From Parahoeflea alexandrii (GTDB taxonomy: Bacteria; Pseudomonadota; Alphaproteobacteria; Rhizobiales; Rhizobiaceae), in contig NZ_JAAAML010000001.1 in assembly GCF_024105735.1 (NCBI RefSeq), forward strand, positions 1,063,809-1,127,808: a stretch of 64,000 nt of DNA, given 5' to 3'. Of this stretch, positions 1 through 64,000 are shown in pieces. The notes under the pieces were generated by a model. The model searched no databases and was not told where the DNA came from. It worked only from the letters and a program-made list of their open reading frames with translations. The translations under genes were made by a program, and so were the position numbers. Every line of letters begins with the position of its first letter. Position 1 is the first letter of the stretch.

Positions 1-399
1 GCCGCCGGAGAGCTGACGCGGCCAGGCATTGGCAAATTCGGAGAGCTTGGTGCGGGCGAGCACGTCGGTGATGATGGCGCGCGCCTTGTCCTTGCGCACG
101 GAGTGATCTTCCAGCACCAGGCTGATGTTGCCCTCGACCGTGCGCCAGGGAAGCAGGGCAAAATCCTGGAACACGTAAGTCAGCGGGTTGAGGCTGTCCG
201 CCGGCGGATCCCCGGCGATCAGCGCCGCGCCGGCGTCGGGTTTTTCCAACCCGCCCAGAATGCGCAAAAGGGTCGACTTGCCGCAGCCCGAAGGCCCGAC
301 GATGCAGACGATTTCGCCCGAGCCGACCGACAGGGAAATGTCGTTCAGGACTTCTACGTCTCCATAGGAATGGTTGACGTGATCAAGGATCAGTTCCAT
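1..399 (-). CDS. ABC transporter ATP-binding protein, SsuB/TauB-like (3' part outside window)
   Basis: N-terminal 133 codons of an ABC ATPase that would power import by the binding protein encoded just upstream. The Walker A motif GPSGCGKST is visible near residue 40, followed by the Q-loop region (YVFQDFALLPWRTV). The reading frame leaves the window exactly inside the signature motif (QLSGG). Walker B and the rest lie beyond base 1. The ATG at 397-399 is preceded by a weak AGGA; an ATG at 408-410 is out of frame and soon hits a stop. The LLPWRTV wording is typical of the nitrate/sulfonate/taurine ATPase group, matching the NMT1-type binding protein next door. Substrate unknown. Confidence 0.9.
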   Translation of the reverse strand, partial: MELILDHVNHSYGDVEVLNDISLSVGSGEIVCIVGPSGCGKSTLLRILGGLEKPDAGAALIAGDPPADSLNPLTYVFQDFALLPWRTVEGNISLVLEDHSVRKDKARAIITDVLARTKLSEFANAWPRQLSGG

Positions 400-430
400 T
401 GTCTGGGCATCCTGAATTCGGCTCGAAAGA

Positions 431-463
431 GGCACTCCGCAGCAGCTTGCGCCGCGAAGTGCC
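431..463 (-). promoter_or_regulatory. Hairpin between binding-protein gene and ATPase gene
   Basis: On the minus strand the arms GGCACTTCGC and GCGGAGTGCC form a 10-bp stem with one T-G wobble and a 13-nt loop. It lies 26 nt after the stop of the binding-protein gene and upstream of the ATPase start. No T-run follows, so it fits a transcript-stabilising or attenuating stem better than a full terminator. Similar stems follow the other three binding-protein genes in this window. Confidence 0.5.
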
Positions 464-488
464 ATGGTGACGGGTTGGTGTCAGCGGA

Positions 489-1523
489 TCAATAGGTCTC
501 GACGAAGCTGGTGTCGACGAGATCAGCCATGGTCACGCCTTCGGGCGCGAGCTTCTCGGACTGGAACCAGGCCAGCTGGTCCTCGATGCTCGCGATGTTG
601 AGCTGCGCTCCGGCATTGATGCGCATGGCGCCGGCGGCAATGCGCGGGCCCGCCTTTTCGATCGGCTGGTCGGCATAGACATATTTGTGCACCATGCCGG
701 TGATTTCGGCGACTTCATCGGCACTCATGGTCTTGTCGACCAGGGCAGCGTTGTAGTCGGCGATCCCCTTGGACAGGCCGGCGAGAAAGCGCGTGACCAG
801 GTCACGGTTCTCGGTGACGTTCTTCGTCGATGTGAAGACCGTGGTGACCTGGTAGTTGTCGATGTAGTCGGAGACCTTGCCGATCTCGACCACTTCAGGA
901 CCCTTGGTCAGCGCGCCGGCGATATTGGGGACGATCGACCAGGCGTCGATCTGTCCCGATTTCAGCGCGGCGATTACGGCCGGCACCTTCTGCATCGGGG
1001 TGATCTTGATCTCGGAGCGGTCGAAGCCCGACTTGTCGGCGATCTTGTGGGCCATGTAGTGGAACGAGGAGCCGGCAGTGGTAACACCGTAGGTACGGCC
1101 TGCAAGCTTGTCGGGGCTGGTCAGGCCGGCGTCATAGGCAGCCTTGGAGGCAAGGATCTTCTGGCCGGAGATCTCGGGTGTTTCCTGAAGCGCTCCGCCG
1201 ATGATGCGAACCGCACCCTTCTCGGCCAGGCTGATGAGGCCGCCGGAAATGGCGGTCATGCCGAAATCGATGTCACCCGAGGCGATTGCCACGGCCATCG
1301 GCTGGGCAGCCTGGAAGCTGACGAATTCGACGGCGAGATCCTGTTCAGTGAAGTAGCCCTTGCCCTCGGCGATGATGCTCGGCGAATGCGATGTGAGCGA
1401 CAGGATGCCGATCTTGATGGCATCGGCGGCCTGTGCGGCGGTGGACAGTCCGGCTGCGGTCACCAGCCCGATGGCGGTGGCGGCAAACATGGATAGTGCG
1501 GTTCTGCGTGTCGTCCTGATCAT
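489..1523 (-). CDS. ABC transporter substrate-binding protein, NMT1/SsuA-like
   Basis: Periplasmic binding protein of about 344 residues. Residues 1-32 form a Sec signal peptide (basic MIRTTRRTA start, hydrophobic core, cleavage near AAQA-A). The mature start DAIKIGIL and the internal pattern (FVSFQAAQPMAVAIASGDIDFGM) are typical of the NMT1/SsuA/TauA fold, which binds sulfonates, nitrate, pyrimidines or other small anions. The ATG at 1523 is chosen because GGGAGG lies 5-6 nt upstream; longer in-frame starts lack a ribosome site and would bury the signal peptide. The ATPase gene follows on the same strand. The permease must lie further left, outside the window. Ligand not predictable. Confidence 0.88.
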   Translation of the reverse strand: MIRTTRRTALSMFAATAIGLVTAAGLSTAAQAADAIKIGILSLTSHSPSIIAEGKGYFTEQDLAVEFVSFQAAQPMAVAIASGDIDFGMTAISGGLISLAEKGAVRIIGGALQETPEISGQKILASKAAYDAGLTSPDKLAGRTYGVTTAGSSFHYMAHKIADKSGFDRSEIKITPMQKVPAVIAALKSGQIDAWSIVPNIAGALTKGPEVVEIGKVSDYIDNYQVTTVFTSTKNVTENRDLVTRFLAGLSKGIADYNAALVDKTMSADEVAEITGMVHKYVYADQPIEKAGPRIAAGAMRINAGAQLNIASIEDQLAWFQSEKLAPEGVTMADLVDTSFVETY

Positions 1524-1600
1524 GTGATCCTCCCTGATCGATTTGTGTCGGTTGTCTTGTTTCAGCGTGCTGGCATGACACTCCTCCCGCACGCCGGTAC

Positions 1601-2269
1601 CTAGTTGCCCGGTGCGCCAAAAGGCTCAAGGATGAGCCTTTCGAGCGCCTCGGTGGCCTGCTGATCGTTGCGGGCAAGAACCGCATCGACAAGCCGGTTG
1701 CGCATGTCCTTCAACCGTTCGGGTTCGATGGCGCGTTCCTTGAGTACTGCGAAACGGAAACGACGGCTCTCGAAGAACAGCCTGGACTGGAACTCGATCA
1801 GTCGCGGCGAATTGCAGCGAGACACCAGAACCGCGTGGAATTCGCGGTTTGCCTCGTCCCATTCCAGCGCCAGCGCATCGATATCGTCCATGACCATTCT
1901 GTCGGCGCGATCAACAGCGTGGCGGGCCGCAATCAGTTCTCCCTCCCAGCGCACCGCGCCGTGTTTCATCGACCATTTGAGGCCGAGGCCTTCGATCTCG
2001 GCGCGCAGCCGGGTCACGTCCTCGAGATCGGCCTGCGAGGCCGAGGCGACGCGAAAGCCGCGCTGCGAGCTGGCTTCGACAATGCCTTCATTGGCAAGCA
2101 GTGTCAGGGCTTCACGGAAGGAATGGGCGCTGCCGCCATAGCGCTGGCGCAGATCCTCGATTTTCAGCCGGGAATCGGGCGGCAGAACGCCGAAGGAAAT
2201 GTCCCGGCGAACGTGCTCGGCGATGAACTGCACGACTGTCGCCGCATCGTCATTCTTGAAACCGAACAC
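1601..2269 (-). CDS. GntR family transcriptional regulator, FCD (FadR-type) subfamily
   Basis: DNA-binding regulator of about 222 residues. The N-terminal winged helix-turn-helix occupies about residues 10-75 (LRQRYGGSAHSFREALTLLA, then the wing EASSQRGFRV). The C-terminal all-helical FCD ligand domain follows (ARLRAEIEGLGL-type start, EANREFHAVLVSRCNSP). The usual start is uncertain: two TTG codons at 2284 and 2281 lack a ribosome site, whereas GTG at 2269 has GGAG six bases upstream, so that start is chosen. The gene lies directly upstream of the NMT1-type transporter on the same strand with 77 bp between them, so it probably controls that transporter. The ligand is unknown. Confidence 0.85.
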   Translation of the reverse strand: MFGFKNDDAATVVQFIAEHVRRDISFGVLPPDSRLKIEDLRQRYGGSAHSFREALTLLANEGIVEASSQRGFRVASASQADLEDVTRLRAEIEGLGLKWSMKHGAVRWEGELIAARHAVDRADRMVMDDIDALALEWDEANREFHAVLVSRCNSPRLIEFQSRLFFESRRFRFAVLKERAIEPERLKDMRNRLVDAVLARNDQQATEALERLILEPFGAPGN

Positions 2270-2285
2270 CCGGATCTCCAACAAA

Positions 2286-2308
2286 CCAAAAAATATTGAA
2301 GATTTTGG
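2286..2308. promoter_or_regulatory. Candidate operator: CCAAAA-N11-TTTTGG inverted repeat
   Basis: A perfect 6-bp inverted repeat (CCAAAA at 2286-2291, TTTTGG at 2303-2308) surrounds an AT-rich core just upstream of the GntR start. Its position suits an autoregulatory site for the GntR protein. The assignment rests on position and symmetry only. Confidence 0.35.
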
Positions 2309-2357
2309 TATTCGTTGAAGGCACGGGGAGTCAACCGTTTTCAGCCTCGTCGCCGGT

Positions 2358-2373
2358 CCGGCAGCACTGCCGG
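2358..2373 (-). terminator. Short GC hairpin after the dctM gene
   Basis: CCGGCAG-CA-CTGCCGG is a perfect 7-bp inverted repeat, 14 nt beyond the stop of the TRAP large-permease gene. No T-run follows on the minus strand, so any termination would be weak or Rho-assisted. Confidence 0.35.
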
Positions 2374-2386
2374 CGGCTGTCCCAGG

Positions 2387-3700
2387 CTACATGTGCGAGG
2401 GCAGGTACAGCACCAGCCAGGGAAACAGCACAAGGATCAGCAGCCTCACGATGTCCATCATCCAGAATGGCGTGACGCCCTTGAAGATCGTCCCGACCGA
2501 GATGTCGCCGACGACGCTCTTGAGAATGAAGACGTTGAGGCCGACCGGCGGGGTAATCAGGCTGATCTCTGTCACCACCACCACCACGATGCCGAACCAG
2601 ACCGGGTCAAACCCCAGGCCGGTGACAATGGGGAAGAAGATCGGAACGGTCAGAAGCAGCATGGAGAGGCTTTCGAACACGCAGCCGAGTGCGACATAGA
2701 TCAGGAGGATGACGGTGATGACCAGCCATGGTGAGAGGTCAGCGCTGACGATCATGTCCTTGAGGCCCTCGGGCAGGCCTGCGTAGTTGACGAAATTGGA
2801 GAAAATCCAGGCGCCGATGAGAACGCTGAACAGCTGCGCGGTGGTGATCGCGGTTTCCTTGAGCACGGTCATCGTCTCACCGAACGACAGTGAGCCGCGG
2901 AACAGGGCGATGAGAAAGGCGCCCATTGCCCCCATGCCGGCAGCTTCGGTCGGCGAAAAGGTCAGATGAAGCGGCCAGAAATCGAGCGCGCCGTAGAGGC
3001 CGCCGATCACCAGGAAGAAGAGGAGCAGAACCGACCAGACCCCGCTCAGAGCTTCGAGCTTTTCCTTCACGCTGAACTTCCGGCCGGCCGGTCCGGCGGC
3101 GGGATTGCGGAAAACCGAGATCTGCACGGCGATCAGGTAGAACACGATGCCGAGGAAGCCGGGAATGATGCCGGCGATGAACAGCTTGCCGATCGAGGTC
3201 TCGGTCAGAAGGCCGTAGATCACCAGGATGACCGACGGCGGGATCAGGATCCCGAGCGTTCCGCCGGCGGCGATCGAGGCTGATGAGAGTTCATCGGAAT
3301 AGCCGAGCTTGCGCATTTCGGGCATCACCACTTTCGACATGGTGGCGGCGGTGGCAAGCGATGAGCCGCAAATGGCGGCAAAGCCGCCGCAGGCGGCGAT
3401 CGTGGCCATGGCCAGTCCACCGCGGAAATGGCCGAGAAAGGCGTTCGACACCTGATAGAGTTCGCGGCTGATGCCGCCTTTGTTGACGAACAGGCCCATG
3501 AGGATGAAGAGCGGGACTACCGACAGTCCGTAATCCTGGCTGGTGTCGATGATCAGCCGGGAGACCAGCGAGATCGCCGCCCGGAAATTGGTCTCGTAGG
3601 TCATGCCGGCCATGCCGACGATGGCCATGGCGAAAGCAATGGGCATGCGCAGCAGTACCAGCAGCAGCACCGCGGCAAAACCGATGAGTGATTCAATCAT
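2387..3700 (-). CDS. TRAP transporter large permease (DctM family)
   Basis: Twelve-helix membrane subunit of about 437 residues that couples Na+ entry to solute uptake. It shows family signatures: the N-terminal LIGFAAVLLLVLLRMPIAFAM helix, the ACGGFAAICGSSLATAATM segment, GGTLGILIPPSVILVIYG, and near the C-terminus ITPPVGLNVFILK. The ATG at 3700 is preceded by GAGG and overlaps the end of the small-permease gene by 8 bp, so translational coupling is likely; 24 upstream in-frame residues are hydrophilic and without a ribosome site. It is the last gene of a dctP-dctQ-dctM operon lying next to the MarR/oxygenase locus, so it may import the substrate of that pathway. Confidence 0.93.
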   Translation of the reverse strand: MIESLIGFAAVLLLVLLRMPIAFAMAIVGMAGMTYETNFRAAISLVSRLIIDTSQDYGLSVVPLFILMGLFVNKGGISRELYQVSNAFLGHFRGGLAMATIAACGGFAAICGSSLATAATMSKVVMPEMRKLGYSDELSSASIAAGGTLGILIPPSVILVIYGLLTETSIGKLFIAGIIPGFLGIVFYLIAVQISVFRNPAAGPAGRKFSVKEKLEALSGVWSVLLLFFLVIGGLYGALDFWPLHLTFSPTEAAGMGAMGAFLIALFRGSLSFGETMTVLKETAITTAQLFSVLIGAWIFSNFVNYAGLPEGLKDMIVSADLSPWLVITVILLIYVALGCVFESLSMLLLTVPIFFPIVTGLGFDPVWFGIVVVVVTEISLITPPVGLNVFILKSVVGDISVGTIFKGVTPFWMMDIVRLLILVLFPWLVLYLPSHM

Positions 3701-4199
3701 GTGCGCCTCGGAGAAGGTCTGGCTTGAAGAGAGTGACCATGCCGCGAAGCGCCATCGTGATGGCGGTGACAAGCGTCATGAAGGCGATGAACCAGGTGAT
3801 GTAGAAGACCGGGATCGAGAGATACTCGGTCAGGTCGCCATAGCTTTTCGCGCGGGCGGCAAGATCAAAGGAGCGCATGGCCGGCCAGATCAGCAAAACA
3901 CCGCAGATCAGGGTGATCAGGCCGTTGAGGATGCGCTCTATCCCGGCGCGGCGAAAGAGCGGATCGAGCAGGTCGACAACGATGTGCTCGGCTCGCCCTG
4001 AAACAACAGGCAGCGCCGAGAAAACGATCACCGCCATGGCGATGCGGGTCAGCTCGGTGGCGGCCTCGATGGGAGCGGAGAAGGTGGAGCGCATGATGAC
4101 ATCGGCGAATGTCAGCACCATGAGCACGAACAAAGTTGCTGCGGCGAGGAGCATCGGCAACTCCGTCAGCCGGTTCAGCAATCTGGCGATGGATTTCAT
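3693..4199 (-). CDS. TRAP transporter small permease (DctQ family)
   Basis: Four-helix membrane protein of 168 residues, the usual length. It has the DctQ pattern of a first helix with FADVIMR, an amphipathic segment ending in E-x-T-R-I-A-M, and VVSGRAEHIVVDLL before the third helix. It forms the membrane complex with the large permease encoded immediately downstream (8-bp overlap). The start lies 63 bp after the binding-protein gene, and that gap holds a strong hairpin that would reduce its expression relative to the binding protein. Confidence 0.9.
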   Translation of the reverse strand: MKSIARLLNRLTELPMLLAAATLFVLMVLTFADVIMRSTFSAPIEAATELTRIAMAVIVFSALPVVSGRAEHIVVDLLDPLFRRAGIERILNGLITLICGVLLIWPAMRSFDLAARAKSYGDLTEYLSIPVFYITWFIAFMTLVTAITMALRGMVTLFKPDLLRGAHD

Positions 4200-4226
4200 C
4201 AGTGGCTCCTTGCAGGCAGATATGGA

Positions 4227-4256
4227 TGCGGGGGCAGGATGTTCCGTGCCCCCGCA
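4227..4256 (-). promoter_or_regulatory. Intercistronic hairpin after dctP
   Basis: TGCGGGGGCA (4227-4236) and TGCCCCCGCA (4247-4256) are perfect 10-bp arms around a 10-nt loop, in the 63-bp gap between the binding-protein stop and the small-permease start. No T-run follows. The likely role is protection of the binding-protein mRNA 3' end or partial termination. Confidence 0.6.
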
Positions 4257-4262
4257 ACGATG

Positions 4263-5285
4263 TTACTTGCCGTAGGATGCCATTGTCGACTTGACCATTT
4301 CGGCGGCAGCATCGGCATCGATGCCAAGGGCCGAGATCTCGGCAAGCACCTTGGTGCGGACCCGTGCGGCCATTTCTGCGAACGTGGCCTGGTCTTCGGC
4401 GCTGGCGGTGACGATGGTGTTGTCACCCGCTGCCATGGTGGCCTCGCGCGCCTTGTCGTCGCTTGCGTCCCAGGCAATGCCCATCATCTTCGATGCGGGC
4501 TCACCGAAGACCTTTTCCTCAAGCGCTGCCTTCACGTCGTCAGGCATCGAGTTGAACTTGTCTTCGCTCATGAGGACGGCAAAGGCGCCGCGATAGAAGC
4601 CGCCCGGCATCTCGTAGACGTTCTTTGCGACCTCGTTGAGCTTGAAGCTCAGGCGTTCGCCCATGTTCATGGCGACCGCGTCGGCTGCGCCCGAAGACAG
4701 GGTCTCGTAGACCTTGGGAGCCGGCACCTGGATGCCGATAAGACCGAGTTCGGCACCGACATCGGCCGAAACGCCGCCGCCGAGGCGGGTCTTGAGGCCG
4801 TTGAGATCTGCCAGCGTGGTGACCGGCTTGTTGGAGTGTATCTGACCGGGACCATGTGTGGTCAGCGCAATGACCTTGGTGCCCTTGAACTCGTCAAGCT
4901 GGGCCAGATACTTCTCATGGGCCTGCCAGTAGGCAACGGAAGCGGCTTCCGCATTGCCTTCGTAGCCTGGCAGCTCGATCAGCTTCGTGCCGACGAAGCG
5001 GCCCGGCTGGTAGCCGTTGAAGATGATGGTGATGTCGGCCGCACCATCAAGGATGAGGTCCATCTGTGCGGGCGGAGGGGCAAGGCCCATCTTGATCTCG
5101 CCGCTGACCTTGCCGTCAGTGGCCTCTTCCATCATGTCGACGAGGCCCTCGAGCATATCGACGTTGATCGGATGTGATGGCGGCAGCCAGCTCGATATGG
5201 TCAGGTTGATGTCCGCGGCCATGGCCGATGCGGAGAATCCAACTGCCAGCATCGTGCTTGCCAATAGGGTCCCAATCTTTTGCAT
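4263..5285 (-). CDS. TRAP transporter substrate-binding protein (DctP family)
   Basis: Periplasmic solute receptor of 340 residues with a clear Sec signal peptide (MQKIGTLLASTMLAVGFSAS, cleaved near AMA-A). Family features are the start NLTISSWLPPSHPINVDMLE, the KTRLGGG region carrying the conserved Arg that binds a carboxylate, and SSGAADAVAMNMGERLSFK. A carboxylated ligand is therefore likely. The ribosome site GGGAGG sits 6 nt before the ATG. First gene of the dctPQM operon and 104 bp downstream of the MarR gene on the same strand. The gap contains AT-rich repeats that may bind MarR, which suggests shared control with the aromatic oxygenase operon. Confidence 0.93.
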   Translation of the reverse strand: MQKIGTLLASTMLAVGFSASAMAADINLTISSWLPPSHPINVDMLEGLVDMMEEATDGKVSGEIKMGLAPPPAQMDLILDGAADITIIFNGYQPGRFVGTKLIELPGYEGNAEAASVAYWQAHEKYLAQLDEFKGTKVIALTTHGPGQIHSNKPVTTLADLNGLKTRLGGGVSADVGAELGLIGIQVPAPKVYETLSSGAADAVAMNMGERLSFKLNEVAKNVYEMPGGFYRGAFAVLMSEDKFNSMPDDVKAALEEKVFGEPASKMMGIAWDASDDKAREATMAAGDNTIVTASAEDQATFAEMAARVRTKVLAEISALGIDADAAAEMVKSTMASYGK

Positions 5286-5344
5286 GCGCTTCCTCCCGGT
5301 AGGTGACGGTCAGCTGTCTGTTCGCCGACCTAGACAGGAGAAAC

Positions 5345-5376
5345 ATGCAATATCATATAAAAATATGCAACGTCAT
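5345..5376. promoter_or_regulatory. Candidate MarR operator/promoter region upstream of dctP
   Basis: Two direct copies of ATGCAA-N2-TCAT start exactly 20 bp apart (5345 and 5365). Between them is an inverted repeat CATAT-AAAA-ATATG (5354-5367). This AT-rich island is unusual in GC-rich surroundings and lies 60 bp upstream of the dctP start. Exact promoter boxes are not clear. Confidence 0.4.
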
Positions 5377-5389
5377 CTATCCATCTTTT

Positions 5390-5905
5390 TCAGGAATCTG
5401 CGATTGCGGCATCTCTGGCAGGCGAATCGGAGATGCCGGGCTGGTTAGGCTGGTCAGCCTCGAGGTGCCGGATCAGCGCCCGCAGCGTATCCTTGATTTC
5501 GGAGCCGTCGCCGCCCTGGAATGATTTGAGCAATTCCAGTTCGTGTGCTCTGGCGTCGGCCACCAGTTCCTCCGCAAGGGCCCTGCCTTGGGGGGTGAGA
5601 AACACCCGTACCCGGCGGCCATCCGTCGGATCACTGCGACGGGTGACCAATCCGCGGGCATCCATCTGTATGATGATCTTGGTCAGCCGCGATTGTTCGA
5701 TCATGGCGTAGCGCGCAAGTTCGGTGACCATGGATCCGTCTGTGTCGGTCAGGCAGGCCATCACGCGCCACTCGGGCACGCGCAACCCGCGCGTGCGCAC
5801 ATGGCTGTGAAAGCGCGCGCTTGCCGCCTCGCTCGCCGCCGCCAGCAGATAGAGCAGGTAGTTGGGTACAAATGGGGCCTTGGGGTCGTCGATTGTGTTG
5901 CTCAT
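5390..5905 (-). CDS. MarR family transcriptional regulator
   Basis: Winged helix-turn-helix regulator of 171 residues. The MarR core is clear: VPEWRVMACLTDTDGSMVTELARYA (helix-turn-helix lead-in), IEQSRLTKIIIQMDARGLV (recognition helix) and the wing RRSDPTDGRRVRVFLTPQG, followed by a dimerisation helix. MarR proteins of this kind commonly sense aromatic acids. It is divergent from the Rieske oxygenase operon (118-bp gap) and upstream of the TRAP operon, so it probably represses one or both until substrate appears. MarR regulators are reported to control auxin-degradation loci in Variovorax, which fits the pathway proposed here. The C-terminal tail rich in Asp and Ala is not conserved in the family. 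Confidence 0.9.
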   Translation of the reverse strand: MSNTIDDPKAPFVPNYLLYLLAAASEAASARFHSHVRTRGLRVPEWRVMACLTDTDGSMVTELARYAMIEQSRLTKIIIQMDARGLVTRRSDPTDGRRVRVFLTPQGRALAEELVADARAHELELLKSFQGGDGSEIKDTLRALIRHLEADQPNQPGISDSPARDAAIADS

Positions 5906-5971
5906 CCGGATTCCGCGTTCTCAGGGGGAGCTTTCATCGCATCCCCCACGTGCATCTTCAACAAAAACCTC

Positions 5972-5998
5972 TTGACAAGAATTATATGAAAATTCATG
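5972..5998 (+). promoter_or_regulatory. Candidate promoter/operator of the oxygenase operon
   Basis: A perfect -35 box TTGACA lies at 5972-5977. The expected -10 zone overlaps a 12-bp inverted repeat ATGAA-AA-TTCAT (5986-5997), the arrangement expected where a MarR protein blocks polymerase. The -10 hexamer itself matches poorly (CATGTT at 17-bp spacing). Transcription would start about 20 bp before the first gene. Confidence 0.4.
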
Positions 5999-6023
5999 TT
6001 TTCTGGCAAAGGAGATCCGTGAA

Positions 6024-6983
6024 TTGGTTGAACCGGTCAAATTGAAACTCGCCACGGCCCGGATGCTGACGCCATCCATTCGGGAAATGGAATTTGTGCG
6101 CAGCGACGGCGGCACGCTTGCAAGCTACACGCCCGGCGCTCACGTCAAGTTCGCGTTGCCGGCAGGCGAACGCTCCTATTCGCTGATCGATTTTGAGCCG
6201 GTTTCAACTGATTCCGCCATTACCAGCTACCGCTTCGCAGTCCAGCTCGAGGCGCAGAGCACCGGCGGATCGCGGCACATGCATGAGCTTGCGCCCGGCG
6301 ACGAGGTTCTGGCGCTGCCACCAGGCAATGATTTTCCGCTTGTTGCGGCCAAGCCGGCCCTGCTGATCGCCGGCGGCATCGGCATCACGCCGATGATCAG
6401 CATGGCTACGGCACTCAGGCAGTCGGGAACCGGGTTCCGGTTTCACTATACCGGCCGGACCGGTGCTGTGATGGCTTACAGGGATGAGCTGGAAAAGGCA
6501 TTCGGCGATCACCTGGCACTGCATTTCGATGACCAGCCTGAAAAGGCTTTGAATATCGGCAGCATGTCAGCGTCGGTGAGCGCTGAAGAGCATGTCTATG
6601 TCTGCGGACCGAAAGGCATGATCGATGCGGTGAAGTCGGCGATGGAGGCGGCCGGGGTCTCCGCGGACCGGATCCATTTCGAGCTGTTTACATCGGCGGC
6701 AGAGCAGGCCGGTGACACAGCGTTCGAAGTCGAGGTTCACGCGACCGGGGAAGTCTTCGAGATCCCGCCGGGAAAGACGATCATCGATGTGCTCGAGGCG
6801 GGAGGCGTCGATCTCATCCATGACTGCCTGCGCGGTGATTGCGGGATCTGCAAGACGGATGTCATCGAGGGCCTGCCGGATCACCGTGATGTGGTGCTCA
6901 GCGATGCCGAGAAGGCCGAAGGCAAGGTGATGCAGATATGCGTGAGCCGGGCGAAGTCCGCCCGTCTCGTGCTTGATCTTTAG
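6024..6983 (+). CDS. Oxygenase reductase component: FMN/NAD plus C-terminal 2Fe-2S (phthalate-dioxygenase-reductase type)
   Basis: 319-residue electron-transfer protein that would pass electrons from NAD(P)H to the Rieske oxygenase encoded next. Order of domains: flavin-binding barrel (residues 5-105, RSYSLIDF at 50-57), NAD domain (LLIAGGIGITPMI at 113-125, VYVCGPKGM at 191-199), and a plant-type 2Fe-2S domain at the C-terminus with Cys268, Cys273, Cys276 and Cys306. This order is that of the PDR/VanB family. The start is TTG at 6024 with GGAG nine bases upstream; a nearby GTG (6019) is out of frame and stops quickly. First gene of an eight-gene operon, with 11 bp to the next. Confidence 0.9.
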   Translation: MVEPVKLKLATARMLTPSIREMEFVRSDGGTLASYTPGAHVKFALPAGERSYSLIDFEPVSTDSAITSYRFAVQLEAQSTGGSRHMHELAPGDEVLALPPGNDFPLVAAKPALLIAGGIGITPMISMATALRQSGTGFRFHYTGRTGAVMAYRDELEKAFGDHLALHFDDQPEKALNIGSMSASVSAEEHVYVCGPKGMIDAVKSAMEAAGVSADRIHFELFTSAAEQAGDTAFEVEVHATGEVFEIPPGKTIIDVLEAGGVDLIHDCLRGDCGICKTDVIEGLPDHRDVVLSDAEKAEGKVMQICVSRAKSARLVLDL

Positions 6984-6994
6984 GGGAGGTATTC

Positions 6995-8338
6995 ATGGGA
7001 CGATATGCAGGAAATCCGGCGGCGATCAGGGCGCTGTATCGCGGCAACGAAGTCCATCGCGACGTCTACATCGATCAGGAGGTCTACCGGCTCGAGATGA
7101 AGCACCTGTTCGCCAATGCGTGGGTGTTTGTCGGCCATGAAAGCCAGACGCCGAAAAAGGGCGATTATTTTTCCACGCAAGTCGGCGACCAGCCGGTGAT
7201 CCAGGTGCGTCACAGTGACGGCGAAGTGCATGTGCTGCACAACCGCTGCCCGCACAAGGGTACCAAGATCGTCATCGACCGGGCCGGAAACACCGGCAAG
7301 TTCTTCCGTTGTCCCTATCATGCCTGGTCGTTCAAGACCGATGGCTGCCTGCTGGCGATCCCGTTGAAAAAGGGCTACGAAAACACCGGCTTTGAAAACA
7401 GCGACAGCAAGAAAGGCATGCGGGCCGTCGGTGACGTCAGGAACTACCGCGGCTTCATCTTCTGCCGCCTGGCCGAGACCGGCATCTCGTTCGAGGATTT
7501 CTTCGGCGATTCGCTTTCCTCGATCGACAACATGGTCGACCGCTCGCCAGCGGGCAGGCTCGAGGTCGCCGGGCCGCCGCTCAGATACATGCATCACTGC
7601 AACTGGAAAATGCTGGTCGAGAACCAGACCGACACCTGCCATCCGATGGTGGCGCACGAGAGTTCGGCCGGTACCGCGGTCAAGCTCTGGGAAGAGCTCG
7701 ACATGCCGGAAGGATCGCCGCTGCCGCCGGCGATGGAAATCATCGCGCCGTTCATGTCACCCTACGAGTTCTTCGAGAACATGGGCATCCGGACCTGGCC
7801 GAACGGCCATGGCCACACCGGGGTGCATCATTCGATCCATTCGAACTATTCGGCCATCCCTGGATACATGGAGAAGATGGTCGAGGCCTATGGCGAGGAG
7901 AAGGCCAAGGCGATCCTTGATGAGAACCGTCACAACACGGTCTATTTCCCCAACATCATGATCAAGGGGCCGATCCAGCAGCTCAGGGTGTTCATCCCGC
8001 TGGCCGCCGACAAGACGCTGGTGGAAAGCTACATCTACCGCCTGGTCGACGGGCCCGAGCAACTGACCGCGCGCACCGCGATGTACAACCGCATGATCAA
8101 TGCGCCGACCTCGATCGTCGGCCATGACGATCTGGAAATGTACGAGCGGGCGCAGGAAGGGCTGCAGTCCGACGGGCTTGAGTGGGTCAACATCCAGCGG
8201 CTTTACGAGGAGGATGAGGACTTCAGCGAGGAAAAGGTCGAGAACGGAACCACCGAGCGGCAGATGCGCAACCAGTTCGATGCCTGGGTCAGGTTCATGA
8301 CCTGTGACATGGATGATGTGCGGGAGGCGGCGGAATGA
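6995..8338 (+). CDS. Rieske non-heme iron oxygenase, alpha subunit
   Basis: 447-residue catalytic subunit of an aromatic-ring or heteroaromatic oxygenase. The Rieske 2Fe-2S ligands are Cys85-x-His87 and Cys106-x2-His109. The catalytic domain carries the D-x2-H-x4-H motif (Asp213, His216, His221) for electron transfer and iron binding; the final acidic iron ligand is probably in the C-terminal third. GGGAGG precedes the ATG. It overlaps the beta-subunit gene by 4 bp (ATGA), so the enzyme is of alpha-beta type. Sequence style is closest to the benzoate/anthranilate-like and indole-acetate (IacC/IadD-like) groups. The cluster context with an isatin-hydrolase-like gene favours an indolic substrate, which is inference. 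Confidence 0.92.
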   Translation: MGRYAGNPAAIRALYRGNEVHRDVYIDQEVYRLEMKHLFANAWVFVGHESQTPKKGDYFSTQVGDQPVIQVRHSDGEVHVLHNRCPHKGTKIVIDRAGNTGKFFRCPYHAWSFKTDGCLLAIPLKKGYENTGFENSDSKKGMRAVGDVRNYRGFIFCRLAETGISFEDFFGDSLSSIDNMVDRSPAGRLEVAGPPLRYMHHCNWKMLVENQTDTCHPMVAHESSAGTAVKLWEELDMPEGSPLPPAMEIIAPFMSPYEFFENMGIRTWPNGHGHTGVHHSIHSNYSAIPGYMEKMVEAYGEEKAKAILDENRHNTVYFPNIMIKGPIQQLRVFIPLAADKTLVESYIYRLVDGPEQLTARTAMYNRMINAPTSIVGHDDLEMYERAQEGLQSDGLEWVNIQRLYEEDEDFSEEKVENGTTERQMRNQFDAWVRFMTCDMDDVREAAE

Positions 8339-8814
8339 GTGTGTCCAAGGACCAGCTGATCGACTTCATCTACGATGAAGCGCGGATGCTTGATGAAGGG
8401 CGCTATGACGAATGGCTCGCGCTGTGGCTCAAGGACGGCCACTACTGGATGCCGCTCGATTACAACCAGACCGATCCGATCAATGTTACTTCGCTGATGT
8501 ATGAAGATCTGTTCATGCTGAAGTTGCGGGTCGAGCGCCTGAACGGCGCCCGGACATTCTCGCAAAAGCCCAAGAGCCGGTGTCATCACGTCATCCAGCG
8601 TCCGTTCGTTGACGAGATGGATGAGGCCGCCGGAACCTTCGTGACCAAGACCTTCATGCATTATGTCGAGACCCGGCTCGACGAGCAGTTCCTGCTGGCG
8701 CTGACGGCGCGGCATGATCTCGCGCTGGTTGACGGAAAGCTCCGGATCGCCAACAAGCGGGTCGATATCCTCAATTGCGACGCGGCCTTCCGCAATATTC
8801 AGCTGCTGCCATGA
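8335..8814 (+). CDS. Ring-hydroxylating oxygenase, beta subunit
   Basis: 159-residue small subunit of the NTF2/SnoaL-like fold, the usual length. It has the family pattern FIYDEARMLDEGRYDEWLALWLKDGHYWMP near the N-terminus and RTFSQKPKSRCHHVIQRP in the middle. It supports the structure of the alpha subunit and has no catalytic metal. Start and stop overlap both neighbours by 4 bp, showing tight translational coupling. Confidence 0.92.
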   Translation: MSVSKDQLIDFIYDEARMLDEGRYDEWLALWLKDGHYWMPLDYNQTDPINVTSLMYEDLFMLKLRVERLNGARTFSQKPKSRCHHVIQRPFVDEMDEAAGTFVTKTFMHYVETRLDEQFLLALTARHDLALVDGKLRIANKRVDILNCDAAFRNIQLLP

Positions 8815-10454
8815 TCGAGCCGGGGACCCAGACCATCTGGCAGGCTTTTGCCGCCACCGCCGGGCTTTATCAGGACCGTCCTGTGTTCAACATCATGGCG
8901 GAGACTGCCGGAATCTACGGCATCGAACCCGGCGAGGTAAGCTACCGGCAGGTGCAGGAGCAGGTCACGGAACTGGCGGCTTCCCTGCAGCAGAAAGGCT
9001 ACAGCCCCGGTTTCCGGGTCATGCTGCTGCTCGAAAACCGTCCGCAGTTCTTTGTCTGGCTGCTGGCGCTGAACCGGATCGGCGCCTCGGTGGTTCCGGT
9101 CAATCCGGATCTCAGGCACTCGGAGCTTACCTATATGGCCGGCCATTCCGAGCCCTCCCTGATTGTCGGACTTGCGAACCGCTGCGAAGAACTTGCTGCC
9201 GCAGCCAGCGATGCTGGGCTTTCGGTTCCGGTGATCGCGCCGGGCGATGCGGTGCCCCAACCCGGAACAGCGGGCCCCGTTGCGCTCAGGGAAGACGAGA
9301 CCGGTGAAGCACTTGTTGGCGAGGAAATGGAAGCGGCGCTGCTTTACACCTCCGGCACCACGGGCAATCCGAAGGGATGCATTCTCACCAATACCTATTT
9401 TCTCGAAGCCGGGCGCTGGTACGCCAATGCGGGTGGGCTGTGCGCGCTTACCCCCAATGGCGAGCGGATGATCACGCCGCTGCCGATCTTTCACATGAAC
9501 GCCATGGCCTATTCCTTCATGGCGATGGTCGCGGTCGGTGGCTGCCTGACAGTGCTTGACCGGTTTCACCCGTCGAGCTGGTGGCGGTGCGTGCGCGAAA
9601 GCGGGGCGACATGCCTGCATTATCTCGGCGTCATGCCGTCGATGCTGATGGGCGCGGCAGAGGATCCGGCAGACAGGGACCATTCGGTCCGGTTCGGGTT
9701 CGGGGCGGGTGTCGATCCAAAGCTCCATGCGGGTTTCGAGGCGCGCTTCGGCTTTCCACTGGTCGAGGCCTGGGCCATGACGGAGACCGGCGCGGGTGCC
9801 GTGATTTGCGCCAACCAGTTGCCGCGCCGGGTTGGCGAAAGCTGTCTGGGCAAACCGGGAGCCGAACTTCAGGTGCGGATCGTTGATGCAGACGGATATG
9901 TCAGCCAGGCTGGTCCGGGCGAGTTGCTGGTCCGGCGAGAGGGCAGGGATCCCCGTCGCGGCTTCTTCGCCGGCTATTTCAAAAACCCGGAAGCCACCGA
10001 TGAAGCCTGGACGGATGGCTGGTTTCACACCGGCGACATTGTTCGCCGCGAAGCCGATGGCTCGATGTTCTTTGTGGACCGCAAGAAGAACGTGATCCGG
10101 CGTTCGGGCGAAAACATCGCCGCGGTGGAAGTCGAATCGGCGCTGATGCGGCATCCGGCGGTCAAGGCTGCCGCGGTCGCGGCGGTGGCCGATCCGGTGC
10201 GCGGAGACGAGGTGTTTGCCTGCCTCAAGGTCGAGGGTGAGCCGGGCGAGGCGCTGGCTCTCGATATTGTCGGCTGGTGCCTGGGGCAGCTCGCCTATTA
10301 CAAGGCGCCGGGCTATGTCGCCTTTGTCGACGCCCTGCCGCTGACATCGACGCAGAAGATCCAGCGCCGTGAGCTCAAGGAGCTTGCCGAAAGGCTTGTG
10401 CAGGACCCTGCAACGGTAGACACTCGCGGCATGAAGAAGCGGACGGCAGCGTGA
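8811..10454 (+). CDS. AMP-forming acyl-CoA ligase (ANL superfamily)
   Basis: 547-residue enzyme predicted to convert a carboxylate to its CoA thioester through an acyl-adenylate. Core motifs are present: the P-loop LLYTSGTTGNPKG (residues 178-189), the AWAMTETGAG adenine motif, GWFHTGDIVR, the hinge DRKKNVIRRSGENI, and the catalytic Lys near the C-terminus in TSTQKIQRREL. The ATG at 8811 overlaps the beta-subunit stop by 4 bp and replaces a longer in-frame start inside that gene. In the pathway proposed here it would activate the oxygenated indole-acetate side chain so that the next two gene products can cleave it. The exact acid cannot be read from the sequence. Confidence 0.9.
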   Translation: MIEPGTQTIWQAFAATAGLYQDRPVFNIMAETAGIYGIEPGEVSYRQVQEQVTELAASLQQKGYSPGFRVMLLLENRPQFFVWLLALNRIGASVVPVNPDLRHSELTYMAGHSEPSLIVGLANRCEELAAAASDAGLSVPVIAPGDAVPQPGTAGPVALREDETGEALVGEEMEAALLYTSGTTGNPKGCILTNTYFLEAGRWYANAGGLCALTPNGERMITPLPIFHMNAMAYSFMAMVAVGGCLTVLDRFHPSSWWRCVRESGATCLHYLGVMPSMLMGAAEDPADRDHSVRFGFGAGVDPKLHAGFEARFGFPLVEAWAMTETGAGAVICANQLPRRVGESCLGKPGAELQVRIVDADGYVSQAGPGELLVRREGRDPRRGFFAGYFKNPEATDEAWTDGWFHTGDIVRREADGSMFFVDRKKNVIRRSGENIAAVEVESALMRHPAVKAAAVAAVADPVRGDEVFACLKVEGEPGEALALDIVGWCLGQLAYYKAPGYVAFVDALPLTSTQKIQRRELKELAERLVQDPATVDTRGMKKRTAA

Positions 10455-11620
10455 AGCGGCAGAGTTACGACGGGGTGGTTCTGACCGCGCCTGTCTCGGT
10501 GCCCTATGTCCGCTATTCCCAGGAAACCGCACACTGGTGGATCGCGCGCGCGCTCAAGCAGACGCTCGAGGTGGCGAGCCTTTCGCCGCGCCAGCTGGAC
10601 GGGTTTTCGGTCTCGAGTTTCACGCTGTTTCCCGATACGCCGGTGGGGCTGACCCAGCATCTGGGGCTGAGTCCGCGATGGCTCGACAGCATTCCGATGG
10701 GCGGGGCGAGCGGGGTGGTGGCGCTGAGGCGGGCGGCACGCGCGGTACAGGCCGGTGACGCTGATGTGGTGGCCTGCATTGCCGGCGATGCCAACCGGAT
10801 CGACAGCTTTCGCCAGCTCCTGTCGTCGTTTTCGCGCTTTGCGATGGATGCGTCCTATCCCTATGGATCCGGCGGACCGAACGCCAGTTTTGCGCTGATC
10901 GCCGATGCCTACATGACTGAGTATGGTGTGACGCGTGAGGATTTCGGCCGCATCGCGGTGGCGCAGCGGGCCAATGCGCTGCACTACCCGAATGCCATTA
11001 TGAAGGCGCCGCTGACGCTGGAGCAGTATCTTTCCGCCCGGCCGATTTCCGAGCCGTTCGGGCTGTTTGACTGCGTCATGCCCTGCGCCGGTGCCGAAGG
11101 TTTTCTGGTGATGCGCGAGGACGAAGCGCAAAGCCGCGGCCTTGCCTATGCCCGTATTTCTGCAACGATCGAGCGCCACAACGCCTTTCCCGAAGATCCG
11201 ATCCAGCTGCGCGGCGGCTGGGCAATGGATATCGATGAACTCTATGAAATGGCGGGCTGCGGGCCGGAATCCATCGACCTGTTGCAGACCTATGACGATT
11301 ACCCGGTGATCTCGATGATGCAGTTCGAGGATCTGGGTTTTTGCGCCAAGGGAGAGGGCGCGCGGTTCGTGCGCGCGCGCGATCTGACGATCACCGGCGA
11401 TTTTCCGCACAACACCTCGGGCGGGCAATTGTCTGCCGGGCAGGCGGGGGCCGCCGGCGGGTATCTCGGGCTGGTCGAGGCGATAAGGCAGGTGACCGGC
11501 CAGGCTGGCGGCACGCAGGTTGCCAAGGCCCGGACCGCGATGGTGTCTGGCTTCGGGATGATCAACTACGACCGTGGCCTGTGCTCCTCGGCAGCGATCC
11601 TGACAGGGGATGGCGTATGA
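10451..11620 (+). CDS. Thiolase-fold protein lacking the nucleophilic Cys (Ltp2/SCP-x-like, putative aldolase subunit)
   Basis: 389-residue thiolase-superfamily protein. The N-terminal half ends in the usual region of the active-site cysteine, but here the motif reads GGASG at residues 84-88 with no Cys, so ordinary Claisen thiolysis is unlikely. The C-terminal half has NTSGGQLSAGQAGAAGG in place of the thiolase GHP-x-GxSG loop. In actinobacterial steroid degradation, the Cys-less thiolase Ltp2 joins a DUF35 protein to form a retro-aldolase that cleaves a tertiary 3-hydroxyacyl-CoA. The next gene here encodes a DUF35 domain and overlaps by 4 bp, so the same kind of complex is likely. Activity is inferred, the missing cysteine is seen. 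Confidence 0.8.
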   Translation: MKRQSYDGVVLTAPVSVPYVRYSQETAHWWIARALKQTLEVASLSPRQLDGFSVSSFTLFPDTPVGLTQHLGLSPRWLDSIPMGGASGVVALRRAARAVQAGDADVVACIAGDANRIDSFRQLLSSFSRFAMDASYPYGSGGPNASFALIADAYMTEYGVTREDFGRIAVAQRANALHYPNAIMKAPLTLEQYLSARPISEPFGLFDCVMPCAGAEGFLVMREDEAQSRGLAYARISATIERHNAFPEDPIQLRGGWAMDIDELYEMAGCGPESIDLLQTYDDYPVISMMQFEDLGFCAKGEGARFVRARDLTITGDFPHNTSGGQLSAGQAGAAGGYLGLVEAIRQVTGQAGGTQVAKARTAMVSGFGMINYDRGLCSSAAILTGDGV

Positions 11621-12861
11621 CCGACAAGCTTCTGCCGCCGAAAAAGAAAAACCCGCAGTTGCGCCAGATGGTGCCCACGCTGCCGCCGCAGATGCGCTCG
11701 CGGGCGGCGCTGGGGCTGACTGCTGCTGCGGCGCGCGGGGCGTTCTCGCTGCAGCATTGCCAGGAATGCGGCGCTGTCCAGTATCCACCGCGCGATGCAT
11801 GCTGCGCCTGTCTCTCGGTCGATCTTGCCTGGCGCAAGACACCGAGGGAAGGCACGGTGATCGCCGAAACCCGCATTAACGTGTCGCCTGATCCCTATTA
11901 TCGCGAGCGGTTGCCCTGGCGTTCCGGTCTGGTGCGGCTTTCGGCCGGACCGACTGTTTTGTGCCACCTGCACGGCGATGTGGGGCGGGGCGACATCGTT
12001 CTTATGGATCTCAAGCTCGACAAGGCCGGGCAGGGTGTGATGATCGCTCTGCCTCAGGAAAGGAGTCCCGACATGGCGGACGATCCGCAATTGCGCGAGC
12101 TCACCGCGCATCCCAAACACCGGCGGGTGCTGATCACCGACATCAGGTCTCCTGCAACACGGCCGCTGATCGAGGCGCTGCTCAAGGCCGGGGCCTCGCA
12201 GATCTTCGTCGGCGAATCCGAAAGCTGGCGGCGTGGATCCGATCATGCGGCGATTGCCGGACTCGACAAGGTCTCGGTGATGCCGCTTGATGTCTCCGAT
12301 CCGTCCTCGGTGAAGAGACTGGCTGCCGAGATCGGCGGCAAGACCGATATCCTGATCAACACCGCGCGGCATGTGCGGCCCGGTGGGGTGCTCGGCTCCG
12401 ACACGGTGTTTGCGCGCGAGGAGTTCGAGATCAATGCGCTGGGGCTGATGCGGCTGGCGCAGGCCTTCGGTCCAGGCATGGCGTCGCGCACCGCTGACGG
12501 TGTCAATTCGGCCGTTGCCTTCGTCAACCTCCTGTCGGTGCATGCCTTGTCGGCAGACCCGCAGTATGGCGCGTTTTCGGCCAGCCAGGCGGCGGCGCTG
12601 TCGATCAGCCAGACGCTGAGGGCCGAGTTCCGCGCTTCGGGTCTCAGGATGATCAATGTCTTTGCCGGGCCGACCGACGATGAATGGCATCAGCCGCTGC
12701 CGCCGCCGAAAGTGGCGCCGAAGGCGCTCGCCATGTCCATCGTCGAAGCGCTCTGCGAAGGGCTCGAGGATGTGTATTGCGGCGATGTCGCAAAGGATCT
12801 GGAGGAGCGCTGGCGGCGTGATCCCAAGGTTCTGGAACGTGAACTTGCGGGAGGCGCCTGA
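11617..12861 (+). CDS. Fusion protein: DUF35 zinc-ribbon/OB domain plus degenerate SDR domain
   Basis: 414-residue fusion. Residues 40-150 form a DUF35 module: zinc ribbon Cys48-x2-Cys51 and Cys62-x2-Cys65, then an OB-fold (EGTVIAETRINVSPD to GQGVMIALP). DUF35 proteins partner thiolase-fold enzymes and help hold acyl-CoA. Residues 168-400 look like a short-chain dehydrogenase, but the glycine-rich nucleotide loop is lost (ITDIRSPATRP), NNAG is replaced by NTARH, and the catalytic Tyr and Lys are Phe320 and Gln324 while Ser307 is kept. This half is probably a non-catalytic scaffold or CoA/substrate-binding domain. The ATG at 11617 overlaps the thiolase gene by 4 bp, and one base is shared with the following gene. 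No frameshift is needed to join the halves. Confidence 0.82.
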   Translation: MTDKLLPPKKKNPQLRQMVPTLPPQMRSRAALGLTAAAARGAFSLQHCQECGAVQYPPRDACCACLSVDLAWRKTPREGTVIAETRINVSPDPYYRERLPWRSGLVRLSAGPTVLCHLHGDVGRGDIVLMDLKLDKAGQGVMIALPQERSPDMADDPQLRELTAHPKHRRVLITDIRSPATRPLIEALLKAGASQIFVGESESWRRGSDHAAIAGLDKVSVMPLDVSDPSSVKRLAAEIGGKTDILINTARHVRPGGVLGSDTVFAREEFEINALGLMRLAQAFGPGMASRTADGVNSAVAFVNLLSVHALSADPQYGAFSASQAAALSISQTLRAEFRASGLRMINVFAGPTDDEWHQPLPPPKVAPKALAMSIVEALCEGLEDVYCGDVAKDLEERWRRDPKVLERELAGGA

Positions 12862-13658
12862 TGAGCAATCCACTTGATCAGCTTGCGTCGGCTCTTGCAG
12901 GCGGTACGGTCGAGATTGTCGATCTCACCCACACGCTGGATCCGGATTTTCCGGTGATCGTGCTGCCGCCGGAGTTCGGTCAGTGTGCGCGGTTCCGGAT
13001 GGAGGAAGTCTCGGCCTATGACGGCCGCGGGCCGGCTTGGAAATGGCACAACATTTCCATGAACGAGCACACCGGCACGCATTTCGATGCGCCGATCCAC
13101 TGGGTCTCGGGCCGCGATGTCGCCAATGGTGCGGTCGACGAGATCGATCCCTCGGTTTTTGTCGGACCGGTGGTGGTGATCGATTGTTCCGAGGGCGCTG
13201 CGAGTAACGATGATTTTGAGCTTACGCCCGAGATCATCGATGCGTGGGAAGCCGAACACGGCCCAATTCCGGCCGACAACTGGGTGCTGATGCGCACCGA
13301 CTGGTCGAAACGGCGCGGTGCCGAGTATCTCAATATGGCGGACGACGGGCCGCATTCACCCGGGCCCACTCCGGCGGCGATCGAGACACTGCTGAAGCGC
13401 AACATCCGCGGGTTTGGTACCGAGACTGTCGGGACCGATGCTGGGCAGGGCGCGCATTACGTGCCGCCCTATCCGGCGCATTATCTGCTGCACGGGGCGG
13501 GGAAGTACGGGCTTCAGTGTCTTTCCAACCTCGACCGCCTGCCGCCCAAGGGGGCGATGCTGATCGCGCCGCCGCTGAAGATCAAGGGCGGCACCGGCAG
13601 TCCGCTCCGGGTGCTGGCGCTGGTGCCGGCTGGATCAGGTTCTGGAGAGACCAAATGA
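12861..13658 (+). CDS. Cyclase-family metal hydrolase, isatin hydrolase-like
   Basis: 265-residue member of the cyclase/kynurenine-formamidase-like family (PF04199 type). The metal motif H-x-G-T-H-x-D-x-P-x-H is complete (His70, His74, Asp76, His80). Further blocks recalled from the Labrenzia aggregata isatin hydrolase are present: WEAEHG, VLMRTDW, GPHSPGPTP, GTDAGQ, PPYPAHYLLH, NLDRLPPKGA and LKIKGGTGSP. This points to hydrolytic opening of isatin (an indole-2,3-dione) to isatinate, using Mn2+. The comparison is from memory of the family, not a search. It sits immediately after the putative aldolase genes that could form isatin. Kynurenine formamidase is the main alternative, but no tryptophan or kynurenine genes are nearby. 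Confidence 0.82.
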   Translation: MSNPLDQLASALAGGTVEIVDLTHTLDPDFPVIVLPPEFGQCARFRMEEVSAYDGRGPAWKWHNISMNEHTGTHFDAPIHWVSGRDVANGAVDEIDPSVFVGPVVVIDCSEGAASNDDFELTPEIIDAWEAEHGPIPADNWVLMRTDWSKRRGAEYLNMADDGPHSPGPTPAAIETLLKRNIRGFGTETVGTDAGQGAHYVPPYPAHYLLHGAGKYGLQCLSNLDRLPPKGAMLIAPPLKIKGGTGSPLRVLALVPAGSGSGETK

Positions 13659-14380
13659 GCGAGTACACGGCCGTCATCACCGGCGCCTCCAAGGGGATCG
13701 GCGCGGACCTGGCAGGCAAACTGCTTGAACGCGGCTATACGGTGATCAACCTGTCGCGCAATGCGCCCGAGTGGACGCATGAGCGGCTCGTCAGCCTCGA
13801 ATGCGACCTGCTTGATGCGGAGGCGGTCAAGGCGGCTGCCCACCGCATTGCCAGCGAGCACAAAGTCACCCACTTCGTCCACAATGCCGGGCTGATCTGG
13901 CCCAATCTCGTGGAAGAGGCAAAGCCAGAAGACATTACCGGTCTGTCGCAACTGCACTTGGGCTCGGCGCTGACGTTGTTGCAGGGCTTCCTGCCATCGA
14001 TGAAGGCGAAGAAATTCGGCCGCGTGATGTTCAATGGGTCGCGTGCGGCACTCGGCGTGCCGACGCGGACCGCCTATTCGGCAACCAAGGCCGGGATGAT
14101 TGGCATGGCCCGGACATGGGCGCTGGAACTGGCGCCGCATGGCATCACCGTCAATGTGGTGGCGCCGGGGCCGATCCAGACCGACAATTTCTGGGGCATC
14201 ATCCCGAAAGGCAGCGAGCGCGAGGCGGACCTTGCCAACAGGATCCCGGTCGGGCGTCTGGGCTCGGTGGATGATGTGAGCAACGCATTCCTGTTTTTCT
14301 GCGATCCGGCGAGCAGCTTTGTCACCGGTCAGACACTTTATGTCTGCGGTGGTACCAGCATCGGCATGATCAACCTGTAA
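13655..14380 (+). CDS. Short-chain dehydrogenase/reductase (classical SDR)
   Basis: 241-residue NAD(P)-dependent oxidoreductase with all classical motifs: TGASKGIG (9-16), NAG (77-79), Ser129, Tyr141 and Lys145 of the YxxxK pair, and a PGPIQTD segment. Unlike the SDR half of the fusion protein upstream it is fully equipped for catalysis. The ATG at 13655 overlaps the cyclase stop by 4 bp; an upstream in-frame extension overlaps the cyclase gene and is rejected. Last gene of the operon. In an indole-acetate route it might oxidise or reduce dioxindole/isatin-type intermediates or an aldehyde; the substrate is not predictable. Confidence 0.9.
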   Translation: MSEYTAVITGASKGIGADLAGKLLERGYTVINLSRNAPEWTHERLVSLECDLLDAEAVKAAAHRIASEHKVTHFVHNAGLIWPNLVEEAKPEDITGLSQLHLGSALTLLQGFLPSMKAKKFGRVMFNGSRAALGVPTRTAYSATKAGMIGMARTWALELAPHGITVNVVAPGPIQTDNFWGIIPKGSEREADLANRIPVGRLGSVDDVSNAFLFFCDPASSFVTGQTLYVCGGTSIGMINL

Positions 14381-14411
14381 CGCAATTCAGTCCGCGGTGG
14401 TCCGAAACGCA

Positions 14412-14435
14412 AATCGCGCCCGATAGGGCGCGATT
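14412..14435. terminator. Bidirectional hairpin between convergent operons
   Basis: AATCGCGCCC-GATA-GGGCGCGATT is a perfect 10-bp stem with a 4-nt loop, with flanking GCAA/TTGC able to extend it around one bulged A. It lies midway between the stop of the SDR gene (plus) and the stop of the LivF-type gene (minus). There is no strong T-run on either side, but position and stability suggest termination in both directions. Confidence 0.65.
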
Positions 14436-14468
14436 GCAGGTGTTGCGAGGTATGACCTGTCTGCGCGG

Positions 14469-15254
14469 CTAGATCGCCAGATAGTCGTGTCGCAGCTGCT
14501 CGTTCTCGAGAACTTCCTTGGCGGTGCCATCGTAAACGACCCCTCCGGATTCGAGGATGACCGCACGATCGGCAAGCTGAAGCGCGCGCACGGCATTCTG
14601 CTCGACCAGGATCGTGGTGATGCCCTGCTGCTTGATGATGTTGAGCGTCTTTTCGATCTCGTCAACGATGACCGGTGCCAGGCCTTCATACGGTTCGTCG
14701 AGAAGCAGGACCTTGATGTCGCGGGCCAGCGCACGACCGATCGACAACATCTGCTGCTCACCACCCGACAGCGTGACGCCTTCCTGCTTGCGGCGTTCGC
14801 CGAGCCGCGGGAACAGTTCGTAGATGCGTTCCACCGACCAGCCGATAGGCGGGGCGATCTGGGCCAGCTGGATGTTTTCCTCGACTGTCAGCCCTGCAAT
14901 GATGCGCCGGTCCTCCGGAACAAGTGCCAGGCCGTTGGTCGCGGCCTCATATGAGGTCATCCGGTGGAGAGGCTTGTGGTCAAGCCATATCTCCCCATGG
15001 GTGACCTGGGGATTGTCGAGGCGTGCGATGGCGCGCAGGGTTGAGGTCTTTCCGGCCCCGTTGCGCCCGAGCAAGGCAAGGATTTCGCCTTCGTGCACAT
15101 TGAAGTTGACGCCCTGGACGATGTAGCTCTCACCATAATAGGCATGCAGGTCATAGACCGAGAGATAGGCCGGTGCGGTGGCCGCCTGGTTGGCATTCTT
15201 CGAAAAATCAGGGCGCGGTTTGGTCGCGGCCGTGTCTGTTCCCAGCGTCGTCAT
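14469..15254 (-). CDS. LIV-type ABC transporter ATP-binding protein (LivF family)
   Basis: 261-residue cytoplasmic ATPase of a branched-chain-amino-acid-type importer. Walker A GRNGAGKTS, signature LSGGEQQML, Walker B VLLLDEPYEGLAP and the switch His-like region (ILVEQNAV) are all present. The first about 30 residues are an extra, poorly conserved N-terminal tail. It overlaps the LivG-type gene by 4 bp and is the last gene of the five-gene operon. LIV-type systems also import aromatic acids and amides, so the amino-acid name should not be taken as the ligand. Confidence 0.93.
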   Translation of the reverse strand: MTTLGTDTAATKPRPDFSKNANQAATAPAYLSVYDLHAYYGESYIVQGVNFNVHEGEILALLGRNGAGKTSTLRAIARLDNPQVTHGEIWLDHKPLHRMTSYEAATNGLALVPEDRRIIAGLTVEENIQLAQIAPPIGWSVERIYELFPRLGERRKQEGVTLSGGEQQMLSIGRALARDIKVLLLDEPYEGLAPVIVDEIEKTLNIIKQQGITTILVEQNAVRALQLADRAVILESGGVVYDGTAKEVLENEQLRHDYLAI

Positions 15255-16006
15255 GCGCTTTCTCCCAAATAGGCTTCCTTGACCTTCGGATGTCCCTTGA
15301 TGTTCTCGGGTATGTCTTCAACCAGCGGTGTGCCCTGGGCGAGAACGGTGATCCTCTGGGCGAGGGAGAAGACCACGTGCATGTCGTGTTCGATGATGAC
15401 CATCGTGATGTCGCGCGATGCGTGGATCTGCTTGAGCAGGTCGATGGTGTTGTTGGTGTCTGCGCGGGCCATGCCGGCTGTCGGCTCGTCGAGCAGCAGC
15501 AGCTTCGGCTCCTGCACGAGGCACATGGCCATCTCGAGGCGGCGCTTGTCGCCGCGCGACAGCGAGCCGGCGATCATGTCGCGCTTGGCCGCCATGTTGA
15601 CTTCTTCCAGCATGGCTTCGGCTTTTTCGATGATCGACTTCTCGCTCTCGATGCTTTCCACCGCATGCAAGCGGAAAGACCCGTCGCGCTTGGCAAAGCA
15701 GGGAATGAGCATGTTTTCCAAGACGCTCAGATCGGTGAAGATCTCGGGTGTCTGGAACACGCGGCTGATGCCCAGCTGGTTGATCTGAAATGGTGTCCGA
15801 CCGAGCACGGACTGCCCCTGAAAGGTCACGCTTCCGGTATCGGGGATCAGTTTCCCGACCAGCACGTTCAAGAGCGTCGATTTGCCGGCTCCATTGGGCC
15901 CGATGATGGCGTGAACCGATTTTTCGGCAATATCAAGGTTCACGTCGCCCAAGGCCTGCAATCCGCCAAAGCGCTTGTTGACGCCTTTAACTTCTAGAAT
16001 TCCCAT
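15251..16006 (-). CDS. LIV-type ABC transporter ATP-binding protein (LivG family)
   Basis: 251-residue ATPase, partner of the LivF-type protein in the importer heterodimer. Motifs: Walker A GPNGAGKST, the family-typical KSVHAIIGPNG lead-in, signature SLSRGDKRRLEMA (a divergent LSRGD signature seen in some members of this group), Walker B LLLLDEPTAGM, and the switch region VIIEHDM. The gene is 15 bp after the LivM-type gene and overlaps the next by 4 bp. Confidence 0.93.
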   Translation of the reverse strand: MGILEVKGVNKRFGGLQALGDVNLDIAEKSVHAIIGPNGAGKSTLLNVLVGKLIPDTGSVTFQGQSVLGRTPFQINQLGISRVFQTPEIFTDLSVLENMLIPCFAKRDGSFRLHAVESIESEKSIIEKAEAMLEEVNMAAKRDMIAGSLSRGDKRRLEMAMCLVQEPKLLLLDEPTAGMARADTNNTIDLLKQIHASRDITMVIIEHDMHVVFSLAQRITVLAQGTPLVEDIPENIKGHPKVKEAYLGESA

Positions 16007-16021
16007 GGTTCAGACTCCAGC

Positions 16022-17233
16022 TCAGGCTACGTGCGGTTTGGGAGTGGGGTGGTGCTCGGGGTCCTTGCCGCCGGAACCGGAGCCCTTCTTGCGCTTGAAG
16101 AGCTTGGCGATGCGCTCGCCACCCTCCATCAGGCCGCCCGGCAGGAAGATCACGACGAGCATGAAGACGATGCCCAGCGTCAGGTGCCAGCCCTTGCCGA
16201 TGAAGGGATGGATCACGGTGACGACGAAATCTTCCAGTCCGTCGGGCATGAAGGAAAACCACTGATGCAGGATCGTATCGTTGATCTTGGAGACAATGTT
16301 TTCCATGTACTTGATCATGCCTGCGCCAAGGACCGGTCCGATCAGCGTGCCGGCGCCGCCAAGGATCGTCATCAGCACGACCTCGCCGCTTGCCGTCCAG
16401 AACATGCGTTCCGGCCCGACCTGGGTATCCATTGCCACCATCAGACCGCCGGCCAGACCGGCATACATGCCCGAGATAACGAAGGCTGCGAGCGTGTAGG
16501 GGCGTGAATTGAGACCCGTATAGTTGAGCCGCTGCTGGTTGCTCTTGATGGCGCGCAGCATCATGCCGAATGGCGAGCGGAAGATGCGGATGGCAATGTA
16601 GAAACTGATGATCATCATGAAGGCGGCTACATAGTAACCGGCGTTGAAGGTGAAATCCCATCCTCCGACCTGGAGACTGACATTTTCGCTCATCTGGAGG
16701 CCGAACAGGTTGGCGCGACCGAATTCGCCGGCATTGCTGTCCAGGATCCGCGGATCGCTGATCTTGGCCTGGAGGCCCGTCTCGCCGCCGGTGATCGGTG
16801 TGAGCACCGAATAGGCCAGTGCGTAGGACATCTGGGCGAAGGCCAGTGTCAGGATGGAGAAGTAGATGCCCGAACGGCGCAGGCTGATCCAGCCAACCAG
16901 CAGCGAAAACAGACCTGCAAAGATCACCGACATGATGATTGCCGGGATCACATTCATGGTCAGAAGCTTCATCATCCAGATTGCCGCGTAGGAGCCAACT
17001 CCGAGGAACGCTGCGTGACCAAAGGAGAGGTAACCAGTCAGCCCGAACAGGATATTGAAGCCGATGGCAAAAATCCCGAAGATCACGAAACGCTGCATCA
17101 GGTCCGGATAGCCGGCGTTGAACTGGGCAAGCTCCGAGTCAACGGGGAAGGGGTTGAGCAGGAAGGGAGCCAGCATAGTCAGCGCGATGACAAGCAGCAG
17201 CAGGCGAGTGTCTTTTGTGTTCAATCCAAGCAT
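16022..17233 (-). CDS. LIV-type ABC transporter permease (LivM family)
   Basis: 403-residue inner-membrane permease with about ten hydrophobic helices. LivM signatures include [20 protein letters not shown] and the ATPase-coupling segment [17 protein letters not shown], with [13 protein letters not shown] near the C-terminus. An extended polar C-terminal tail rich in Lys, Gly and His ([16 protein letters not shown]) is not a usual part of the fold. A 3-bp gap separates it from the LivH-type gene. Confidence 0.92.
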
Positions 17234-17236
17234 GGC

Positions 17237-18268
17237 TTATTCCTCCATCACGCCTTTGCGACCCATCAGGCCACGCGGGCGTGTGAGCAGAATGACGATG
17301 GCAACGAGATAGATGATGATCTGGTTGATCCCCGGGACCAGGTCGATGACCCAACCCATCGAGGCAAGGCTCTCCAGAACGCCCAGCAGGAAGCCCGCGG
17401 CCACGGCGCCACCAAGGCTGCCCATACCGCCAACAACGACCACGACAAAGGAAAGAACCAGAAAATCCATACCCATATGGTAGTTTGGAGGATTGATCGG
17501 GGTGTACATGACGCCGGCCAATCCCGCGACAGCTGCTGCGATGCCGAACATGATGGTGAAGCGCTTGTCGATGTTGATGCCGAGCAATCCAACTGTTTCA
17601 CGGTCGGCCATGCCGGCACGAACGACCATGCCGAAGGTGGTGAATTGCAGGAAGGAGAAGACGGCGGCAACAAGAACCATGGCAAAGCCGAAATAGACCA
17701 GCCGCCAGTAGGGATAGATGATGGAGTTTGCATCGAACCCGATGAGGACACCGAAGTCGAAGGAGCCGGCAAAGGCTTCGGGGGCCGGCGTCGGGATGGG
17801 GTTTGCCCCGTAATAGTATTTGATGATCTCCTGCAGCACGATGGCGAGACCAAAGGTGACCAGGATCTGATCCGCGTGGGGGCGCTTGTAGAAGTGCTTG
17901 ATCAGACCGCGCTCCATGATCACACCGATCAGGATCATCACCGGAATGGCAAACAGGATCGACAAGGGCACCGACCAATCTATGATCGTGGCGCCGACTT
18001 CCGGGCCGAACCATTCATGGAGGTAGGGCACTTCGACCTTCATCGGGTTGCCGAGAAAGTCCTTTCGCGACTCATCGATCACGACGTGGGAGAGCGACAG
18101 GATCCGGGAGAGCGTGACGGCACAGAATGCACCCAGCATGAACAGCGCGCCGTGGGCAAAGTTGACCACGCCCAAGGTGCCAAAGATCAAGGTCAGTCCC
18201 AGGGCAATCAGCGCATAGGCGCTGCCCTTATCCAGACCGTTCAGAATTTGAAGGATGATGGCGTCCAT
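17237..18268 (-). CDS. LIV-type ABC transporter permease (LivH family)
   Basis: 343-residue permease with LivH signatures: the start ILNGLDKGSAYALIALGLTLIFGTLGVVNFAHG, an extended periplasmic insert at about residues 55-90 (carrying FLGNPMKVEVPYLHEWFGPEV), and GGMGSLGGAVAAGFLLG. The ATG at 18268 has AAGGTGG five bases upstream; a GTG three codons earlier lacks a ribosome site. The insert is also seen in permeases of the LIV-type systems with long Tat-exported binding proteins, which agrees with the upstream gene. Confidence 0.92.
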   Translation of the reverse strand: MDAIILQILNGLDKGSAYALIALGLTLIFGTLGVVNFAHGALFMLGAFCAVTLSRILSLSHVVIDESRKDFLGNPMKVEVPYLHEWFGPEVGATIIDWSVPLSILFAIPVMILIGVIMERGLIKHFYKRPHADQILVTFGLAIVLQEIIKYYYGANPIPTPAPEAFAGSFDFGVLIGFDANSIIYPYWRLVYFGFAMVLVAAVFSFLQFTTFGMVVRAGMADRETVGLLGINIDKRFTIMFGIAAAVAGLAGVMYTPINPPNYHMGMDFLVLSFVVVVVGGMGSLGGAVAAGFLLGVLESLASMGWVIDLVPGINQIIIYLVAIVILLTRPRGLMGRKGVMEE

Positions 18269-18318
18269 CGGTTCCACCTTTCAAGGAGTCGCTGGGTGGG
18301 GCATATATCGTAGTCTAG

Positions 18319-18346
18319 CCGGCTGCGCCGCGAGCGGCGCAACCGG
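18319..18346 (-). promoter_or_regulatory. Strong hairpin between binding-protein gene and permease genes
   Basis: On the minus strand CCGGTTGCGCCG and CGGCGCAGCCGG form a 12-bp stem (one G-T wobble) with a 4-nt loop, 27 nt after the binding-protein stop. No T-run follows on this strand, so it is best read as an mRNA-stabilising or attenuating stem that favours the binding protein over the permeases. On the plus strand a T-rich stretch follows, but no plus-strand gene ends here. Confidence 0.6.
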
Positions 18347-18373
18347 TTGTTTTCCTTAACTGACCTTTTGAGA

Positions 18374-19735
18374 TCAGGCGCCGGAGTTGCAGGCGCCCAG
18401 GTCGCCACCGGCGAACTGCGGGTGGTCAGGCGCGTAGGTGACCTGCTCGACCGGGGTGACCTCAACGATTTCCACGAGATCGAATTCGTTCTCGGGGTTC
18501 TCCTTGCCGCGCACCACGACCACGTCCTTGAAGCACTGGTGGTCATCTGCACGATAGAGGGTCGGGCCGTTGCCCATACCGTCGAACTCGAAGCCTTCGA
18601 GGGCCTCGACCACCGCGCAGGGGTCGAACGACTTGGCGCGTGTAACCGCATCCGCATACAGCATGGTCTGGACATAGCAGGTATGTGCAGCCTGGCTGGG
18701 CGGGAAGCCGTACTTTTCGCCGAACGACTTGACGAAGGCGTTGGTGCCCGAATAGCGAGCGCCAAGCTCGTTTTCGAGTTTCCAGTCCCAGTTCTGCGAC
18801 CCGAGGATGCCGGCGATGTTCTTGCCGGCGCCGCGGGCCATCAGCTCGGAATAGAGCGGCACCACGATTTCGAACTTCTTGCCGTTGGCCTCTGCCTGGC
18901 GCAGGCCGAACTGGACCGCGTTGGTCAGCGAGTTGACCATGTTGCCGCCGTAGTGGTTGAGAACGAGCACGTCTGCGCCGGAGTTGAGAACCGGAGCGAT
19001 GTAGGAGCTGAAGTCGGTCTGAGTGAGCGGCGTCAGCACCGAATTCACTGTTTCCCAGCCAAGGGCTTCGGTCGATTCACGAACAGCCTGCTCGGTCGTG
19101 TAGCCCCAGTTGTAGTCGGCGGTCAGGTGGTAGGCCTTGCGGTCGGCGCCGTATTCCTTGGCCAGGATCGGCGCAAGGGCTGCACCCGACATATAGGAGT
19201 TGAAGAAATGACGGAAGCCGTTGGCCTTCTTGTCCTTGCCGGTGGTGTCGTTGGCATGGGTCAGACCGGCCATGAAGATGATGCCGGCTTCCTGGCACAG
19301 CGCCTGAACAGCCACGGCGACGCCGGAGGACGAACCGCCCGAAATCATGATGGCGCCGTCTTTTTCGATCATCGACTTGGCAGATGCACGTGCGGCGTCC
19401 GACTTGGTCTGGGTGTCGCCGGAGACGAAGCCGACCTTCTTGCCCAGGATGCCGGTGCCATCGAGAACCTTCGAGCTGAAGGTGTTGAGCATGCCGCCAT
19501 CGCCGCCACCGTTGAGGTGTTCGACCGCAAGCTCGAACGCACGAAGCTCGTCTGCGCCTTCGTCTGCGTAGGGGCCCGACTGCGGAACGTTGAAGCCCAA
19601 GGTGACGGTGTCGCCCTTCGGCTCATTGAGATAGGCGCGAGCCGAGCTCGTGAAGATGGTCGGCAGCGCAAGGCCGGCGCCGACGGCAACGCCCGACTTG
19701 ATAAGCGAACGGCGATTCAATTGGAATTTCGACAT
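18374..19735 (-). CDS. LIV-type ABC transporter substrate-binding protein with Tat-type signal
   Basis: 453-residue periplasmic binding protein. The signal region NRRSLIKSGVAVGAG resembles a twin-arginine leader, cleaved near ARA-Y, so export in folded form is likely. The body has the periplasmic-binding-fold type I pattern (TLGFNVPQSGPYADEGADEL, ISGGSSSGVAVAVQ, DYNWGYTTEQAV). Length and pattern match the urea/amide/aromatic-acid branch rather than short leucine-binding proteins. A cysteine-bearing C-terminal tail (GGDLGACNSGA) may pair with an internal Cys. First gene of the importer operon. Its position between two catabolic clusters suggests import of their substrate, but no ligand can be read out. 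Confidence 0.9.
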   Translation of the reverse strand: MSKFQLNRRSLIKSGVAVGAGLALPTIFTSSARAYLNEPKGDTVTLGFNVPQSGPYADEGADELRAFELAVEHLNGGGDGGMLNTFSSKVLDGTGILGKKVGFVSGDTQTKSDAARASAKSMIEKDGAIMISGGSSSGVAVAVQALCQEAGIIFMAGLTHANDTTGKDKKANGFRHFFNSYMSGAALAPILAKEYGADRKAYHLTADYNWGYTTEQAVRESTEALGWETVNSVLTPLTQTDFSSYIAPVLNSGADVLVLNHYGGNMVNSLTNAVQFGLRQAEANGKKFEIVVPLYSELMARGAGKNIAGILGSQNWDWKLENELGARYSGTNAFVKSFGEKYGFPPSQAAHTCYVQTMLYADAVTRAKSFDPCAVVEALEGFEFDGMGNGPTLYRADDHQCFKDVVVVRGKENPENEFDLVEIVEVTPVEQVTYAPDHPQFAGGDLGACNSGA

Positions 19736-20256
19736 AAAATCCTCCCTGGAGTGGAATGTGCAAGGCCTCCCAGCCTTGCCACCATAGCTACGCTAATAGC
19801 AGTCTTTAAACAAACATGGCCGGGGCTCCGATGCCATTAGACTATTGTATATTCATGCAAACCAATGCCTGTGCTTGCCGATTGTGTGGTACAGGCAGGC
19901 GCTTGCAAGAGCCGCAGGATGAGGCAAATCATGCCCCATGACGCGTTGAAAATCGCTTTGACGGCATGGAATCCGACCCGTGTTGCAAATAGGCGGGTAC
20001 TTTTTTACGGGTTTCGGCATTTTTTGCGGAGCTGGTCTGCATGCCGGCTGTCTGCAGCCGATGCTGCTGAGTATTTGCTTCGTCATTAGACTTTAGGATG
20101 CGGCGCGGGTTTTACATGAGCTTTTCTGGGAATCATGTCGTGCTGTCCGGTCAACACAGCAATCGATTCGGCGGCGCCGAGATTTACACTTCACCTTGTC
20201 GAGGCGCCGCTGTTTTCCAATGGCCGCCCATTGGCCGCGACCAGGCGCCGTTTTCG
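19736..20256. other. Intergenic region, AT-richer upstream zone of the LIV-type operon
   Basis: 521 bp between the binding-protein start (minus strand) and the end of the racemase-family gene. It must hold the promoter of the importer operon. A TTTGCAT...TACAAT stretch near 19845-19865 is suggestive, but spacing is not convincing. No credible coding region, repeat or RNA gene is seen. Confidence 0.5.
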
Positions 20257-20973
20257 TCAGTAGCGGCGCGGCGTCAGTCCTGACTGGAACCAGCTGACGA
20301 AGGTTTCCATGGAGAAGACGGGCACGCCGGTCGCCATCCTCATATCGGCCGCATAGGGGACCATGTTGGTGCATTCGAGCACGATGGCGCCGACATCGGG
20401 ATGCGCGGCACACAGGGCCATGGCTGCCTCCATGTTGTCCTGGCGGGCCAGGTCGACATCAAGCTCGAGTTCGTTGCCAAGGATTGCGCGGGTGAATTCC
20501 CTGCCGCCTTCGGTTGAGCCGACCGGTGTGTTGGCAGGCACTCCCGCTGCCTCGAGGTGACGGGGCGTGAGTGTGGAAGCGGAAATGGTCAGGATGCCGG
20601 CTCGTCTGCCCGGCGGCAGCAGCCGATTGACCAGATCAACCTGCATGAGAGAGGATGTTGCCACCGGGACCTGCAGGGCGGAGGAGAGTTCCTCCTGGAA
20701 CAGGGACAGGAACCCGCAATTGGTGGTGATGCCGTCGGCGCCGTCGCGTACGAGGTCACGGGCGGTCTCGATGAAGGCGTCCAGGGTGCCGGCGGCGCCC
20801 TGCCGCACCACGAGATCGGGCGTTGCATTGCGAACCACGCGGTAAAGCACCGGGAACGGCCAGGTGGTGGCGTTGCCGATGTCGCCCGGGATGCGCGGGA
20901 AGCGGGCATCCAGCATGAGGATGCCGACCGATGCGCCGTAAATCGACTTGCCGCCTTTGACCTTCGCGCTCAA
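20257..20973 (-). CDS. Aspartate/glutamate racemase superfamily protein
   Basis: 238-residue cytoplasmic enzyme of the Asp/Glu/hydantoin racemase and maleate isomerase superfamily. The two catalytic cysteines sit in the usual places: TTNCGFL (first half) and VLECTNM (second half), with a conserved DIGN segment near the N-terminus. The start is taken as TTG at 20973, preceded by AAAGGA; upstream in-frame sequence would overlap the divergent gene and is poor in conserved features. It is divergent from the TPP-enzyme/DadA/TRAP operon with about 120 bp between the starts, so it may act in the same catabolic route, for example on a dicarboxylate or a D-amino acid. Confidence 0.78.
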   Translation of the reverse strand: MSAKVKGGKSIYGASVGILMLDARFPRIPGDIGNATTWPFPVLYRVVRNATPDLVVRQGAAGTLDAFIETARDLVRDGADGITTNCGFLSLFQEELSSALQVPVATSSLMQVDLVNRLLPPGRRAGILTISASTLTPRHLEAAGVPANTPVGSTEGGREFTRAILGNELELDVDLARQDNMEAAMALCAAHPDVGAIVLECTNMVPYAADMRMATGVPVFSMETFVSWFQSGLTPRRY

Positions 20974-21095
20974 GCTGCATTCCTTTCGCTGAATCAAACC
21001 GATAGATCCGGCCGGTCCAAGGGAATCTGTTGACACAGCTTCGCCGGCTTCACAAGATGCCCGCTTCGGGGCGGTCAAGAGCAGGGCAGGCGTTG

Positions 21096-22793
21096 GTGCA
21101 ACAGTCGACAAACCAGCTGGTTGGCGCCGAAGCCCTGGTCCGGATGCTTAAGGCCTACAAGGTGACCGATGTGTTCGGTCTTTGCGGCGATACCAGCCTG
21201 CCGCTGTATGACGTGCTTGCGCGTCAGGACCACGGAATCAGGCATTTTCTCACCCGCGACGAACGGCATGCCGCCTATATGGCGGACGGCTATGCCCGCG
21301 TCACCGGAAAGCCCGGCGTCTGCGAAGGTCCGTCGGGAGGCGGGGCGACCTACATGTTGCCCGGTGTCGTCGAGGCCAACGAGAGTTCCATTCCGGTGCT
21401 GGCGATCACCAGCGACGTCGCCACCACCTCGCGCGGCCGCTATCCGCTGACCGAACTCGACCAGACGGCGCTGTTTCGTCCGGTGACCAAGTGGAATGCG
21501 TCGCTCGATGACGCGGCGCGGTTGCCGGCGATGGTCCGTCAGGCGTTCCGCGCGATGACAACCGGCCGGCCGGGCGCGGTGCATCTGGCATTGCCATTCA
21601 ATACGCAGAAGTCGGAGACAGATCCCGCGGAGATATGGGCCGAGGAGCGGCATTGCAGCTACCCGTCCGAGCCCGCAGGTCCGGATCCGGACGCCATCGC
21701 GGAAGCGGTGCAGATCCTGAAGGCCGCAAGATCGGCGGTGGCGATCTGTGGCGGCGGACCGATCATCGCCGGGGCTTTTGCCGAACTCAGGCGGCTTGCG
21801 GATCTCATCGAGTTGCCGGTTGCGACCACCGTTTCGGGGCAGGGAGCGATTGCCGAAACCGATCCGCTGGCGGTGGGCGTCGTCGGCTCGAACGGCGGCA
21901 ATCCGGCCACGCGCGCTGTCGTCGACAGCGCCGATGTGGTCCTGTTCATCGGTTGCCGCGCGGGGTCGGTCACCACCGAGCGCTGGCGGTCGCCTGGCAA
22001 GGACAAGACCATCATCCACATCGACAGCGATGCCATGGTGATCAGCGCCAACTATCCGACAGCGGTTGCCATCTGCGCCGATGCGCGGCTGGCGCTTGCG
22101 GCTCTTGCCGATGCGCTGGAGGCCGAGACAGGTCTGATCGCACAGGAGGGTGTTCGTCGGGCGAAAGCTGCGTGGGACGCCAAGCTTGGAGATTTTGCGC
22201 CGCTGGCTGCGAGCAATGAAACCCCGATCCGGCCGGAACGGGTTGTGGCGACGCTTGCCGGGCTGCTCGATGACGACGCCATCGTCGTGGCCGATCCGGG
22301 AACGCCGTGTCCTTACTTCTCGGCACATTACCGCTGGCCCCGCGCCGGGCGCAATTTCATCACCAACCGCGCGCATGGCGCGCTCGGCTATGCGCTCGCC
22401 GCCGCAATGGGCGCGCATGTCGGCCGGCCGGCCGTAAAGACGGTCGCGGTGATGGGAGACGGCTCGTTCGGATTCTGCTGCGGTGAACTGGAAACGCTGT
22501 TGCGCTACCGGATGCCGATCACCTGCATCGTGTTTTCCAACGCGACCTTCGGCTGGATCAAGGCCGGGCAGAAGGCCGGCTTTGGCGCGCGCTTCTACAA
22601 TGTCGATTTCAACCGCACCGACCATGCCGCCGTGGCAAATGCGTTCGGCGTCAAGTCCTGGCGGGTTGAAAACCCTGGCGAACTGGAGGTGGTCCTGCGC
22701 CAGGTGCTGGTCCATGACGGACCGACGCTGGTCGATGTCATATCGCAACCGCTGCATGAGGCTGCGGCGCCTGTTTCGGAGTGGGTGGCATGA
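21096..22793 (+). CDS. Thiamine-pyrophosphate-dependent enzyme (acetolactate synthase/benzoylformate decarboxylase family)
   Basis: About 565-residue TPP enzyme with the three-domain layout: Pyr domain with the conserved Glu (RDERHAAYMADGYAR; Glu56 from this start), central domain (TTVSGQGAIAETDPLAVGVVG), and PP domain with GDGSFGFCCGEL...NATFGW binding Mg-TPP. It lies in the family of acetolactate synthase, oxalyl-CoA and benzoylformate decarboxylases. Start is uncertain: TTG 21030, ATG 21057 and GTG 21096 are all in frame. I chose GTG 21096 because AGGGCAGG is just upstream and homologous proteins usually begin near STNQLVGAEALV. Its stop overlaps the FAD-oxidoreductase start (ATGA). Isatinate is a 2-amino-benzoylformate, so it is one plausible substrate. 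Confidence 0.85.
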   Translation: MQQSTNQLVGAEALVRMLKAYKVTDVFGLCGDTSLPLYDVLARQDHGIRHFLTRDERHAAYMADGYARVTGKPGVCEGPSGGGATYMLPGVVEANESSIPVLAITSDVATTSRGRYPLTELDQTALFRPVTKWNASLDDAARLPAMVRQAFRAMTTGRPGAVHLALPFNTQKSETDPAEIWAEERHCSYPSEPAGPDPDAIAEAVQILKAARSAVAICGGGPIIAGAFAELRRLADLIELPVATTVSGQGAIAETDPLAVGVVGSNGGNPATRAVVDSADVVLFIGCRAGSVTTERWRSPGKDKTIIHIDSDAMVISANYPTAVAICADARLALAALADALEAETGLIAQEGVRRAKAAWDAKLGDFAPLAASNETPIRPERVVATLAGLLDDDAIVVADPGTPCPYFSAHYRWPRAGRNFITNRAHGALGYALAAAMGAHVGRPAVKTVAVMGDGSFGFCCGELETLLRYRMPITCIVFSNATFGWIKAGQKAGFGARFYNVDFNRTDHAAVANAFGVKSWRVENPGELEVVLRQVLVHDGPTLVDVISQPLHEAAAPVSEWVA

Positions 22794-24058
22794 GTGCTGG
22801 CAAGAATGACGGCAGCAAGACCATCGCCATCATCGGCGCCGGGATCGTCGGGGTTTCCACTGCTATCTGGCTGCAGCGCGACGGGCACAAGGTTATCCTG
22901 ATTGACGGCAAGGGGATCGGCGAAGGCGCGAGCTACGGCAATGGCGGCGTGCTGGCCTCGTGCTCGATTGTGCCTGTGACCACGCCGGGCCTGCTGCGCA
23001 AGGCGCCGGGAATGCTGTTTGATCCGGGCCAGCCGCTGTTTCTCAAGTGGTCCTACCTGCCGAAACTGGCGCCCTGGCTGATCAAATATCTCGGCCATGC
23101 CAATGCCGCCGATACAAAACGCATAGCCGCCGCGATGGCGCCCTTGGTCGGCGACAGCTTGAGCGAGCACCAGGCGCTCTCGGCCGGCACCGGCGCAGAA
23201 GCCTGGGTCAAGCCGGACGATTACCTGTTCCTCTACCGTGACCGCGCGCATTTTGAAGGCGACGCCTTTGGTTGGTCAATCCGCAAGGCACACGGTTTCA
23301 AGTGGGAGGAACTGGAGGGGCCTGCCTTCAAGTCCTTCGATCCGGCGTTCGGACCGGAGCAGGGTTTTGCGGTCCGGCTCGGGGATCATGGGCGGATCTC
23401 GGACCCTGGGGCCTATGTCAAGGCGCTGGGCGCCCACGTGATGGCGTCGGGCGGCCGCTTGATCGAAGGCAATGCCGAGGCCATCATCGAGGAAGGCGGC
23501 AAGGTCAGCGGCGTGCGGGCCGGTGGTGAAACGATTGCCTGCGATGCGGTGGTGCTTGCGGCGGGCGTCTGGTCCGGGCCTCTGGCACGGCAGCTCGGCC
23601 TCAAGGTGCCGCTGGAAAGCGAGCGCGGTTACCATCTGGAACTTTGGGAGCCCAATATCATGCCGCGGTCGCCGGTGATGATTGCGTCGGGCAAGTTCGT
23701 CGCCACGCCGATGGACGGCCGGCTGCGGCTTGCCGGCATCGTTGAATTCGGCGGGCTGGATGCGCCGCCGTCAAAGGCGCCGCTGGCGCTTCTGGAGAAA
23801 AACATCAGGGCGGCCATTCCCGGGATAAGCTGGAAGCACAAGACCGAATGGCTGGGGCATCGCCCGGCACCGGCGGATTCCATCCCGGTTATCGGAGAAT
23901 CGCCGGTCATGCGTGGCGCGTTCATGGGATTTGGCCATCACCATGTGGGGTTGACGGGCGGGCCGAAAACGGGCCGGATGCTGGCCCAGATGATCTCCGG
24001 GCGGAGACCGAACTTCGATATGTCACCCTACGCGCCTTCGCGTTTTCAGTCGGGATAG
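22790..24058 (+). CDS. FAD-dependent oxidoreductase, D-amino-acid dehydrogenase (DadA)-like
   Basis: 422-residue flavoprotein of the DAO family. The dinucleotide fold GAGIVGVSTAIWLQRDG with the acidic end LID is at the N-terminus. Further family motifs are GEGASYGNGG, the VVLAAGVWSGPLARQLG block, and near the C-terminus GHHHVGLTGGPKTGRMLA for FAD binding. Members deaminate D-amino acids or related amines to 2-oxo acids and pass electrons to the respiratory chain. ATG 22790 overlaps the TPP-enzyme stop by 4 bp. Together with the racemase-family gene and TRAP uptake genes, the set could convert an imported amino acid to a 2-oxo acid for the TPP enzyme. Confidence 0.87.
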   Translation: MSAGKNDGSKTIAIIGAGIVGVSTAIWLQRDGHKVILIDGKGIGEGASYGNGGVLASCSIVPVTTPGLLRKAPGMLFDPGQPLFLKWSYLPKLAPWLIKYLGHANAADTKRIAAAMAPLVGDSLSEHQALSAGTGAEAWVKPDDYLFLYRDRAHFEGDAFGWSIRKAHGFKWEELEGPAFKSFDPAFGPEQGFAVRLGDHGRISDPGAYVKALGAHVMASGGRLIEGNAEAIIEEGGKVSGVRAGGETIACDAVVLAAGVWSGPLARQLGLKVPLESERGYHLELWEPNIMPRSPVMIASGKFVATPMDGRLRLAGIVEFGGLDAPPSKAPLALLEKNIRAAIPGISWKHKTEWLGHRPAPADSIPVIGESPVMRGAFMGFGHHHVGLTGGPKTGRMLAQMISGRRPNFDMSPYAPSRFQSG

Positions 24059-24100
24059 ATGCAACATCTGACCAAAGAGCTTTTCAACAGGGAGAATGCC

Positions 24101-25075
24101 ATGAAGACGATCGTGAAACTACTTGGCGCAGTTGCCGTGCTGGCCACCGGCGCCACCGCAGCCCATGCCGAAAAATGGGACATGCCAATGGCCTATCCGG
24201 CCAGCAACTTCCATTCCGAGAACGGTGCTGCCTTTGCCAAATGCGTGACCGATGCCACCTCGGGCGGGATCGAAATCGTCACCCATCCCGGCGGTTCGCT
24301 GTTCAGCGGCAATGACATCAAGCGCGCGGTGCAGACCGGCCAGGCGCCGATCGGCGAGCGGCTTCTGTCTGCGCATGCCAACGAGAACCCGCTTTTCGGT
24401 TACGATTCGGTACCGTTTCTGGCGACGTCTTTTGATGATTCCGCCAAATTGCTGAAGGCGGCCAAGGAAACAGTCGCCGAAGCGCTCGACGAGCAGAACC
24501 TGGTCTATGTCTATTCGGTGCCGTGGCCGCCGCAGGGTTTCTACATGAAGAAGGAGGTCAACTCGGCAGCTGACCTGAACGGCGTCAAGTTCCGCGCCTA
24601 CAACGCTGCAACCGCGCGGATTGCCGAACTTGCCGGCATGGTGCCGGTGCAGATCGAGGCCGCGGAACTGAGCCAGGCGCTGGCCACCGGGGTGGCGGAA
24701 TCGTTCATCTCCTCGGGCTCGACCGGGGTGGATTCGAAGGTCTGGGAAAGCCTGACGCATTTCTATGACGTCCAGGCCTGGCTGCCGCGCAACACCGTCT
24801 TCGTCAACAAGGACGCCTTCAATGCGCTCGATGAGGCCGGCAAGAAGGCGATCATGGACTGCGGCGCAACCGCTGAAGCTGCGGGCGATGCCAAGTCTCG
24901 CGAACTGACCAGCGGCTATCTTGAGACGCTTGCCGAAAACGGAATGAGCGTCAGCGGTCCGAGCGACCAGTTCAAGACCGACCTGCAGGGCTTTGGCGCG
25001 ACCATGACCGAGGAATGGATCAAGGCTGCCGGCGACAAGGGCAAGGCCATCGTCGACGCCTACAAGGCGATGTAA
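24101..25075 (+). CDS. TRAP transporter substrate-binding protein (DctP family), second system
   Basis: 324-residue periplasmic receptor with a signal peptide (MKTIVKLLGAVAVLATGATA, cleaved near AHA-E). Body motifs: MAYPASNFHSENGAAFAKC, the conserved Arg region VKFRAYNAATARIAELAGM that binds a carboxylate, and AELSQALATGVAESFISSGS. The ATG at 24101 follows AGGGAG; a start 14 codons earlier would spoil the signal peptide. Cysteines at C48-type and C-terminal (IMDCGAT) positions may form a disulfide. It follows the FAD-oxidoreductase gene by 42 bp in one operon. Confidence 0.92.
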   Translation: MKTIVKLLGAVAVLATGATAAHAEKWDMPMAYPASNFHSENGAAFAKCVTDATSGGIEIVTHPGGSLFSGNDIKRAVQTGQAPIGERLLSAHANENPLFGYDSVPFLATSFDDSAKLLKAAKETVAEALDEQNLVYVYSVPWPPQGFYMKKEVNSAADLNGVKFRAYNAATARIAELAGMVPVQIEAAELSQALATGVAESFISSGSTGVDSKVWESLTHFYDVQAWLPRNTVFVNKDAFNALDEAGKKAIMDCGATAEAAGDAKSRELTSGYLETLAENGMSVSGPSDQFKTDLQGFGATMTEEWIKAAGDKGKAIVDAYKAM

Positions 25076-25091
25076 GAAGGTCAGATAACCA

Positions 25092-25117
25092 GCGGGCGCC
25101 CCAATGCGGGCGCCCGC
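25092..25117 (+). promoter_or_regulatory. Intercistronic hairpin after second dctP
   Basis: GCGGGCGCCC (25092-25101) and GGGCGCCCGC (25108-25117) form a perfect 10-bp GC stem with a 6-nt loop, 16 nt after the binding-protein stop and 17 nt before the small-permease start. Short ATTCTT follows. This is the same design as at 4227-4256. Confidence 0.62.
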
Positions 25118-25134
25118 ATTCTTGGGGGCAGGGC

Positions 25135-25674
25135 ATGGCAACTGCAGTCGACAAACATCCCGTCAGGCGCGTACTTGATGCCGTCTATGATTTCGCCGGC
25201 TATGTCGCGGCGCTGTGCCTACTGGCCATCCTTTTGGTAATCGTGGCGCAGATGACCACCCGCTGGATGGGCATATCCGTGCCGGGACTTGCCGAGTATG
25301 CGGGATACCTGATGGCGGCGGCCTCGTTCCTCGCCTTCGCCCACGGCCTCAACCGCGGGGTCCACATCCGGGTGAACCTGTTTCTCACCGCGCTCGGGCA
25401 GCACCGTTTCTGGGGTGAGGTCTGGTGCATGATCATCGGCACGGCGGCATCGAGCTATCTGGCCTGGTACGCCGTCAAGCTGGTCTACTGGTCGCGGAAA
25501 CTCAATGATGTCAGCCAGGGGCAGGACGCCACGCCGCTGTGGATCGTGCAGACGCCGGTGGCGATCGGCGCGGTACTGCTGGCGGTCTGTTTCGCCGACA
25601 ATCTGATCACGCTGCTTGCGACCAGACGCGACAATATCGGGTCTGATCTGGTCGAGCAGAGCCATGCGGAGTAG
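25135..25674 (+). CDS. TRAP transporter small permease (DctQ family), second system
   Basis: 179-residue four-helix membrane protein. DctQ features: VIVAQMTTRWMGISVPGLAEYAGYLMAAASFLA (helices 1-2 with the family TRW...E motif), HGLNRGVHIRVNLFL, and VYWSRKLNDVSQGQDATPLWIVQ. The ATG at 25135 is preceded by GGGGGCAGGG. An upstream in-frame extension would overlap the binding-protein gene in another frame and is rejected. The large-permease gene starts 8 bp later. Confidence 0.9.
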   Translation: MATAVDKHPVRRVLDAVYDFAGYVAALCLLAILLVIVAQMTTRWMGISVPGLAEYAGYLMAAASFLAFAHGLNRGVHIRVNLFLTALGQHRFWGEVWCMIIGTAASSYLAWYAVKLVYWSRKLNDVSQGQDATPLWIVQTPVAIGAVLLAVCFADNLITLLATRRDNIGSDLVEQSHAE

Positions 25675-25682
25675 GGCGGACC

Positions 25683-26996
25683 ATGGCTGAAATGGCACCG
25701 ATCATCGTTTTTCTGTTTGTCCTGTTCCTGTTGTTGGGCACCGGCGTCTGGGTCGGGCTGGCGCTGCTTGGCGTGGCCTGGCTCGGAATGGAGCTGTTCA
25801 CGCTGCGGCCTGCCGGCGACGCCATGATGACCATCATCTGGCGCTCGGCCTCGTCCTGGTCGCTGACCGCTCTGCCGCTGTTCATCTGGATGGGGGAGAT
25901 CCTGTTCCGGACGCGGTTGTCGGAGGACATGTTTCGTGGCCTGTCGCCGTGGATGGCCAGGCTGCCGGGTGGCCTGTTGCACACCAATGTCGTCGGCTGC
26001 ACCGTGTTCGCGGCGGTCTCCGGGTCGTCGGCGGCAACGCTGACCACCGTGGGCAAGATGTCGATCCCGGAATTGCGCAAGCGCGACTACCCCGAGCAGA
26101 TGGTGATCGGGACGCTGGCGGGAGCCGCGACGCTCGGGCTGATGATTCCGCCGTCGCTGACGCTGATCGTCTATGGCGTGACGATCAATGAATCGATCAC
26201 CAAGCTGTTCATGGCGGGCATTGTTCCGGGATTGATCCTGGCGCTGATGTTCATGACCTATGTCGGGCTCTATTCGAAGTTTTCGAAGCGCTATGCGCCG
26301 GCGGAGGAGCCGCGGATGACGTTTGGCGAAAAGCTCGCCAATTCGCGGTTCCTGATTCCGGTGCTGCTGCTGATCGCGGCGGTGATCGGCTCGATGTATC
26401 TGGGCTATGCGACAGCGACCGAAGCCGCCGCCATCGGGGTGATCGGCGCCATGCTGCTCGCCATTGCGCAAGGTTCGCTCAACCGTGCCACCTTCATCGA
26501 GAGCCTGATGGGTGCAATGCGTACATCGGCGATGATCGCGCTCATCCTGTCCGGCGCGGCATTCCTGTCGCTGTCGATGGGCTTTACCGGATTGCCACGG
26601 GCGCTGGCCGAATGGATCGGCTCGCTCGAACTCTCGCGGTTCGAACTCCTGATGGCGCTTCTGGTGTTCTACATCATCATTGGCTGCTTCCTTGACGGGA
26701 TCTCGTCGGTGGTGCTGACCATCGCCGTGGTCGAGCCGATGATCCGTCAGGCCGGGATCGACATCATCTGGTTCGGCATCTTCATCGTTGTCGTTGTCGA
26801 GATGGCGCAGATCACCCCGCCGATCGGCTTCAACCTGTTCGTTTTGCAGGGGATGACCGGTCACGAGATGAGCTTCATCTCGCGCGCGGCGTTTCCTATG
26901 TTCCTGATCATGGTACTGATGGTGTTCGTGCTGATTTTCTTTCCGGACCTGGCAACCTGGCTGCCCGACAATATTCGCCAGACCGCCGCGAGGTAG
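25683..26996 (+). CDS. TRAP transporter large permease (DctM family), second system
   Basis: 437-residue twelve-helix Na+-coupled permease. Signature stretches: VFAAVSGSSAATLTTVGKMSIPEL, GAATLGLMIPPSLTLIVYG, GCFLDGISSVVLTIAVVEP, and ITPPIGFNLFVLQGMTG near the C-terminus. GGGCGG stands just before the ATG. The second TRAP operon differs clearly in sequence from the first, so it is not a recent duplicate and likely takes a different substrate. Confidence 0.93.
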   Translation: MAEMAPIIVFLFVLFLLLGTGVWVGLALLGVAWLGMELFTLRPAGDAMMTIIWRSASSWSLTALPLFIWMGEILFRTRLSEDMFRGLSPWMARLPGGLLHTNVVGCTVFAAVSGSSAATLTTVGKMSIPELRKRDYPEQMVIGTLAGAATLGLMIPPSLTLIVYGVTINESITKLFMAGIVPGLILALMFMTYVGLYSKFSKRYAPAEEPRMTFGEKLANSRFLIPVLLLIAAVIGSMYLGYATATEAAAIGVIGAMLLAIAQGSLNRATFIESLMGAMRTSAMIALILSGAAFLSLSMGFTGLPRALAEWIGSLELSRFELLMALLVFYIIIGCFLDGISSVVLTIAVVEPMIRQAGIDIIWFGIFIVVVVEMAQITPPIGFNLFVLQGMTGHEMSFISRAAFPMFLIMVLMVFVLIFFPDLATWLPDNIRQTAAR

Positions 26997-27034
26997 ACCG
27001 TTCCATGACTCCCTTCAGCTGCAAGGCTTCCTGA

Positions 27035-27778
27035 GTGTTGCCCGCAGACTTTCCCCTTGCCGATCAGCCGTGGCTGATCCTGACAGCCTTTGTCATCGTC
27101 ATGGTCGCAAGCATCGTCCAGGCAGGCCTGGGGATGGGGTTCGGCCTGACGGCATCGCCGCTTCTGGCGCTGATCGACCCGCACCTGGTGCCGGTGCCGA
27201 CCCTGATCATGGGCATGTTAACTGCGGGCCTGGGCGGCTGGCGGGAGCGTGGCTCGATCATCTGGCCGGAGGTCGGCATCGGCATGGCGGGGCGGCTCCT
27301 CGGGGTTGCCTGCGGCGCGCTGGTGCTGTCCCTGCTGGTCGATCGCAAGGCCTTCATGCTGGTGTTCGGCATCATGGTGGGCATCGCCGTTCTTCTGTCT
27401 CTCAGTGGTTGGCGGTGGAAATTCTCCACTTCCAGCCTCGTCGCCATGGGCTGGCTTTCTGGGCTGATGGGCACCATCACCTCGGTCGGCGCGCCGCCGC
27501 TGGCGCTGATCTATCAGGATCGCCAGCCGGGCGCGGCGCGGCCGACGCTGTCGGCGTTCTTCGCGCTCGGCTGCGCGGCCTCGCTCGCCGGGCTGGCGGT
27601 GAGCGGCTGGGCGCATCTGGCTGATCTCTACATCGCGCTGGCGATGGTTCCGCCGATGCTGGCAGGGGTCTTTGCGGCGCGTCGCATCGGCGGGCGTCTC
27701 GACAGCCGGTTCCGTCCGGCACTGATGGCGATCTCCGGCACCGCCGCTGTGATCCTGATTGCACGCGGGCTGATGTGA
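27035..27778 (+). CDS. TauE/SafE family membrane permease
   Basis: 247-residue polytopic protein with about eight hydrophobic segments. The two related halves each carry the family's G-rich entrance: VQAGLGMGFGLTASPLLALI in the first and GLMGTITSVGAPPLALIYQ in the second. Members export sulfite, sulfoacetate or other anions. Start is GTG 27035 (AAGG about 10 nt upstream), with TTG one codon later also possible. It shares one base with the next gene (TGATG), so the two are co-translated. Possible role: exporting a side product of the upstream catabolism. Confidence 0.85.
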   Translation: MLPADFPLADQPWLILTAFVIVMVASIVQAGLGMGFGLTASPLLALIDPHLVPVPTLIMGMLTAGLGGWRERGSIIWPEVGIGMAGRLLGVACGALVLSLLVDRKAFMLVFGIMVGIAVLLSLSGWRWKFSTSSLVAMGWLSGLMGTITSVGAPPLALIYQDRQPGAARPTLSAFFALGCAASLAGLAVSGWAHLADLYIALAMVPPMLAGVFAARRIGGRLDSRFRPALMAISGTAAVILIARGLM

Positions 27779-28719
27779 TGGGCGCGCTCAGGGCGTTGCT
27801 GCTCGCAACCGCGCGCCACGGCCGGCTGGTTCTCATCGCCGGCCTGGTGGCCGGGATCCTGTTGCCAGGGATTGCCGGCATGGTGCGGGGTGTCTTGCCG
27901 GAGCTGGTCGCCTGCATGCTGGGCGTGGCGGCATTGCGGATCGGACCGACGGCTGCGCGCGGAAGCCTTGCGGATATCCACATTTCGCTGTGGCTGGTCG
28001 CTGCCTATCAGTTGCTGCTGCCGCTGGTGCTGGCCGCTGTCTTCCTGGCGTTCGGCCTGGGCGGCACGCTGGCAACCGCGATGGTGTTGATGGCCGCTGC
28101 GCCCTCGATTTCGGGCAGTCCTAACCTGACAATCATGACCGGGCACGACCCGGCGCCGGCGCTCAGACTGATGATTGCAGGCGTGGCACTGTTGCCGCTG
28201 ACCGTCGCGCCGGTGTTCTTGCTCTGGCCGATATTCGGGTCCTTCAGTGCCATTGCACTGGCGTCCGGAAAGCTGCTGCTGCTGATCGGCTGCTCTTCCG
28301 CCGTTGCCTTCATCATCCGGCATCGGTTCTTCCCCCAGCCAGGTGTTGAAACCCTGGGGGTGATCGACGGGGTCTCGGCCCTGTTGATGGCAGTGCTGGT
28401 CATAGGTCTGATGTCGGCGCTGGGACCCGCGATCATCCAGACGCCGGGTTTGGTCGGGCTCACATTGCTTGCGGCCTTTGCAATCAACTTCTCGCTTCAG
28501 ATTGCAGCCTTCATGCTGACCGGCGGGCGAGGCCATGAGCGTTCGCGGGTGGCCTGGTCGATCATCGCGGGAAACCGCAACATCGCGCTTTTCCTGGTCG
28601 CACTTCCAGCCGCCATGACCGACCCGCTTCTGCTGTTCATCGGCTGCTACCAGATCCCGATGTACCTGACGCCGATCCTGATGCGGCCTCTCTACGCAGG
28701 CCGCATGGAAGCGCGGTGA
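27778..28719 (+). CDS. Polytopic membrane protein, possibly SBF-like (bile-acid:Na+ symporter fold)
   Basis: 313-residue protein with nine or ten hydrophobic helices and few charged residues. The regular helix spacing, the crossover-like segment MAAAPSISGSPNLTIMTGHDP and the late SIIAGNRNIALFLVALPAA stretch resemble the bile-acid:Na+ symporter/arsenite-exporter fold, where such breaks bind Na+. The family match is by pattern only. ATG 27778 is chosen over GTG 27775. Last gene of the operon and fused by overlap to the TauE/SafE gene, which suggests a related transport job. Confidence 0.6.
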   Translation: MGALRALLLATARHGRLVLIAGLVAGILLPGIAGMVRGVLPELVACMLGVAALRIGPTAARGSLADIHISLWLVAAYQLLLPLVLAAVFLAFGLGGTLATAMVLMAAAPSISGSPNLTIMTGHDPAPALRLMIAGVALLPLTVAPVFLLWPIFGSFSAIALASGKLLLLIGCSSAVAFIIRHRFFPQPGVETLGVIDGVSALLMAVLVIGLMSALGPAIIQTPGLVGLTLLAAFAINFSLQIAAFMLTGGRGHERSRVAWSIIAGNRNIALFLVALPAAMTDPLLLFIGCYQIPMYLTPILMRPLYAGRMEAR

Positions 28720-29033
28720 GAACACCCGCCATTCCGGCAGAGTTCAATGGATTTGCATCCGCAGCAGCGCGCAAGCCGATCCCGGCTCGGAACCCCGCCA
28801 AGATGGAATCGTGAAGCGGCTGCAGCCAACTGAACCATCTGAAACAGGAAACGTCCAGACAGTGCCTCCGGAACCCGGGCGCGTTTCGGTCGAGTATTCA
28901 CCAACCTCTAGACCGGATCATTCGTTGGAGTCGTGACGTAATTCAGACCTTGAATATGCAACTTTAAGCATGCTTGCCGAAGGATGGTTTGATGTATAAC
29001 TAATGAGGGGCAAATTTTCAGGGGCATATTTTT
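28720..29033. other. Intergenic region upstream of the response regulator
   Basis: 314 bp with no credible coding region. The last 100 bp are AT-rich relative to the surroundings (around TATAACTAATGAGGGG and a run of T before the start) and must hold the promoter of the following gene. No clear terminator follows the upstream operon. Confidence 0.5.
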
Positions 29034-29684
29034 TTGAAAGACAGACGAATTGCTATCGTCGACGAGCATCAACTCTTCCTTGATGGGATGCGAAATCTGT
29101 TGCTTTCCTTCAGTCTTGTGTTCGCTGTAACCACCTTTAACACTCCCGACGATCTCCTGTCAGATCTGGATACTGGGAACACATATGATCTCATCGTGAC
29201 TGATGCCATGATGACCAAGGCGGATGGCCCGTCTCTGGTTGATGCCCTGGTTTCCAGAGCGTTGAAAATCCCGGTTCTGTTCCTGTCCGGATCTGACGAT
29301 CCGTTGTCCTTCGCTGAAATCATGAAGGGTGGCGCCAGCGGTTCCATCTCCAAAAAAGCCGACAAGACCATGTTTTTCCAGGCCGTGGAAACGGTGATGG
29401 GTGGCGGTGTGTTTACTGATCTGGAAGACAGCGCGCTGGTGCCGGTCTCGACCGGACTGCGTTATGGCGCTGCGGAGGACCATGCGTCAGTGCCGAAACT
29501 GAGCGGACGTCAGCTCGAAATCCTGCAGCACATACGGCGTGGCATGTCGAACAAAGACGTGGCAGTGCATCTCTTGATCAGTGAAAACACCGTCAAGAGT
29601 CACCTCAAGCTGATGTTTCGCCAACTTGGCGTTACCAAGAGAACAGCCTGCATCCAAAAAGCCCAGCACTATGGATTGATCTGA
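29034..29684 (+). CDS. LuxR/NarL-type response regulator (orphan)
   Basis: 216-residue two-domain regulator. Receiver domain, residues 1-120: acidic pocket Asp10/Glu11, phosphoacceptor Asp57 in LIVTDAMM, the Ser in VLFLSGSDD and the Lys in SISKKADK. C-terminal LuxR helix-turn-helix (LSGRQLEILQHIRRGMSNKD, then ISENTVKSHLKLMFRQLGV). Start is TTG at 29034 with AGGGGC about 9 nt upstream, suggesting low expression. No sensor kinase gene is in the window. It sits 529 bp upstream of the giant adhesin gene on the same strand and is a good candidate for controlling it; this is positional inference. Confidence 0.88.
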   Translation: MKDRRIAIVDEHQLFLDGMRNLLLSFSLVFAVTTFNTPDDLLSDLDTGNTYDLIVTDAMMTKADGPSLVDALVSRALKIPVLFLSGSDDPLSFAEIMKGGASGSISKKADKTMFFQAVETVMGGGVFTDLEDSALVPVSTGLRYGAAEDHASVPKLSGRQLEILQHIRRGMSNKDVAVHLLISENTVKSHLKLMFRQLGVTKRTACIQKAQHYGLI

Positions 29685-30213
29685 AGCCCGTATGTGCTTT
29701 CTCAATACGCTACCGCTCAAAAATCATCTGACTTCATCGTGCCGATTTGAAGCGGAAATGGCGTGAGTCGCTTGCAAATACTTGGTGGGTTTTTTCGGCT
29801 TGGCGCGTTTGAGTTGAGGCAGTTTGAGTGTGTTCATTTTTAAACAATGTGTTTTCTTCCCCGGATTGATTGATTCCGAGCGAAAAAATCAATAATAACA
29901 TGAGTTTGGGGCAAGTGTCCGATCTCGGTTTCGCTCTTAACCAGAATTGACGCAGACATCCATAACCACCCGTTCGGGTTATTGCCGGTCAAGATGTCGC
30001 ACCGTAGTCTGTTAGCAATCGGTTAACGCCATCCAAAAAAGCGTTTTCGGGGGTAGGGGGGTAGAATCCATCGACCGGACTAAGGTTTGCGAATGGATTT
30101 TGCTGGACAAGATGTGCAATGTCGACTGGCAACACTGTTTGCCAGAGCGCTCTTTTATTGTCTTGCAGCAACCCTGTTGGCTTCGTTGACGACGAATCCC
30201 AAGGGGAAATGCC
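29685..30213. other. Long leader region upstream of the adhesin gene
   Basis: 529 bp, AT-richer than its neighbours, no credible coding region. It contains a candidate promoter (29870-29898), a short hairpin ACCCG-TT-CGGGT (29968-29979), a G-run near 30049-30061, and AAGGGG seven bases before the adhesin ATG. If the promoter is right the 5' leader is about 300 nt, which leaves room for post-transcriptional control. Confidence 0.5.
29870..29898 (+). promoter_or_regulatory. Candidate sigma70-type promoter of the adhesin gene
   Basis: TTGATT (29870-29875), 17-bp spacer, TAATAA (29893-29898). Both hexamers match the consensus at four or five positions with ideal spacing. An overlapping second TTGATT starts four bases earlier. 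The start point would be near 29905. Confidence 0.4.
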
Positions 30214-33200
30214 ATGTCTGACGAAAACAATATTCTCGCAAACGGTGGTTTCGAAGCAACTACGGCAGATGAGGCGACAAACTCGGTTGATCACGGTACC
30301 TGGTACACCGCAGACGCCATCGAAGGCTGGAGCGCCACCGAAGGTAGTATTGAAATCCAGTCAAGATCCTTTGGACCGACAGACGCCACTGGCATCCTCT
30401 CCTCTGGCGCAGTGCTCGAACTCGATAGCCATGACTACCGTAGCAATTGCTGGTTCGGCCGGCGCGACAATGCGGACAGCACGGTTGCTCAATCCTTCAC
30501 CCTAGACACGGATGGCACGTTTGAGTTGGGGTTCAGCTATGCCGCGCGCGCAACCACAAAAACCAGCGACTTTTCCGTGTCGATACTGGATGCCAGTGGC
30601 GCGGTTGTCTTTTTCCAGGAGTTTTCCGGGCATGAGGGCAACCTCGAGGTCGCCTGGCAGCGCTTCACCCAAGACCTCGAACTGAGCGCCGGTGATTACA
30701 CACTGGCTTTTTCGTCGGCTGAATATGCCGACCGCGATACCATCGGCGCTTTGATCGACAATGTCAGCTTCATCGATACCGGTCCGAAGGCGCAAAGCGA
30801 TGCCTATGCACTCGATCTCGGGGTCAGCGAGATCCTAAACGTCGAGGCGACGGTTGGGACCGACACGCGGGATGTGACCGTTCTGGACGAGGATTTTTCA
30901 GGTGAGCGTCATCTGACGCGCCTGGAAACGATTGCCGACAGCGATCTTGTCGGCAAGAATGGAGCGGCATTCTCCAATTCCCGCGCCGATGGCGTATTGC
31001 TGTTCAACACCGTTGATGTGTCCATGCTCGACACCGGGACGCTGTCCTTCACGATCGAGACCGACGGCAAGAACCGCAGCGGCTTCGAGGCCGCCGACAG
31101 CCGCTATGGCGACTATGTGCGCGTCGAGATCAGCGTCGACGGCGGCGAGTTCATGCTGCTCGACATGTTTGAGGTCCGCCAGGAAGACCTTGGTCTGCGA
31201 GGCGACCAGCAGACCTTCGTCGGCAGCCTGACCGGCCAAACCTTCACCTCTCAAAGCAGCGCGCTTTCCTACGCGCTGCCTGTGGGCGCGACCAGCGTTC
31301 AGCTGCGCTTCATCACCGAGCTGTCGTCCAGCGACGAGATCATCAAGTTCGACGATGTTCTTATTCAGGGTGAGGAATCCTTCGAAACAGGCTATGCGAC
31401 CGGCCTTCTTTCGAATGACACAGATGGCAATGGCGAGGCGCTGGAAATCATCTCGGCCGAAGGCACCGGCCTGTTCAGCTATGCCGATGAAGACGTCACT
31501 GTGCTCGATGAGAATTTCGATAATGCCGGCCGGCATCTGGACGATCTTGATACTGTTGAAGAAAGCAATTTGCGGGGCCGGAATGGCGTTGCCCAGGCGA
31601 CCTCGCGTGGCGACGGGGAACTGGAGTTCGCAGAAGTCGATATCGCCGGGCTTGGCGGAGAAACCTTCTCTTTCTCCCTCAATGCCGATGCTCTTGGCTG
31701 CAACCGGTTTGAATCCTATGGCTGGGCGCGCGATTTCGTCAAGGTCGAGGCCCGTTTCGACGACGGCTCCTACCAGACCATCGATACTTTCGACGTCGAA
31801 TGGCGTACTGGACAGCAGATCTTCGTCGGTCGGAACAGCGGCCAGGAAGTGGCTGTCAGCGATGGGTTCGTCAACCTCTCCTATGACCTGTCGGCACTGG
31901 CCGGTGACGCGGCAACCGCCCAGATCCGCCTGATTGCGGAAGTTTCATCCTCCGGCGAGATTTTTGAAGTCGACGATGTTTCGCTGGTCGGCACGCGCTC
32001 GGTGCGCAGCGGCGCCGGCATAGCCACGATCACGCTCGAATCGGGCGCCATCGTCACTATCAAATCCGACGGCAGCTTCTCCTATAACGCCAATGGCAAG
32101 TTCGCCTATCTGGCGGAAGATGAGGCCACCTCCGACAGCTTCAGCTACACCGTGCAGGATGCCAGCGGCAACACCGACACCGCGACCGTCACCATCAACC
32201 TGGTCGGAACAAACGAGGGCGTGGTCATCGTTTCGGCAGATACGGTTGCCGGAGTTACAGAATTGGCCGACGGGGACGGAGCGGTCCTTTCCGACACGGG
32301 CACGATTGTCTTCTCCGATGTCGATCTGATCGATGTTCATACGGTAACAGTCACGCAGGAAACGGCCTATGACAGCCTGCTTGGCGATGTCGCCGCGCGC
32401 GGTGCGCTGACCGCCGTGGTTTCCGATCCGTCTACCGGTGATGGCACCGGCGCTGTCACGTGGACCTTTCAGGTCGACAACAGTGCGATTGAGGATCTGG
32501 GCGAAAACCGGACCGTCACCCAGGCTTACACGGTGACCATCGATGATCAGCAAGGCTCGGCGGTCACACGAACCATAGTCGTGACAATCACGGGTGTTGG
32601 CGTGGGTTCGCTCGTCTTTGGCGATGACGACACGGCCATCGATACCGGAGATGGTGACAACTCCGTTACCACAGGCTCTGGCGATGACAGCGTGACGGTC
32701 GGCGATGGCGACAACACCATCGATGCCGGCGATGGCACCAACACGGTTGCAGCGGGCGGTGGCTCGAACACGATCACCACGGGCACCGGCAATGACACGG
32801 TGACGGCCGGCGACGGCGGAAACACGGTTGATGCGGGTGAGGGCGATAACGCGGTCACTACCGGTTCGGGTAATGACAGCGTCACCGTCGGCGATGGCGA
32901 CAACACCATCGATGCCGGCGATGGCACCAATACGGTTGCGGCGGGCGGTGGCTCGAACACGATCACGACGGGCACCGGTGATGACACGGTGACGGCCGGC
33001 GACGGCGGAAACACGGTTGATGTGGGTCAGGGCGACAACGCGGTCACAACCGGATCAGGCGACGATTCCGTGACTGTCGGAGATGGCGACAACATCGTTG
33101 ATGCTGGCGATGGAACCAATACCGTCCAGGCCGGTGATGGCAGCAATGATGTGACTACCGGCTCGGGCGATGACAGCGTCACGGTCGGCGGTGGCGACAA

Positions 33201-36200
33201 CACAATTGATGCTGGCGACGGCACGAACACGGTTTCTGCCGGCGATGGCTCGAACACGATCACGACGGGCACCGGTGATGACACGGTGACGGCCGGCGAC
33301 GGCGGAAACACGGTCGATGCGGGTCAGGGCGACAACGCGGTCACCACCGGTGCCGGGGACGATTCCGTGACTGTCGGAGATGGTGACAACACCGTTGATG
33401 CTGGCGATGGGACCAATACCGTCCAGGCCGGTGATGGCAACAATGATGTGACCACCGGTTCGGGCGATGACAGCGTCACGGTCGGCGGTGGCGACAACAC
33501 TGTTGATGCCGGCGACGGCACCAATACGGTTGCGGCAGGTGACGGCACCAACGATGTGACCACCGGATCAGGCGACGATTCTGTGACTGTCGGAGATGGC
33601 GACAACACCGTTGATGCTGGCAACGGGACCAATACGGTTGCTGCTGGCGGTGGCTCGAACACGATCACCACGGGCACCGGCGATGACACGGTGACGGCGG
33701 GCGACGGCGAAAACACGGTCGATGCGGGTGAGGGCGACAACTCCGTCACCACCGGCTCGGGTGATGACAGCGTCACCGTCGGTGATGGGGACAACACCAT
33801 TGATGCCGGTGACGGGGCCAATACGGTTGCGGCCGGTGACGGCAACAATGATGTGACCACCGGATCGGGCGATGATTCCGTCAACGTTGGCGATGGCGAC
33901 AATACGGTTGATGCCGGCGACGGCACCAATACGGTTGCGGCGGGCGGTGGCTCGAACACGATCACCACGGGCACCGGCAATGACACGGTGACGGCCGGCG
34001 ACGGCGGAAACACAGTTGATGCGGGTGATGGCGATAACGCGGTCACTACCGGTTCGGGTGATGACAGCGTCACGGTCGGCGCTGGCGACAACACGGTTGA
34101 TGCCGGCGACGGCACCAATACGGTTGCTGCTGGCGGTGGCTCGAACACGATCACCACGGGCACCGGCGATGACACGGTGACGGCGGGCGACGGCGGAAAC
34201 ACGGTCGATGCGGGTGAGGGCGACAACGCGGTCACAACCGGATCAGGCGACGATTCCGTCACCGTTGGCGATGGCGAAAACACCGTTGATGCCGGCGACG
34301 GCACGAATACGGTTGCGGCAGGTGGCGGCTCGAATACGATCACGACGGGCACCGGCGATGACGGTGTCACCGTCGGCGATGGCACCAATACCGTCGATGC
34401 TGGTGATGGCGCCAACACGGTCCAGGCTGGTGACGGCAACAATGATGTCACCACAGGCTCGGGGGACGATTCTGTCACCGTCGGGGATGGTGACAACACC
34501 GTTGATGCCGGTGACGGTACCAATACGGTTGCAGCGGGCGGTGGCTCGAACACGATCACCACGGGCGCCGGCAACGACACGGTGACGGCCGGTGACGGCA
34601 ACAATGATGTGACCACAGGCTCGGGGGACGATTCTGTGACCGTCGGCGACGGCGACAACACTGTCGATGCTGGCGATGGCACCAATACGGTCCAGGCCGG
34701 TGACGGCAACAATGATGTGACCACAGGCTCTGGTGATGATTCTGTCACTGTCGGCGATGGCGACAACACCGTCGATGCCGGCGATGGCACCAATACGGTT
34801 GCAGCGGGCGGTGGATCGAACACGATCACGACGGGCACCGGCAATGACACGGTGACGGCCGGTGACGGCGGTAATATGGTCGATGCAGGTGAAGGCGACA
34901 ACTCGGTCACCACCGGGTCTGGCGATGACAGTGTCACGGTCGGCGACGGCGCGAACACGGTTGATGCTGGTGATGGCGCCAACACGGTCCAGGCTGGTGA
35001 CGGCAACAATGATGTCACCACAGGCACGGGGGACGATTCTGTCACCGTCGGGGATGGTGACAACACCGTTGATGCCGGTGACGGCACCAACACGGTTGCA
35101 GCGGGCGGTGGATCGAACACGATCACCACGGGCACCGGCAATGACACGGTGACGGCCGGTGACGGCGGTAATATGGTCGATGCAGGTGAAGGCGACAACT
35201 CGGTCACCACCGGGTCTGGCGATGACAGCGTCACGGTCGGTGACGGCGCGAACACGGTTGATGCTGGTGATGGCGCCAATACGGTGCTGGCCGGTGACGG
35301 CAACAATGATGTCACCACAGGCTCGGGGGACGATTCTGTCACCGTCGGGGATGGTGACAACACCGTTGATGCCGGTGACGGTGCCAATACGGTTGCAGCG
35401 GGCGGTGGCTCGAACACGATCACCACGGGCACCGGCAACGACACGGTGACGGCGGGTGACGGTGGCAATGCGGTCGATGCGGGTGAAGGCGACAACTCCG
35501 TCACCACCGGATCCGGCGATGACAGTGTCACGGTCGGCGACGGCACGAACACGGTTGATGCTGGCGATGGCGCCAATACGGTGCTGGCCGGTGATGGCAA
35601 CAACGATGTCACCACTGGATCGGGCGACGATTCTGTGACCGTCGGCGACGGCGACAACACTGTCGATGCTGGCGATGGCACCAATACGGTCCAGGCCGGT
35701 GACGGCAACAATGATGTGACCACAGGCTCGGGGGACGATTCTGTCACCGTCGGTGATGGCGACAACACGGTCGATGCCGGCGACGGCACCAACACGGTTG
35801 CAGCCGGCGGTGGCTCGAACACGATCACCACGGGCACGGGCAACGACACGGTGACGGCGGGCGACGGCGGCAATACGGTTGATGCGGGTGACGGCGACAA
35901 CTCCGTCACCACGGGTTCGGGCGACGACACCATCGTCACCGGTTCGGGCGACGACATTCTGGATGGCGGCGCCGGTTTCGATACTCTCACCGGTGGTGGC
36001 GGCACCGATACTTTTGTCATCAGTGATACCGCGGGCGGACCCGATCTGATTACCGATTTCAGCACCGGTACTGATGCCGATATTCTGGATCTGTCCGCGC
36101 TTTTACCCGGGCAAACGGTCACAGCCGGAAACATGACCGACTTCATGCAGATGCGGATCGTCGGCGGCGACACAATCGTCAGCATCGATCCGACCGGTTC

Positions 36201-39200
36201 GGGCGATCCGGCCAATTTTGTTGATGTCGCCATTCTTGCGGGCAGCACCGGCGAAATCACCGTCACTTTTGACGGAGTAACCCTGCTGCTCACCGAAAAC
36301 AGTGCCGTTGAGATCCTGACCGCGGACGCATCGGGCGATGTCGTCGAGGATGCGGCAGGCGAGTTTCCGGGTCTTGAAACGACAGGTACGATTGCATTCA
36401 CCGATGCCGATTTCTCCGACAGCCATCAGGCTGCGGTGACCGCCGTGCCGGCCGTTGCTCTGGGCGCGTTTTTGCTGACCCCGGTCGTCGAGGCGGAGGG
36501 AGCTCCCGGCGGATCCATCGGTTGGACCTACACGCTCGACAATGACGCCGCGCAGGTCCTGGCCGAGGGGCAGGTCATCACCGAGATCTATACGGTTACG
36601 GTGTCCGACGACAATGATCCCGCATCAAGCGTCACGCAGGACATCACGGTCACCATCACCGGCACCAATGATATTCCGTGGATCACCAGCGCTGCCGGCG
36701 CCAACGAAGGCGCCGTCACCGAGGCCGGCAACGAGGACAACGGCACGATTGTGGCAGGCACTCCGTCCGCCACCGGGACCCTGACTTTCAGCGACGTGGA
36801 TGCCATTGTCGCCGACACTGCGAGCTGGTCGATTGCGCCGAACGCCACCAACACCACCGCGCTCGGGTCGATGTCGATCGATGCGGCGACAGGCCTCTGG
36901 ACCTACGAGATCCACAACGCTGATCCCGCGATCGAGACATTGGCTGAAGGCCAGGTCGAGACCGAGACTTTTACGGCAACGGTAACGGACGAATTCGGCG
37001 CAAGCGTGACACAGGTCGTGACCGTCACCATCGCCGGCACCAATGACGGTCCCGTCGCGCAGGATGACGCTGTGGTGCCAAATGTGCTCGCGGCGGCGAG
37101 TGTGCTTGACTTCGATGAGTCCGCATCGGCCAGTTACTATTATGACTACACGACAGGAAACTACGTCTACACCTATGAAGAATTCCAAGTTTCTCCCAAC
37201 GGGGCTGACTATTCCACCTATATCGACACCTATTCTTATGGTGCCGGCAGTTCAGGGTCGGTCTACGCCTATGGTGATGGCACAAATTATCTGGGCGGGC
37301 TGATCGAACGCATCGACGGCGCGGATTTCGGCATTTCGTCGCTCGATGTCTCGTCCTATTACAACTACGGCTCGCAAGTCACCTTCGTCGGATACAATGA
37401 CGGCGTCGAGGTCGGCAGTCTGACCGTCTTCATAGACCCCCATTACGAGACCCCCTATGGCGGCACCAATGGCCATGTCACATTTGGCGGGGACTTCGCC
37501 AGCATCGACCAGCTTGCCTTCATTCCGGGCAGCGGAGATTATATCTTCCTTGACAATCTGAGCGTTGCCAGTCGGGCAACGGAAAACTTCGCCGTCGACA
37601 TTGATGTGCTTGGCAATGATGCCGATCCTGACGCGGGCGCTGAGCTCAGCGTTGCATCCGTCGATCCGGCAAGTGCCCTGGGCGCCGCCATCTCAATCAA
37701 CACAGACGGGACAGTCCGCTACGATTCAATCGGTGCGGTGGGCGTTGACGCCCTCAGTGAAGGCGAGAGCGCAACCGACAGCTTCAGCTATACCGTAACA
37801 GACGAGTTCGGCGCCACCGACACGGCGACGGTTACCGTCGAACTCACCGGCCAGAACGACGCGCCGGTGATCGCAACATCCAGCGCGACCGGATTGCTCG
37901 ATGTCGTCGCGGTTGGCTCCACGTCGCAATACAATGGCGCCGCACCTGACGGGATTGCTGTGCTGGCCGGCCTGGGCGGCGGCGTGTTCGTGACCACCGA
38001 CACTTATTCGAGCGCCTTGGGATACACTTACTACAGCTCCTACAACGGCTCGCAGAGCGGTTATGAGTACAATTACACGATGGCGCTCGGCGACATCAAC
38101 AATGACGGGGCACTTGATATTATCATTGGCGGGAACGGCTATCTTGGCGACAACTATACAGGGTCCGGTGACGCGCTTTCGGTGTTCCTCAACAATGGCG
38201 CCGGCCGGTTCGTGGCTGCGGGCACGCTTTCCAATGGCTCCGCGGCGGTTGACCTTTATAGTGGCAGCCAGTCGGAGAGTACTTCGGATGTGGAGCTTGC
38301 CGATATCAATGGTGATGGCAACATCGACATCATTGTTGCCGGGCAGGGATCCAATGATGAGTATTCATCGGGAACCGGCGACGGCCTGAGCCTTCTGCTC
38401 GGCAATGGCGACGGCACATTCCAGACACCTTCCACATTCTCGATCTCTCCGAACGCTCCATCGGGCGCGGATTCCGAATATGGCAATGATGTCGAACTTG
38501 CTGACCTGAATGGTGACGGTGTTCTGGATGTTGTGGTTGCCGGGGGCAGCAATTATTACTATGGCGGCAGCAATGGCGGCATCGCGGTTCTGCTCGGCGA
38601 TGGCCTTGGTGGGCTTGAGACTGCGGTCAACTACGCAAGCAACATCTTCCAGGAAACTGGCTTGGATGAAAACAACGCCACTCTGGCACTTGGCGATGTC
38701 GACAATGACGGTTTTGTCGACATTCTGGTCGGCGGTGGCGCAGGCGGCGCCGGTGCGGCGCCCACCAGCTTGAGTTTGCTGCGCGGCAATGGCGACGGTA
38801 GCTTTCAGGCCGCCGTCAATTTCTCCAGTGGTCTGGGATACACCTATCTCGGCAGCCCGGGGTCAATCTACTACGGCACGGTTTACGACCGCACCAATGA
38901 TGTCAAACTGGCCGATCTGGACAATGACGGCAATCTGGACATTATCGCTGTTGCAACCGGCCAGAATTCGACCACTTCCGTCGGCACCGGGCATGGCCTC
39001 AGTATTCTCCTTGGCAATGGCGACGGCACGTTTGAAACGCCCAATACCTATGCCATCGGCATCAGCAGTTATACCTATCCGAATGAGGTGCAGGTCGCCG
39101 ATCTTGATGGCGATGGCATTCTTGATGTCGTTGCGGCCGAATCCAGCACCGGACTGGTCTTTTTCGCAGGCAACGGCGACGGCACTTTTGCGGAAGGGCG

Positions 39201-42200
39201 CGCGATTTCGGATCCGTTCAACCAGGGGGTCCGGGACTTCGCGCTGGTCAATCTGACGGATGTGGTGGCGGCGGAAGTCGGAGAGAACGCGGCCGGCGCG
39301 GGGGCAACTGATCCCGGGACCGTTGAAATCGGCGTTGAGTTTGCCGATCCCGACGCCAACGACACGCACACCTATTCCATGAACACCGGCGCAACGAACG
39401 GTTCGGTCGTCAACAATGGCGATGGCACCTTCACCTACTCGACCAACAACAGCTACGAATGGCTGGCCGAAGGCCAGGTGGCTATCGACACGTTCAAGGT
39501 CACCGTCACGGATAACCACAGCGCATCCGATACGGCGACCGTCGCGGTGACAATAACCGGCACCAATGATGCCCCGGTGATCACAACGGCGGTTGGCGGC
39601 AATGCGGGTGCTGTCACCGAAGCGGGCAACCAGGACAACGGCGCCATCGTGGCCGGCACTCCGTCCGCCACCGGGACCCTGAGCTTCAGCGACGTGGATT
39701 CCATTGTCACAGACAATGCGAGCTGGTCGATTGCGCCAGACGCCACCAACGCAACCGCGCTCGGATCAATGTCGATCGATCCGGCGACAGGGCTCTGGAC
39801 CTATGCGATCGACAATGCGGATCCTACCGTTCAGGCGCTGGTCGAGGGCCAGGTCGAGACCGAGACGTTCACCGCGACGGTGACCGACGAGTTCGGCGCG
39901 ACCGCAACCCAGACGGTGACGGTGACAATCAACGGCACCAATGACGCGCCCGTCGCCGTGGCCGATTTTGCCAATGGCGATGATCTGTCCGGCTATGTCC
40001 AGAACCCGGACAATGGCCACTATTACAAGTTCTTCGCAGGTGGCCTGTCCTGGCAGGATGCGTCTGCTGCTGCAGCGGCCGAAGGTGGATATCTCGCCAC
40101 CATCACCGCGCCGGAGGAATCCGCCTTTGCCCTGTCGCTTGACAGCAAGCCGCTGTTTGCCTGGCTTGGCGGCAACGACACTGCGACCGAAGGCCAGTGG
40201 CTTTGGGTCGAGGGCCCGGAAGCAGGCACACCGATCGTCTACCAGCCCTGGGACGCAGGTGAGCCCAATGACGGCTTCACCGGCGAAGATTTCCTCATCA
40301 TGTATGTGGATTCGGGCAATCTCGGCAACTGGAACGACCTCTCGTCCAATCCCAACCCGGATGTCGGCTTCCTGGTCGAGATCGACACCCGCCCGCTGGC
40401 GCGCGGCTCGGTTGCCACCAACGACAGCGATGTCGATCTCGGGGCTGGCGCAGCGCTGAGCTATGCGCTGGTCGCACCGGTGGCGGGCCTGACGCTCGGC
40501 GCCAACGGCGCCTATGCCTTCGATCCGGCGGATGCTGCCTACGGGTATCTCGCTGAAGGTGAAGTGCTCGAGGTGGTTGCCGGCTACGCGGTTACGGACG
40601 AATTTGGCGCGACTGCCCAGTCGACCCTGACCATCACGCTGACCGGAACCAATCAGGCGCCGGTTGCCGTCATCGACACCAATGCCACCGACGCGCTGGT
40701 CGAGCAGGGCTTCGGCATTGCCGGCGACGACATCGCCGCGGGCAATCTTCTGGCCAACGACACCGACATCGATGCTCTGGACGTTCTCGCCGTCACCAAT
40801 GTCGATTCCGGCACCGGCGAGACCGGTTCCAACATGACCGTCGATCCATCCTTCACCCAGCTGGTGACCGGCCGCTACGGTTTGCTGGTGATCAGTGCCG
40901 ACGGCACCTGGGAGTACACGCTCAACAACCTCGATGCCGACACCGAGGCGCTCGGCGACGGCGACACCGGCATCGAGACCTTCACCTACACCATTTCCGA
41001 CGGCAATGGCGGCACCGATACCTCCACCCTGACGTTGGAAATCGCAGGCTCGGGCGACAATGTCGCACCGGTCGCCAATGACGATGACCTCGCTGTCACG
41101 GAGGACACGCCGGCAACGCTGGATCTTCTTGCCAATGACACCGACGGCAACAACGCGCCGGTCGTCACCCAGACCCTTTCGGTGGTCTCCATCAACGGCC
41201 AGGCCGCCACGGTCGGCGCGGTGATTGCGACCGATCACGGCTCGATCACCATCGGTGCAGACGGCGCTGTCAACTACACGCCGGACGCAGACTTCAACGG
41301 CGCCGACAGTTTCACCTACATCGCCAGCGATGGTCTGGAGGAGAGCGCCGAGGCCACGGTCACGCTCGATGTGGCGGCGGTCAACGACGCCCCCGAGATC
41401 ACTCTGCCGTCAGCCGGTTCCATCAGCTTTACCGGTGGTAGTCCAGTTGGTGACAGTGTCTCGGTGCCCGGTCTCACGCTTGGGTCTGCCTACACGCTGG
41501 AAGCCTGGGTCAGAAATGACGCGCCAAGCTTGTCGATCCATAGCACCACGATCATGGAATTTAGCAATGACAACCCATATCTTGGTCTGACGCCAGCAGG
41601 ACACCTTTATCTTTGGAATAGCGGTGCGTCGAGCAGTACGCCGCTGCCGCGTGGAGAATGGGTCCATGTCGCCGCTACCGTCGACGCTGGTGTCAGCAAG
41701 CTTTATGTCAATGGGGCGCATGTTGCGACTGGTACCGCGCCTTCGAGTTCCGGTACTGGACTTGGTATTGGCCACAACAACAATGACACAGGCTGGGTCG
41801 GCCTGATCGATGAAGTCCGCGTCTGGACTGTCGCACGGACTGAGGCTGAGATCGTCGCGGCCAAGGATATACAGCTGACCGGAAACGAAGCCGGGCTGGA
41901 AGGCTACTGGACCTTCAATGAAGGTTCGGGCGGGACAACCGCCGACCTGACCGGAAACGGCCACACGGGCGCCTTGACAAACGCAGCCGCTTTCGATGCG
42001 GACGGCTTTGCCGGAAGCGTGGCAAATTTTGCCACGGTTGAGGACAACACCGTTCTCATCACGGGTGTGACGATTTCCGATGTCGATGCCGGCGCCGGTG
42101 ACGTCTTGGCCATCCTGTCGGTTGTCCATGGATCGGTCGCGTTTGGTGATCTGACCGGCATCACCGTCACGGCCGGCGCCAACGATAGCGCGACTGTCAC

Positions 42201-45200
42201 GGTTCAGGGTACCGTTGCGGCCATCAACACCACGCTGGCGGCGCTCAACTACAGTCCCGATGCCGATTACAACGGCAACGACATCCTGTCGCTACAGGTT
42301 TCCGATCTCGGCAACACCGGGTCAGGCGGCGCGATGGTCGACACGGTGGAAATTCCGATCATGATTATGCCGGTCAACGACGGTCCTGTGGCCGTTGCCG
42401 ATGCTCTGGCTGCCACCGAGGACACGGCAGTGACGTATACAGCGGCGCAGTTGCTGGGCAACGACACCGATGTCGACAACCAAGCGGGTGATCTGGCGAT
42501 TGCCTCGGTCACCAGCGGGACGGGCGGCACGGCTGTGCTCAACGCCAGCGGCACCGTGACGTTCACGCCCGACGCCGACTTTAACGGTGCGGCGGACTTC
42601 ACCTACACGGTCACCGACGGCGATCTGGAAAGTGCCTCAGCAACCGCGACTGTTATCGTCGCCGCCGTCAACGATGGCCCCGCCATCCTCGGCGGGACGT
42701 CAGCGGGCGCCATTCTGGTCAATGACACTGGTGCGCTGGATAGTGCTGTGACATGGGGACAAGGTCAAACCCACTATGCGAACCAGACCTTTTATGCAGG
42801 CGATGTCATTACTTTCGACATTACCGGTGTGGTTCAATCCGGCGTCACTTTCCAGCTTTATGACAGCAATGACCAGGCCCTTGACGCCAGCTTCCGCGTC
42901 GCACCTGGTGAGCATCAGGTCTACAGCTACACTGTAACGGAAGAATTGAGCGGAATTCGCTATCGCGCCGATGCAGCAGGTGTGGGTGGCAATCCCGGTT
43001 GGGTGATCGATGCCAGCGTCGTCTCGGGGGGTCTCGACGTTGACGAGGACGCTTCGGGCAGCTTCACCGGTCTTGTGATCAGCGATGTTGATGCAGGCAG
43101 TGATCCGATTGCGGTAACGCTGGAAGTCGGCAATGGCGACCTTGCCTTCACCGGCGGCACCTCCGGCCTGACGTTTACCGACAGCGACGGCAGCGACGGC
43201 ACGCTGGCCTTCACCGGTTCGCAGGCCGACATCAACGCGGCGCTCGGCTCGCTGGATTACACCGGCGAGCAGGATTTTGCCGGCCAGGACATCCTGACCA
43301 TTACCGCCGACGATCAGGGCAACACCGGTTCCGGCGGCGCGCTCAGCGCCTCCACCGAGGTCGTCATCGACGTAGCGGCGGTCAACGACGCGCCGGAGAT
43401 CCTTGGCGCGGCATCGGTCGGTGCGACCACCGTCAATGACATTCAGGCCTACAATGTGCCGAATTCGCCCGGAAACGGCGGTTTCAATTCGTCCTATTCC
43501 GGTCTTCCAGGCAATCAGTCGGACGGCCGGTCCATCTCCGGCTTCGCTGCCGGCGATCAGGTGACCTTCACGGTCAGCGGTGCGAATTACTTCTTCGTGC
43601 TGCGCGACGGCTCGGGCACGGCGCTGGCGCCGTTCGACGGGCTGTATTCCAATCAGGTGCCAGGTGGCAGCTTCACCAGCACCTACACGGTTACCGGCGG
43701 GGCGGACACGACGCTGAGCTGGTATCTGGGCGCCAACAACCAGACCGGCGGCAATCCGTCCTACACGGTAACGGCCTCGGCCGTGCCCGTGGGTCTCGAA
43801 GTCGACGAGGACGGTTCGGCGGTATTCTCCGGCGTTTCGATTGCCGATATCGACGCTGATGGCGGGATCATGGATGTCACAATGAGTGTCGGCAATGGCA
43901 CGCTGGATCTGCTGAGCTCCACCGGCCTGACCGTCACCGAAGCAGATGGATCCGACGGCATGCTGGCCTTCTCGGGCTCACTTTCCGACATCAACGCAGC
44001 ACTTGCCGCCCTGCAATACACCGGCAATGCCGACTTCAACGGCACTGACGCGCTGTCGATCACCGTCAGCGACAATGGCAACACCGGCTCGGGCGGCGCG
44101 CTCAGCGTCACCAAATCCGTCGCCATCAATGTTGCTCCCGTCAACGATGCGCCGGTGGCGGTTGCCGATGAACTGAGCGGGACTGAAGACACGGTCATCA
44201 CGTTTACGGCAGCGGAGCTTCTGGGCAACGACACCGATGTCGACAATCCGGCAGGCGACCTGTCGATCGCGTCGGTGACCAGCGGGACGGGCGGCACGGC
44301 TGTGCTCAACCTCGACGGCACCGTGACGTTTACGCCCGATGCCGACTTCAACGGTGTGGCTGACTTCACCTACACCACCAGCGATGGCGATCTGGAAAGC
44401 GCACCGGCAACCGCGACTGTCAATGTGGCGGCAGTCAACGACGCGCCGGTGATCCCGACGGAAGCCTTGCTTTACCAGGTTGAGAACCCGTCGTTCTCCG
44501 GCGGAGTGCCGAGCTACACGACCAACGCTGCGGCTGATCTAACCGGAGCAATCGAACGCGTTCAGTATCGCATGGAAGTGGAAGGGATCAACGGAACGCT
44601 GTATTACGCTGAAGTCTCGTTCGACGCCTGGCCCGGTCTGACGGCCGCGGATCTGGCCGTTCCGACGACTGCCAACGGCATTGTCATCCAGCGCGACGTC
44701 ACCAACCTGACGGTCGAGTCCAATTATCCGGGCGTCGTCAACGGTTCTGGTTTCGAGGGACGGCTGGAAATCTGGCCGTACGACTATTCGCGGAACGCCG
44801 CGCCCGGATTTGCCGGTGACGGTGCGACCTACGATGTCTCTGACACGCACACAGGGAACAGCAGTTACGGCAGCTTCCAGATTCACAATCTCAGCGCACC
44901 CGCGCCGCAGACTGTGTTCGCCTGGAACAACCACAATGGCACTCCCGATATCGGTTTTGGCAACAATCCCGGCGCTGACCCTGACTGGACCTTCGCGGGT
45001 TCGCCGAACCTGGACGAAAGCACCTGGAGCCTGCAGATCTCGGTGGCCGTTGGCCTGGAAAGCGCGGAGACCGCCGAGAACGATGCGGGGGCGTTGCTCG
45101 CGAGCTTCGACGTCAGCGACATCGATACCGCCACGGGTCTCACCTTCAAGGTGCTCAATGCCTCTGATGAGGTCGATACGCGGTTCGAGGTGGTTGCCGC

Positions 45201-47649
45201 CAGCGGCACGACAAATGGCGAGCCGGGTACATACGAGCTGCGGTTGAATTCGGGTGAAAGTCTTGACCATGAAACCGACCCGACCATTGGTCTCAAGGTC
45301 GAAGTCAATGATCACGGCCTGGTGAACAATCTGACCACCTTGCCGGTGACGGTGACGGTGAGCGATGTCAACGACGCGCCGGTGGCGGTGGATGACACCT
45401 TCGCGCCACTTGCTGAGACCCTCGTCACTTTTGACCCGGGATCCTGGCAAAACATTCCTGATGGATATGGCGGGCTGAACTGGAGTTCGGACACGTCGCC
45501 AAACGGCTCCACCCCCGACTTCTATTTCGGGCAGTATGGCGGGCGAACCTCGGGATACAGTGGCAACGTCGGTGCAAACTCGACGTTTGAAAGCCCGGAC
45601 GGTAGCGAATTTGATCTCAACAGCCTGAATTTGCGCAAATTTGGTCTCGAGCAGACCCTCGAGTATCAAACGAATTATGCGGCGACGGAAGTTGAAGTTT
45701 CCGGATACCGGGACGGGGTTGAGGTCTATTCCGGCGTGGCTGTCAGTCTGAATTTTACCGGAACCGACGTCGCGCTCAATTTCGAGAACATCGACGCCTT
45801 CAAGATTTCCGTTACCGGTTTTGGCGCCGTGGCGGGTCATGGGCTGTTCGAACTCGACAACATCTCCTACTCCAAGGGCCTCTCCATCTCGGAAGACGCC
45901 GCACACACCTTTACAGCGGCTGACCTTGTCGGCAACGACACCGATGCCGACGGCGATACGCTGTCGGTCTCGGCGGTCTCTGCCACCAGCGTCAATGGTG
46001 CGGCGATTACGCTCAAAGGCGACGGTACCGTCAGCTATGATCCGACGGCGTCGGTGGCGCTGCAGGCGCTGGGCGAAGGCGACAGCACCACGGACACGTT
46101 TATCTACACGGTGTCGGATGGAAATGGAGGCATGGATACGGGCACCGCGACAATGACTGTCACGGGCACCAACGATGCCGCCATCCTCTCCGGAGACGTG
46201 ACGGGCGCTGTGACTGAAGACGCGGTTTCGACCACTGTCTCCGGCAATCTCGACTCGAGCGACATCGACAATGCCGATGACGCTTTCCAAGAGGTCGCAG
46301 CGGGCGCTGCGACGGCAAACCAGTACGGCACCTATGCGGTCAACGCGGCGGGTTTATGGACCTACACGCTCGACAATGCCAACCCGGCAGTCGATGCGCT
46401 CACCAACGGGCACACGCTGACCGACAGCTTCACGGTCCTGTCCGAAGACGGCACCGCGCAGACGGTCGATATCACCATCAACGGCAATACGGGCGCAGCA
46501 GCGCTTGTTTCCGGTCCGCCGCTGGTGGTTGCCTACATCGACTATGACGGTGTGGCCGGATATGACCCGGCGGCCGACACGCTGATCGCCCGGGTTATCG
46601 ATACCAATCAGGACGGGTTCACCGGCGCTGGCGACGAGTTGCAGTTCGGCTTCTATCCGCTGAATTACTCGGCCAGCGCGGTGGGTACGTTCTCAGGGGC
46701 AAACCAGACGATCACCTCCGCTTATGGTGGTGCCGGCGTTTCCGGACTGCACATACAGACACAGGAAGGCGGTGCCTATTACTTGCTGGACCGGGGAGAC
46801 ATGGAGCAGTTCTCAAGCCCTAATTTCATCTTCAGGGATGCGATCCCCGAGCAAGGCACGGGCTCCAATCAGTTGTCGCTCAACGCTTCGGCTGGTGACC
46901 CGGCGTCGCCGAACCAAAACGCAAGTCAGCCTTCAGTAGAGTTCATAGGCGTGGGCAATCAGGCCTTCCTCGAAATCAACTTTGCGACCGCCAACGACGC
47001 GGTCATCACCGGCGATGTTTCGGGTGCGGTGATCGAGGACGCGGCGCTGACTACCGTCTCAGGCGATCTCAACGCCGCCGACGCCAACAATACGGCGGAC
47101 GCGTTCCGGGTGATCACTGCGGGCGCTATGACCGTCAACAGCTACGGCACCTATGCGGTGGACGCGGCGGGTGTGTGGACCTACACGCTCGACAACGCCA
47201 ACCCGGCGGTTGGTGCGCTCAATAACGGGCAAACGCTCTCCGACAGCTTCATCGTCTACACCGAGGATGGCACGGCGCAGACAGTCGATATCGTCATCGA
47301 TGGCGCCAATGATGTACTCGTCGTTGGCTCTGGCGGAGATGATATTCTCATCGGCAACGATTTGGACAATGTCGTGAACGGTGGTGCCGGGAACGACATG
47401 CTGACCGGCGGACTTGGCGACGACACTTTCGTGTTCATCCTCGGCGATGGCGTCGACACCGTGACCGATTTCGATGACGGGCTTGATCTGGTGGATGTCT
47501 CGTCCTTCGGCTTCGTATCCGTCGATGATCTGATCTTCACCCAGGACGGCACGGACGCCGTCATCACCGGTCTTGGCGATGGTCAGGAGATCAGGCTCGA
47601 CAACACGCTTGTTGCCGATCTGGGCAATGACGATTTCAACTTCCTGTAA
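30214..47649 (+). CDS. Giant RTX adhesin (5811 residues), type I secreted, multidomain
   Basis: Very large acidic surface or secreted adhesin, no Sec signal. Modules by residue: 1-195 beta-sandwich-like; 220-388 and 427-595 a duplicated module (both begin VTVLDE-x-F); 600-800 cadherin/VCBS-like; 812-1936 an array of 125 nonapeptides; 1937-2033 serralysin-C-like module; 2034-2290 VCBS repeats; 2293-2453 Tyr-rich module; 2560-3015 FG-GAP repeats (LGDINNDGALDI type); 3016-3249 VCBS; 3250-3394 C-type-lectin-like (WLGGND, EPND, GNWNDL); 3731-3925 LamG/pentraxin-like; then cadherin-like repeats with GNDTDVD and FTPDADFNG; 5069-5224 a relative of the Tyr-rich module; 5703-5811 canonical RTX (GGAGNDMLTGGLGDDTF) and C-terminal secretion signal ending DFNFL. 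ATG follows AAGGGG. The two next genes encode its ABC exporter and adaptor. Confidence 0.93.
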   Translation: MSDENNILANGGFEATTADEATNSVDHGTWYTADAIEGWSATEGSIEIQSRSFGPTDATGILSSGAVLELDSHDYRSNCWFGRRDNADSTVAQSFTLDTDGTFELGFSYAARATTKTSDFSVSILDASGAVVFFQEFSGHEGNLEVAWQRFTQDLELSAGDYTLAFSSAEYADRDTIGALIDNVSFIDTGPKAQSDAYALDLGVSEILNVEATVGTDTRDVTVLDEDFSGERHLTRLETIADSDLVGKNGAAFSNSRADGVLLFNTVDVSMLDTGTLSFTIETDGKNRSGFEAADSRYGDYVRVEISVDGGEFMLLDMFEVRQEDLGLRGDQQTFVGSLTGQTFTSQSSALSYALPVGATSVQLRFITELSSSDEIIKFDDVLIQGEESFETGYATGLLSNDTDGNGEALEIISAEGTGLFSYADEDVTVLDENFDNAGRHLDDLDTVEESNLRGRNGVAQATSRGDGELEFAEVDIAGLGGETFSFSLNADALGCNRFESYGWARDFVKVEARFDDGSYQTIDTFDVEWRTGQQIFVGRNSGQEVAVSDGFVNLSYDLSALAGDAATAQIRLIAEVSSSGEIFEVDDVSLVGTRSVRSGAGIATITLESGAIVTIKSDGSFSYNANGKFAYLAEDEATSDSFSYTVQDASGNTDTATVTINLVGTNEGVVIVSADTVAGVTELADGDGAVLSDTGTIVFSDVDLIDVHTVTVTQETAYDSLLGDVAARGALTAVVSDPSTGDGTGAVTWTFQVDNSAIEDLGENRTVTQAYTVTIDDQQGSAVTRTIVVTITGVGVGSLVFGDDDTAIDTGDGDNSVTTGSGDDSVTVGDGDNTIDAGDGTNTVAAGGGSNTITTGTGNDTVTAGDGGNTVDAGEGDNAVTTGSGNDSVTVGDGDNTIDAGDGTNTVAAGGGSNTITTGTGDDTVTAGDGGNTVDVGQGDNAVTTGSGDDSVTVGDGDNIVDAGDGTNTVQAGDGSNDVTTGSGDDSVTVGGGDNTIDAGDGTNTVSAGDGSNTITTGTGDDTVTAGDGGNTVDAGQGDNAVTTGAGDDSVTVGDGDNTVDAGDGTNTVQAGDGNNDVTTGSGDDSVTVGGGDNTVDAGDGTNTVAAGDGTNDVTTGSGDDSVTVGDGDNTVDAGNGTNTVAAGGGSNTITTGTGDDTVTAGDGENTVDAGEGDNSVTTGSGDDSVTVGDGDNTIDAGDGANTVAAGDGNNDVTTGSGDDSVNVGDGDNTVDAGDGTNTVAAGGGSNTITTGTGNDTVTAGDGGNTVDAGDGDNAVTTGSGDDSVTVGAGDNTVDAGDGTNTVAAGGGSNTITTGTGDDTVTAGDGGNTVDAGEGDNAVTTGSGDDSVTVGDGENTVDAGDGTNTVAAGGGSNTITTGTGDDGVTVGDGTNTVDAGDGANTVQAGDGNNDVTTGSGDDSVTVGDGDNTVDAGDGTNTVAAGGGSNTITTGAGNDTVTAGDGNNDVTTGSGDDSVTVGDGDNTVDAGDGTNTVQAGDGNNDVTTGSGDDSVTVGDGDNTVDAGDGTNTVAAGGGSNTITTGTGNDTVTAGDGGNMVDAGEGDNSVTTGSGDDSVTVGDGANTVDAGDGANTVQAGDGNNDVTTGTGDDSVTVGDGDNTVDAGDGTNTVAAGGGSNTITTGTGNDTVTAGDGGNMVDAGEGDNSVTTGSGDDSVTVGDGANTVDAGDGANTVLAGDGNNDVTTGSGDDSVTVGDGDNTVDAGDGANTVAAGGGSNTITTGTGNDTVTAGDGGNAVDAGEGDNSVTTGSGDDSVTVGDGTNTVDAGDGANTVLAGDGNNDVTTGSGDDSVTVGDGDNTVDAGDGTNTVQAGDGNNDVTTGSGDDSVTVGDGDNTVDAGDGTNTVAAGGGSNTITTGTGNDTVTAGDGGNTVDAGDGDNSVTTGSGDDTIVTGSGDDILDGGAGFDTLTGGGGTDTFVISDTAGGPDLITDFSTGTDADILDLSALLPGQTVTAGNMTDFMQMRIVGGDTIVSIDPTGSGDPANFVDVAILAGSTGEITVTFDGVTLLLTENSAVEILTADASGDVVEDAAGEFPGLETTGTIAFTDADFSDSHQAAVTAVPAVALGAFLLTPVVEAEGAPGGSIGWTYTLDNDAAQVLAEGQVITEIYTVTVSDDNDPASSVTQDITVTITGTNDIPWITSAAGANEGAVTEAGNEDNGTIVAGTPSATGTLTFSDVDAIVADTASWSIAPNATNTTALGSMSIDAATGLWTYEIHNADPAIETLAEGQVETETFTATVTDEFGASVTQVVTVTIAGTNDGPVAQDDAVVPNVLAAASVLDFDESASASYYYDYTTGNYVYTYEEFQVSPNGADYSTYIDTYSYGAGSSGSVYAYGDGTNYLGGLIERIDGADFGISSLDVSSYYNYGSQVTFVGYNDGVEVGSLTVFIDPHYETPYGGTNGHVTFGGDFASIDQLAFIPGSGDYIFLDNLSVASRATENFAVDIDVLGNDADPDAGAELSVASVDPASALGAAISINTDGTVRYDSIGAVGVDALSEGESATDSFSYTVTDEFGATDTATVTVELTGQNDAPVIATSSATGLLDVVAVGSTSQYNGAAPDGIAVLAGLGGGVFVTTDTYSSALGYTYYSSYNGSQSGYEYNYTMALGDINNDGALDIIIGGNGYLGDNYTGSGDALSVFLNNGAGRFVAAGTLSNGSAAVDLYSGSQSESTSDVELADINGDGNIDIIVAGQGSNDEYSSGTGDGLSLLLGNGDGTFQTPSTFSISPNAPSGADSEYGNDVELADLNGDGVLDVVVAGGSNYYYGGSNGGIAVLLGDGLGGLETAVNYASNIFQETGLDENNATLALGDVDNDGFVDILVGGGAGGAGAAPTSLSLLRGNGDGSFQAAVNFSSGLGYTYLGSPGSIYYGTVYDRTNDVKLADLDNDGNLDIIAVATGQNSTTSVGTGHGLSILLGNGDGTFETPNTYAIGISSYTYPNEVQVADLDGDGILDVVAAESSTGLVFFAGNGDGTFAEGRAISDPFNQGVRDFALVNLTDVVAAEVGENAAGAGATDPGTVEIGVEFADPDANDTHTYSMNTGATNGSVVNNGDGTFTYSTNNSYEWLAEGQVAIDTFKVTVTDNHSASDTATVAVTITGTNDAPVITTAVGGNAGAVTEAGNQDNGAIVAGTPSATGTLSFSDVDSIVTDNASWSIAPDATNATALGSMSIDPATGLWTYAIDNADPTVQALVEGQVETETFTATVTDEFGATATQTVTVTINGTNDAPVAVADFANGDDLSGYVQNPDNGHYYKFFAGGLSWQDASAAAAAEGGYLATITAPEESAFALSLDSKPLFAWLGGNDTATEGQWLWVEGPEAGTPIVYQPWDAGEPNDGFTGEDFLIMYVDSGNLGNWNDLSSNPNPDVGFLVEIDTRPLARGSVATNDSDVDLGAGAALSYALVAPVAGLTLGANGAYAFDPADAAYGYLAEGEVLEVVAGYAVTDEFGATAQSTLTITLTGTNQAPVAVIDTNATDALVEQGFGIAGDDIAAGNLLANDTDIDALDVLAVTNVDSGTGETGSNMTVDPSFTQLVTGRYGLLVISADGTWEYTLNNLDADTEALGDGDTGIETFTYTISDGNGGTDTSTLTLEIAGSGDNVAPVANDDDLAVTEDTPATLDLLANDTDGNNAPVVTQTLSVVSINGQAATVGAVIATDHGSITIGADGAVNYTPDADFNGADSFTYIASDGLEESAEATVTLDVAAVNDAPEITLPSAGSISFTGGSPVGDSVSVPGLTLGSAYTLEAWVRNDAPSLSIHSTTIMEFSNDNPYLGLTPAGHLYLWNSGASSSTPLPRGEWVHVAATVDAGVSKLYVNGAHVATGTAPSSSGTGLGIGHNNNDTGWVGLIDEVRVWTVARTEAEIVAAKDIQLTGNEAGLEGYWTFNEGSGGTTADLTGNGHTGALTNAAAFDADGFAGSVANFATVEDNTVLITGVTISDVDAGAGDVLAILSVVHGSVAFGDLTGITVTAGANDSATVTVQGTVAAINTTLAALNYSPDADYNGNDILSLQVSDLGNTGSGGAMVDTVEIPIMIMPVNDGPVAVADALAATEDTAVTYTAAQLLGNDTDVDNQAGDLAIASVTSGTGGTAVLNASGTVTFTPDADFNGAADFTYTVTDGDLESASATATVIVAAVNDGPAILGGTSAGAILVNDTGALDSAVTWGQGQTHYANQTFYAGDVITFDITGVVQSGVTFQLYDSNDQALDASFRVAPGEHQVYSYTVTEELSGIRYRADAAGVGGNPGWVIDASVVSGGLDVDEDASGSFTGLVISDVDAGSDPIAVTLEVGNGDLAFTGGTSGLTFTDSDGSDGTLAFTGSQADINAALGSLDYTGEQDFAGQDILTITADDQGNTGSGGALSASTEVVIDVAAVNDAPEILGAASVGATTVNDIQAYNVPNSPGNGGFNSSYSGLPGNQSDGRSISGFAAGDQVTFTVSGANYFFVLRDGSGTALAPFDGLYSNQVPGGSFTSTYTVTGGADTTLSWYLGANNQTGGNPSYTVTASAVPVGLEVDEDGSAVFSGVSIADIDADGGIMDVTMSVGNGTLDLLSSTGLTVTEADGSDGMLAFSGSLSDINAALAALQYTGNADFNGTDALSITVSDNGNTGSGGALSVTKSVAINVAPVNDAPVAVADELSGTEDTVITFTAAELLGNDTDVDNPAGDLSIASVTSGTGGTAVLNLDGTVTFTPDADFNGVADFTYTTSDGDLESAPATATVNVAAVNDAPVIPTEALLYQVENPSFSGGVPSYTTNAAADLTGAIERVQYRMEVEGINGTLYYAEVSFDAWPGLTAADLAVPTTANGIVIQRDVTNLTVESNYPGVVNGSGFEGRLEIWPYDYSRNAAPGFAGDGATYDVSDTHTGNSSYGSFQIHNLSAPAPQTVFAWNNHNGTPDIGFGNNPGADPDWTFAGSPNLDESTWSLQISVAVGLESAETAENDAGALLASFDVSDIDTATGLTFKVLNASDEVDTRFEVVAASGTTNGEPGTYELRLNSGESLDHETDPTIGLKVEVNDHGLVNNLTTLPVTVTVSDVNDAPVAVDDTFAPLAETLVTFDPGSWQNIPDGYGGLNWSSDTSPNGSTPDFYFGQYGGRTSGYSGNVGANSTFESPDGSEFDLNSLNLRKFGLEQTLEYQTNYAATEVEVSGYRDGVEVYSGVAVSLNFTGTDVALNFENIDAFKISVTGFGAVAGHGLFELDNISYSKGLSISEDAAHTFTAADLVGNDTDADGDTLSVSAVSATSVNGAAITLKGDGTVSYDPTASVALQALGEGDSTTDTFIYTVSDGNGGMDTGTATMTVTGTNDAAILSGDVTGAVTEDAVSTTVSGNLDSSDIDNADDAFQEVAAGAATANQYGTYAVNAAGLWTYTLDNANPAVDALTNGHTLTDSFTVLSEDGTAQTVDITINGNTGAAALVSGPPLVVAYIDYDGVAGYDPAADTLIARVIDTNQDGFTGAGDELQFGFYPLNYSASAVGTFSGANQTITSAYGGAGVSGLHIQTQEGGAYYLLDRGDMEQFSSPNFIFRDAIPEQGTGSNQLSLNASAGDPASPNQNASQPSVEFIGVGNQAFLEINFATANDAVITGDVSGAVIEDAALTTVSGDLNAADANNTADAFRVITAGAMTVNSYGTYAVDAAGVWTYTLDNANPAVGALNNGQTLSDSFIVYTEDGTAQTVDIVIDGANDVLVVGSGGDDILIGNDLDNVVNGGAGNDMLTGGLGDDTFVFILGDGVDTVTDFDDGLDLVDVSSFGFVSVDDLIFTQDGTDAVITGLGDGQEIRLDNTLVADLGNDDFNFL
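32647..36021 (+). repeat. Array of 125 in-register 27-bp (9-residue) repeats inside the adhesin gene
   Basis: Exactly 125 consecutive units of 27 bp with no break in register. The unit is G-x-G-x-(N/D)-x-(V/I)-x-x, for example GDGDNTVDA, GDGTNTVAA, GGGSNTITT. Only the last four (GSGDDTIVT, GSGDDILDG, GAGFDTLTG, GGGTDTFVI) look like ordinary RTX. Units are ordered in super-repeats of seven (189 bp) and four (108 bp), and near 34862, 35159 and 35456 an 11-unit (297-bp) block recurs almost unchanged, which points to recent unequal recombination. The array is expected to fold as a long beta-roll or beta-helix rod. Confidence 0.93.
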
Positions 47650-47670
47650 GCGATCGTCTGCGACAGGCGT

Positions 47671-47692
47671 CCGGGGGCTTTCGGGCCCCCGG
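47671..47692 (+). terminator. Hairpin after the adhesin gene
   Basis: CCGGGGGC (47671-47678) and GCCCCCGG (47685-47692) form an 8-bp GC stem with a 6-nt loop, 22 nt beyond the adhesin stop. Only a weak T-stretch follows (GTGGTTTC). It probably reduces or ends transcription before the secretion genes, which start 227 bp later. Confidence 0.6.
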
Positions 47693-47918
47693 GTGGTTTC
47701 AGCACACACGGCGCGGCATGCGTCGCTTTCAGTCACAAACGGTTCTGGGGCGTGGCCTGTGGATGAGAGTCTTGATGCCCGTGGCAGTTTCCCAGGGGGC
47801 GGCGGATTAATCGTGATTGCAATGGTTCCTTTCAGAATGCCTTCGGGCGGTGCTAAGGTTCAAACCGTTGGTCTTGCAAGGGTGAAAACACCTTGCTGGT
47901 TGGGGGCGGAGCGTCATC

Positions 47919-49748
47919 GTGCAGAGTAAACAAGCCTCTTCGGGTTCCGGAACCACGGGCCCGGTGCAGGCCTTGCCGGCAGCAGAAACGGCCGCCGGCG
48001 GCACGCCTGTTGCCATGTCCGCGCCAAGGCCACCTGCAGCAAAACCCATCGATGTATCGGGTGTCTTTGCATCCCTGCGCTCGGCGTTTTGGGGCATCGG
48101 CGTGGTCAGCCTGCTGATCAATGTGCTGATGCTCACCGGTCCCTTGTTCATGCTGCAGGTCTATGACCGGGTGCTGGCCAGCGGTTCGGTGCCGACGCTG
48201 ATTGTCATCGGCGGGCTGGCGCTGTCGATGTATGTTTTCTACGGGCTTCTCGAAGGGGTCCGGGGCCGGATCCTGGCGCGCGTTGGGCAGAGGGTCGATG
48301 CGCAATTGTCGGGCATCGCCTATGCGATCTCGACGGTATTGCCGCTGCGGCTCGGGGCGCAGGCCGCGAAGCACCGTCCGGTTCAGGATCTCGACAGTGT
48401 GCGCCAGTTCCTCTCGGGGTCGGGACCGGCAGCCATTTTCGATGTGCCGTGGATCCCGCTCTATCTGGGCGTGGTGTTCCTGTTTCACCCGGTGCTGGGC
48501 TATCTGGCGCTCGCTGGCGCTCTGGTCATCTGTGTGCTGATCGGGCTCAACGAAATGTTCTCCCGCAAGCCCGCAGCCGAAGCCGCGCAGGTCGCGGGAA
48601 GGCGTAATTCGGTGGTCGAGGCCAGCCGGCGCAATGCTGAAGCCGTGCAGTCAATGGGCATGATGGGCGCGATGCTATCGCGCTGGACCAGGGAAAATGA
48701 CGCTTATCTCGCCAAGCAGCGCTCATCCGCCGACTGGGCCGGCTTCTTCGGCACGGCAATCAAGACCATCCGCTTCCTGCTGCAGTCGGCAATCCTGGGT
48801 GTCGGAGCCTGGCTGGCCATTCAACAGGCGATCACGCCGGGTGTCATGATCGCCGCCTCGATCATGACTTCACGGGCGCTTTCGCCGGTTGAGCAGGCGG
48901 TTTCGCAATGGCGCGGATTCATCGCCGCGCGGCAGGGGCTCACCCGACTGAAAGCCCTGATCGCGGCGGAGAACAGAACCGGCGACGACGAGATGCTTGA
49001 TCTGCCGTTGCCGCAATCATCGCTGCGGCTGGAGGAGCTTGCCTGCGGTCCCGCCGGCATCCGCCAGGCCTTCATCCAGGGCGTGAACCTGGAACTGGCC
49101 GCGGGTGAGGGCCTTGGCGTCATCGGTCCTTCGGGCTCGGGCAAGTCGACGCTTGCCAGAGCGATCGTCGGCCTGACGCCGGCACTCAAGGGGGCTGTTC
49201 GCTTCGATGGCGCGGAACTTACACAATGGCCGGCGGACAGGATCGGCGATATTATCGGCTATCTGCCGCAGGATGTGCAGCTGTTTGATGGCACCATCGC
49301 CGAAAACATTTCCCGCTTTGCGCTTGAGCCTTCCTCCGATGTCGTCATCGATGCGGCGAAACTCGCCGATGTCCACGACCTGATCGTTGGCCTGCCGGAC
49401 GGCTACAACACACTCATCGGCTCGGAGGGCATGGCCATGTCGGGCGGGCAGCGCCAGCGCATCGCACTGGCCCGGGCGCTGTATGGCCGTCCGTTCCTGG
49501 TGCTTCTCGACGAGCCCAATTCCAATCTGGACTCCGATGGAGAGGCAGCACTCACCGGCGCGATCAAATCAATGCGTGCGCATGGCTCGATCGTGGTGGT
49601 GATCGCCCACCGGCCCAGCGCCATTGCCGCGGTCGACAAGGTGCTGTGCCTGGCTGAAGGTAAGGTCGTGGGCTATGGCCCGAAGGACGAGGTGATGCAG
49701 AAACTAGTGGCACCTGTTCCAACCCGCGGGGTCGCAGCCAATGCATGA
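47919..49748 (+). CDS. Type I secretion ABC transporter (PrtD/HlyB class, no C39 peptidase domain)
   Basis: 609-residue inner-membrane exporter with fused ATPase. An Ala/Pro-rich tail of about 45 residues precedes the transmembrane domain (about 50-310, including FMLQVYDRVLASGSVPTL typical of the PrtD family). The nucleotide-binding domain has Walker A GPSGSGKST, signature MSGGQRQRIAL and Walker B LVLLDEPNSNLD. The lack of a C39-type domain is normal for RTX exporters. Start is GTG with GGCGGAG upstream. It overlaps the adaptor gene by 8 bp. Cargo: the adhesin encoded immediately upstream. The TolC-type outer-membrane pore is not in the window. Confidence 0.93.
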   Translation: MQSKQASSGSGTTGPVQALPAAETAAGGTPVAMSAPRPPAAKPIDVSGVFASLRSAFWGIGVVSLLINVLMLTGPLFMLQVYDRVLASGSVPTLIVIGGLALSMYVFYGLLEGVRGRILARVGQRVDAQLSGIAYAISTVLPLRLGAQAAKHRPVQDLDSVRQFLSGSGPAAIFDVPWIPLYLGVVFLFHPVLGYLALAGALVICVLIGLNEMFSRKPAAEAAQVAGRRNSVVEASRRNAEAVQSMGMMGAMLSRWTRENDAYLAKQRSSADWAGFFGTAIKTIRFLLQSAILGVGAWLAIQQAITPGVMIAASIMTSRALSPVEQAVSQWRGFIAARQGLTRLKALIAAENRTGDDEMLDLPLPQSSLRLEELACGPAGIRQAFIQGVNLELAAGEGLGVIGPSGSGKSTLARAIVGLTPALKGAVRFDGAELTQWPADRIGDIIGYLPQDVQLFDGTIAENISRFALEPSSDVVIDAAKLADVHDLIVGLPDGYNTLIGSEGMAMSGGQRQRIALARALYGRPFLVLLDEPNSNLDSDGEAALTGAIKSMRAHGSIVVVIAHRPSAIAAVDKVLCLAEGKVVGYGPKDEVMQKLVAPVPTRGVAANA

Positions 49749-51051
49749 TGGATCAAGCGACAATTTGCTGGCGGGCAGCATCCGCAAGCATCTTGTCTTT
49801 GCCTTGGCGCTGGTCGTGCTGCTTGTCGGTGGCGTCGGCGGCTGGGCCGCCAACACCGAAATCTCCGGTGCCGTGGTGGCTTCAGGCACAGTCGTTGTCG
49901 AGAGCAACACCAAGCAGGTTCAACACCGCGAGGGCGGCATCGTGCGCGAGATCACCGTGCGCGACGGCGACACCGTCAAAGCCGGGGATCTGCTGATCCG
50001 GCTGGATGACACGGTGACACGGGCCAATTTCACGGTGGTGCTCAAACAGCTAGACGAGCTGTCCGCCCAGGAAGCCCGTCTGCTGGCGGAGCGCGACGGT
50101 ACCGAACTGATAGAATTCACACTCAAGGATGGCGCTGTCGCCGACGCGCCGAAAAGCATTATCGAAGACAGCCAGATCCGCCTGATGGAAGCCCGGCGCA
50201 ACAGCCTGAAGGGCCGCAAGCAGCAGCTTGGCGAGCAAATCCGGCAATTGGAAAAGCAGATCGACGGTCTGCAGGTACAGAGCCTGGCCACACAAGCGGA
50301 AATCGAATTGGTTGATGATGAGCTTGTCGATCTCGAAGATCTGTTGCAACAGCAACTCGTTGCCAAGCAACGGGTGAGCTCGTTGCGGCGGGAAAAGACC
50401 CAGCTTGAGGGCGCTCATGGCGGGCTTCTCTCGGAGATAGCCCAGGCCTACGAAGCGATCAGCGAGCGCAAGATCCAGATCCTCCAGATCGAGGCGGAAT
50501 CGCGCGCCGAAGTGCTTGAGCTCTTGCAGGAAGTCCGCTCCCGCATCGCGCAATTGGAAGAACAGAAGATCGCAGCCGAAGACGAACTGGCCCGCGTCGA
50601 AATTCGTGCTCCCAGCTCGGGTTATGTCCATCAACTTTCCCAGCATACGCTCGGCGGGGTGGTGGGACCTGGCGAGACGCTGATGCTGATTGTGCCGAAG
50701 GAAGATCTTCTGGTTATCGAGGCGCGGATCCAGCCGGCCAACATCGACCAGCTGTCACCGAGCCAGCACGCAAGGCTGCGCTTTCCCAGCTTTGACCAGA
50801 GAGCCACGCCGGAGCTCGAGGCCCGTCTGCTCACAGTGTCCGCCGATCTGACCATCGATGAGACCACCGGGCTTGGTTACTACACCGCGCGGCTGACCAT
50901 TCCGGAGGTCGAGCTTGTCAAACTTAACGGCAAGCAGCTGGTCCCGGGGATGCCCGTTGAGGCCTTTCTCAAGACCGATGACCGCACCGTTCTGTCCTAT
51001 CTCGTCAAGCCAGTGCGCGACCAGATCGCCCATGCGCTGAAGGAACGGTGA
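49741..51051 (+). CDS. HlyD/PrtE-family membrane fusion protein
   Basis: 436-residue periplasmic adaptor that links the ABC exporter to a TolC-type pore. One N-terminal membrane helix (LVFALALVVLLVGGVGGWA, about 18-36), a lipoyl half-motif (QHREGGIVREITVRDGDTVKAGDLL), long coiled-coil hairpin (about 90-275, rich in Glu, Gln, Leu, with the turn near LVAKQRVSSLRR), the second lipoyl half (VEIRAPSSGYVHQL), and a beta-barrel C-terminal part (VIEARIQPANIDQL). Overlaps the ABC gene by 8 bp, so made in fixed ratio with it. Confidence 0.93.
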   Translation: MHDGSSDNLLAGSIRKHLVFALALVVLLVGGVGGWAANTEISGAVVASGTVVVESNTKQVQHREGGIVREITVRDGDTVKAGDLLIRLDDTVTRANFTVVLKQLDELSAQEARLLAERDGTELIEFTLKDGAVADAPKSIIEDSQIRLMEARRNSLKGRKQQLGEQIRQLEKQIDGLQVQSLATQAEIELVDDELVDLEDLLQQQLVAKQRVSSLRREKTQLEGAHGGLLSEIAQAYEAISERKIQILQIEAESRAEVLELLQEVRSRIAQLEEQKIAAEDELARVEIRAPSSGYVHQLSQHTLGGVVGPGETLMLIVPKEDLLVIEARIQPANIDQLSPSQHARLRFPSFDQRATPELEARLLTVSADLTIDETTGLGYYTARLTIPEVELVKLNGKQLVPGMPVEAFLKTDDRTVLSYLVKPVRDQIAHALKER

Positions 51052-51516
51052 ACAGGTATTCGGCTTCTGGCCGGGTCAATCGCAGTGATCCGCGCCGTTA
51101 TCGGAAGCTGGCATCAGATGTGGCACGCTTCGGATATGTTCGCATGAGCCCCACTGAACAAGTCCTAGAGATCTTGAGGGAGTGATCGGCCGCCGCGGGA
51201 TACGGTTTGGCTGGTCTGTTCGGAAAAGTGGAGGGAGCCCGGTTTCAGGGCAGATCGTTTACGAGTGGATCGAGTGGACCGATAACATCCCATCAAACCA
51301 ACTCCGGAGTATGTCGACCCACAGATCCGAGAGGCTGGACAGCGATATTTTACTTTGCTGACCGATGACGAACTCGCCGCGGTGGACTGATAGCGGCCGT
51401 GTCGGGAAGTTTTTCCAAGGATCGACTGGTGGTGCATTACACCAACAAGTCAGGGATATTGTCGGGGCAACAGACAGGCTGGATTAAAAAAATCCAAATA
51501 GATCAGATGGTTGGAA
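51052..51516. other. Gene-poor stretch with a possible decayed coding remnant
   Basis: About 465 bp without an intact gene. Around 51290-51390 on the plus strand a short open stretch reads TPEYVDPQIREAGQRYF and ends LTDDELAAVD-stop, protein-like in composition but blocked upstream by a stop in the same frame. It may be the 3' end of a gene lost by frameshift. I do not recognise the family. Confidence 0.3.
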
Positions 51517-51606
51517 TGGCGGAGAGGAAGGGATTCGAACCCTCGATACCCTTCCGGGTATACTCCCTTAGCAGGGGAGCGCCTTCGACCACTCGGCCAC
51601 CTCTCC
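51517..51606 (-). tRNA. tRNA-Ser (anticodon GCU)
   Basis: On the minus strand a 90-nt class II tRNA: acceptor GGAGAGG pairs with CCTCTCC, discriminator G, and the CCA end is encoded (TGG at 51517-51519 on the plus strand). The anticodon loop CTGCTAA gives anticodon GCT (51570-51572), reading AGC/AGU serine codons. The long variable arm (TACCCGGAAGGGTA) and the T-loop GTTCGAATC are as expected for serine tRNA. Confidence 0.96.
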
Positions 51607-52367
51607 GTCGAGAGGTCTGTTACCCCAGCGTGGCTGCGTAATCAACCGCAATTCAGGCCGGACTGCATCATTGTCAACGTCCACGGCTGCGCTGGTGTAA
51701 TTTCTCCGAATGACCTGATTCAACCTCGGTGCTTTTGGCGAGAGAAGACCAGCAAAGATTGATGTGTGAACACCGATCCGTTACCCCATCTGTCACCCTG
51801 GTCCGATGAACCCGTCCAATTGAACGGTCCAGGCCAGCCCAGTCTAAGTCCACGCCAGGGCAAGGCATTGTTGCTCCTGCCGGGCGTCCGAAATTCACGC
51901 TCTTGGGTCGGCTATATACAAAGTAACATATCCGACGGCCAAGAATGGATGTTCGGGGCAGCGGATTCACCGGTTCGGTTTGCGGCGGCTGAATCGGTTC
52001 AACCTCGATTCGTCGTCAAGGCCTGCCAAAGCCGGTGAGAATCGCCGTGAATCAAGGCAAGCCAGGCCGGCCCATGCCGGCAGAACGGTTCCGGATGGCC
52101 TGTGAACGCCCCGGATATCCTAATGAAGGGTAAACAAATGGCTGGCGCAGCGATGATTTCGTGTCATTTGTGCAACAGGGTTCCGTGAAGGCATGCGAAC
52201 GGTCCTCCGGTGGATGCGATCAGCGTTGCGCGCTCAGCCCCGGTGAGTATGTTCACTCTCGAAGGCACGGCGGTAACCCGCTTGACTTCTTCCATTGTGG
52301 GGATGGGACAGAGAATACTGTCCTTCAGCGACAACCCAGACCATTAACTTTTGACTGGAGGTCAGAA
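51607..52367. other. Intergenic region between tRNA-Ser and the porin gene
   Basis: 761 bp without a convincing gene. A 90-codon open stretch at 51766-52038 starts with GTG without a good ribosome site and has no recognisable features. ACAAATG (52134-52140) and CATTTGT (52165-52171) are inverted around 24 nt. The porin's long leader lies in the last 200 bp, with GAGG six bases before its ATG. The tRNA promoter is expected near 51607-51680 on the minus strand. Confidence 0.45.
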
Positions 52368-53447
52368 ATGAACATTAAGAGCCTTCTCATCGGCTCCGCA
52401 GCAGCTCTCGTTGCTGTATCCGGTGCACGCGCTGCAGACGCTATCGTTGCAGCTGAGCCTGAGCCCGTTGAATACGTCCGCGTTTGCGACGCTTTCGGCA
52501 CCGGCTTCTTCTACATCCCGGGCACCGAAACCTGCCTGAAGATCGACGGTTATGTCCGCTTCCGCGTTACTGCAAGCAAGGGCACTTCGGAATACCAGCA
52601 GAACACCCGCGCACGCCTCAACTTTGACGCTCGCTCGGAAACTGAACTCGGCACCCTGCGCGGCTACATCCGCTTCCAGTCCAACTCGGGCGGCGTTAAC
52701 GGCGACGCTGCAGTTGTTCAGGACCAGGCAATGCTGCAGCTCGGCGGCCTGTTCATGGGTTACACCGAATCGGCATTCGCAGCTCTGTGGGGCGGCGGCG
52801 TCGGCAACTTCGGCATCATCCAGACGGATAACGGCGGCATCTACGCTTACCAGCAGACCCAGCAGATCGGTTACCGCTATGACGCGGGCGCCTTCTACGC
52901 TGCTCTGGTTCTCGAAAACGATCTGGTCCCCGGCGCAGCTACCAGCGCTGCACGCGGTGACTGGGCTCCGGACGTCGTCGGCGTTCTCGGCATGACCCAG
53001 GGTTGGGGCGGCGCTGACGTGCGCATCGCCTACGACGAATCTGCCAAGGCAGTCGGCGTCAAGGGCCTTGTCGAAGTTGCTGTTGCAGCAACCGGCGGTT
53101 CGCTCCGCGTCGGCATGTTCTACAACAACAAGGTCGGCAACCGTTACGGCGTTGGTCTTCCTGGTGGTGCAGCTGGCGAAACCGCCAACTGGTCCGCAGG
53201 TCTTGGCTACACCCAGGACGTTACCGAAACCGTCAACGCGACTCTCGGCTACCAGTACTTTGACGGCTTCTCGGCCGCCAACGGTGGTACCACCAAGACC
53301 GCTCACCTCGTCGAAGGTGCTCTGTCGTGGACTCCGGTTACCAACTTCAACGTTCGTCTTGAAGGTAACTACGGCTGGAACAAGTCCAATGCTAACGTGA
53401 ACACCACGACTGCATCGGGCTTCGTCTGGGTACGTCGTTCGTTCTAA
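52368..53447 (+). CDS. Rhizobiales-type outer-membrane porin (RopA/Omp2b family)
   Basis: 359-residue outer-membrane beta-barrel. Signal peptide MNIKSLLIGSAAALVAVSGA cleaved near RAADA. Typical family start EPVEYVRVCDAFGTGFFYIPG followed by the second conserved Cys (ETCLKIDGYVRF); the two Cys are a family hallmark. The barrel ends in WVRRSF with the terminal Phe needed for outer-membrane insertion. Codon use is strongly biased (highly expressed gene). ATG at 52368 has GAGG upstream. Longer in-frame sequence upstream lacks the signal. A strong terminator follows. It forms a general diffusion pore for small solutes. Confidence 0.95.
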   Translation: MNIKSLLIGSAAALVAVSGARAADAIVAAEPEPVEYVRVCDAFGTGFFYIPGTETCLKIDGYVRFRVTASKGTSEYQQNTRARLNFDARSETELGTLRGYIRFQSNSGGVNGDAAVVQDQAMLQLGGLFMGYTESAFAALWGGGVGNFGIIQTDNGGIYAYQQTQQIGYRYDAGAFYAALVLENDLVPGAATSAARGDWAPDVVGVLGMTQGWGGADVRIAYDESAKAVGVKGLVEVAVAATGGSLRVGMFYNNKVGNRYGVGLPGGAAGETANWSAGLGYTQDVTETVNATLGYQYFDGFSAANGGTTKTAHLVEGALSWTPVTNFNVRLEGNYGWNKSNANVNTTTASGFVWVRRSF

Positions 53448-53471
53448 TCAAACCTCGGTTTGATCTGATGG

Positions 53472-53501
53472 AACCCGGCAGCTTTGGCTGCCGGGTTTTT
53501 T
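53472..53501 (+). terminator. Rho-independent terminator of the porin gene
   Basis: AACCCGGCAGC-TTTG-GCTGCCGGGTT is a perfect 11-bp stem with a 4-nt loop followed by TTTT, then CG and TTTTT, 25 nt after the stop. A second shorter stem ATCAAACC-TC-GGTTTGAT precedes it at 53447-53464. Confidence 0.93.
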
Positions 53502-53623
53502 CGTTTTTGCAGCTGACCTGCGGGTGCGGGTGCCGCCTCCACCGGGGCAATGCCGCTTTGGGCTTGGTCTTGGTCGGGCAGGGGTGATAGGCTTGCCGCC
53601 ACAAATTGCGTGGCGGAGATCTC

Positions 53624-55390
53624 ATGCGAAACGTCAGACTCTGGTTCTGGCCCGGTGTGGCCGCCGTTGCCTTTCTTGCCGCATTGGCGGTGTGGTTCAC
53701 GGCCGGTGTTGTCGAGACGGAACTCAAGGCAAGGGCACTCGCTGCGCTGCGCGGCGAAGACGGCTGGGCCCAGGTGACGCTCAAGGGCCGCGACCTGACG
53801 CTGACCGGGCTGGCACCGGATGAAGAAGACAGGGACCGTGCGCTGAGTGTTGCGCGGAGCATCTCGGGCGTCAGGCGTGTAACAGATGCCTCGGTGCTGC
53901 TGCCCGAGGAGGCGCCCTATCGTTTTTCAGCCGAGAAAACCCGAAACGGCATCGTGCTGGGTGGTTTCGTACCCAATGAAACGGTGCGTGCAGAAGTCAT
54001 TTCGTCGCTGACCGGCTTGCTCCCGGGGATCGCGCTGTCTGACCAGATGAAACTGGCACGCGGGGCGCCTGTGGGTCTTGCCAGCCTGGCGGCTTACGGG
54101 TTGTCGGTCTTCCCGCGTTTGTCGACGGGTTCCGTCGAGATCAGCGACCGGAGCATGAGGGTCAGCGGTCAGGCTCTTGATCCCGACGACCACGAGCTTG
54201 CCCTGGCGTCACTTGCCAGGATTCCCCCCTCGGCAGGAAGCGTCAGTGCGATCGACATCACGCCTGCCGCGGTTTCCGGGTCCTACACATGGGCTGCGGC
54301 GCGGAACGAGGATCGGTTGACCATCTCCGGCTACATTCCCGATTCCGCGGTTCGCTCGGCGATACTCTCCCTAGCCGGGGAAATCGGCGCTGGTGCAGAG
54401 ACGGAAGACGGAATGCGGTTCGCATCCGGCGTACCTCAACTCGTCGATTGGCTGGAAGCCACCGAGACCGGGTTGTCGCTACTCGCTGCGATGAGCCAGG
54501 GTACGGTCACGCTGACGGATGCGACCCTGGATGTATCGGGTGAGGCGCGGGACGCTGCAGCCTTCAGAAACATTCAGGACATTCTGGGAAACCGGTTGCC
54601 TGACGGGGTTAAGCTCGGGACAGCCGATATCGGAATGGCTCAAGGACAACCCTATGAATGGTCTGCGCGGCTGACGCGGCAGCAACTCGAACTTGATGGT
54701 CAGGTGCCCGATCAGGCCGTTCATGATGCTATTCTGAGTGCCGCACGGTTGAAAGTCGGGACGATCGAGATCCTTGACAGGATGGAGTTGTTGCCCGGCG
54801 CGCCGGACGGGTTCGGGCAAGCGGCGCTGATTGCGCTTCAGGCGCTCAGCAGACTTGAGCAATCGGAGGCGGTGCTGAAGGATCGGAACCTCTCTGTCCA
54901 GGGAAGCGCACTGAGCGGAATTGCGCTACGTGAGACAAGACGCCTGATTGAAGAGGGGTTGCCCGAGGGATTTTCCGGCACCGGCTCGTTGTCGAGGGCG
55001 GAAATCCCGGAGACGGTGTTGGTTCTGGCGGACTGCCAGCAGCAACTCGACTCTCTGGCGGGATCAAACACGGTGTTGTTTCAAACCGGCGATGCGGGCA
55101 TCGAGCCTCATTCCTTCGGGTTTCTCGACCGTATTGCGGCAACTGTGCAACAATGCGGCGACGTCCGGATGGAAATATCCGGCCACACCGACTCGGATGG
55201 CTCGGAAGCGGACAATCTCGCGCTGTCGGAGCGTCGTGCCGATGCGGTGGCGGATTATCTGACTGCGGCGGGCGTTGATGCCAAAAGGCTGGTGGCTGTC
55301 GGCCATGGGGAAAGTCGCCCGGTGCGGGAGAACGAAACCGTACAAGGCAAGGCGGCAAACCGCCGGATCGAGTTTCAAGTCATGAGGTAG
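53624..55390 (+). CDS. OmpA-family C-terminal protein with BON-like repeats
   Basis: 588-residue envelope protein. N-terminal membrane helix at about 8-26 (WPGVAAVAFLAALAVWFTAGV), likely a signal anchor. The middle holds several repeats of a short alpha/beta unit with the BON look (DLTLTGLAPDEEDRDRALSVA; ISGYIPDSAVRSAIL; LDGQVPDQAVHDAIL). The C-terminal OmpA peptidoglycan-binding domain contains the motif GHTDSDGSEADNLALSERRADAVADYL and VGHGESRPV, with NRRIEFQVM at the end. Start: ATG 53624 with GGAG upstream, 6 codons inside a longer frame. It probably tethers the envelope. The genes for a tiny membrane protein and an HhH protein follow. Confidence 0.85.
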   Translation: MRNVRLWFWPGVAAVAFLAALAVWFTAGVVETELKARALAALRGEDGWAQVTLKGRDLTLTGLAPDEEDRDRALSVARSISGVRRVTDASVLLPEEAPYRFSAEKTRNGIVLGGFVPNETVRAEVISSLTGLLPGIALSDQMKLARGAPVGLASLAAYGLSVFPRLSTGSVEISDRSMRVSGQALDPDDHELALASLARIPPSAGSVSAIDITPAAVSGSYTWAAARNEDRLTISGYIPDSAVRSAILSLAGEIGAGAETEDGMRFASGVPQLVDWLEATETGLSLLAAMSQGTVTLTDATLDVSGEARDAAAFRNIQDILGNRLPDGVKLGTADIGMAQGQPYEWSARLTRQQLELDGQVPDQAVHDAILSAARLKVGTIEILDRMELLPGAPDGFGQAALIALQALSRLEQSEAVLKDRNLSVQGSALSGIALRETRRLIEEGLPEGFSGTGSLSRAEIPETVLVLADCQQQLDSLAGSNTVLFQTGDAGIEPHSFGFLDRIAATVQQCGDVRMEISGHTDSDGSEADNLALSERRADAVADYLTAAGVDAKRLVAVGHGESRPVRENETVQGKAANRRIEFQVMR

Positions 55391-55429
55391 CCGGTCCGGC
55401 CAAAGGGCTGCGGGCCCGGGGAGAGACAA

Positions 55430-55528
55430 ATGTGGTACATGATTGCGCATCTTTGGTTCTGGCTGTTGCTGGCGTTTCTTGTCGGCGGACTGGTCGGGTG
55501 GAAGACCTGCGGGCGTCCGCGGGGCTGA
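55430..55528 (+). CDS. Small membrane protein, 32 residues
   Basis: Tiny open frame starting MWYMIAHLWFWLLLAFLVGG and ending KTCGRPRG. It has one strong hydrophobic helix (about 5-24) followed by a positively charged tail, so it should sit in the inner membrane with its C-terminus inside. A clear ribosome site (GGGGAGAG) stands 5 nt before the ATG. It lies 39 bp after the OmpA-type gene and 34 bp before the HhH gene. I cannot name its function. Small size hides it from standard gene finding. Confidence 0.7.
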   Translation: MWYMIAHLWFWLLLAFLVGGLVGWKTCGRPRG

Positions 55529-55562
55529 AGCCTGATTTCACTGCCACCTGGGAGGAGGAGAA

Positions 55563-56345
55563 ATGACCATGTTTATCGTCCAGAGCGTGTTGCTCATCGC
55601 CGTTGCGTTTGGCCTGGGATGCCTGTTCGGATGCTGGCTCAAGGGCCGGATGACGGTTCATCCGCGTCATTCGGGTGCCGCGGCCGCGGTGACGCATGAA
55701 GGCGCCGCGAAGACCTCGACTGCAAGTGAGCTTGCTGCGCCGAGACCGCATTACGAGCCTGCCACCACGCCTCAACCGGCCACCGCATTGACCTCCGATC
55801 CGGAGACTGTCGCCGCACCGCCGGCACCGGCTCAAGAGCCGAAGCCCGAGGGCCAATCGGCTCCGACCAAGAAGCCTGCCCGAGCCAGGACTGCGAAGCC
55901 TGCAACGACAAAGCCTGCGACCGGCAAGCGTATCCGGAAAGGTGATGCCACAGAGAGCAAGCCGGTGAAGGCCAAGGCAAAGGCTTCGAAAGCCGGCAAG
56001 GCGGGAAGCGATGCCTCCGCGAGAGCCAGGCCATCCGCCAAGGCCGGCTCCGCCGTTCCAGACACGCCCGACAATCTCAAACTTATCAAGGGGATCGGTC
56101 CGGCAATCGAAACCAAGCTGCAGGCTGCAGGGATCACCCGCTTCGCGCAGATAGCAGCCTGGACCAAGAAGGAGCAGGCTGAGTTCGCCGAGCAATTGTC
56201 ATTTTCCGGGCGTATCGAGCGCGAAGAGTGGGTGCGCCAGGCCAAGGTGCTGGCCAAGGGCGAAAAGACCGAATTCTCCAAGCGGGTTGCCAAGGGCGAG
56301 GTGGCGAGTTCGAAAGGTAAGCCCAGGGGTGGCGGTCAAAAGTAG
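55563..56345 (+). CDS. Membrane-anchored protein with low-complexity linker and helix-hairpin-helix domain
   Basis: 260-residue protein. Residues 3-27 form a membrane helix (FIVQSVLLIAVAFGLGCLFGC). Residues 40-170 are low-complexity, rich in Ala, Lys, Pro and Thr (KPATTKPATGKRIRK type). Residues 172-235 form a helix-hairpin-helix-like unit: DNLKLIKGIGPAIETKLQAAG with the GIG turn, then ITRFAQIAAWTKKEQAEFAE. The same unit occurs at the C-terminus of some alphaproteobacterial NuoE proteins. The ribosome site GGAGGAG sits right before the ATG. Its DNA-binding role is suggested by the fold only. Confidence 0.75.
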   Translation: MTMFIVQSVLLIAVAFGLGCLFGCWLKGRMTVHPRHSGAAAAVTHEGAAKTSTASELAAPRPHYEPATTPQPATALTSDPETVAAPPAPAQEPKPEGQSAPTKKPARARTAKPATTKPATGKRIRKGDATESKPVKAKAKASKAGKAGSDASARARPSAKAGSAVPDTPDNLKLIKGIGPAIETKLQAAGITRFAQIAAWTKKEQAEFAEQLSFSGRIEREEWVRQAKVLAKGEKTEFSKRVAKGEVASSKGKPRGGGQK

Positions 56346-56424
56346 CTGCGAACGCCCAAGGGAAGCATCGGGCTGGTTTCGAAATACCGAGCTTTCGATG
56401 CGGGAGGCCGCTCTCGGGCTGGTT

Positions 56425-57375
56425 TCAGTGCCGCCGTTGCTTGTCGACCGAAGCAAAGAATTTCGCGAGAATCCCCGGAATACCTTCAAGATGCAGGATG
56501 GGGGCATGGCCATGACCGGCAACCGTGACCGTCTCAAGTGAGGGAACCCGGTTTTTCATCTCGATCAGCGTCTCTTCGGAGAGCAGTGTCGAGTGCTCGC
56601 CGCGCAGGGCCATCAGCGGCATTCCGCCCAGGCCTTCGAACTGGGGCCACAGCGTAGGTAACGGCGTGCTGAGGTCGACGCCCTTCAGTCCGTCGACCAG
56701 GGCGGGATCGTAATCGGCAATCAGTTTACCGTCTTTCTCCACGTACACGGCGCGCGCGAAGTCGGACCAGTCCGGGCCGGTGAGAGCCGGAAAGCTCTTG
56801 GAATGGGCGTCAGCCAGGATCTGTGCGGCGTCCTCCCATGATTTGGGCCTGGGCATGCGCGACAGATAGGCCTTGATCTGGGCCAGCCCCGCGCCCTCGA
56901 TCACCGGCCCGATGTCGTTGAGCACGCCCGCCGCCATGACCCCCGGCCGGGTCGCCGCCAGCACGTGCATGATCAACCCGCCGCGCGAGGTGCCGATAAA
57001 TATCGCATGCTCGAGGCCGAGCGCCGCCATGCCGCTGAGCACATCCTCGGCCTCTACCGTGATGGTGTAACGCGAAGGGTCCTTGTCCCATGCCGAGCCG
57101 CCACGGCCGCGGTAGTCAAAACTGACCACGCGCCGAGGCGCCTTGGGATCGGTCGACAGGATTTTCGCCAGATCGTCAAAATCGCGGGTGTTGCGGGTCA
57201 GCCCTGGCAGGCACACCACCGGCAAGCGGTCACGGGTTGCGGGATTGTGGCGGCCGTAATCAGCCGCATGCAGCCTCAGTCCGTCACTTGCGGAATAGAA
57301 CACGCTTTCCCAGGTACCGGTGTCCTGTTTGCCCGTGTTCAGTTTGCTGGTGCCGCCAGATGCTCCGTTCGTCAT
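56425..57375 (-). CDS. Alpha/beta-fold hydrolase
   Basis: 316-residue hydrolase. The nucleophile elbow reads GTSRGG, the oxyanion region LPGLTRNTRDF follows beta-strand 3, the acidic residue is likely Glu in LRGEHSTLL, and the catalytic His lies in GHGHAP. The cap region is short. ATG at 57375 has AGGA six bases upstream; an earlier in-frame start adds 17 residues without family match. It is convergent with the HhH gene (79-bp gap with a direct repeat TCGGGCTGGTTTC). Substrate unknown; esterase or lactonase activity is typical. Confidence 0.85.
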   Translation of the reverse strand: MTNGASGGTSKLNTGKQDTGTWESVFYSASDGLRLHAADYGRHNPATRDRLPVVCLPGLTRNTRDFDDLAKILSTDPKAPRRVVSFDYRGRGGSAWDKDPSRYTITVEAEDVLSGMAALGLEHAIFIGTSRGGLIMHVLAATRPGVMAAGVLNDIGPVIEGAGLAQIKAYLSRMPRPKSWEDAAQILADAHSKSFPALTGPDWSDFARAVYVEKDGKLIADYDPALVDGLKGVDLSTPLPTLWPQFEGLGGMPLMALRGEHSTLLSEETLIEMKNRVPSLETVTVAGHGHAPILHLEGIPGILAKFFASVDKQRRH

Positions 57376-57448
57376 GGCCAATCCTGCTCCTGTCGCTTTC
57401 TCTTCACGAGCAAGCCTATAGCCCATTTCGAGCCGGATGGGACAGACT

Positions 57449-59488
57449 TCATCTGCGGCCGAACCTCAGATCGTTTTCAATGTCGGCCGGTTGGCCCAGT
57501 CGGGCCTTGTAGATCTGATAGTTCTCCATCACCCGCTGAACGTAATGACGGGTCTCCGTGAACGGAATGAGCTCGATCCAGTCGATCACTTCATCAAGTG
57601 GCTGGCCGCGTGGATCGCCAAAACGATTGATCCACTGCGGGACGCGGCTCGGACCGGCATTGTAGGCGATGAAGGTGAGAATGTAGGAACCGCCGAAATC
57701 GGAAATCTGTTCGCCGAGGAAGTGCGCGCCAAGCGTGGCATTGTAGCCGGCATCGGTGGTCAGGCGCTGCTTCGAATAGGCGAGACCATGACGTGCCGCG
57801 ACACCCTTGGCTGTCCCGGGAAGGATCTGCAACAGGCCGCGGGCATTGGCGGGCGAGATCGCCGCCTTGTTGAAGGCGCTTTCCTGGCGCGCAATCGAAT
57901 AGGCGAGCGCCTTGCCGGACCCGTCTATGTTGGCGGCACTTGGCACGGCACCCAGCGGGTAGGCGAGGGCAGCCACATCCAGCCCTCTGTTCCAGGCGAT
58001 CTTGCCGACCTGCAACGACAGTTGATGGTCGCCCCGCCTTTCTGCCATGGCCGCCAGAATGGCCAGCTCTCCGGGACTTTCAAGTTCGGCGGCCAGCGCC
58101 CGGTAGAGCGTGTCGGCACGCCATTCGGCGCCCGCGCTTTCGAGTTTGCTGATGGCCTGGACGGCTTCACGGGCTGCAAACCGGTTCCGGTCGCTGGCCG
58201 AGGGGGACGGGTAGGCAATGTTCAGTTTCTTGCGGCCCAGTTTTGCGCTGGCGAGCTGCCCGTAGAAGGTCGAGGGATGGTTAGCGGCTCTTGCGTAATG
58301 GTCCGATGCCTTGCCGCCGGCACCTGCGTCTGCGGCGCGACCGAGCCAGTAATGGGCCCGGGCGGTCGAGATCTGGCCGCTTGCCACTGTCAGGATCCTG
58401 GCAAAATGCCCGGCAGCGGTCTTTGCGTCGCCCAGACCTCTGAGCGCATACCAGCCGGCATGGAACTCGGCTTCGGCCACGTCTTCGGGACTTTGTGCGA
58501 GATGGGCGCCAGCCAGCCTGTAGGCTCCTTTCGGATCGCCGTCCTCATAAAGGCCACGGCTGACGATGCGGGCTTCCACCCACCATTCGTCCGGATCAAC
58601 AAGGGCTGCGCGGTCGCGCGGCATTTTGGCCAGAAGCGCGGCTGCTTCCTTGTTTTTCTCAAGCTCGCGAAGGTGGCGAATGCGCAGATACAGATATGCC
58701 GGCGTCTGGTGCCAGGAGCGGTCGACTGCCTTGATGGCGTCGGCGGCCTTTGTTGGCGTTCGTATCACAGCGGCCCAGGCCCGGTAGAGCGACTGGGCTT
58801 CAGCCCTTGACGACAATTTGCCGGCGTCGCTGACCTGATCGCGATAAAGCAGCATTTCCATCCGGCGGAAATGATCGGCCTTGGTCAACAGGCTGTCGAA
58901 CTCGGAAAGGAAAAGGCTGGCATCGCGGTCGTTCATGCTGACCGTGCGCCAGACTTCCGAAGCAATGGCGCGGGCGCGTTTGGTGTCGCCCGTGGCGGCC
59001 AGTGCCCTGATCAGTATGATCGCGCCTCTGGCGGTTTCGGGCTGCCTGCCGGCAAAAACCGAGAGCACCTTCCGTGCCGGCGGATCCTCGTGGAAAAGAG
59101 CGTTTTCGAGCAGGCGCGGCAAAGCATTGAGACCCGGCCAGCCTTTCAATTCCACCGCTGCTTCCGAGATTTCGCCGGAAGGAACATCTTCGAGCCCGGA
59201 GAGGGCGATCGCCCAGGTCAGGATGTGCCGGTCGAGCGTCGCGCGCGGAAGCATGTCGCGGATCTGACGGGCAAGGCTTGCGTTTCCGTCACTGAGGGCT
59301 TCGAGGCCGGAGCCGAGCGCGTTCATGACGGGCGTTACCGGAGCGGCAGGTGCTTGAACGCCGGGAGCCTCGGCCTGGGGCCGCGGGGTGGGCAAGGGAA
59401 TCGATCCGGAGGGCAGGGGCGCAGCCCCGCTGGCGGTTGCCAGGATACAGGTCAGTACAGTCAGGGTAGCGAGAGCGATTTTTGACAT
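57449..59488 (-). CDS. Soluble lytic murein transglycosylase (Slt family)
   Basis: 679-residue exported enzyme that cleaves the glycan strands of peptidoglycan to 1,6-anhydro ends. Signal peptide MSKIALATLTVLTCILATASG. A Pro-rich stretch then a long alpha-helical U-shaped solenoid (about 60-500), then the SLT domain with catalytic Glu536 (RQESAFN), and family blocks ARGLLQILPGTAKGVA and ILTFIAYNAGPSRVPQW. ATG 59488 is selected because GAAGGTGA precedes it and it begins the signal peptide. Located next to dapA, as in other Rhizobiales, with divergent start. Confidence 0.92.
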   Translation of the reverse strand: MSKIALATLTVLTCILATASGAAPLPSGSIPLPTPRPQAEAPGVQAPAAPVTPVMNALGSGLEALSDGNASLARQIRDMLPRATLDRHILTWAIALSGLEDVPSGEISEAAVELKGWPGLNALPRLLENALFHEDPPARKVLSVFAGRQPETARGAIILIRALAATGDTKRARAIASEVWRTVSMNDRDASLFLSEFDSLLTKADHFRRMEMLLYRDQVSDAGKLSSRAEAQSLYRAWAAVIRTPTKAADAIKAVDRSWHQTPAYLYLRIRHLRELEKNKEAAALLAKMPRDRAALVDPDEWWVEARIVSRGLYEDGDPKGAYRLAGAHLAQSPEDVAEAEFHAGWYALRGLGDAKTAAGHFARILTVASGQISTARAHYWLGRAADAGAGGKASDHYARAANHPSTFYGQLASAKLGRKKLNIAYPSPSASDRNRFAAREAVQAISKLESAGAEWRADTLYRALAAELESPGELAILAAMAERRGDHQLSLQVGKIAWNRGLDVAALAYPLGAVPSAANIDGSGKALAYSIARQESAFNKAAISPANARGLLQILPGTAKGVAARHGLAYSKQRLTTDAGYNATLGAHFLGEQISDFGGSYILTFIAYNAGPSRVPQWINRFGDPRGQPLDEVIDWIELIPFTETRHYVQRVMENYQIYKARLGQPADIENDLRFGRR

Positions 59489-59827
59489 CGTCACCTTCTG
59501 TGCGCATTGACGTTTCCGCCATCCGGTCACCACCCGTGGCTTCCCGGTTGCCGGTCTGTTTTCCCACCCTTGACCGTCTCTAGCAAAAACCCGGTGAAAC
59601 AAGGATTAAGAAAAGCTTATAAACTTCGTTCGAATGCGATGTTCCGACACAATTGCGGGTAATCTGCGGCCAGACCAGCGAACCGCCCGTTCAGGTGACG
59701 TCAATCGGCGCAAAAGCGCTGCCAGAGCCTGCGCAAGGCTTTTCGGCTGCCGTTATTTCCTGTATCGCCTGCGGTACAGGTGAGTGAAAGCGCCCAGGGG
59801 CGCGAAGTACAGTATTTGGAGAGCAGC

Positions 59828-60709
59828 ATGTTCAAGGGTTCCCTTCCGGCCCTCATTACCCCTTTCACCGAGGATGGCGCGGTGGATGAGGATGGCTTTG
59901 CGCGCCATGTCGAGCGCATGATCAAGGCTGGAAGCGGTGGTCTGGTTCCAGTCGGCACCACCGGCGAATCCCCGACGCTGACGCATGCCGAGCACAAGCG
60001 CGTTGTCGAACTGTGCGTCGAGGTTGCCGCGGGCCGGGTTCCGGTGATCGCCGGCGCCGGATCGAACAACACGGCGGAATCGATCGAACTTGCCGTTCAT
60101 GCCGAGAAGGCTGGTGCCGATGCCGTGCTGGTCGTGACGCCCTACTACAACAAGCCGACGCAGAAGGGGCTCTATCAGCATTTCAAGGCCGTGGCCGAGG
60201 CAATCACGCTGCCGATCATCATCTACAACATACCGCCGCGCTCGGTGATCGACATGTCGGTGGAGACGATGGCGGCGCTTGCCCGTGACTTCTTCAACAT
60301 TGTCGGCGTCAAGGACGCGACGGGGAACCTCGCCCGCGTGCCGGAGCAGCGGATGGCCTGTGGCAAGGATTTCGTGCAATTGTCCGGTGAGGATCCGACC
60401 GCGCTCGGCTTCAATGCGCATGGCGGTGTTGGCTGCATCTCGGTGACGGCCAATGTGGCGCCCCGGCAATGTGTCGAGTTTCAGGAGGCAACCCTGCGCG
60501 GCGACTATGCCACGGCGCTGACGCTGCTTGACCGGCTGATGCCGCTTCACAAGGCGATCTTCCACGAGCCCGGTGTGGCTGGGACGAAGTATTGCCTGGC
60601 CAAGATGGGCCTGATCAAGAATGTCGTGCGCTCGCCGCTCACTCCGGTAGAGCCGGGTACCGCGGCCCTGCTTGACGCGGCGCTTGCTCAGGCGGGCGTG
60701 GCGGGCTGA
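59828..60709 (+). CDS. dapA: 4-hydroxy-tetrahydrodipicolinate synthase
   Basis: 293-residue class I aldolase-type enzyme condensing pyruvate with aspartate-semialdehyde in lysine and diaminopimelate synthesis. Key residues: Thr45 and Thr46 (GTTGES), Tyr134 (IIYNIPPRS with Arg139) and Schiff-base Lys162 (GVKDATG). ATG 59828 preceded by GGAG; a start 16 codons earlier lacks support. Two bases separate it from smpB, so the two genes are one transcript. Confidence 0.95.
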
Positions 60710-60711
60710 TC

Positions 60712-61194
60712 ATGGCTCCCAGGAAGGACGACAAATCCCAGCACGGAAAGGTCGTGGCTGAAAACCGCAAGGCTCGGTTCAACTACGAGATTGTCGACAC
60801 GATCGAGGCTGGCCTGGTTTTGGCCGGCACCGAGGTGAAGTCGCTTCGGGAAGGCAAGGCAAACATCGCCGAATCCTACGCCAATGAGGAAGGCGGCGAG
60901 ATGTGGCTGATCAATTCCTACGTGCCCGAATATCTGCAGGCCAACCGTTTCAACCATGAGCCCCGGCGGCGGCGCAAGATCCTGCTCAAGGCGCGCGAAA
61001 TCGCGCGGCTGGCGCAGGGCGTTCAGCGTGACGGGATGACCCTGGTTCCGCTCAAGATCTACTTCAATGACAAGGGCAGGGCCAAGCTTCTGCTGGCGCT
61101 GGCACGTGGCAAGAAACTGCACGACAAGCGCCAGACCCAGAAGGAGCGTGACTGGAACCGGGACAAATCCAGGCTGTTGCGCGATCGCGGCTAG
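60712..61194 (+). CDS. smpB: SsrA-binding protein SmpB
   Basis: 160-residue RNA-binding protein that brings tmRNA to stalled ribosomes (trans-translation). Family blocks: [53 protein letters not shown] and the basic C-terminal tail [19 protein letters not shown] that mimics the codon-anticodon region. Follows dapA by 2 bp. Length and motifs are canonical. Confidence 0.96.
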
Positions 61195-61224
61195 GGCTTG
61201 CACCCGCCAGGCTGACGTCCGGAG

Positions 61225-61890
61225 TCAGTCCAGCCATCTGACCGCGCTTTCGAAGACTGCATCAAACATTTCCACCGTCAGGCGACCGGTGTTGGTGTTG
61301 TAGCGTGAGCAATGGTAGCTCGAAATGATGCACATATTGCCCATTGCTGTTTTGGCGCCATGACTGAAGGGATGGTGAGCCGGTTTGCCGCCGAGCGCGC
61401 GAATGGTGCTGTCGTGTGAAATCCTGCCAAGCGTGATGATGACCTTGAGCCGCGGCATGGCTTCGATTGCGGCCGTGAGAAATCTCCGGCAGGTGTTGAT
61501 TTCCGCCCCGACCGGCTTGTTTTCAGGTGGAACACACCGAACCGCGTTGGTGATTGCAATGCCCTTCAGTCTCGGCTGGTCCGCGGAAGCAGGCGTTGCA
61601 TCGTTTTCGGCCAGTCCGTGCCTGGCCAGTGTTTCATGCAGGAGAGCGCCTGAATCATCGCCTACAAAGGGAACGCCGGTACGGTTGGCGCCACGCAGGC
61701 CGGGCGCCAGGCCTACAATCAGCAACTCAACCGCGGATGACCCTTCCGGGGGATACCATGTTTCGACCGGAGCATTGTGCCAGTCGGGAAACCGGTCGCG
61801 GTTCTTGAGTGCAAAATCGTGCAGCCGCGGACAAAGGCTGCAATCGGGATCAGGCTCGTTCGGTCGGGCCATGTGGCCGGACACAGCCAC
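61225..61890 (-). CDS. Uracil-DNA glycosylase family 5 (UdgB type)
   Basis: 221-residue DNA-repair glycosylase with a probable 4Fe-4S cluster (CSLCPRL near the N-terminus; RCVPPENKP and NTCRRF later). Catalytic blocks are those of family 5: GLAPGLRGANRTGVPFVGDDSG and near the C-terminus SYHCSRYNTNTGRLT, where a Cys replaces the Pro of the more common HPSPRN. It removes uracil and other deaminated bases. GTG 61890 is the listed start, ATG 61872 is the alternative. It is 7 bp after the NYN gene and convergent with smpB. Confidence 0.86.
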   Translation of the reverse strand: MAVSGHMARPNEPDPDCSLCPRLHDFALKNRDRFPDWHNAPVETWYPPEGSSAVELLIVGLAPGLRGANRTGVPFVGDDSGALLHETLARHGLAENDATPASADQPRLKGIAITNAVRCVPPENKPVGAEINTCRRFLTAAIEAMPRLKVIITLGRISHDSTIRALGGKPAHHPFSHGAKTAMGNMCIISSYHCSRYNTNTGRLTVEMFDAVFESAVRWLD

Positions 61891-61897
61891 TTCCGGG

Positions 61898-62482
61898 TCA
61901 ATCCTCGAATTCTTCCTCTTCCTCCGCCGGCGCGTAGGATCGCTGCGGACGTTCTGACGGCTCTCGGCCGATTTCCGATTTCAGGCTGGTCAGGTCGATG
62001 AAGTAGTCAGCCTGCCTGCGAAGGTCATCGGCGATCATTGGCGGCTGGGAGGAAAGCGAGGAGACGACTGTCACCTTGCGGCCCTTGCGCTGCAAGGCCT
62101 CGACCAAGGACGTGAAATCGCCGTCACCGGAGAAAATTACCAAGTGGTCGACTACGTCAGACTGCTCCATGGCATCGATTGCGAGCTCGATGTCCATGTT
62201 GCCCTTGATTTTCCGACGGCCGGTGGAGTCGGTAAATTCTTTTGCGGGCTTGGTAACTACTTTATACCCATTGTAATCGAGCCAGTCGATCAATGGGCGG
62301 ATCGATGAATATTCCTGATCCTCAATCAAAGCGGTGTAATAGTAGGCCCGCAACAAATACCCGCGGGATTGAAAAGCCTTGAGCAACTTCCGGTAGTCGA
62401 TATCGAAATTCAGGCTTTTTGACGCTGCGTATAGATTCGCCCCATCAATAAAGAGCGCAATTTTCTCTCTTGGATCAAACAC
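61898..62482 (-). CDS. NYN-domain RNase-like protein (LabA/DUF88 family)
   Basis: 194-residue PIN-like nuclease-fold protein. Acidic catalytic positions are Asp in ALFIDGANLYAASK, Asp in IKGNMDIELAIDAM and FSGDGDFTSL. A C-terminal acidic tail (EEEEEFED) and Tyr/Pro-rich linker follow. NYN proteins are thought to cleave structured RNA. It is divergent from rpoZ with a 367-bp gap and conserved in this position in other Rhizobiales. Confidence 0.9.
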   Translation of the reverse strand: MFDPREKIALFIDGANLYAASKSLNFDIDYRKLLKAFQSRGYLLRAYYYTALIEDQEYSSIRPLIDWLDYNGYKVVTKPAKEFTDSTGRRKIKGNMDIELAIDAMEQSDVVDHLVIFSGDGDFTSLVEALQRKGRKVTVVSSLSSQPPMIADDLRRQADYFIDLTSLKSEIGREPSERPQRSYAPAEEEEEFED

Positions 62483-62849
62483 TTATGATCTTCCTTTCAA
62501 AGAAGCCCTCTGTCTCAACTGAAGGCAAGTCTGGCTTCTGCATGACCAATTTAGATCGATCTCGAACTTTTTGAAAGCCATACAAGTACCATTCTCATAC
62601 TGTTCCACGACTCAATAAATCGTCAGGCCGAACCAAATGCTGCGGTTGGTCCCATTTTTCAAGGGTTGTCGCCTTGATACTTATGCATAGCTGCTAAAGG
62701 ACCGATGATTCTGACGCAAAGGTCGGTTGCGTAAACTGCAATATACGGGGCGTCAAACAAGTGCTTTTGCCGCAAAGGACTTGAATTAGCCACACAATGT
62801 GTTTATCGCATGGTCAAACTCCCCCATAGCAGTTTGCAAAGGACAGGCA
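62483..62849. other. Intergenic divergent promoter region, NYN gene / rpoZ
   Basis: 367 bp, AT-rich in the centre. Must carry the promoters of both neighbours. A CTGACG...TAAACT pair near 62710-62736 and TTGCGT nearby are weak candidates for rpoZ. AAAGGA lies before the rpoZ ATG. No coding region is seen. Confidence 0.5.
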
Positions 62850-63251
62850 ATGGCCCGCGTCACAGTCGAAGATTGCATCGACAAGGTTGATAATCGTTTT
62901 GAACTGGTATTGCTTGCCAGCCATCGCGCCCGCCAGATCTCCCAGGGCGGACAAATCACGATCTCGCGTGATAACGACAAGAACCCTGTTGTTGCCCTCA
63001 GAGAAATCGCAGATGAAACACTTTCGCCCGGCGATCTGAAGGAAGACCTCATTCATTCGCTGCAGAAGCATGTCGAAGTTGACGAGCCGGAGCCCGATCC
63101 GGAGCGTTACCTGCAGACTGCAGAGACGACGGAAGAGGTTGTCGCCGAAGACGATCAGCCCGAGGGCGTTTCTTTCGGCTCGATGTCGGAAGAAGAGCTG
63201 CTCGCTGGCATCGAAGGACTTGTGCCGCCGGAAAAAAGCGACGACTATTAA
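62850..63251 (+). CDS. rpoZ: DNA-directed RNA polymerase omega subunit
   Basis: 133-residue omega subunit of RNA polymerase, which helps fold the beta-prime subunit. N-terminal core is canonical: [20 protein letters not shown], then [11 protein letters not shown] and [10 protein letters not shown]. The acidic C-terminal extension ([14 protein letters not shown] to PPEKSDDY) is usual in Rhizobiales. ATG at 62850 has GGACAGG just upstream; a 17-codon longer frame is rejected. Upstream of the rsh gene, as in many bacteria. Confidence 0.96.
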
Positions 63252-63329
63252 GCGTCTGGACGTGGCCTGACGATTTGCATGAATCGGCAGGCCATGAGTC
63301 CGGAGGCCGATAGACAGCTGATGCTTTGC

Positions 63330-63358
63330 AATGCGCCGGTCGTTCGATTCGGCGCATT
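63330..63358 (+). terminator. Hairpin terminator after rpoZ
   Basis: AATGCGCCG (63330-63338) and CGGCGCATT (63350-63358) form a perfect 9-bp stem with an 11-nt loop, followed by TTCTTGTTTT. It lies 79 nt after the rpoZ stop and 25 nt before the next start, so it would attenuate but not fully cut the downstream gene. Confidence 0.72.
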
Positions 63359-63382
63359 TTCTTGTTTTGGAGTGCCCATCAG

Positions 63383-64000
<618 letters not shown>

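Follow-up and report, generated by a model that had tools for sequence, protein, structure and literature searches.

Auxin degradation by the iad pathway has been described in Variovorax paradoxus CL14 and Bradyrhizobium japonicum (iadABCDEFGHIJK..R), and the operon studied here shares the MarR and the isatin route with that locus. Regulation by MarR and passage through isatin have already been published for the iad locus (PMC9613470, PMC10374108 and PMC12633357). The window analyzed here is a stretch of 64,000 nucleotides from a marine Hoeflea-like host. The first-pass annotation read an operon within it as a new-style route for indole-3-acetate (IAA), and this part of the reading was dropped because the pathway had been published. 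By its sequence the operon is the core of the iad pathway, with iadC-D-E-F-G-H-I-J in order. Compared with the Variovorax and Bradyrhizobium loci, it has no iadA or iadB within the operon, an IadA-type protein being encoded about 283 kb away. A TRAP transporter lies alongside instead of an IadK2-type ABC system, none of which was found locally, and marR directly adjoins iadC. The available part of PMC9613470 describes iadA and iadB as exclusive markers of the iad locus. Since they are outside the operon here, the locus is filed as a split variant that would work like iad.

The operon contains eight tightly packed genes on the plus strand (6024-14380), and marR is divergent from them. Each gene shares 1 to 7 bases with the next, except that an 11-base gap separates iadC from iadD. 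A reductase with NAD-binding and 2Fe-2S domains (Pfam Fer2 and NAD_binding_1) is encoded by iadC (6024-6983, TTG start as called). The Rieske oxygenase alpha subunit, predicted to be of the IAA-binding type, is encoded by iadD (6995-8338) and the beta subunit by iadE (8335-8814, Pfam Ring_hydroxyl_B), which is 3' of iadD in 82 of 82 loci. The following genes are iadF (8811-10454), an AMP-forming acyl-CoA ligase (Pfam AMP-binding); iadG (10451-11620), a thiolase-fold protein with an aldolase-type active site; iadH (11614-12861), a fusion of DUF35 and a degenerate SDR (Pfam zf-ChsH2, OB_ChsH2_C and adh_short); iadI (12861-13658), a predicted isatin hydrolase A; and iadJ (13655-14380), an intact SDR dehydrogenase with TGxxxGIG and YSATK. 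Every gene listed in the first-pass annotation is present.

The intergenic region between marR and iadC (5906-6023) includes TTGACA, which we take to be a promoter element, and a candidate operator. The latter is the palindrome ATGAA-AA-TTCAT (5986-5997), identical in all eight aligned rows (the window and L002-L008). The putative IadR-type repressor (marR, 5390-5905, minus strand) has 61% identity over 140 aa to the Ruegeria pomeroyi MarR 3CDH (176 bits by phmmer). 3CDH binds IAA with a KD of 0.237 uM according to the available part of PMC9613470. No MarR match was found in the R. pomeroyi C-J locus examined (L083), so the link of 3CDH to that operon rests on the same source.

The gene order recurs in other loci. 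Strict C-D-E-F-G-H-I-J order on one strand is found in 61 of 82 loci, a set of 80 named contigs (the best 80 of 239 confirmed) and two plasmids. The order is also present in genome G379, which appears to be Variovorax-like and has an IadD with 94% identity to the Variovorax IadD chain; thus the arrangement is not due to chance. From C to J, the G379 proteins are 45, 57, 47, 57, 63, 53, 61 and 54% identical to those of the window. The R. pomeroyi DSS-3 megaplasmid has the same order with proteins only 48-63% identical to the window's, and so does a Roseibium aggregatum plasmid, with the TRAP genes on the opposite side. Many marine Rhodobacterales and relatives of Hoeflea carry the same core, suggesting that IAA could commonly serve as a nutrient in these groups.

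In untruncated loci without a local IadG, iadJ stays beside C-D-E in 9 of 12 and IadG is found elsewhere in the genome in 12 of 12, which we count as support for the iad reading. IadH is present in all 14 genomes with IadD among 397 genomes. The co-occurrence has Fisher values of 1.5e-20 for IadD-IadH and 8e-19 for IadH-IadA, in a statistic that ignores relatedness. Not every genome has its blocks split: G457 and G728 carry C-D-E-F-J and G-H-I within 19 kb around iadAB (L191, L193).

The oxygenase points to IAA as the substrate, as the first-pass annotation proposed. The closest solved relatives of the window's IadD are IadD chains (9o71 at 584 bits, 7yls/8h2t at 580) and not oxygenases of non-indolic acids; the next structure scores 139. 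This outcome favours the first-pass annotation, which had named relatives acting on non-indolic acids as evidence that would overturn it. Of the 14 metal and pocket residues of PMC10374108 (available part), 13 are kept. The exception is L211, which is Gln in the window and in 89 of 94 aligned IadD rows. The proposal that oxygenation yields dioxindole-acetate was incomplete: oxygenation alone is insufficient, and mutants in Variovorax show that IadJ performs the second oxidation (PMC12633357, available part). The catalytic Tyr and Lys of IadJ are present in 84 of 84 rows. Homologues on a Variovorax plasmid and in Burkholderia (41-43%) look like paralogues, and the L085 copy and the third copy of G379 (L095) deviate at published positions 251 and 322.

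IadI is an orthologue of isatin hydrolase A of Labrenzia (Roseibium) aggregata (5nnb, 492 bits), a firmer assignment than the isatin-hydrolase-like cyclase first suggested. It keeps HxGTHxDxPxH, GLQC and WxW, in agreement with the isatin hydrolase signatures (HxG[T/A]HxDxPxH, GLQC/GLAS and the WxW of the aromatic pocket). The metal, GLQC and WxW motifs are identical to those of 5nnb, and the comparison found no function-relevant difference. The IadI orthologue of R. aggregatum IAM 12614 (L059) equals the proven enzyme at 253 of 253 compared residues. This identity and the finding that the close solved relatives of the oxygenase are IadD only give good support to the isatin route, including the passage through isatin that was proposed at first. 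Kynurenine formamidase was rejected for IadI, which scores 33 bits with NCBIfam arylformamidase against a cut-off of 223 and has the isatin hydrolase signatures. The published metabolites fit the proposed scheme: iadI mutants accumulate C8H7NO2, which corresponds in formula to reduced isatin, and C8H7NO3 corresponds in formula to isatinate and is a compound other than N-formylanthranilate (PMC12633357, available part).

The operon ends at isatinate, and later enzymes are encoded elsewhere in the genome. The first-pass interpretation as a whole is partly supported. The IadA-type protein (G000:C1:1360916-1363054) is 72% identical to that of L147 and has IadB alongside, and the pair adjoins isatin hydrolase B. 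In 25 of 40 loci, the distance between the IadA gene and a gene for isatin hydrolase is no more than 7.5 kb, which suggests isatinate as the IadA substrate. Counted against this are the match of IadB to the NCBIfam indolepyruvate oxidoreductase beta family (677 bits, cut-off 348) and the finding that an iadC-K2 region without iadAB restored anthranilate (PMC12633357, available part).

IadG resembles aldolases that have a thiolase fold. The steroid aldolases CtSal-CtShy (9myr) and TcLtp2-ChsH2 (6ok1) share with it this fold, Gly in place of the nucleophilic Cys, the catalytic Tyr of YDxx, a DUF35 partner (encoded next door here) and probably a CoA-thioester substrate. At positions 85, 281 and 331, the thiolases 7yvy and 7pxp have Cys, His and His, while CtSal and IadG have Gly, Tyr and Gln. 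Both His residues are catalytic in thiolases. The window's protein has G85, Y281-D-D-Y284, Q326 and Q331; all 85 distinct IadG rows have Gly85 and YDDY (two short rows dropped). The description "Cys-less thiolase" holds for the nucleophilic Cys but not for the whole protein, which contains six Cys. The retro-aldol logic for the thiolase/DUF35 pair is supported by the Gly/Tyr/Gln signature, as in Sal. Unlike the steroid aldolases, IadG lacks YDCY (Sal) and YDHF with a second Tyr (Ltp2), would act on an indolic substrate, and forms a separate branch in a small tree whose supports for its placement among Sal, Ltp2 and thiolases are only 38-39. Its DUF35 partner is fused to a degenerate SDR, whereas that of the steroid aldolases is fused to a MaoC hydratase. 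The oxyanion Gln161 of CtSal is Pro in IadG (by eye), and the essential Cys304 is Asp283. The AF2 model (pLDDT 82.7) has the Sal-Shy(DUF35) aldolase 9myr as its best Foldseek match, in fold scores that fail to separate aldolases from thiolases. By these residues IadG is an enzyme predicted to work like Sal or Ltp2 but is neither of them.

IadH has a zinc ribbon (C49/C52/C63/C66) and an OB fold (model pLDDT 83.9), and its SDR half looks catalytically dead. None of 86 rows (two short rows dropped) has both the Tyr and the Lys of YxxxK, and all 66 rows compared at TGxxxGxG have Asp or Asn in place of its first Gly. The nearest solved SDR, 5u4s, is also without the Tyr yet was crystallized with NADP, so cofactor binding by IadH may persist.

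Overall we consider it likely (probability about 0.8) that this is the iad core with IadG as retro-aldolase, the SDR as scaffold and IadAB acting on isatinate. IAA would release the IadR-type MarR repressor from the operon. IadC-D-E would oxygenate IAA and IadJ would oxidize the hydrate to dioxindole-3-acetate, as published in Variovorax and, by orthology, here. Its family and the mutants suggest that IadF forms the CoA thioester; the CoA activation of the first-pass annotation is counted as supported. IadG, held by the DUF35 of IadH, would cleave this tertiary 3-hydroxyacyl-CoA to isatin and acetyl-CoA by a retro-aldol reaction. In view of the signature, Tyr281 would be the base and Asp283 probably the acid. 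The SDR half of IadH would be a scaffold and no dehydrogenase. IadI would convert isatin to isatinate, as shown for the Roseibium orthologue, and IadAB would probably convert isatinate to 2-aminobenzoyl-CoA, the compound named in 2-aminobenzoyl-CoA monooxygenase/reductase. The specific proposal has about an even chance of being correct: that IadG (YDDY) with the DUF35-dead-SDR protein is a previously unassigned retro-aldolase releasing isatin and acetyl-CoA, and that IadAB is an isatinate (2-aminophenylglyoxylate) oxidoreductase producing 2-aminobenzoyl-CoA.

The retro-aldol step, already in the first-pass annotation, would be new beyond the published pathway, which assigns it to other chemistry. 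In that scheme a ketothiolase (IadG) and an alcohol dehydrogenase (IadH) act with IadF to remove the acetyl side chain reductively, giving dioxindole. The mutants agree with this, since those in iadF, G, H and I accumulate dioxindole-acetate (C10H9NO4), and without iadI the product that piles up is not isatin but C8H7NO2, the formula of reduced isatin or dioxindole (PMC12633357, available part). However, the nucleophilic Cys is replaced by Gly in every IadG row and the SDR Tyr-Lys pair is missing in 86 of 86 IadH rows, the G379 copies included, which argues against both assignments. On chemical grounds a tertiary 3-hydroxyacyl-CoA cannot yield the required 3-ketoacyl-CoA, and isatin hydrolase acts on isatin, not dioxindole. 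We regard the reductive scheme as unlikely. It is very unlikely that the operon only resembles iad and degrades another indolic or aromatic acid, such as chloro-IAA or another arylacetate. The change of L211 to Gln and a nearby TRAP system in place of an IAA-specific ABC binding protein would fit such a substrate, but all remaining published pocket and metal residues are kept, the MarR is closest to IAA-binding 3CDH, and isatin hydrolase is within the operon. In addition, R. pomeroyi, with the same gene order on its megaplasmid, is among the IAA-locus strains that degrade IAA (PMC9613470, available part).

If the reading of IadG as a retro-aldolase and IadAB as an isatinate oxidoreductase is true, IadAB closes the gap from isatinate to central metabolism, also in auxin-independent isatin degradation. 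Two pathway steps are unassigned or, on present evidence, misassigned in print. A literature search by title, with most subscription journals outside it, found no proposal of either activity, and the available text of PMC12633357 has no match for "retro" or "aldol". The residue-level predictions for IadG, the IadH SDR, IadI and IadAB can be tested with purified proteins. By breaking down auxin, bacteria shape root growth, and iad gene cassettes are being introduced into root-associated bacteria (PMC12633357, available part).

The TRAP transporter is the likely uptake system. An ABC transporter at 14469-19735 is unsupported as an IAA importer; the solved relatives of its binding protein are distant (best 86 bits, none labelled IadK2). 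Its genes (70% identity or more) adjoin the operon only in L003-L005, in a comparison where some loci end before that point. The TRAP system includes DctP (4263-5285, minus strand, by Pfam) and two ORFs that are permease-like by eye (2387-3772 and 3693-4199, minus strand). The best solved relative of DctP is 4p56 (189 bits), and 38 of the 82 loci have an SBP with at least 55% identity to that of the system.

The gene order of the operon matches the core of an iad locus. The first-pass annotation had read it as a new route of auxin degradation through isatin; the reading of indole-3-acetate (IAA) breakdown by way of isatin is right, but the route is not new. That annotation described the genes accurately: marR (5390-5905, minus strand) is divergent from an eight-gene block (6024-14380, plus strand) whose genes overlap save for one 11-base gap, and the Pfam domains are, in order, reductase, Rieske alpha, Rieske beta, AMP-ligase, thiolase C-domain, zf-ChsH2/OB_ChsH2_C (DUF35) plus SDR, cyclase, and SDR. 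The order equals that of iadC to iadJ in PMC12633357, where the products are named as reductase (C), oxygenase (D and E), acyl-CoA synthase (F), thiolase (G), alcohol dehydrogenase (H), formamidase (I), and dehydrogenase (J). A palindrome, ATGAA-AA-TTCAT (5986-5997), lies in the marR-iadC promoter region and is identical across 8 aligned loci. Among the matches listed, the nearest named relatives at the locus come from Hoeflea species, together with a single unclassified MAG, with IadD identities of 94-95%. The Variovorax-like genome G379, whose IadD is 94% identical to the Variovorax IadD chain, has C to J in the same order; its proteins are 45, 57, 47, 57, 63, 53, 61, and 54% identical to their window counterparts.

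The oxygenase and regulator are closely related to proteins known to handle IAA. A comparison of the alpha subunit with 177,635 distinct solved sequences gave two close matches, 9o71 (584 bits; IadD according to PMC12633357) and 7yls/8h2t (580 bits; called IadD by similarity), followed by HcaE at 139 bits. The alpha subunit retains 13 of the 14 metal and IAA-pocket residues published for IadD (PMC10374108); the exception, Gln for Leu211, likewise occurs in 89 of 94 aligned sequences. The MarR protein shares 61% identity with 3CDH from R. pomeroyi, a protein that binds IAA with a KD of 0.237 uM (PMC9613470). Related oxygenases occur in other settings. The Variovorax-like genome has a second oxygenase pair inside its iad locus (L116, 8203-9977; 48 and 45% to window D and E) and, outside it, a third IadD-like gene whose pocket residues are altered; perhaps these copies act on other auxins. 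A Pantoea agglomerans plasmid has iadCDE homologues (L084, 11057-18101; alpha 55%) beside a flavin oxidoreductase, an amidase, and an aromatic amino acid transporter. No F-J homologues matched within the fetched stretch, which reads as a different downstream route.

The window cyclase matches isatin hydrolase A at 492 bits, and the copy in the R. aggregatum IAM 12614 iad locus is identical to 5nnb, studied as an isatin hydrolase (PMC6117287), at 253 of 253 residues compared. Signature residues are retained in 84-85 of 85 aligned sequences. By homology IadI is most likely an isatin hydrolase, and isatin must therefore arise upstream of it. The valuable part of the first-pass interpretation is the proposal that IadG and IadH (DUF35) cleave dioxindole-3-acetyl-CoA to isatin and acetyl-CoA; on sequence, this retro-aldol step is better supported than the published assignment. 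The IadCDE product is in dispute, being given as 2-oxindole-3-acetate (PMC10374108) or as a 2,3-epoxide that is hydrated and then oxidised by IadJ (PMC12633357).

Gene order was surveyed in 82 loci, comprising two plasmids and 80 named contigs; the latter were the 80 best among 239, which skews the survey to close relatives. Strict C-J order is found in 61 loci, C-D-E-J in six, C-D-E-F-J in three, F-G-H-I-C-D-E-J in two, and further patterns in ten, seven of them on contigs that stop nearby. A local IadG is missing in 14 loci, two of which (L006 and L048) stop at a contig end. J lies beside C-D-E in nine of the other 12 and is also missing in three (L010, L014, and L042); IadG is present somewhere in the genome for all 12 and both controls (14/14). 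Three large genomes of the same taxonomic order (G217, G200, and G111) have separate C-D-E-(F)-J and G-H-I blocks, while in G457 and G728 both blocks lie within 19 kb, around iadAB. This arrangement is consistent with IadJ acting directly after IadCDE, as published. Among 397 genomes of this order, 14 have IadD (E 1e-80) and 22 have IadH (E 1e-60), the 14 all being among the 22. Eight genomes without an IadD match carry G-H genes, mostly with I (L127, L143-L150). CoA ligases adjoin them in several of these loci and an FAD/FMN bifunctional enzyme in two (L127 and L149), which reads as an alternative source of a dioxindole-acetate-type substrate.

The iadA and iadB genes, which PMC9613470 lists as encoding indolepyruvate oxidoreductase subunits and as markers exclusive to iad, were not found in the window operon, which is therefore a split variant of iad. 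An IadA-type protein is encoded about 283 kb away, within an iadB-iadA-marR-FAD oxidoreductase (CrtI-like)-isatin hydrolase cluster (G000:C1, fetched locus L158, 7321-14061, minus strand). Its isatin hydrolase scores 475 bits against isatin hydrolase B (4j0n). Such clusters recur in genomes without iadH and look like an auxin-independent isatin degradation unit. About 11 kb past iadA are genes for a bifunctional FAD/FMN enzyme, a CoA ligase, and kynureninase. The first exceeds the NCBIfam cut-off for salicylyl-CoA 5-hydroxylase/oxidoreductase (1315 bits versus 1078); 2-aminobenzoyl-CoA monooxygenase/reductase has the same architecture.

IadAB may act on isatinate. IadA of this genome is far under the NCBIfam indolepyruvate oxidoreductase alpha cut-off (279 versus 651), but IadB is over that of a beta-subunit family (677 versus 348). 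An IadA-type gene (E 1e-150) is present in 22 of 22 IadH genomes versus 47 of 375 others. Of the 72 IadA places listed, 40 were fetched, and in 25 of these an isatin hydrolase gene lies 0.6 to 7.5 kb from IadA: at 16 of the 26 loci from genomes lacking IadH and at 9 of the 14 from IadH genomes. The host genome (4.9 Mb) has two isatin hydrolase genes at 50% identity or more; if the other genomes are alike, such proximity would arise by chance less than once in a hundred. C8H7NO3 built up strongly in strains that overexpress iadC-K2 and whose background lacks genes 77-53, iadA among them (PMC12633357). This build-up without iadAB fits action on isatinate, but overexpression alone could also explain it, and the same strains still formed anthranilate (PMC12633357), which argues against that role.

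Elsewhere in the window, a FAD-dependent oxidoreductase (DAO) gene precedes the genes of a second TRAP transporter (DctP, DctM) at 22781-26996. The region 30214-51051 is a predicted giant RTX adhesin with its own type I secretion genes: a 5811-aa ORF, in which a scan covering all but 36214-41613 showed calcium-binding repeats of the RTX type along with cadherin-like/Big domains, precedes ABC (47919-49748) and HlyD (49741-51051) genes.
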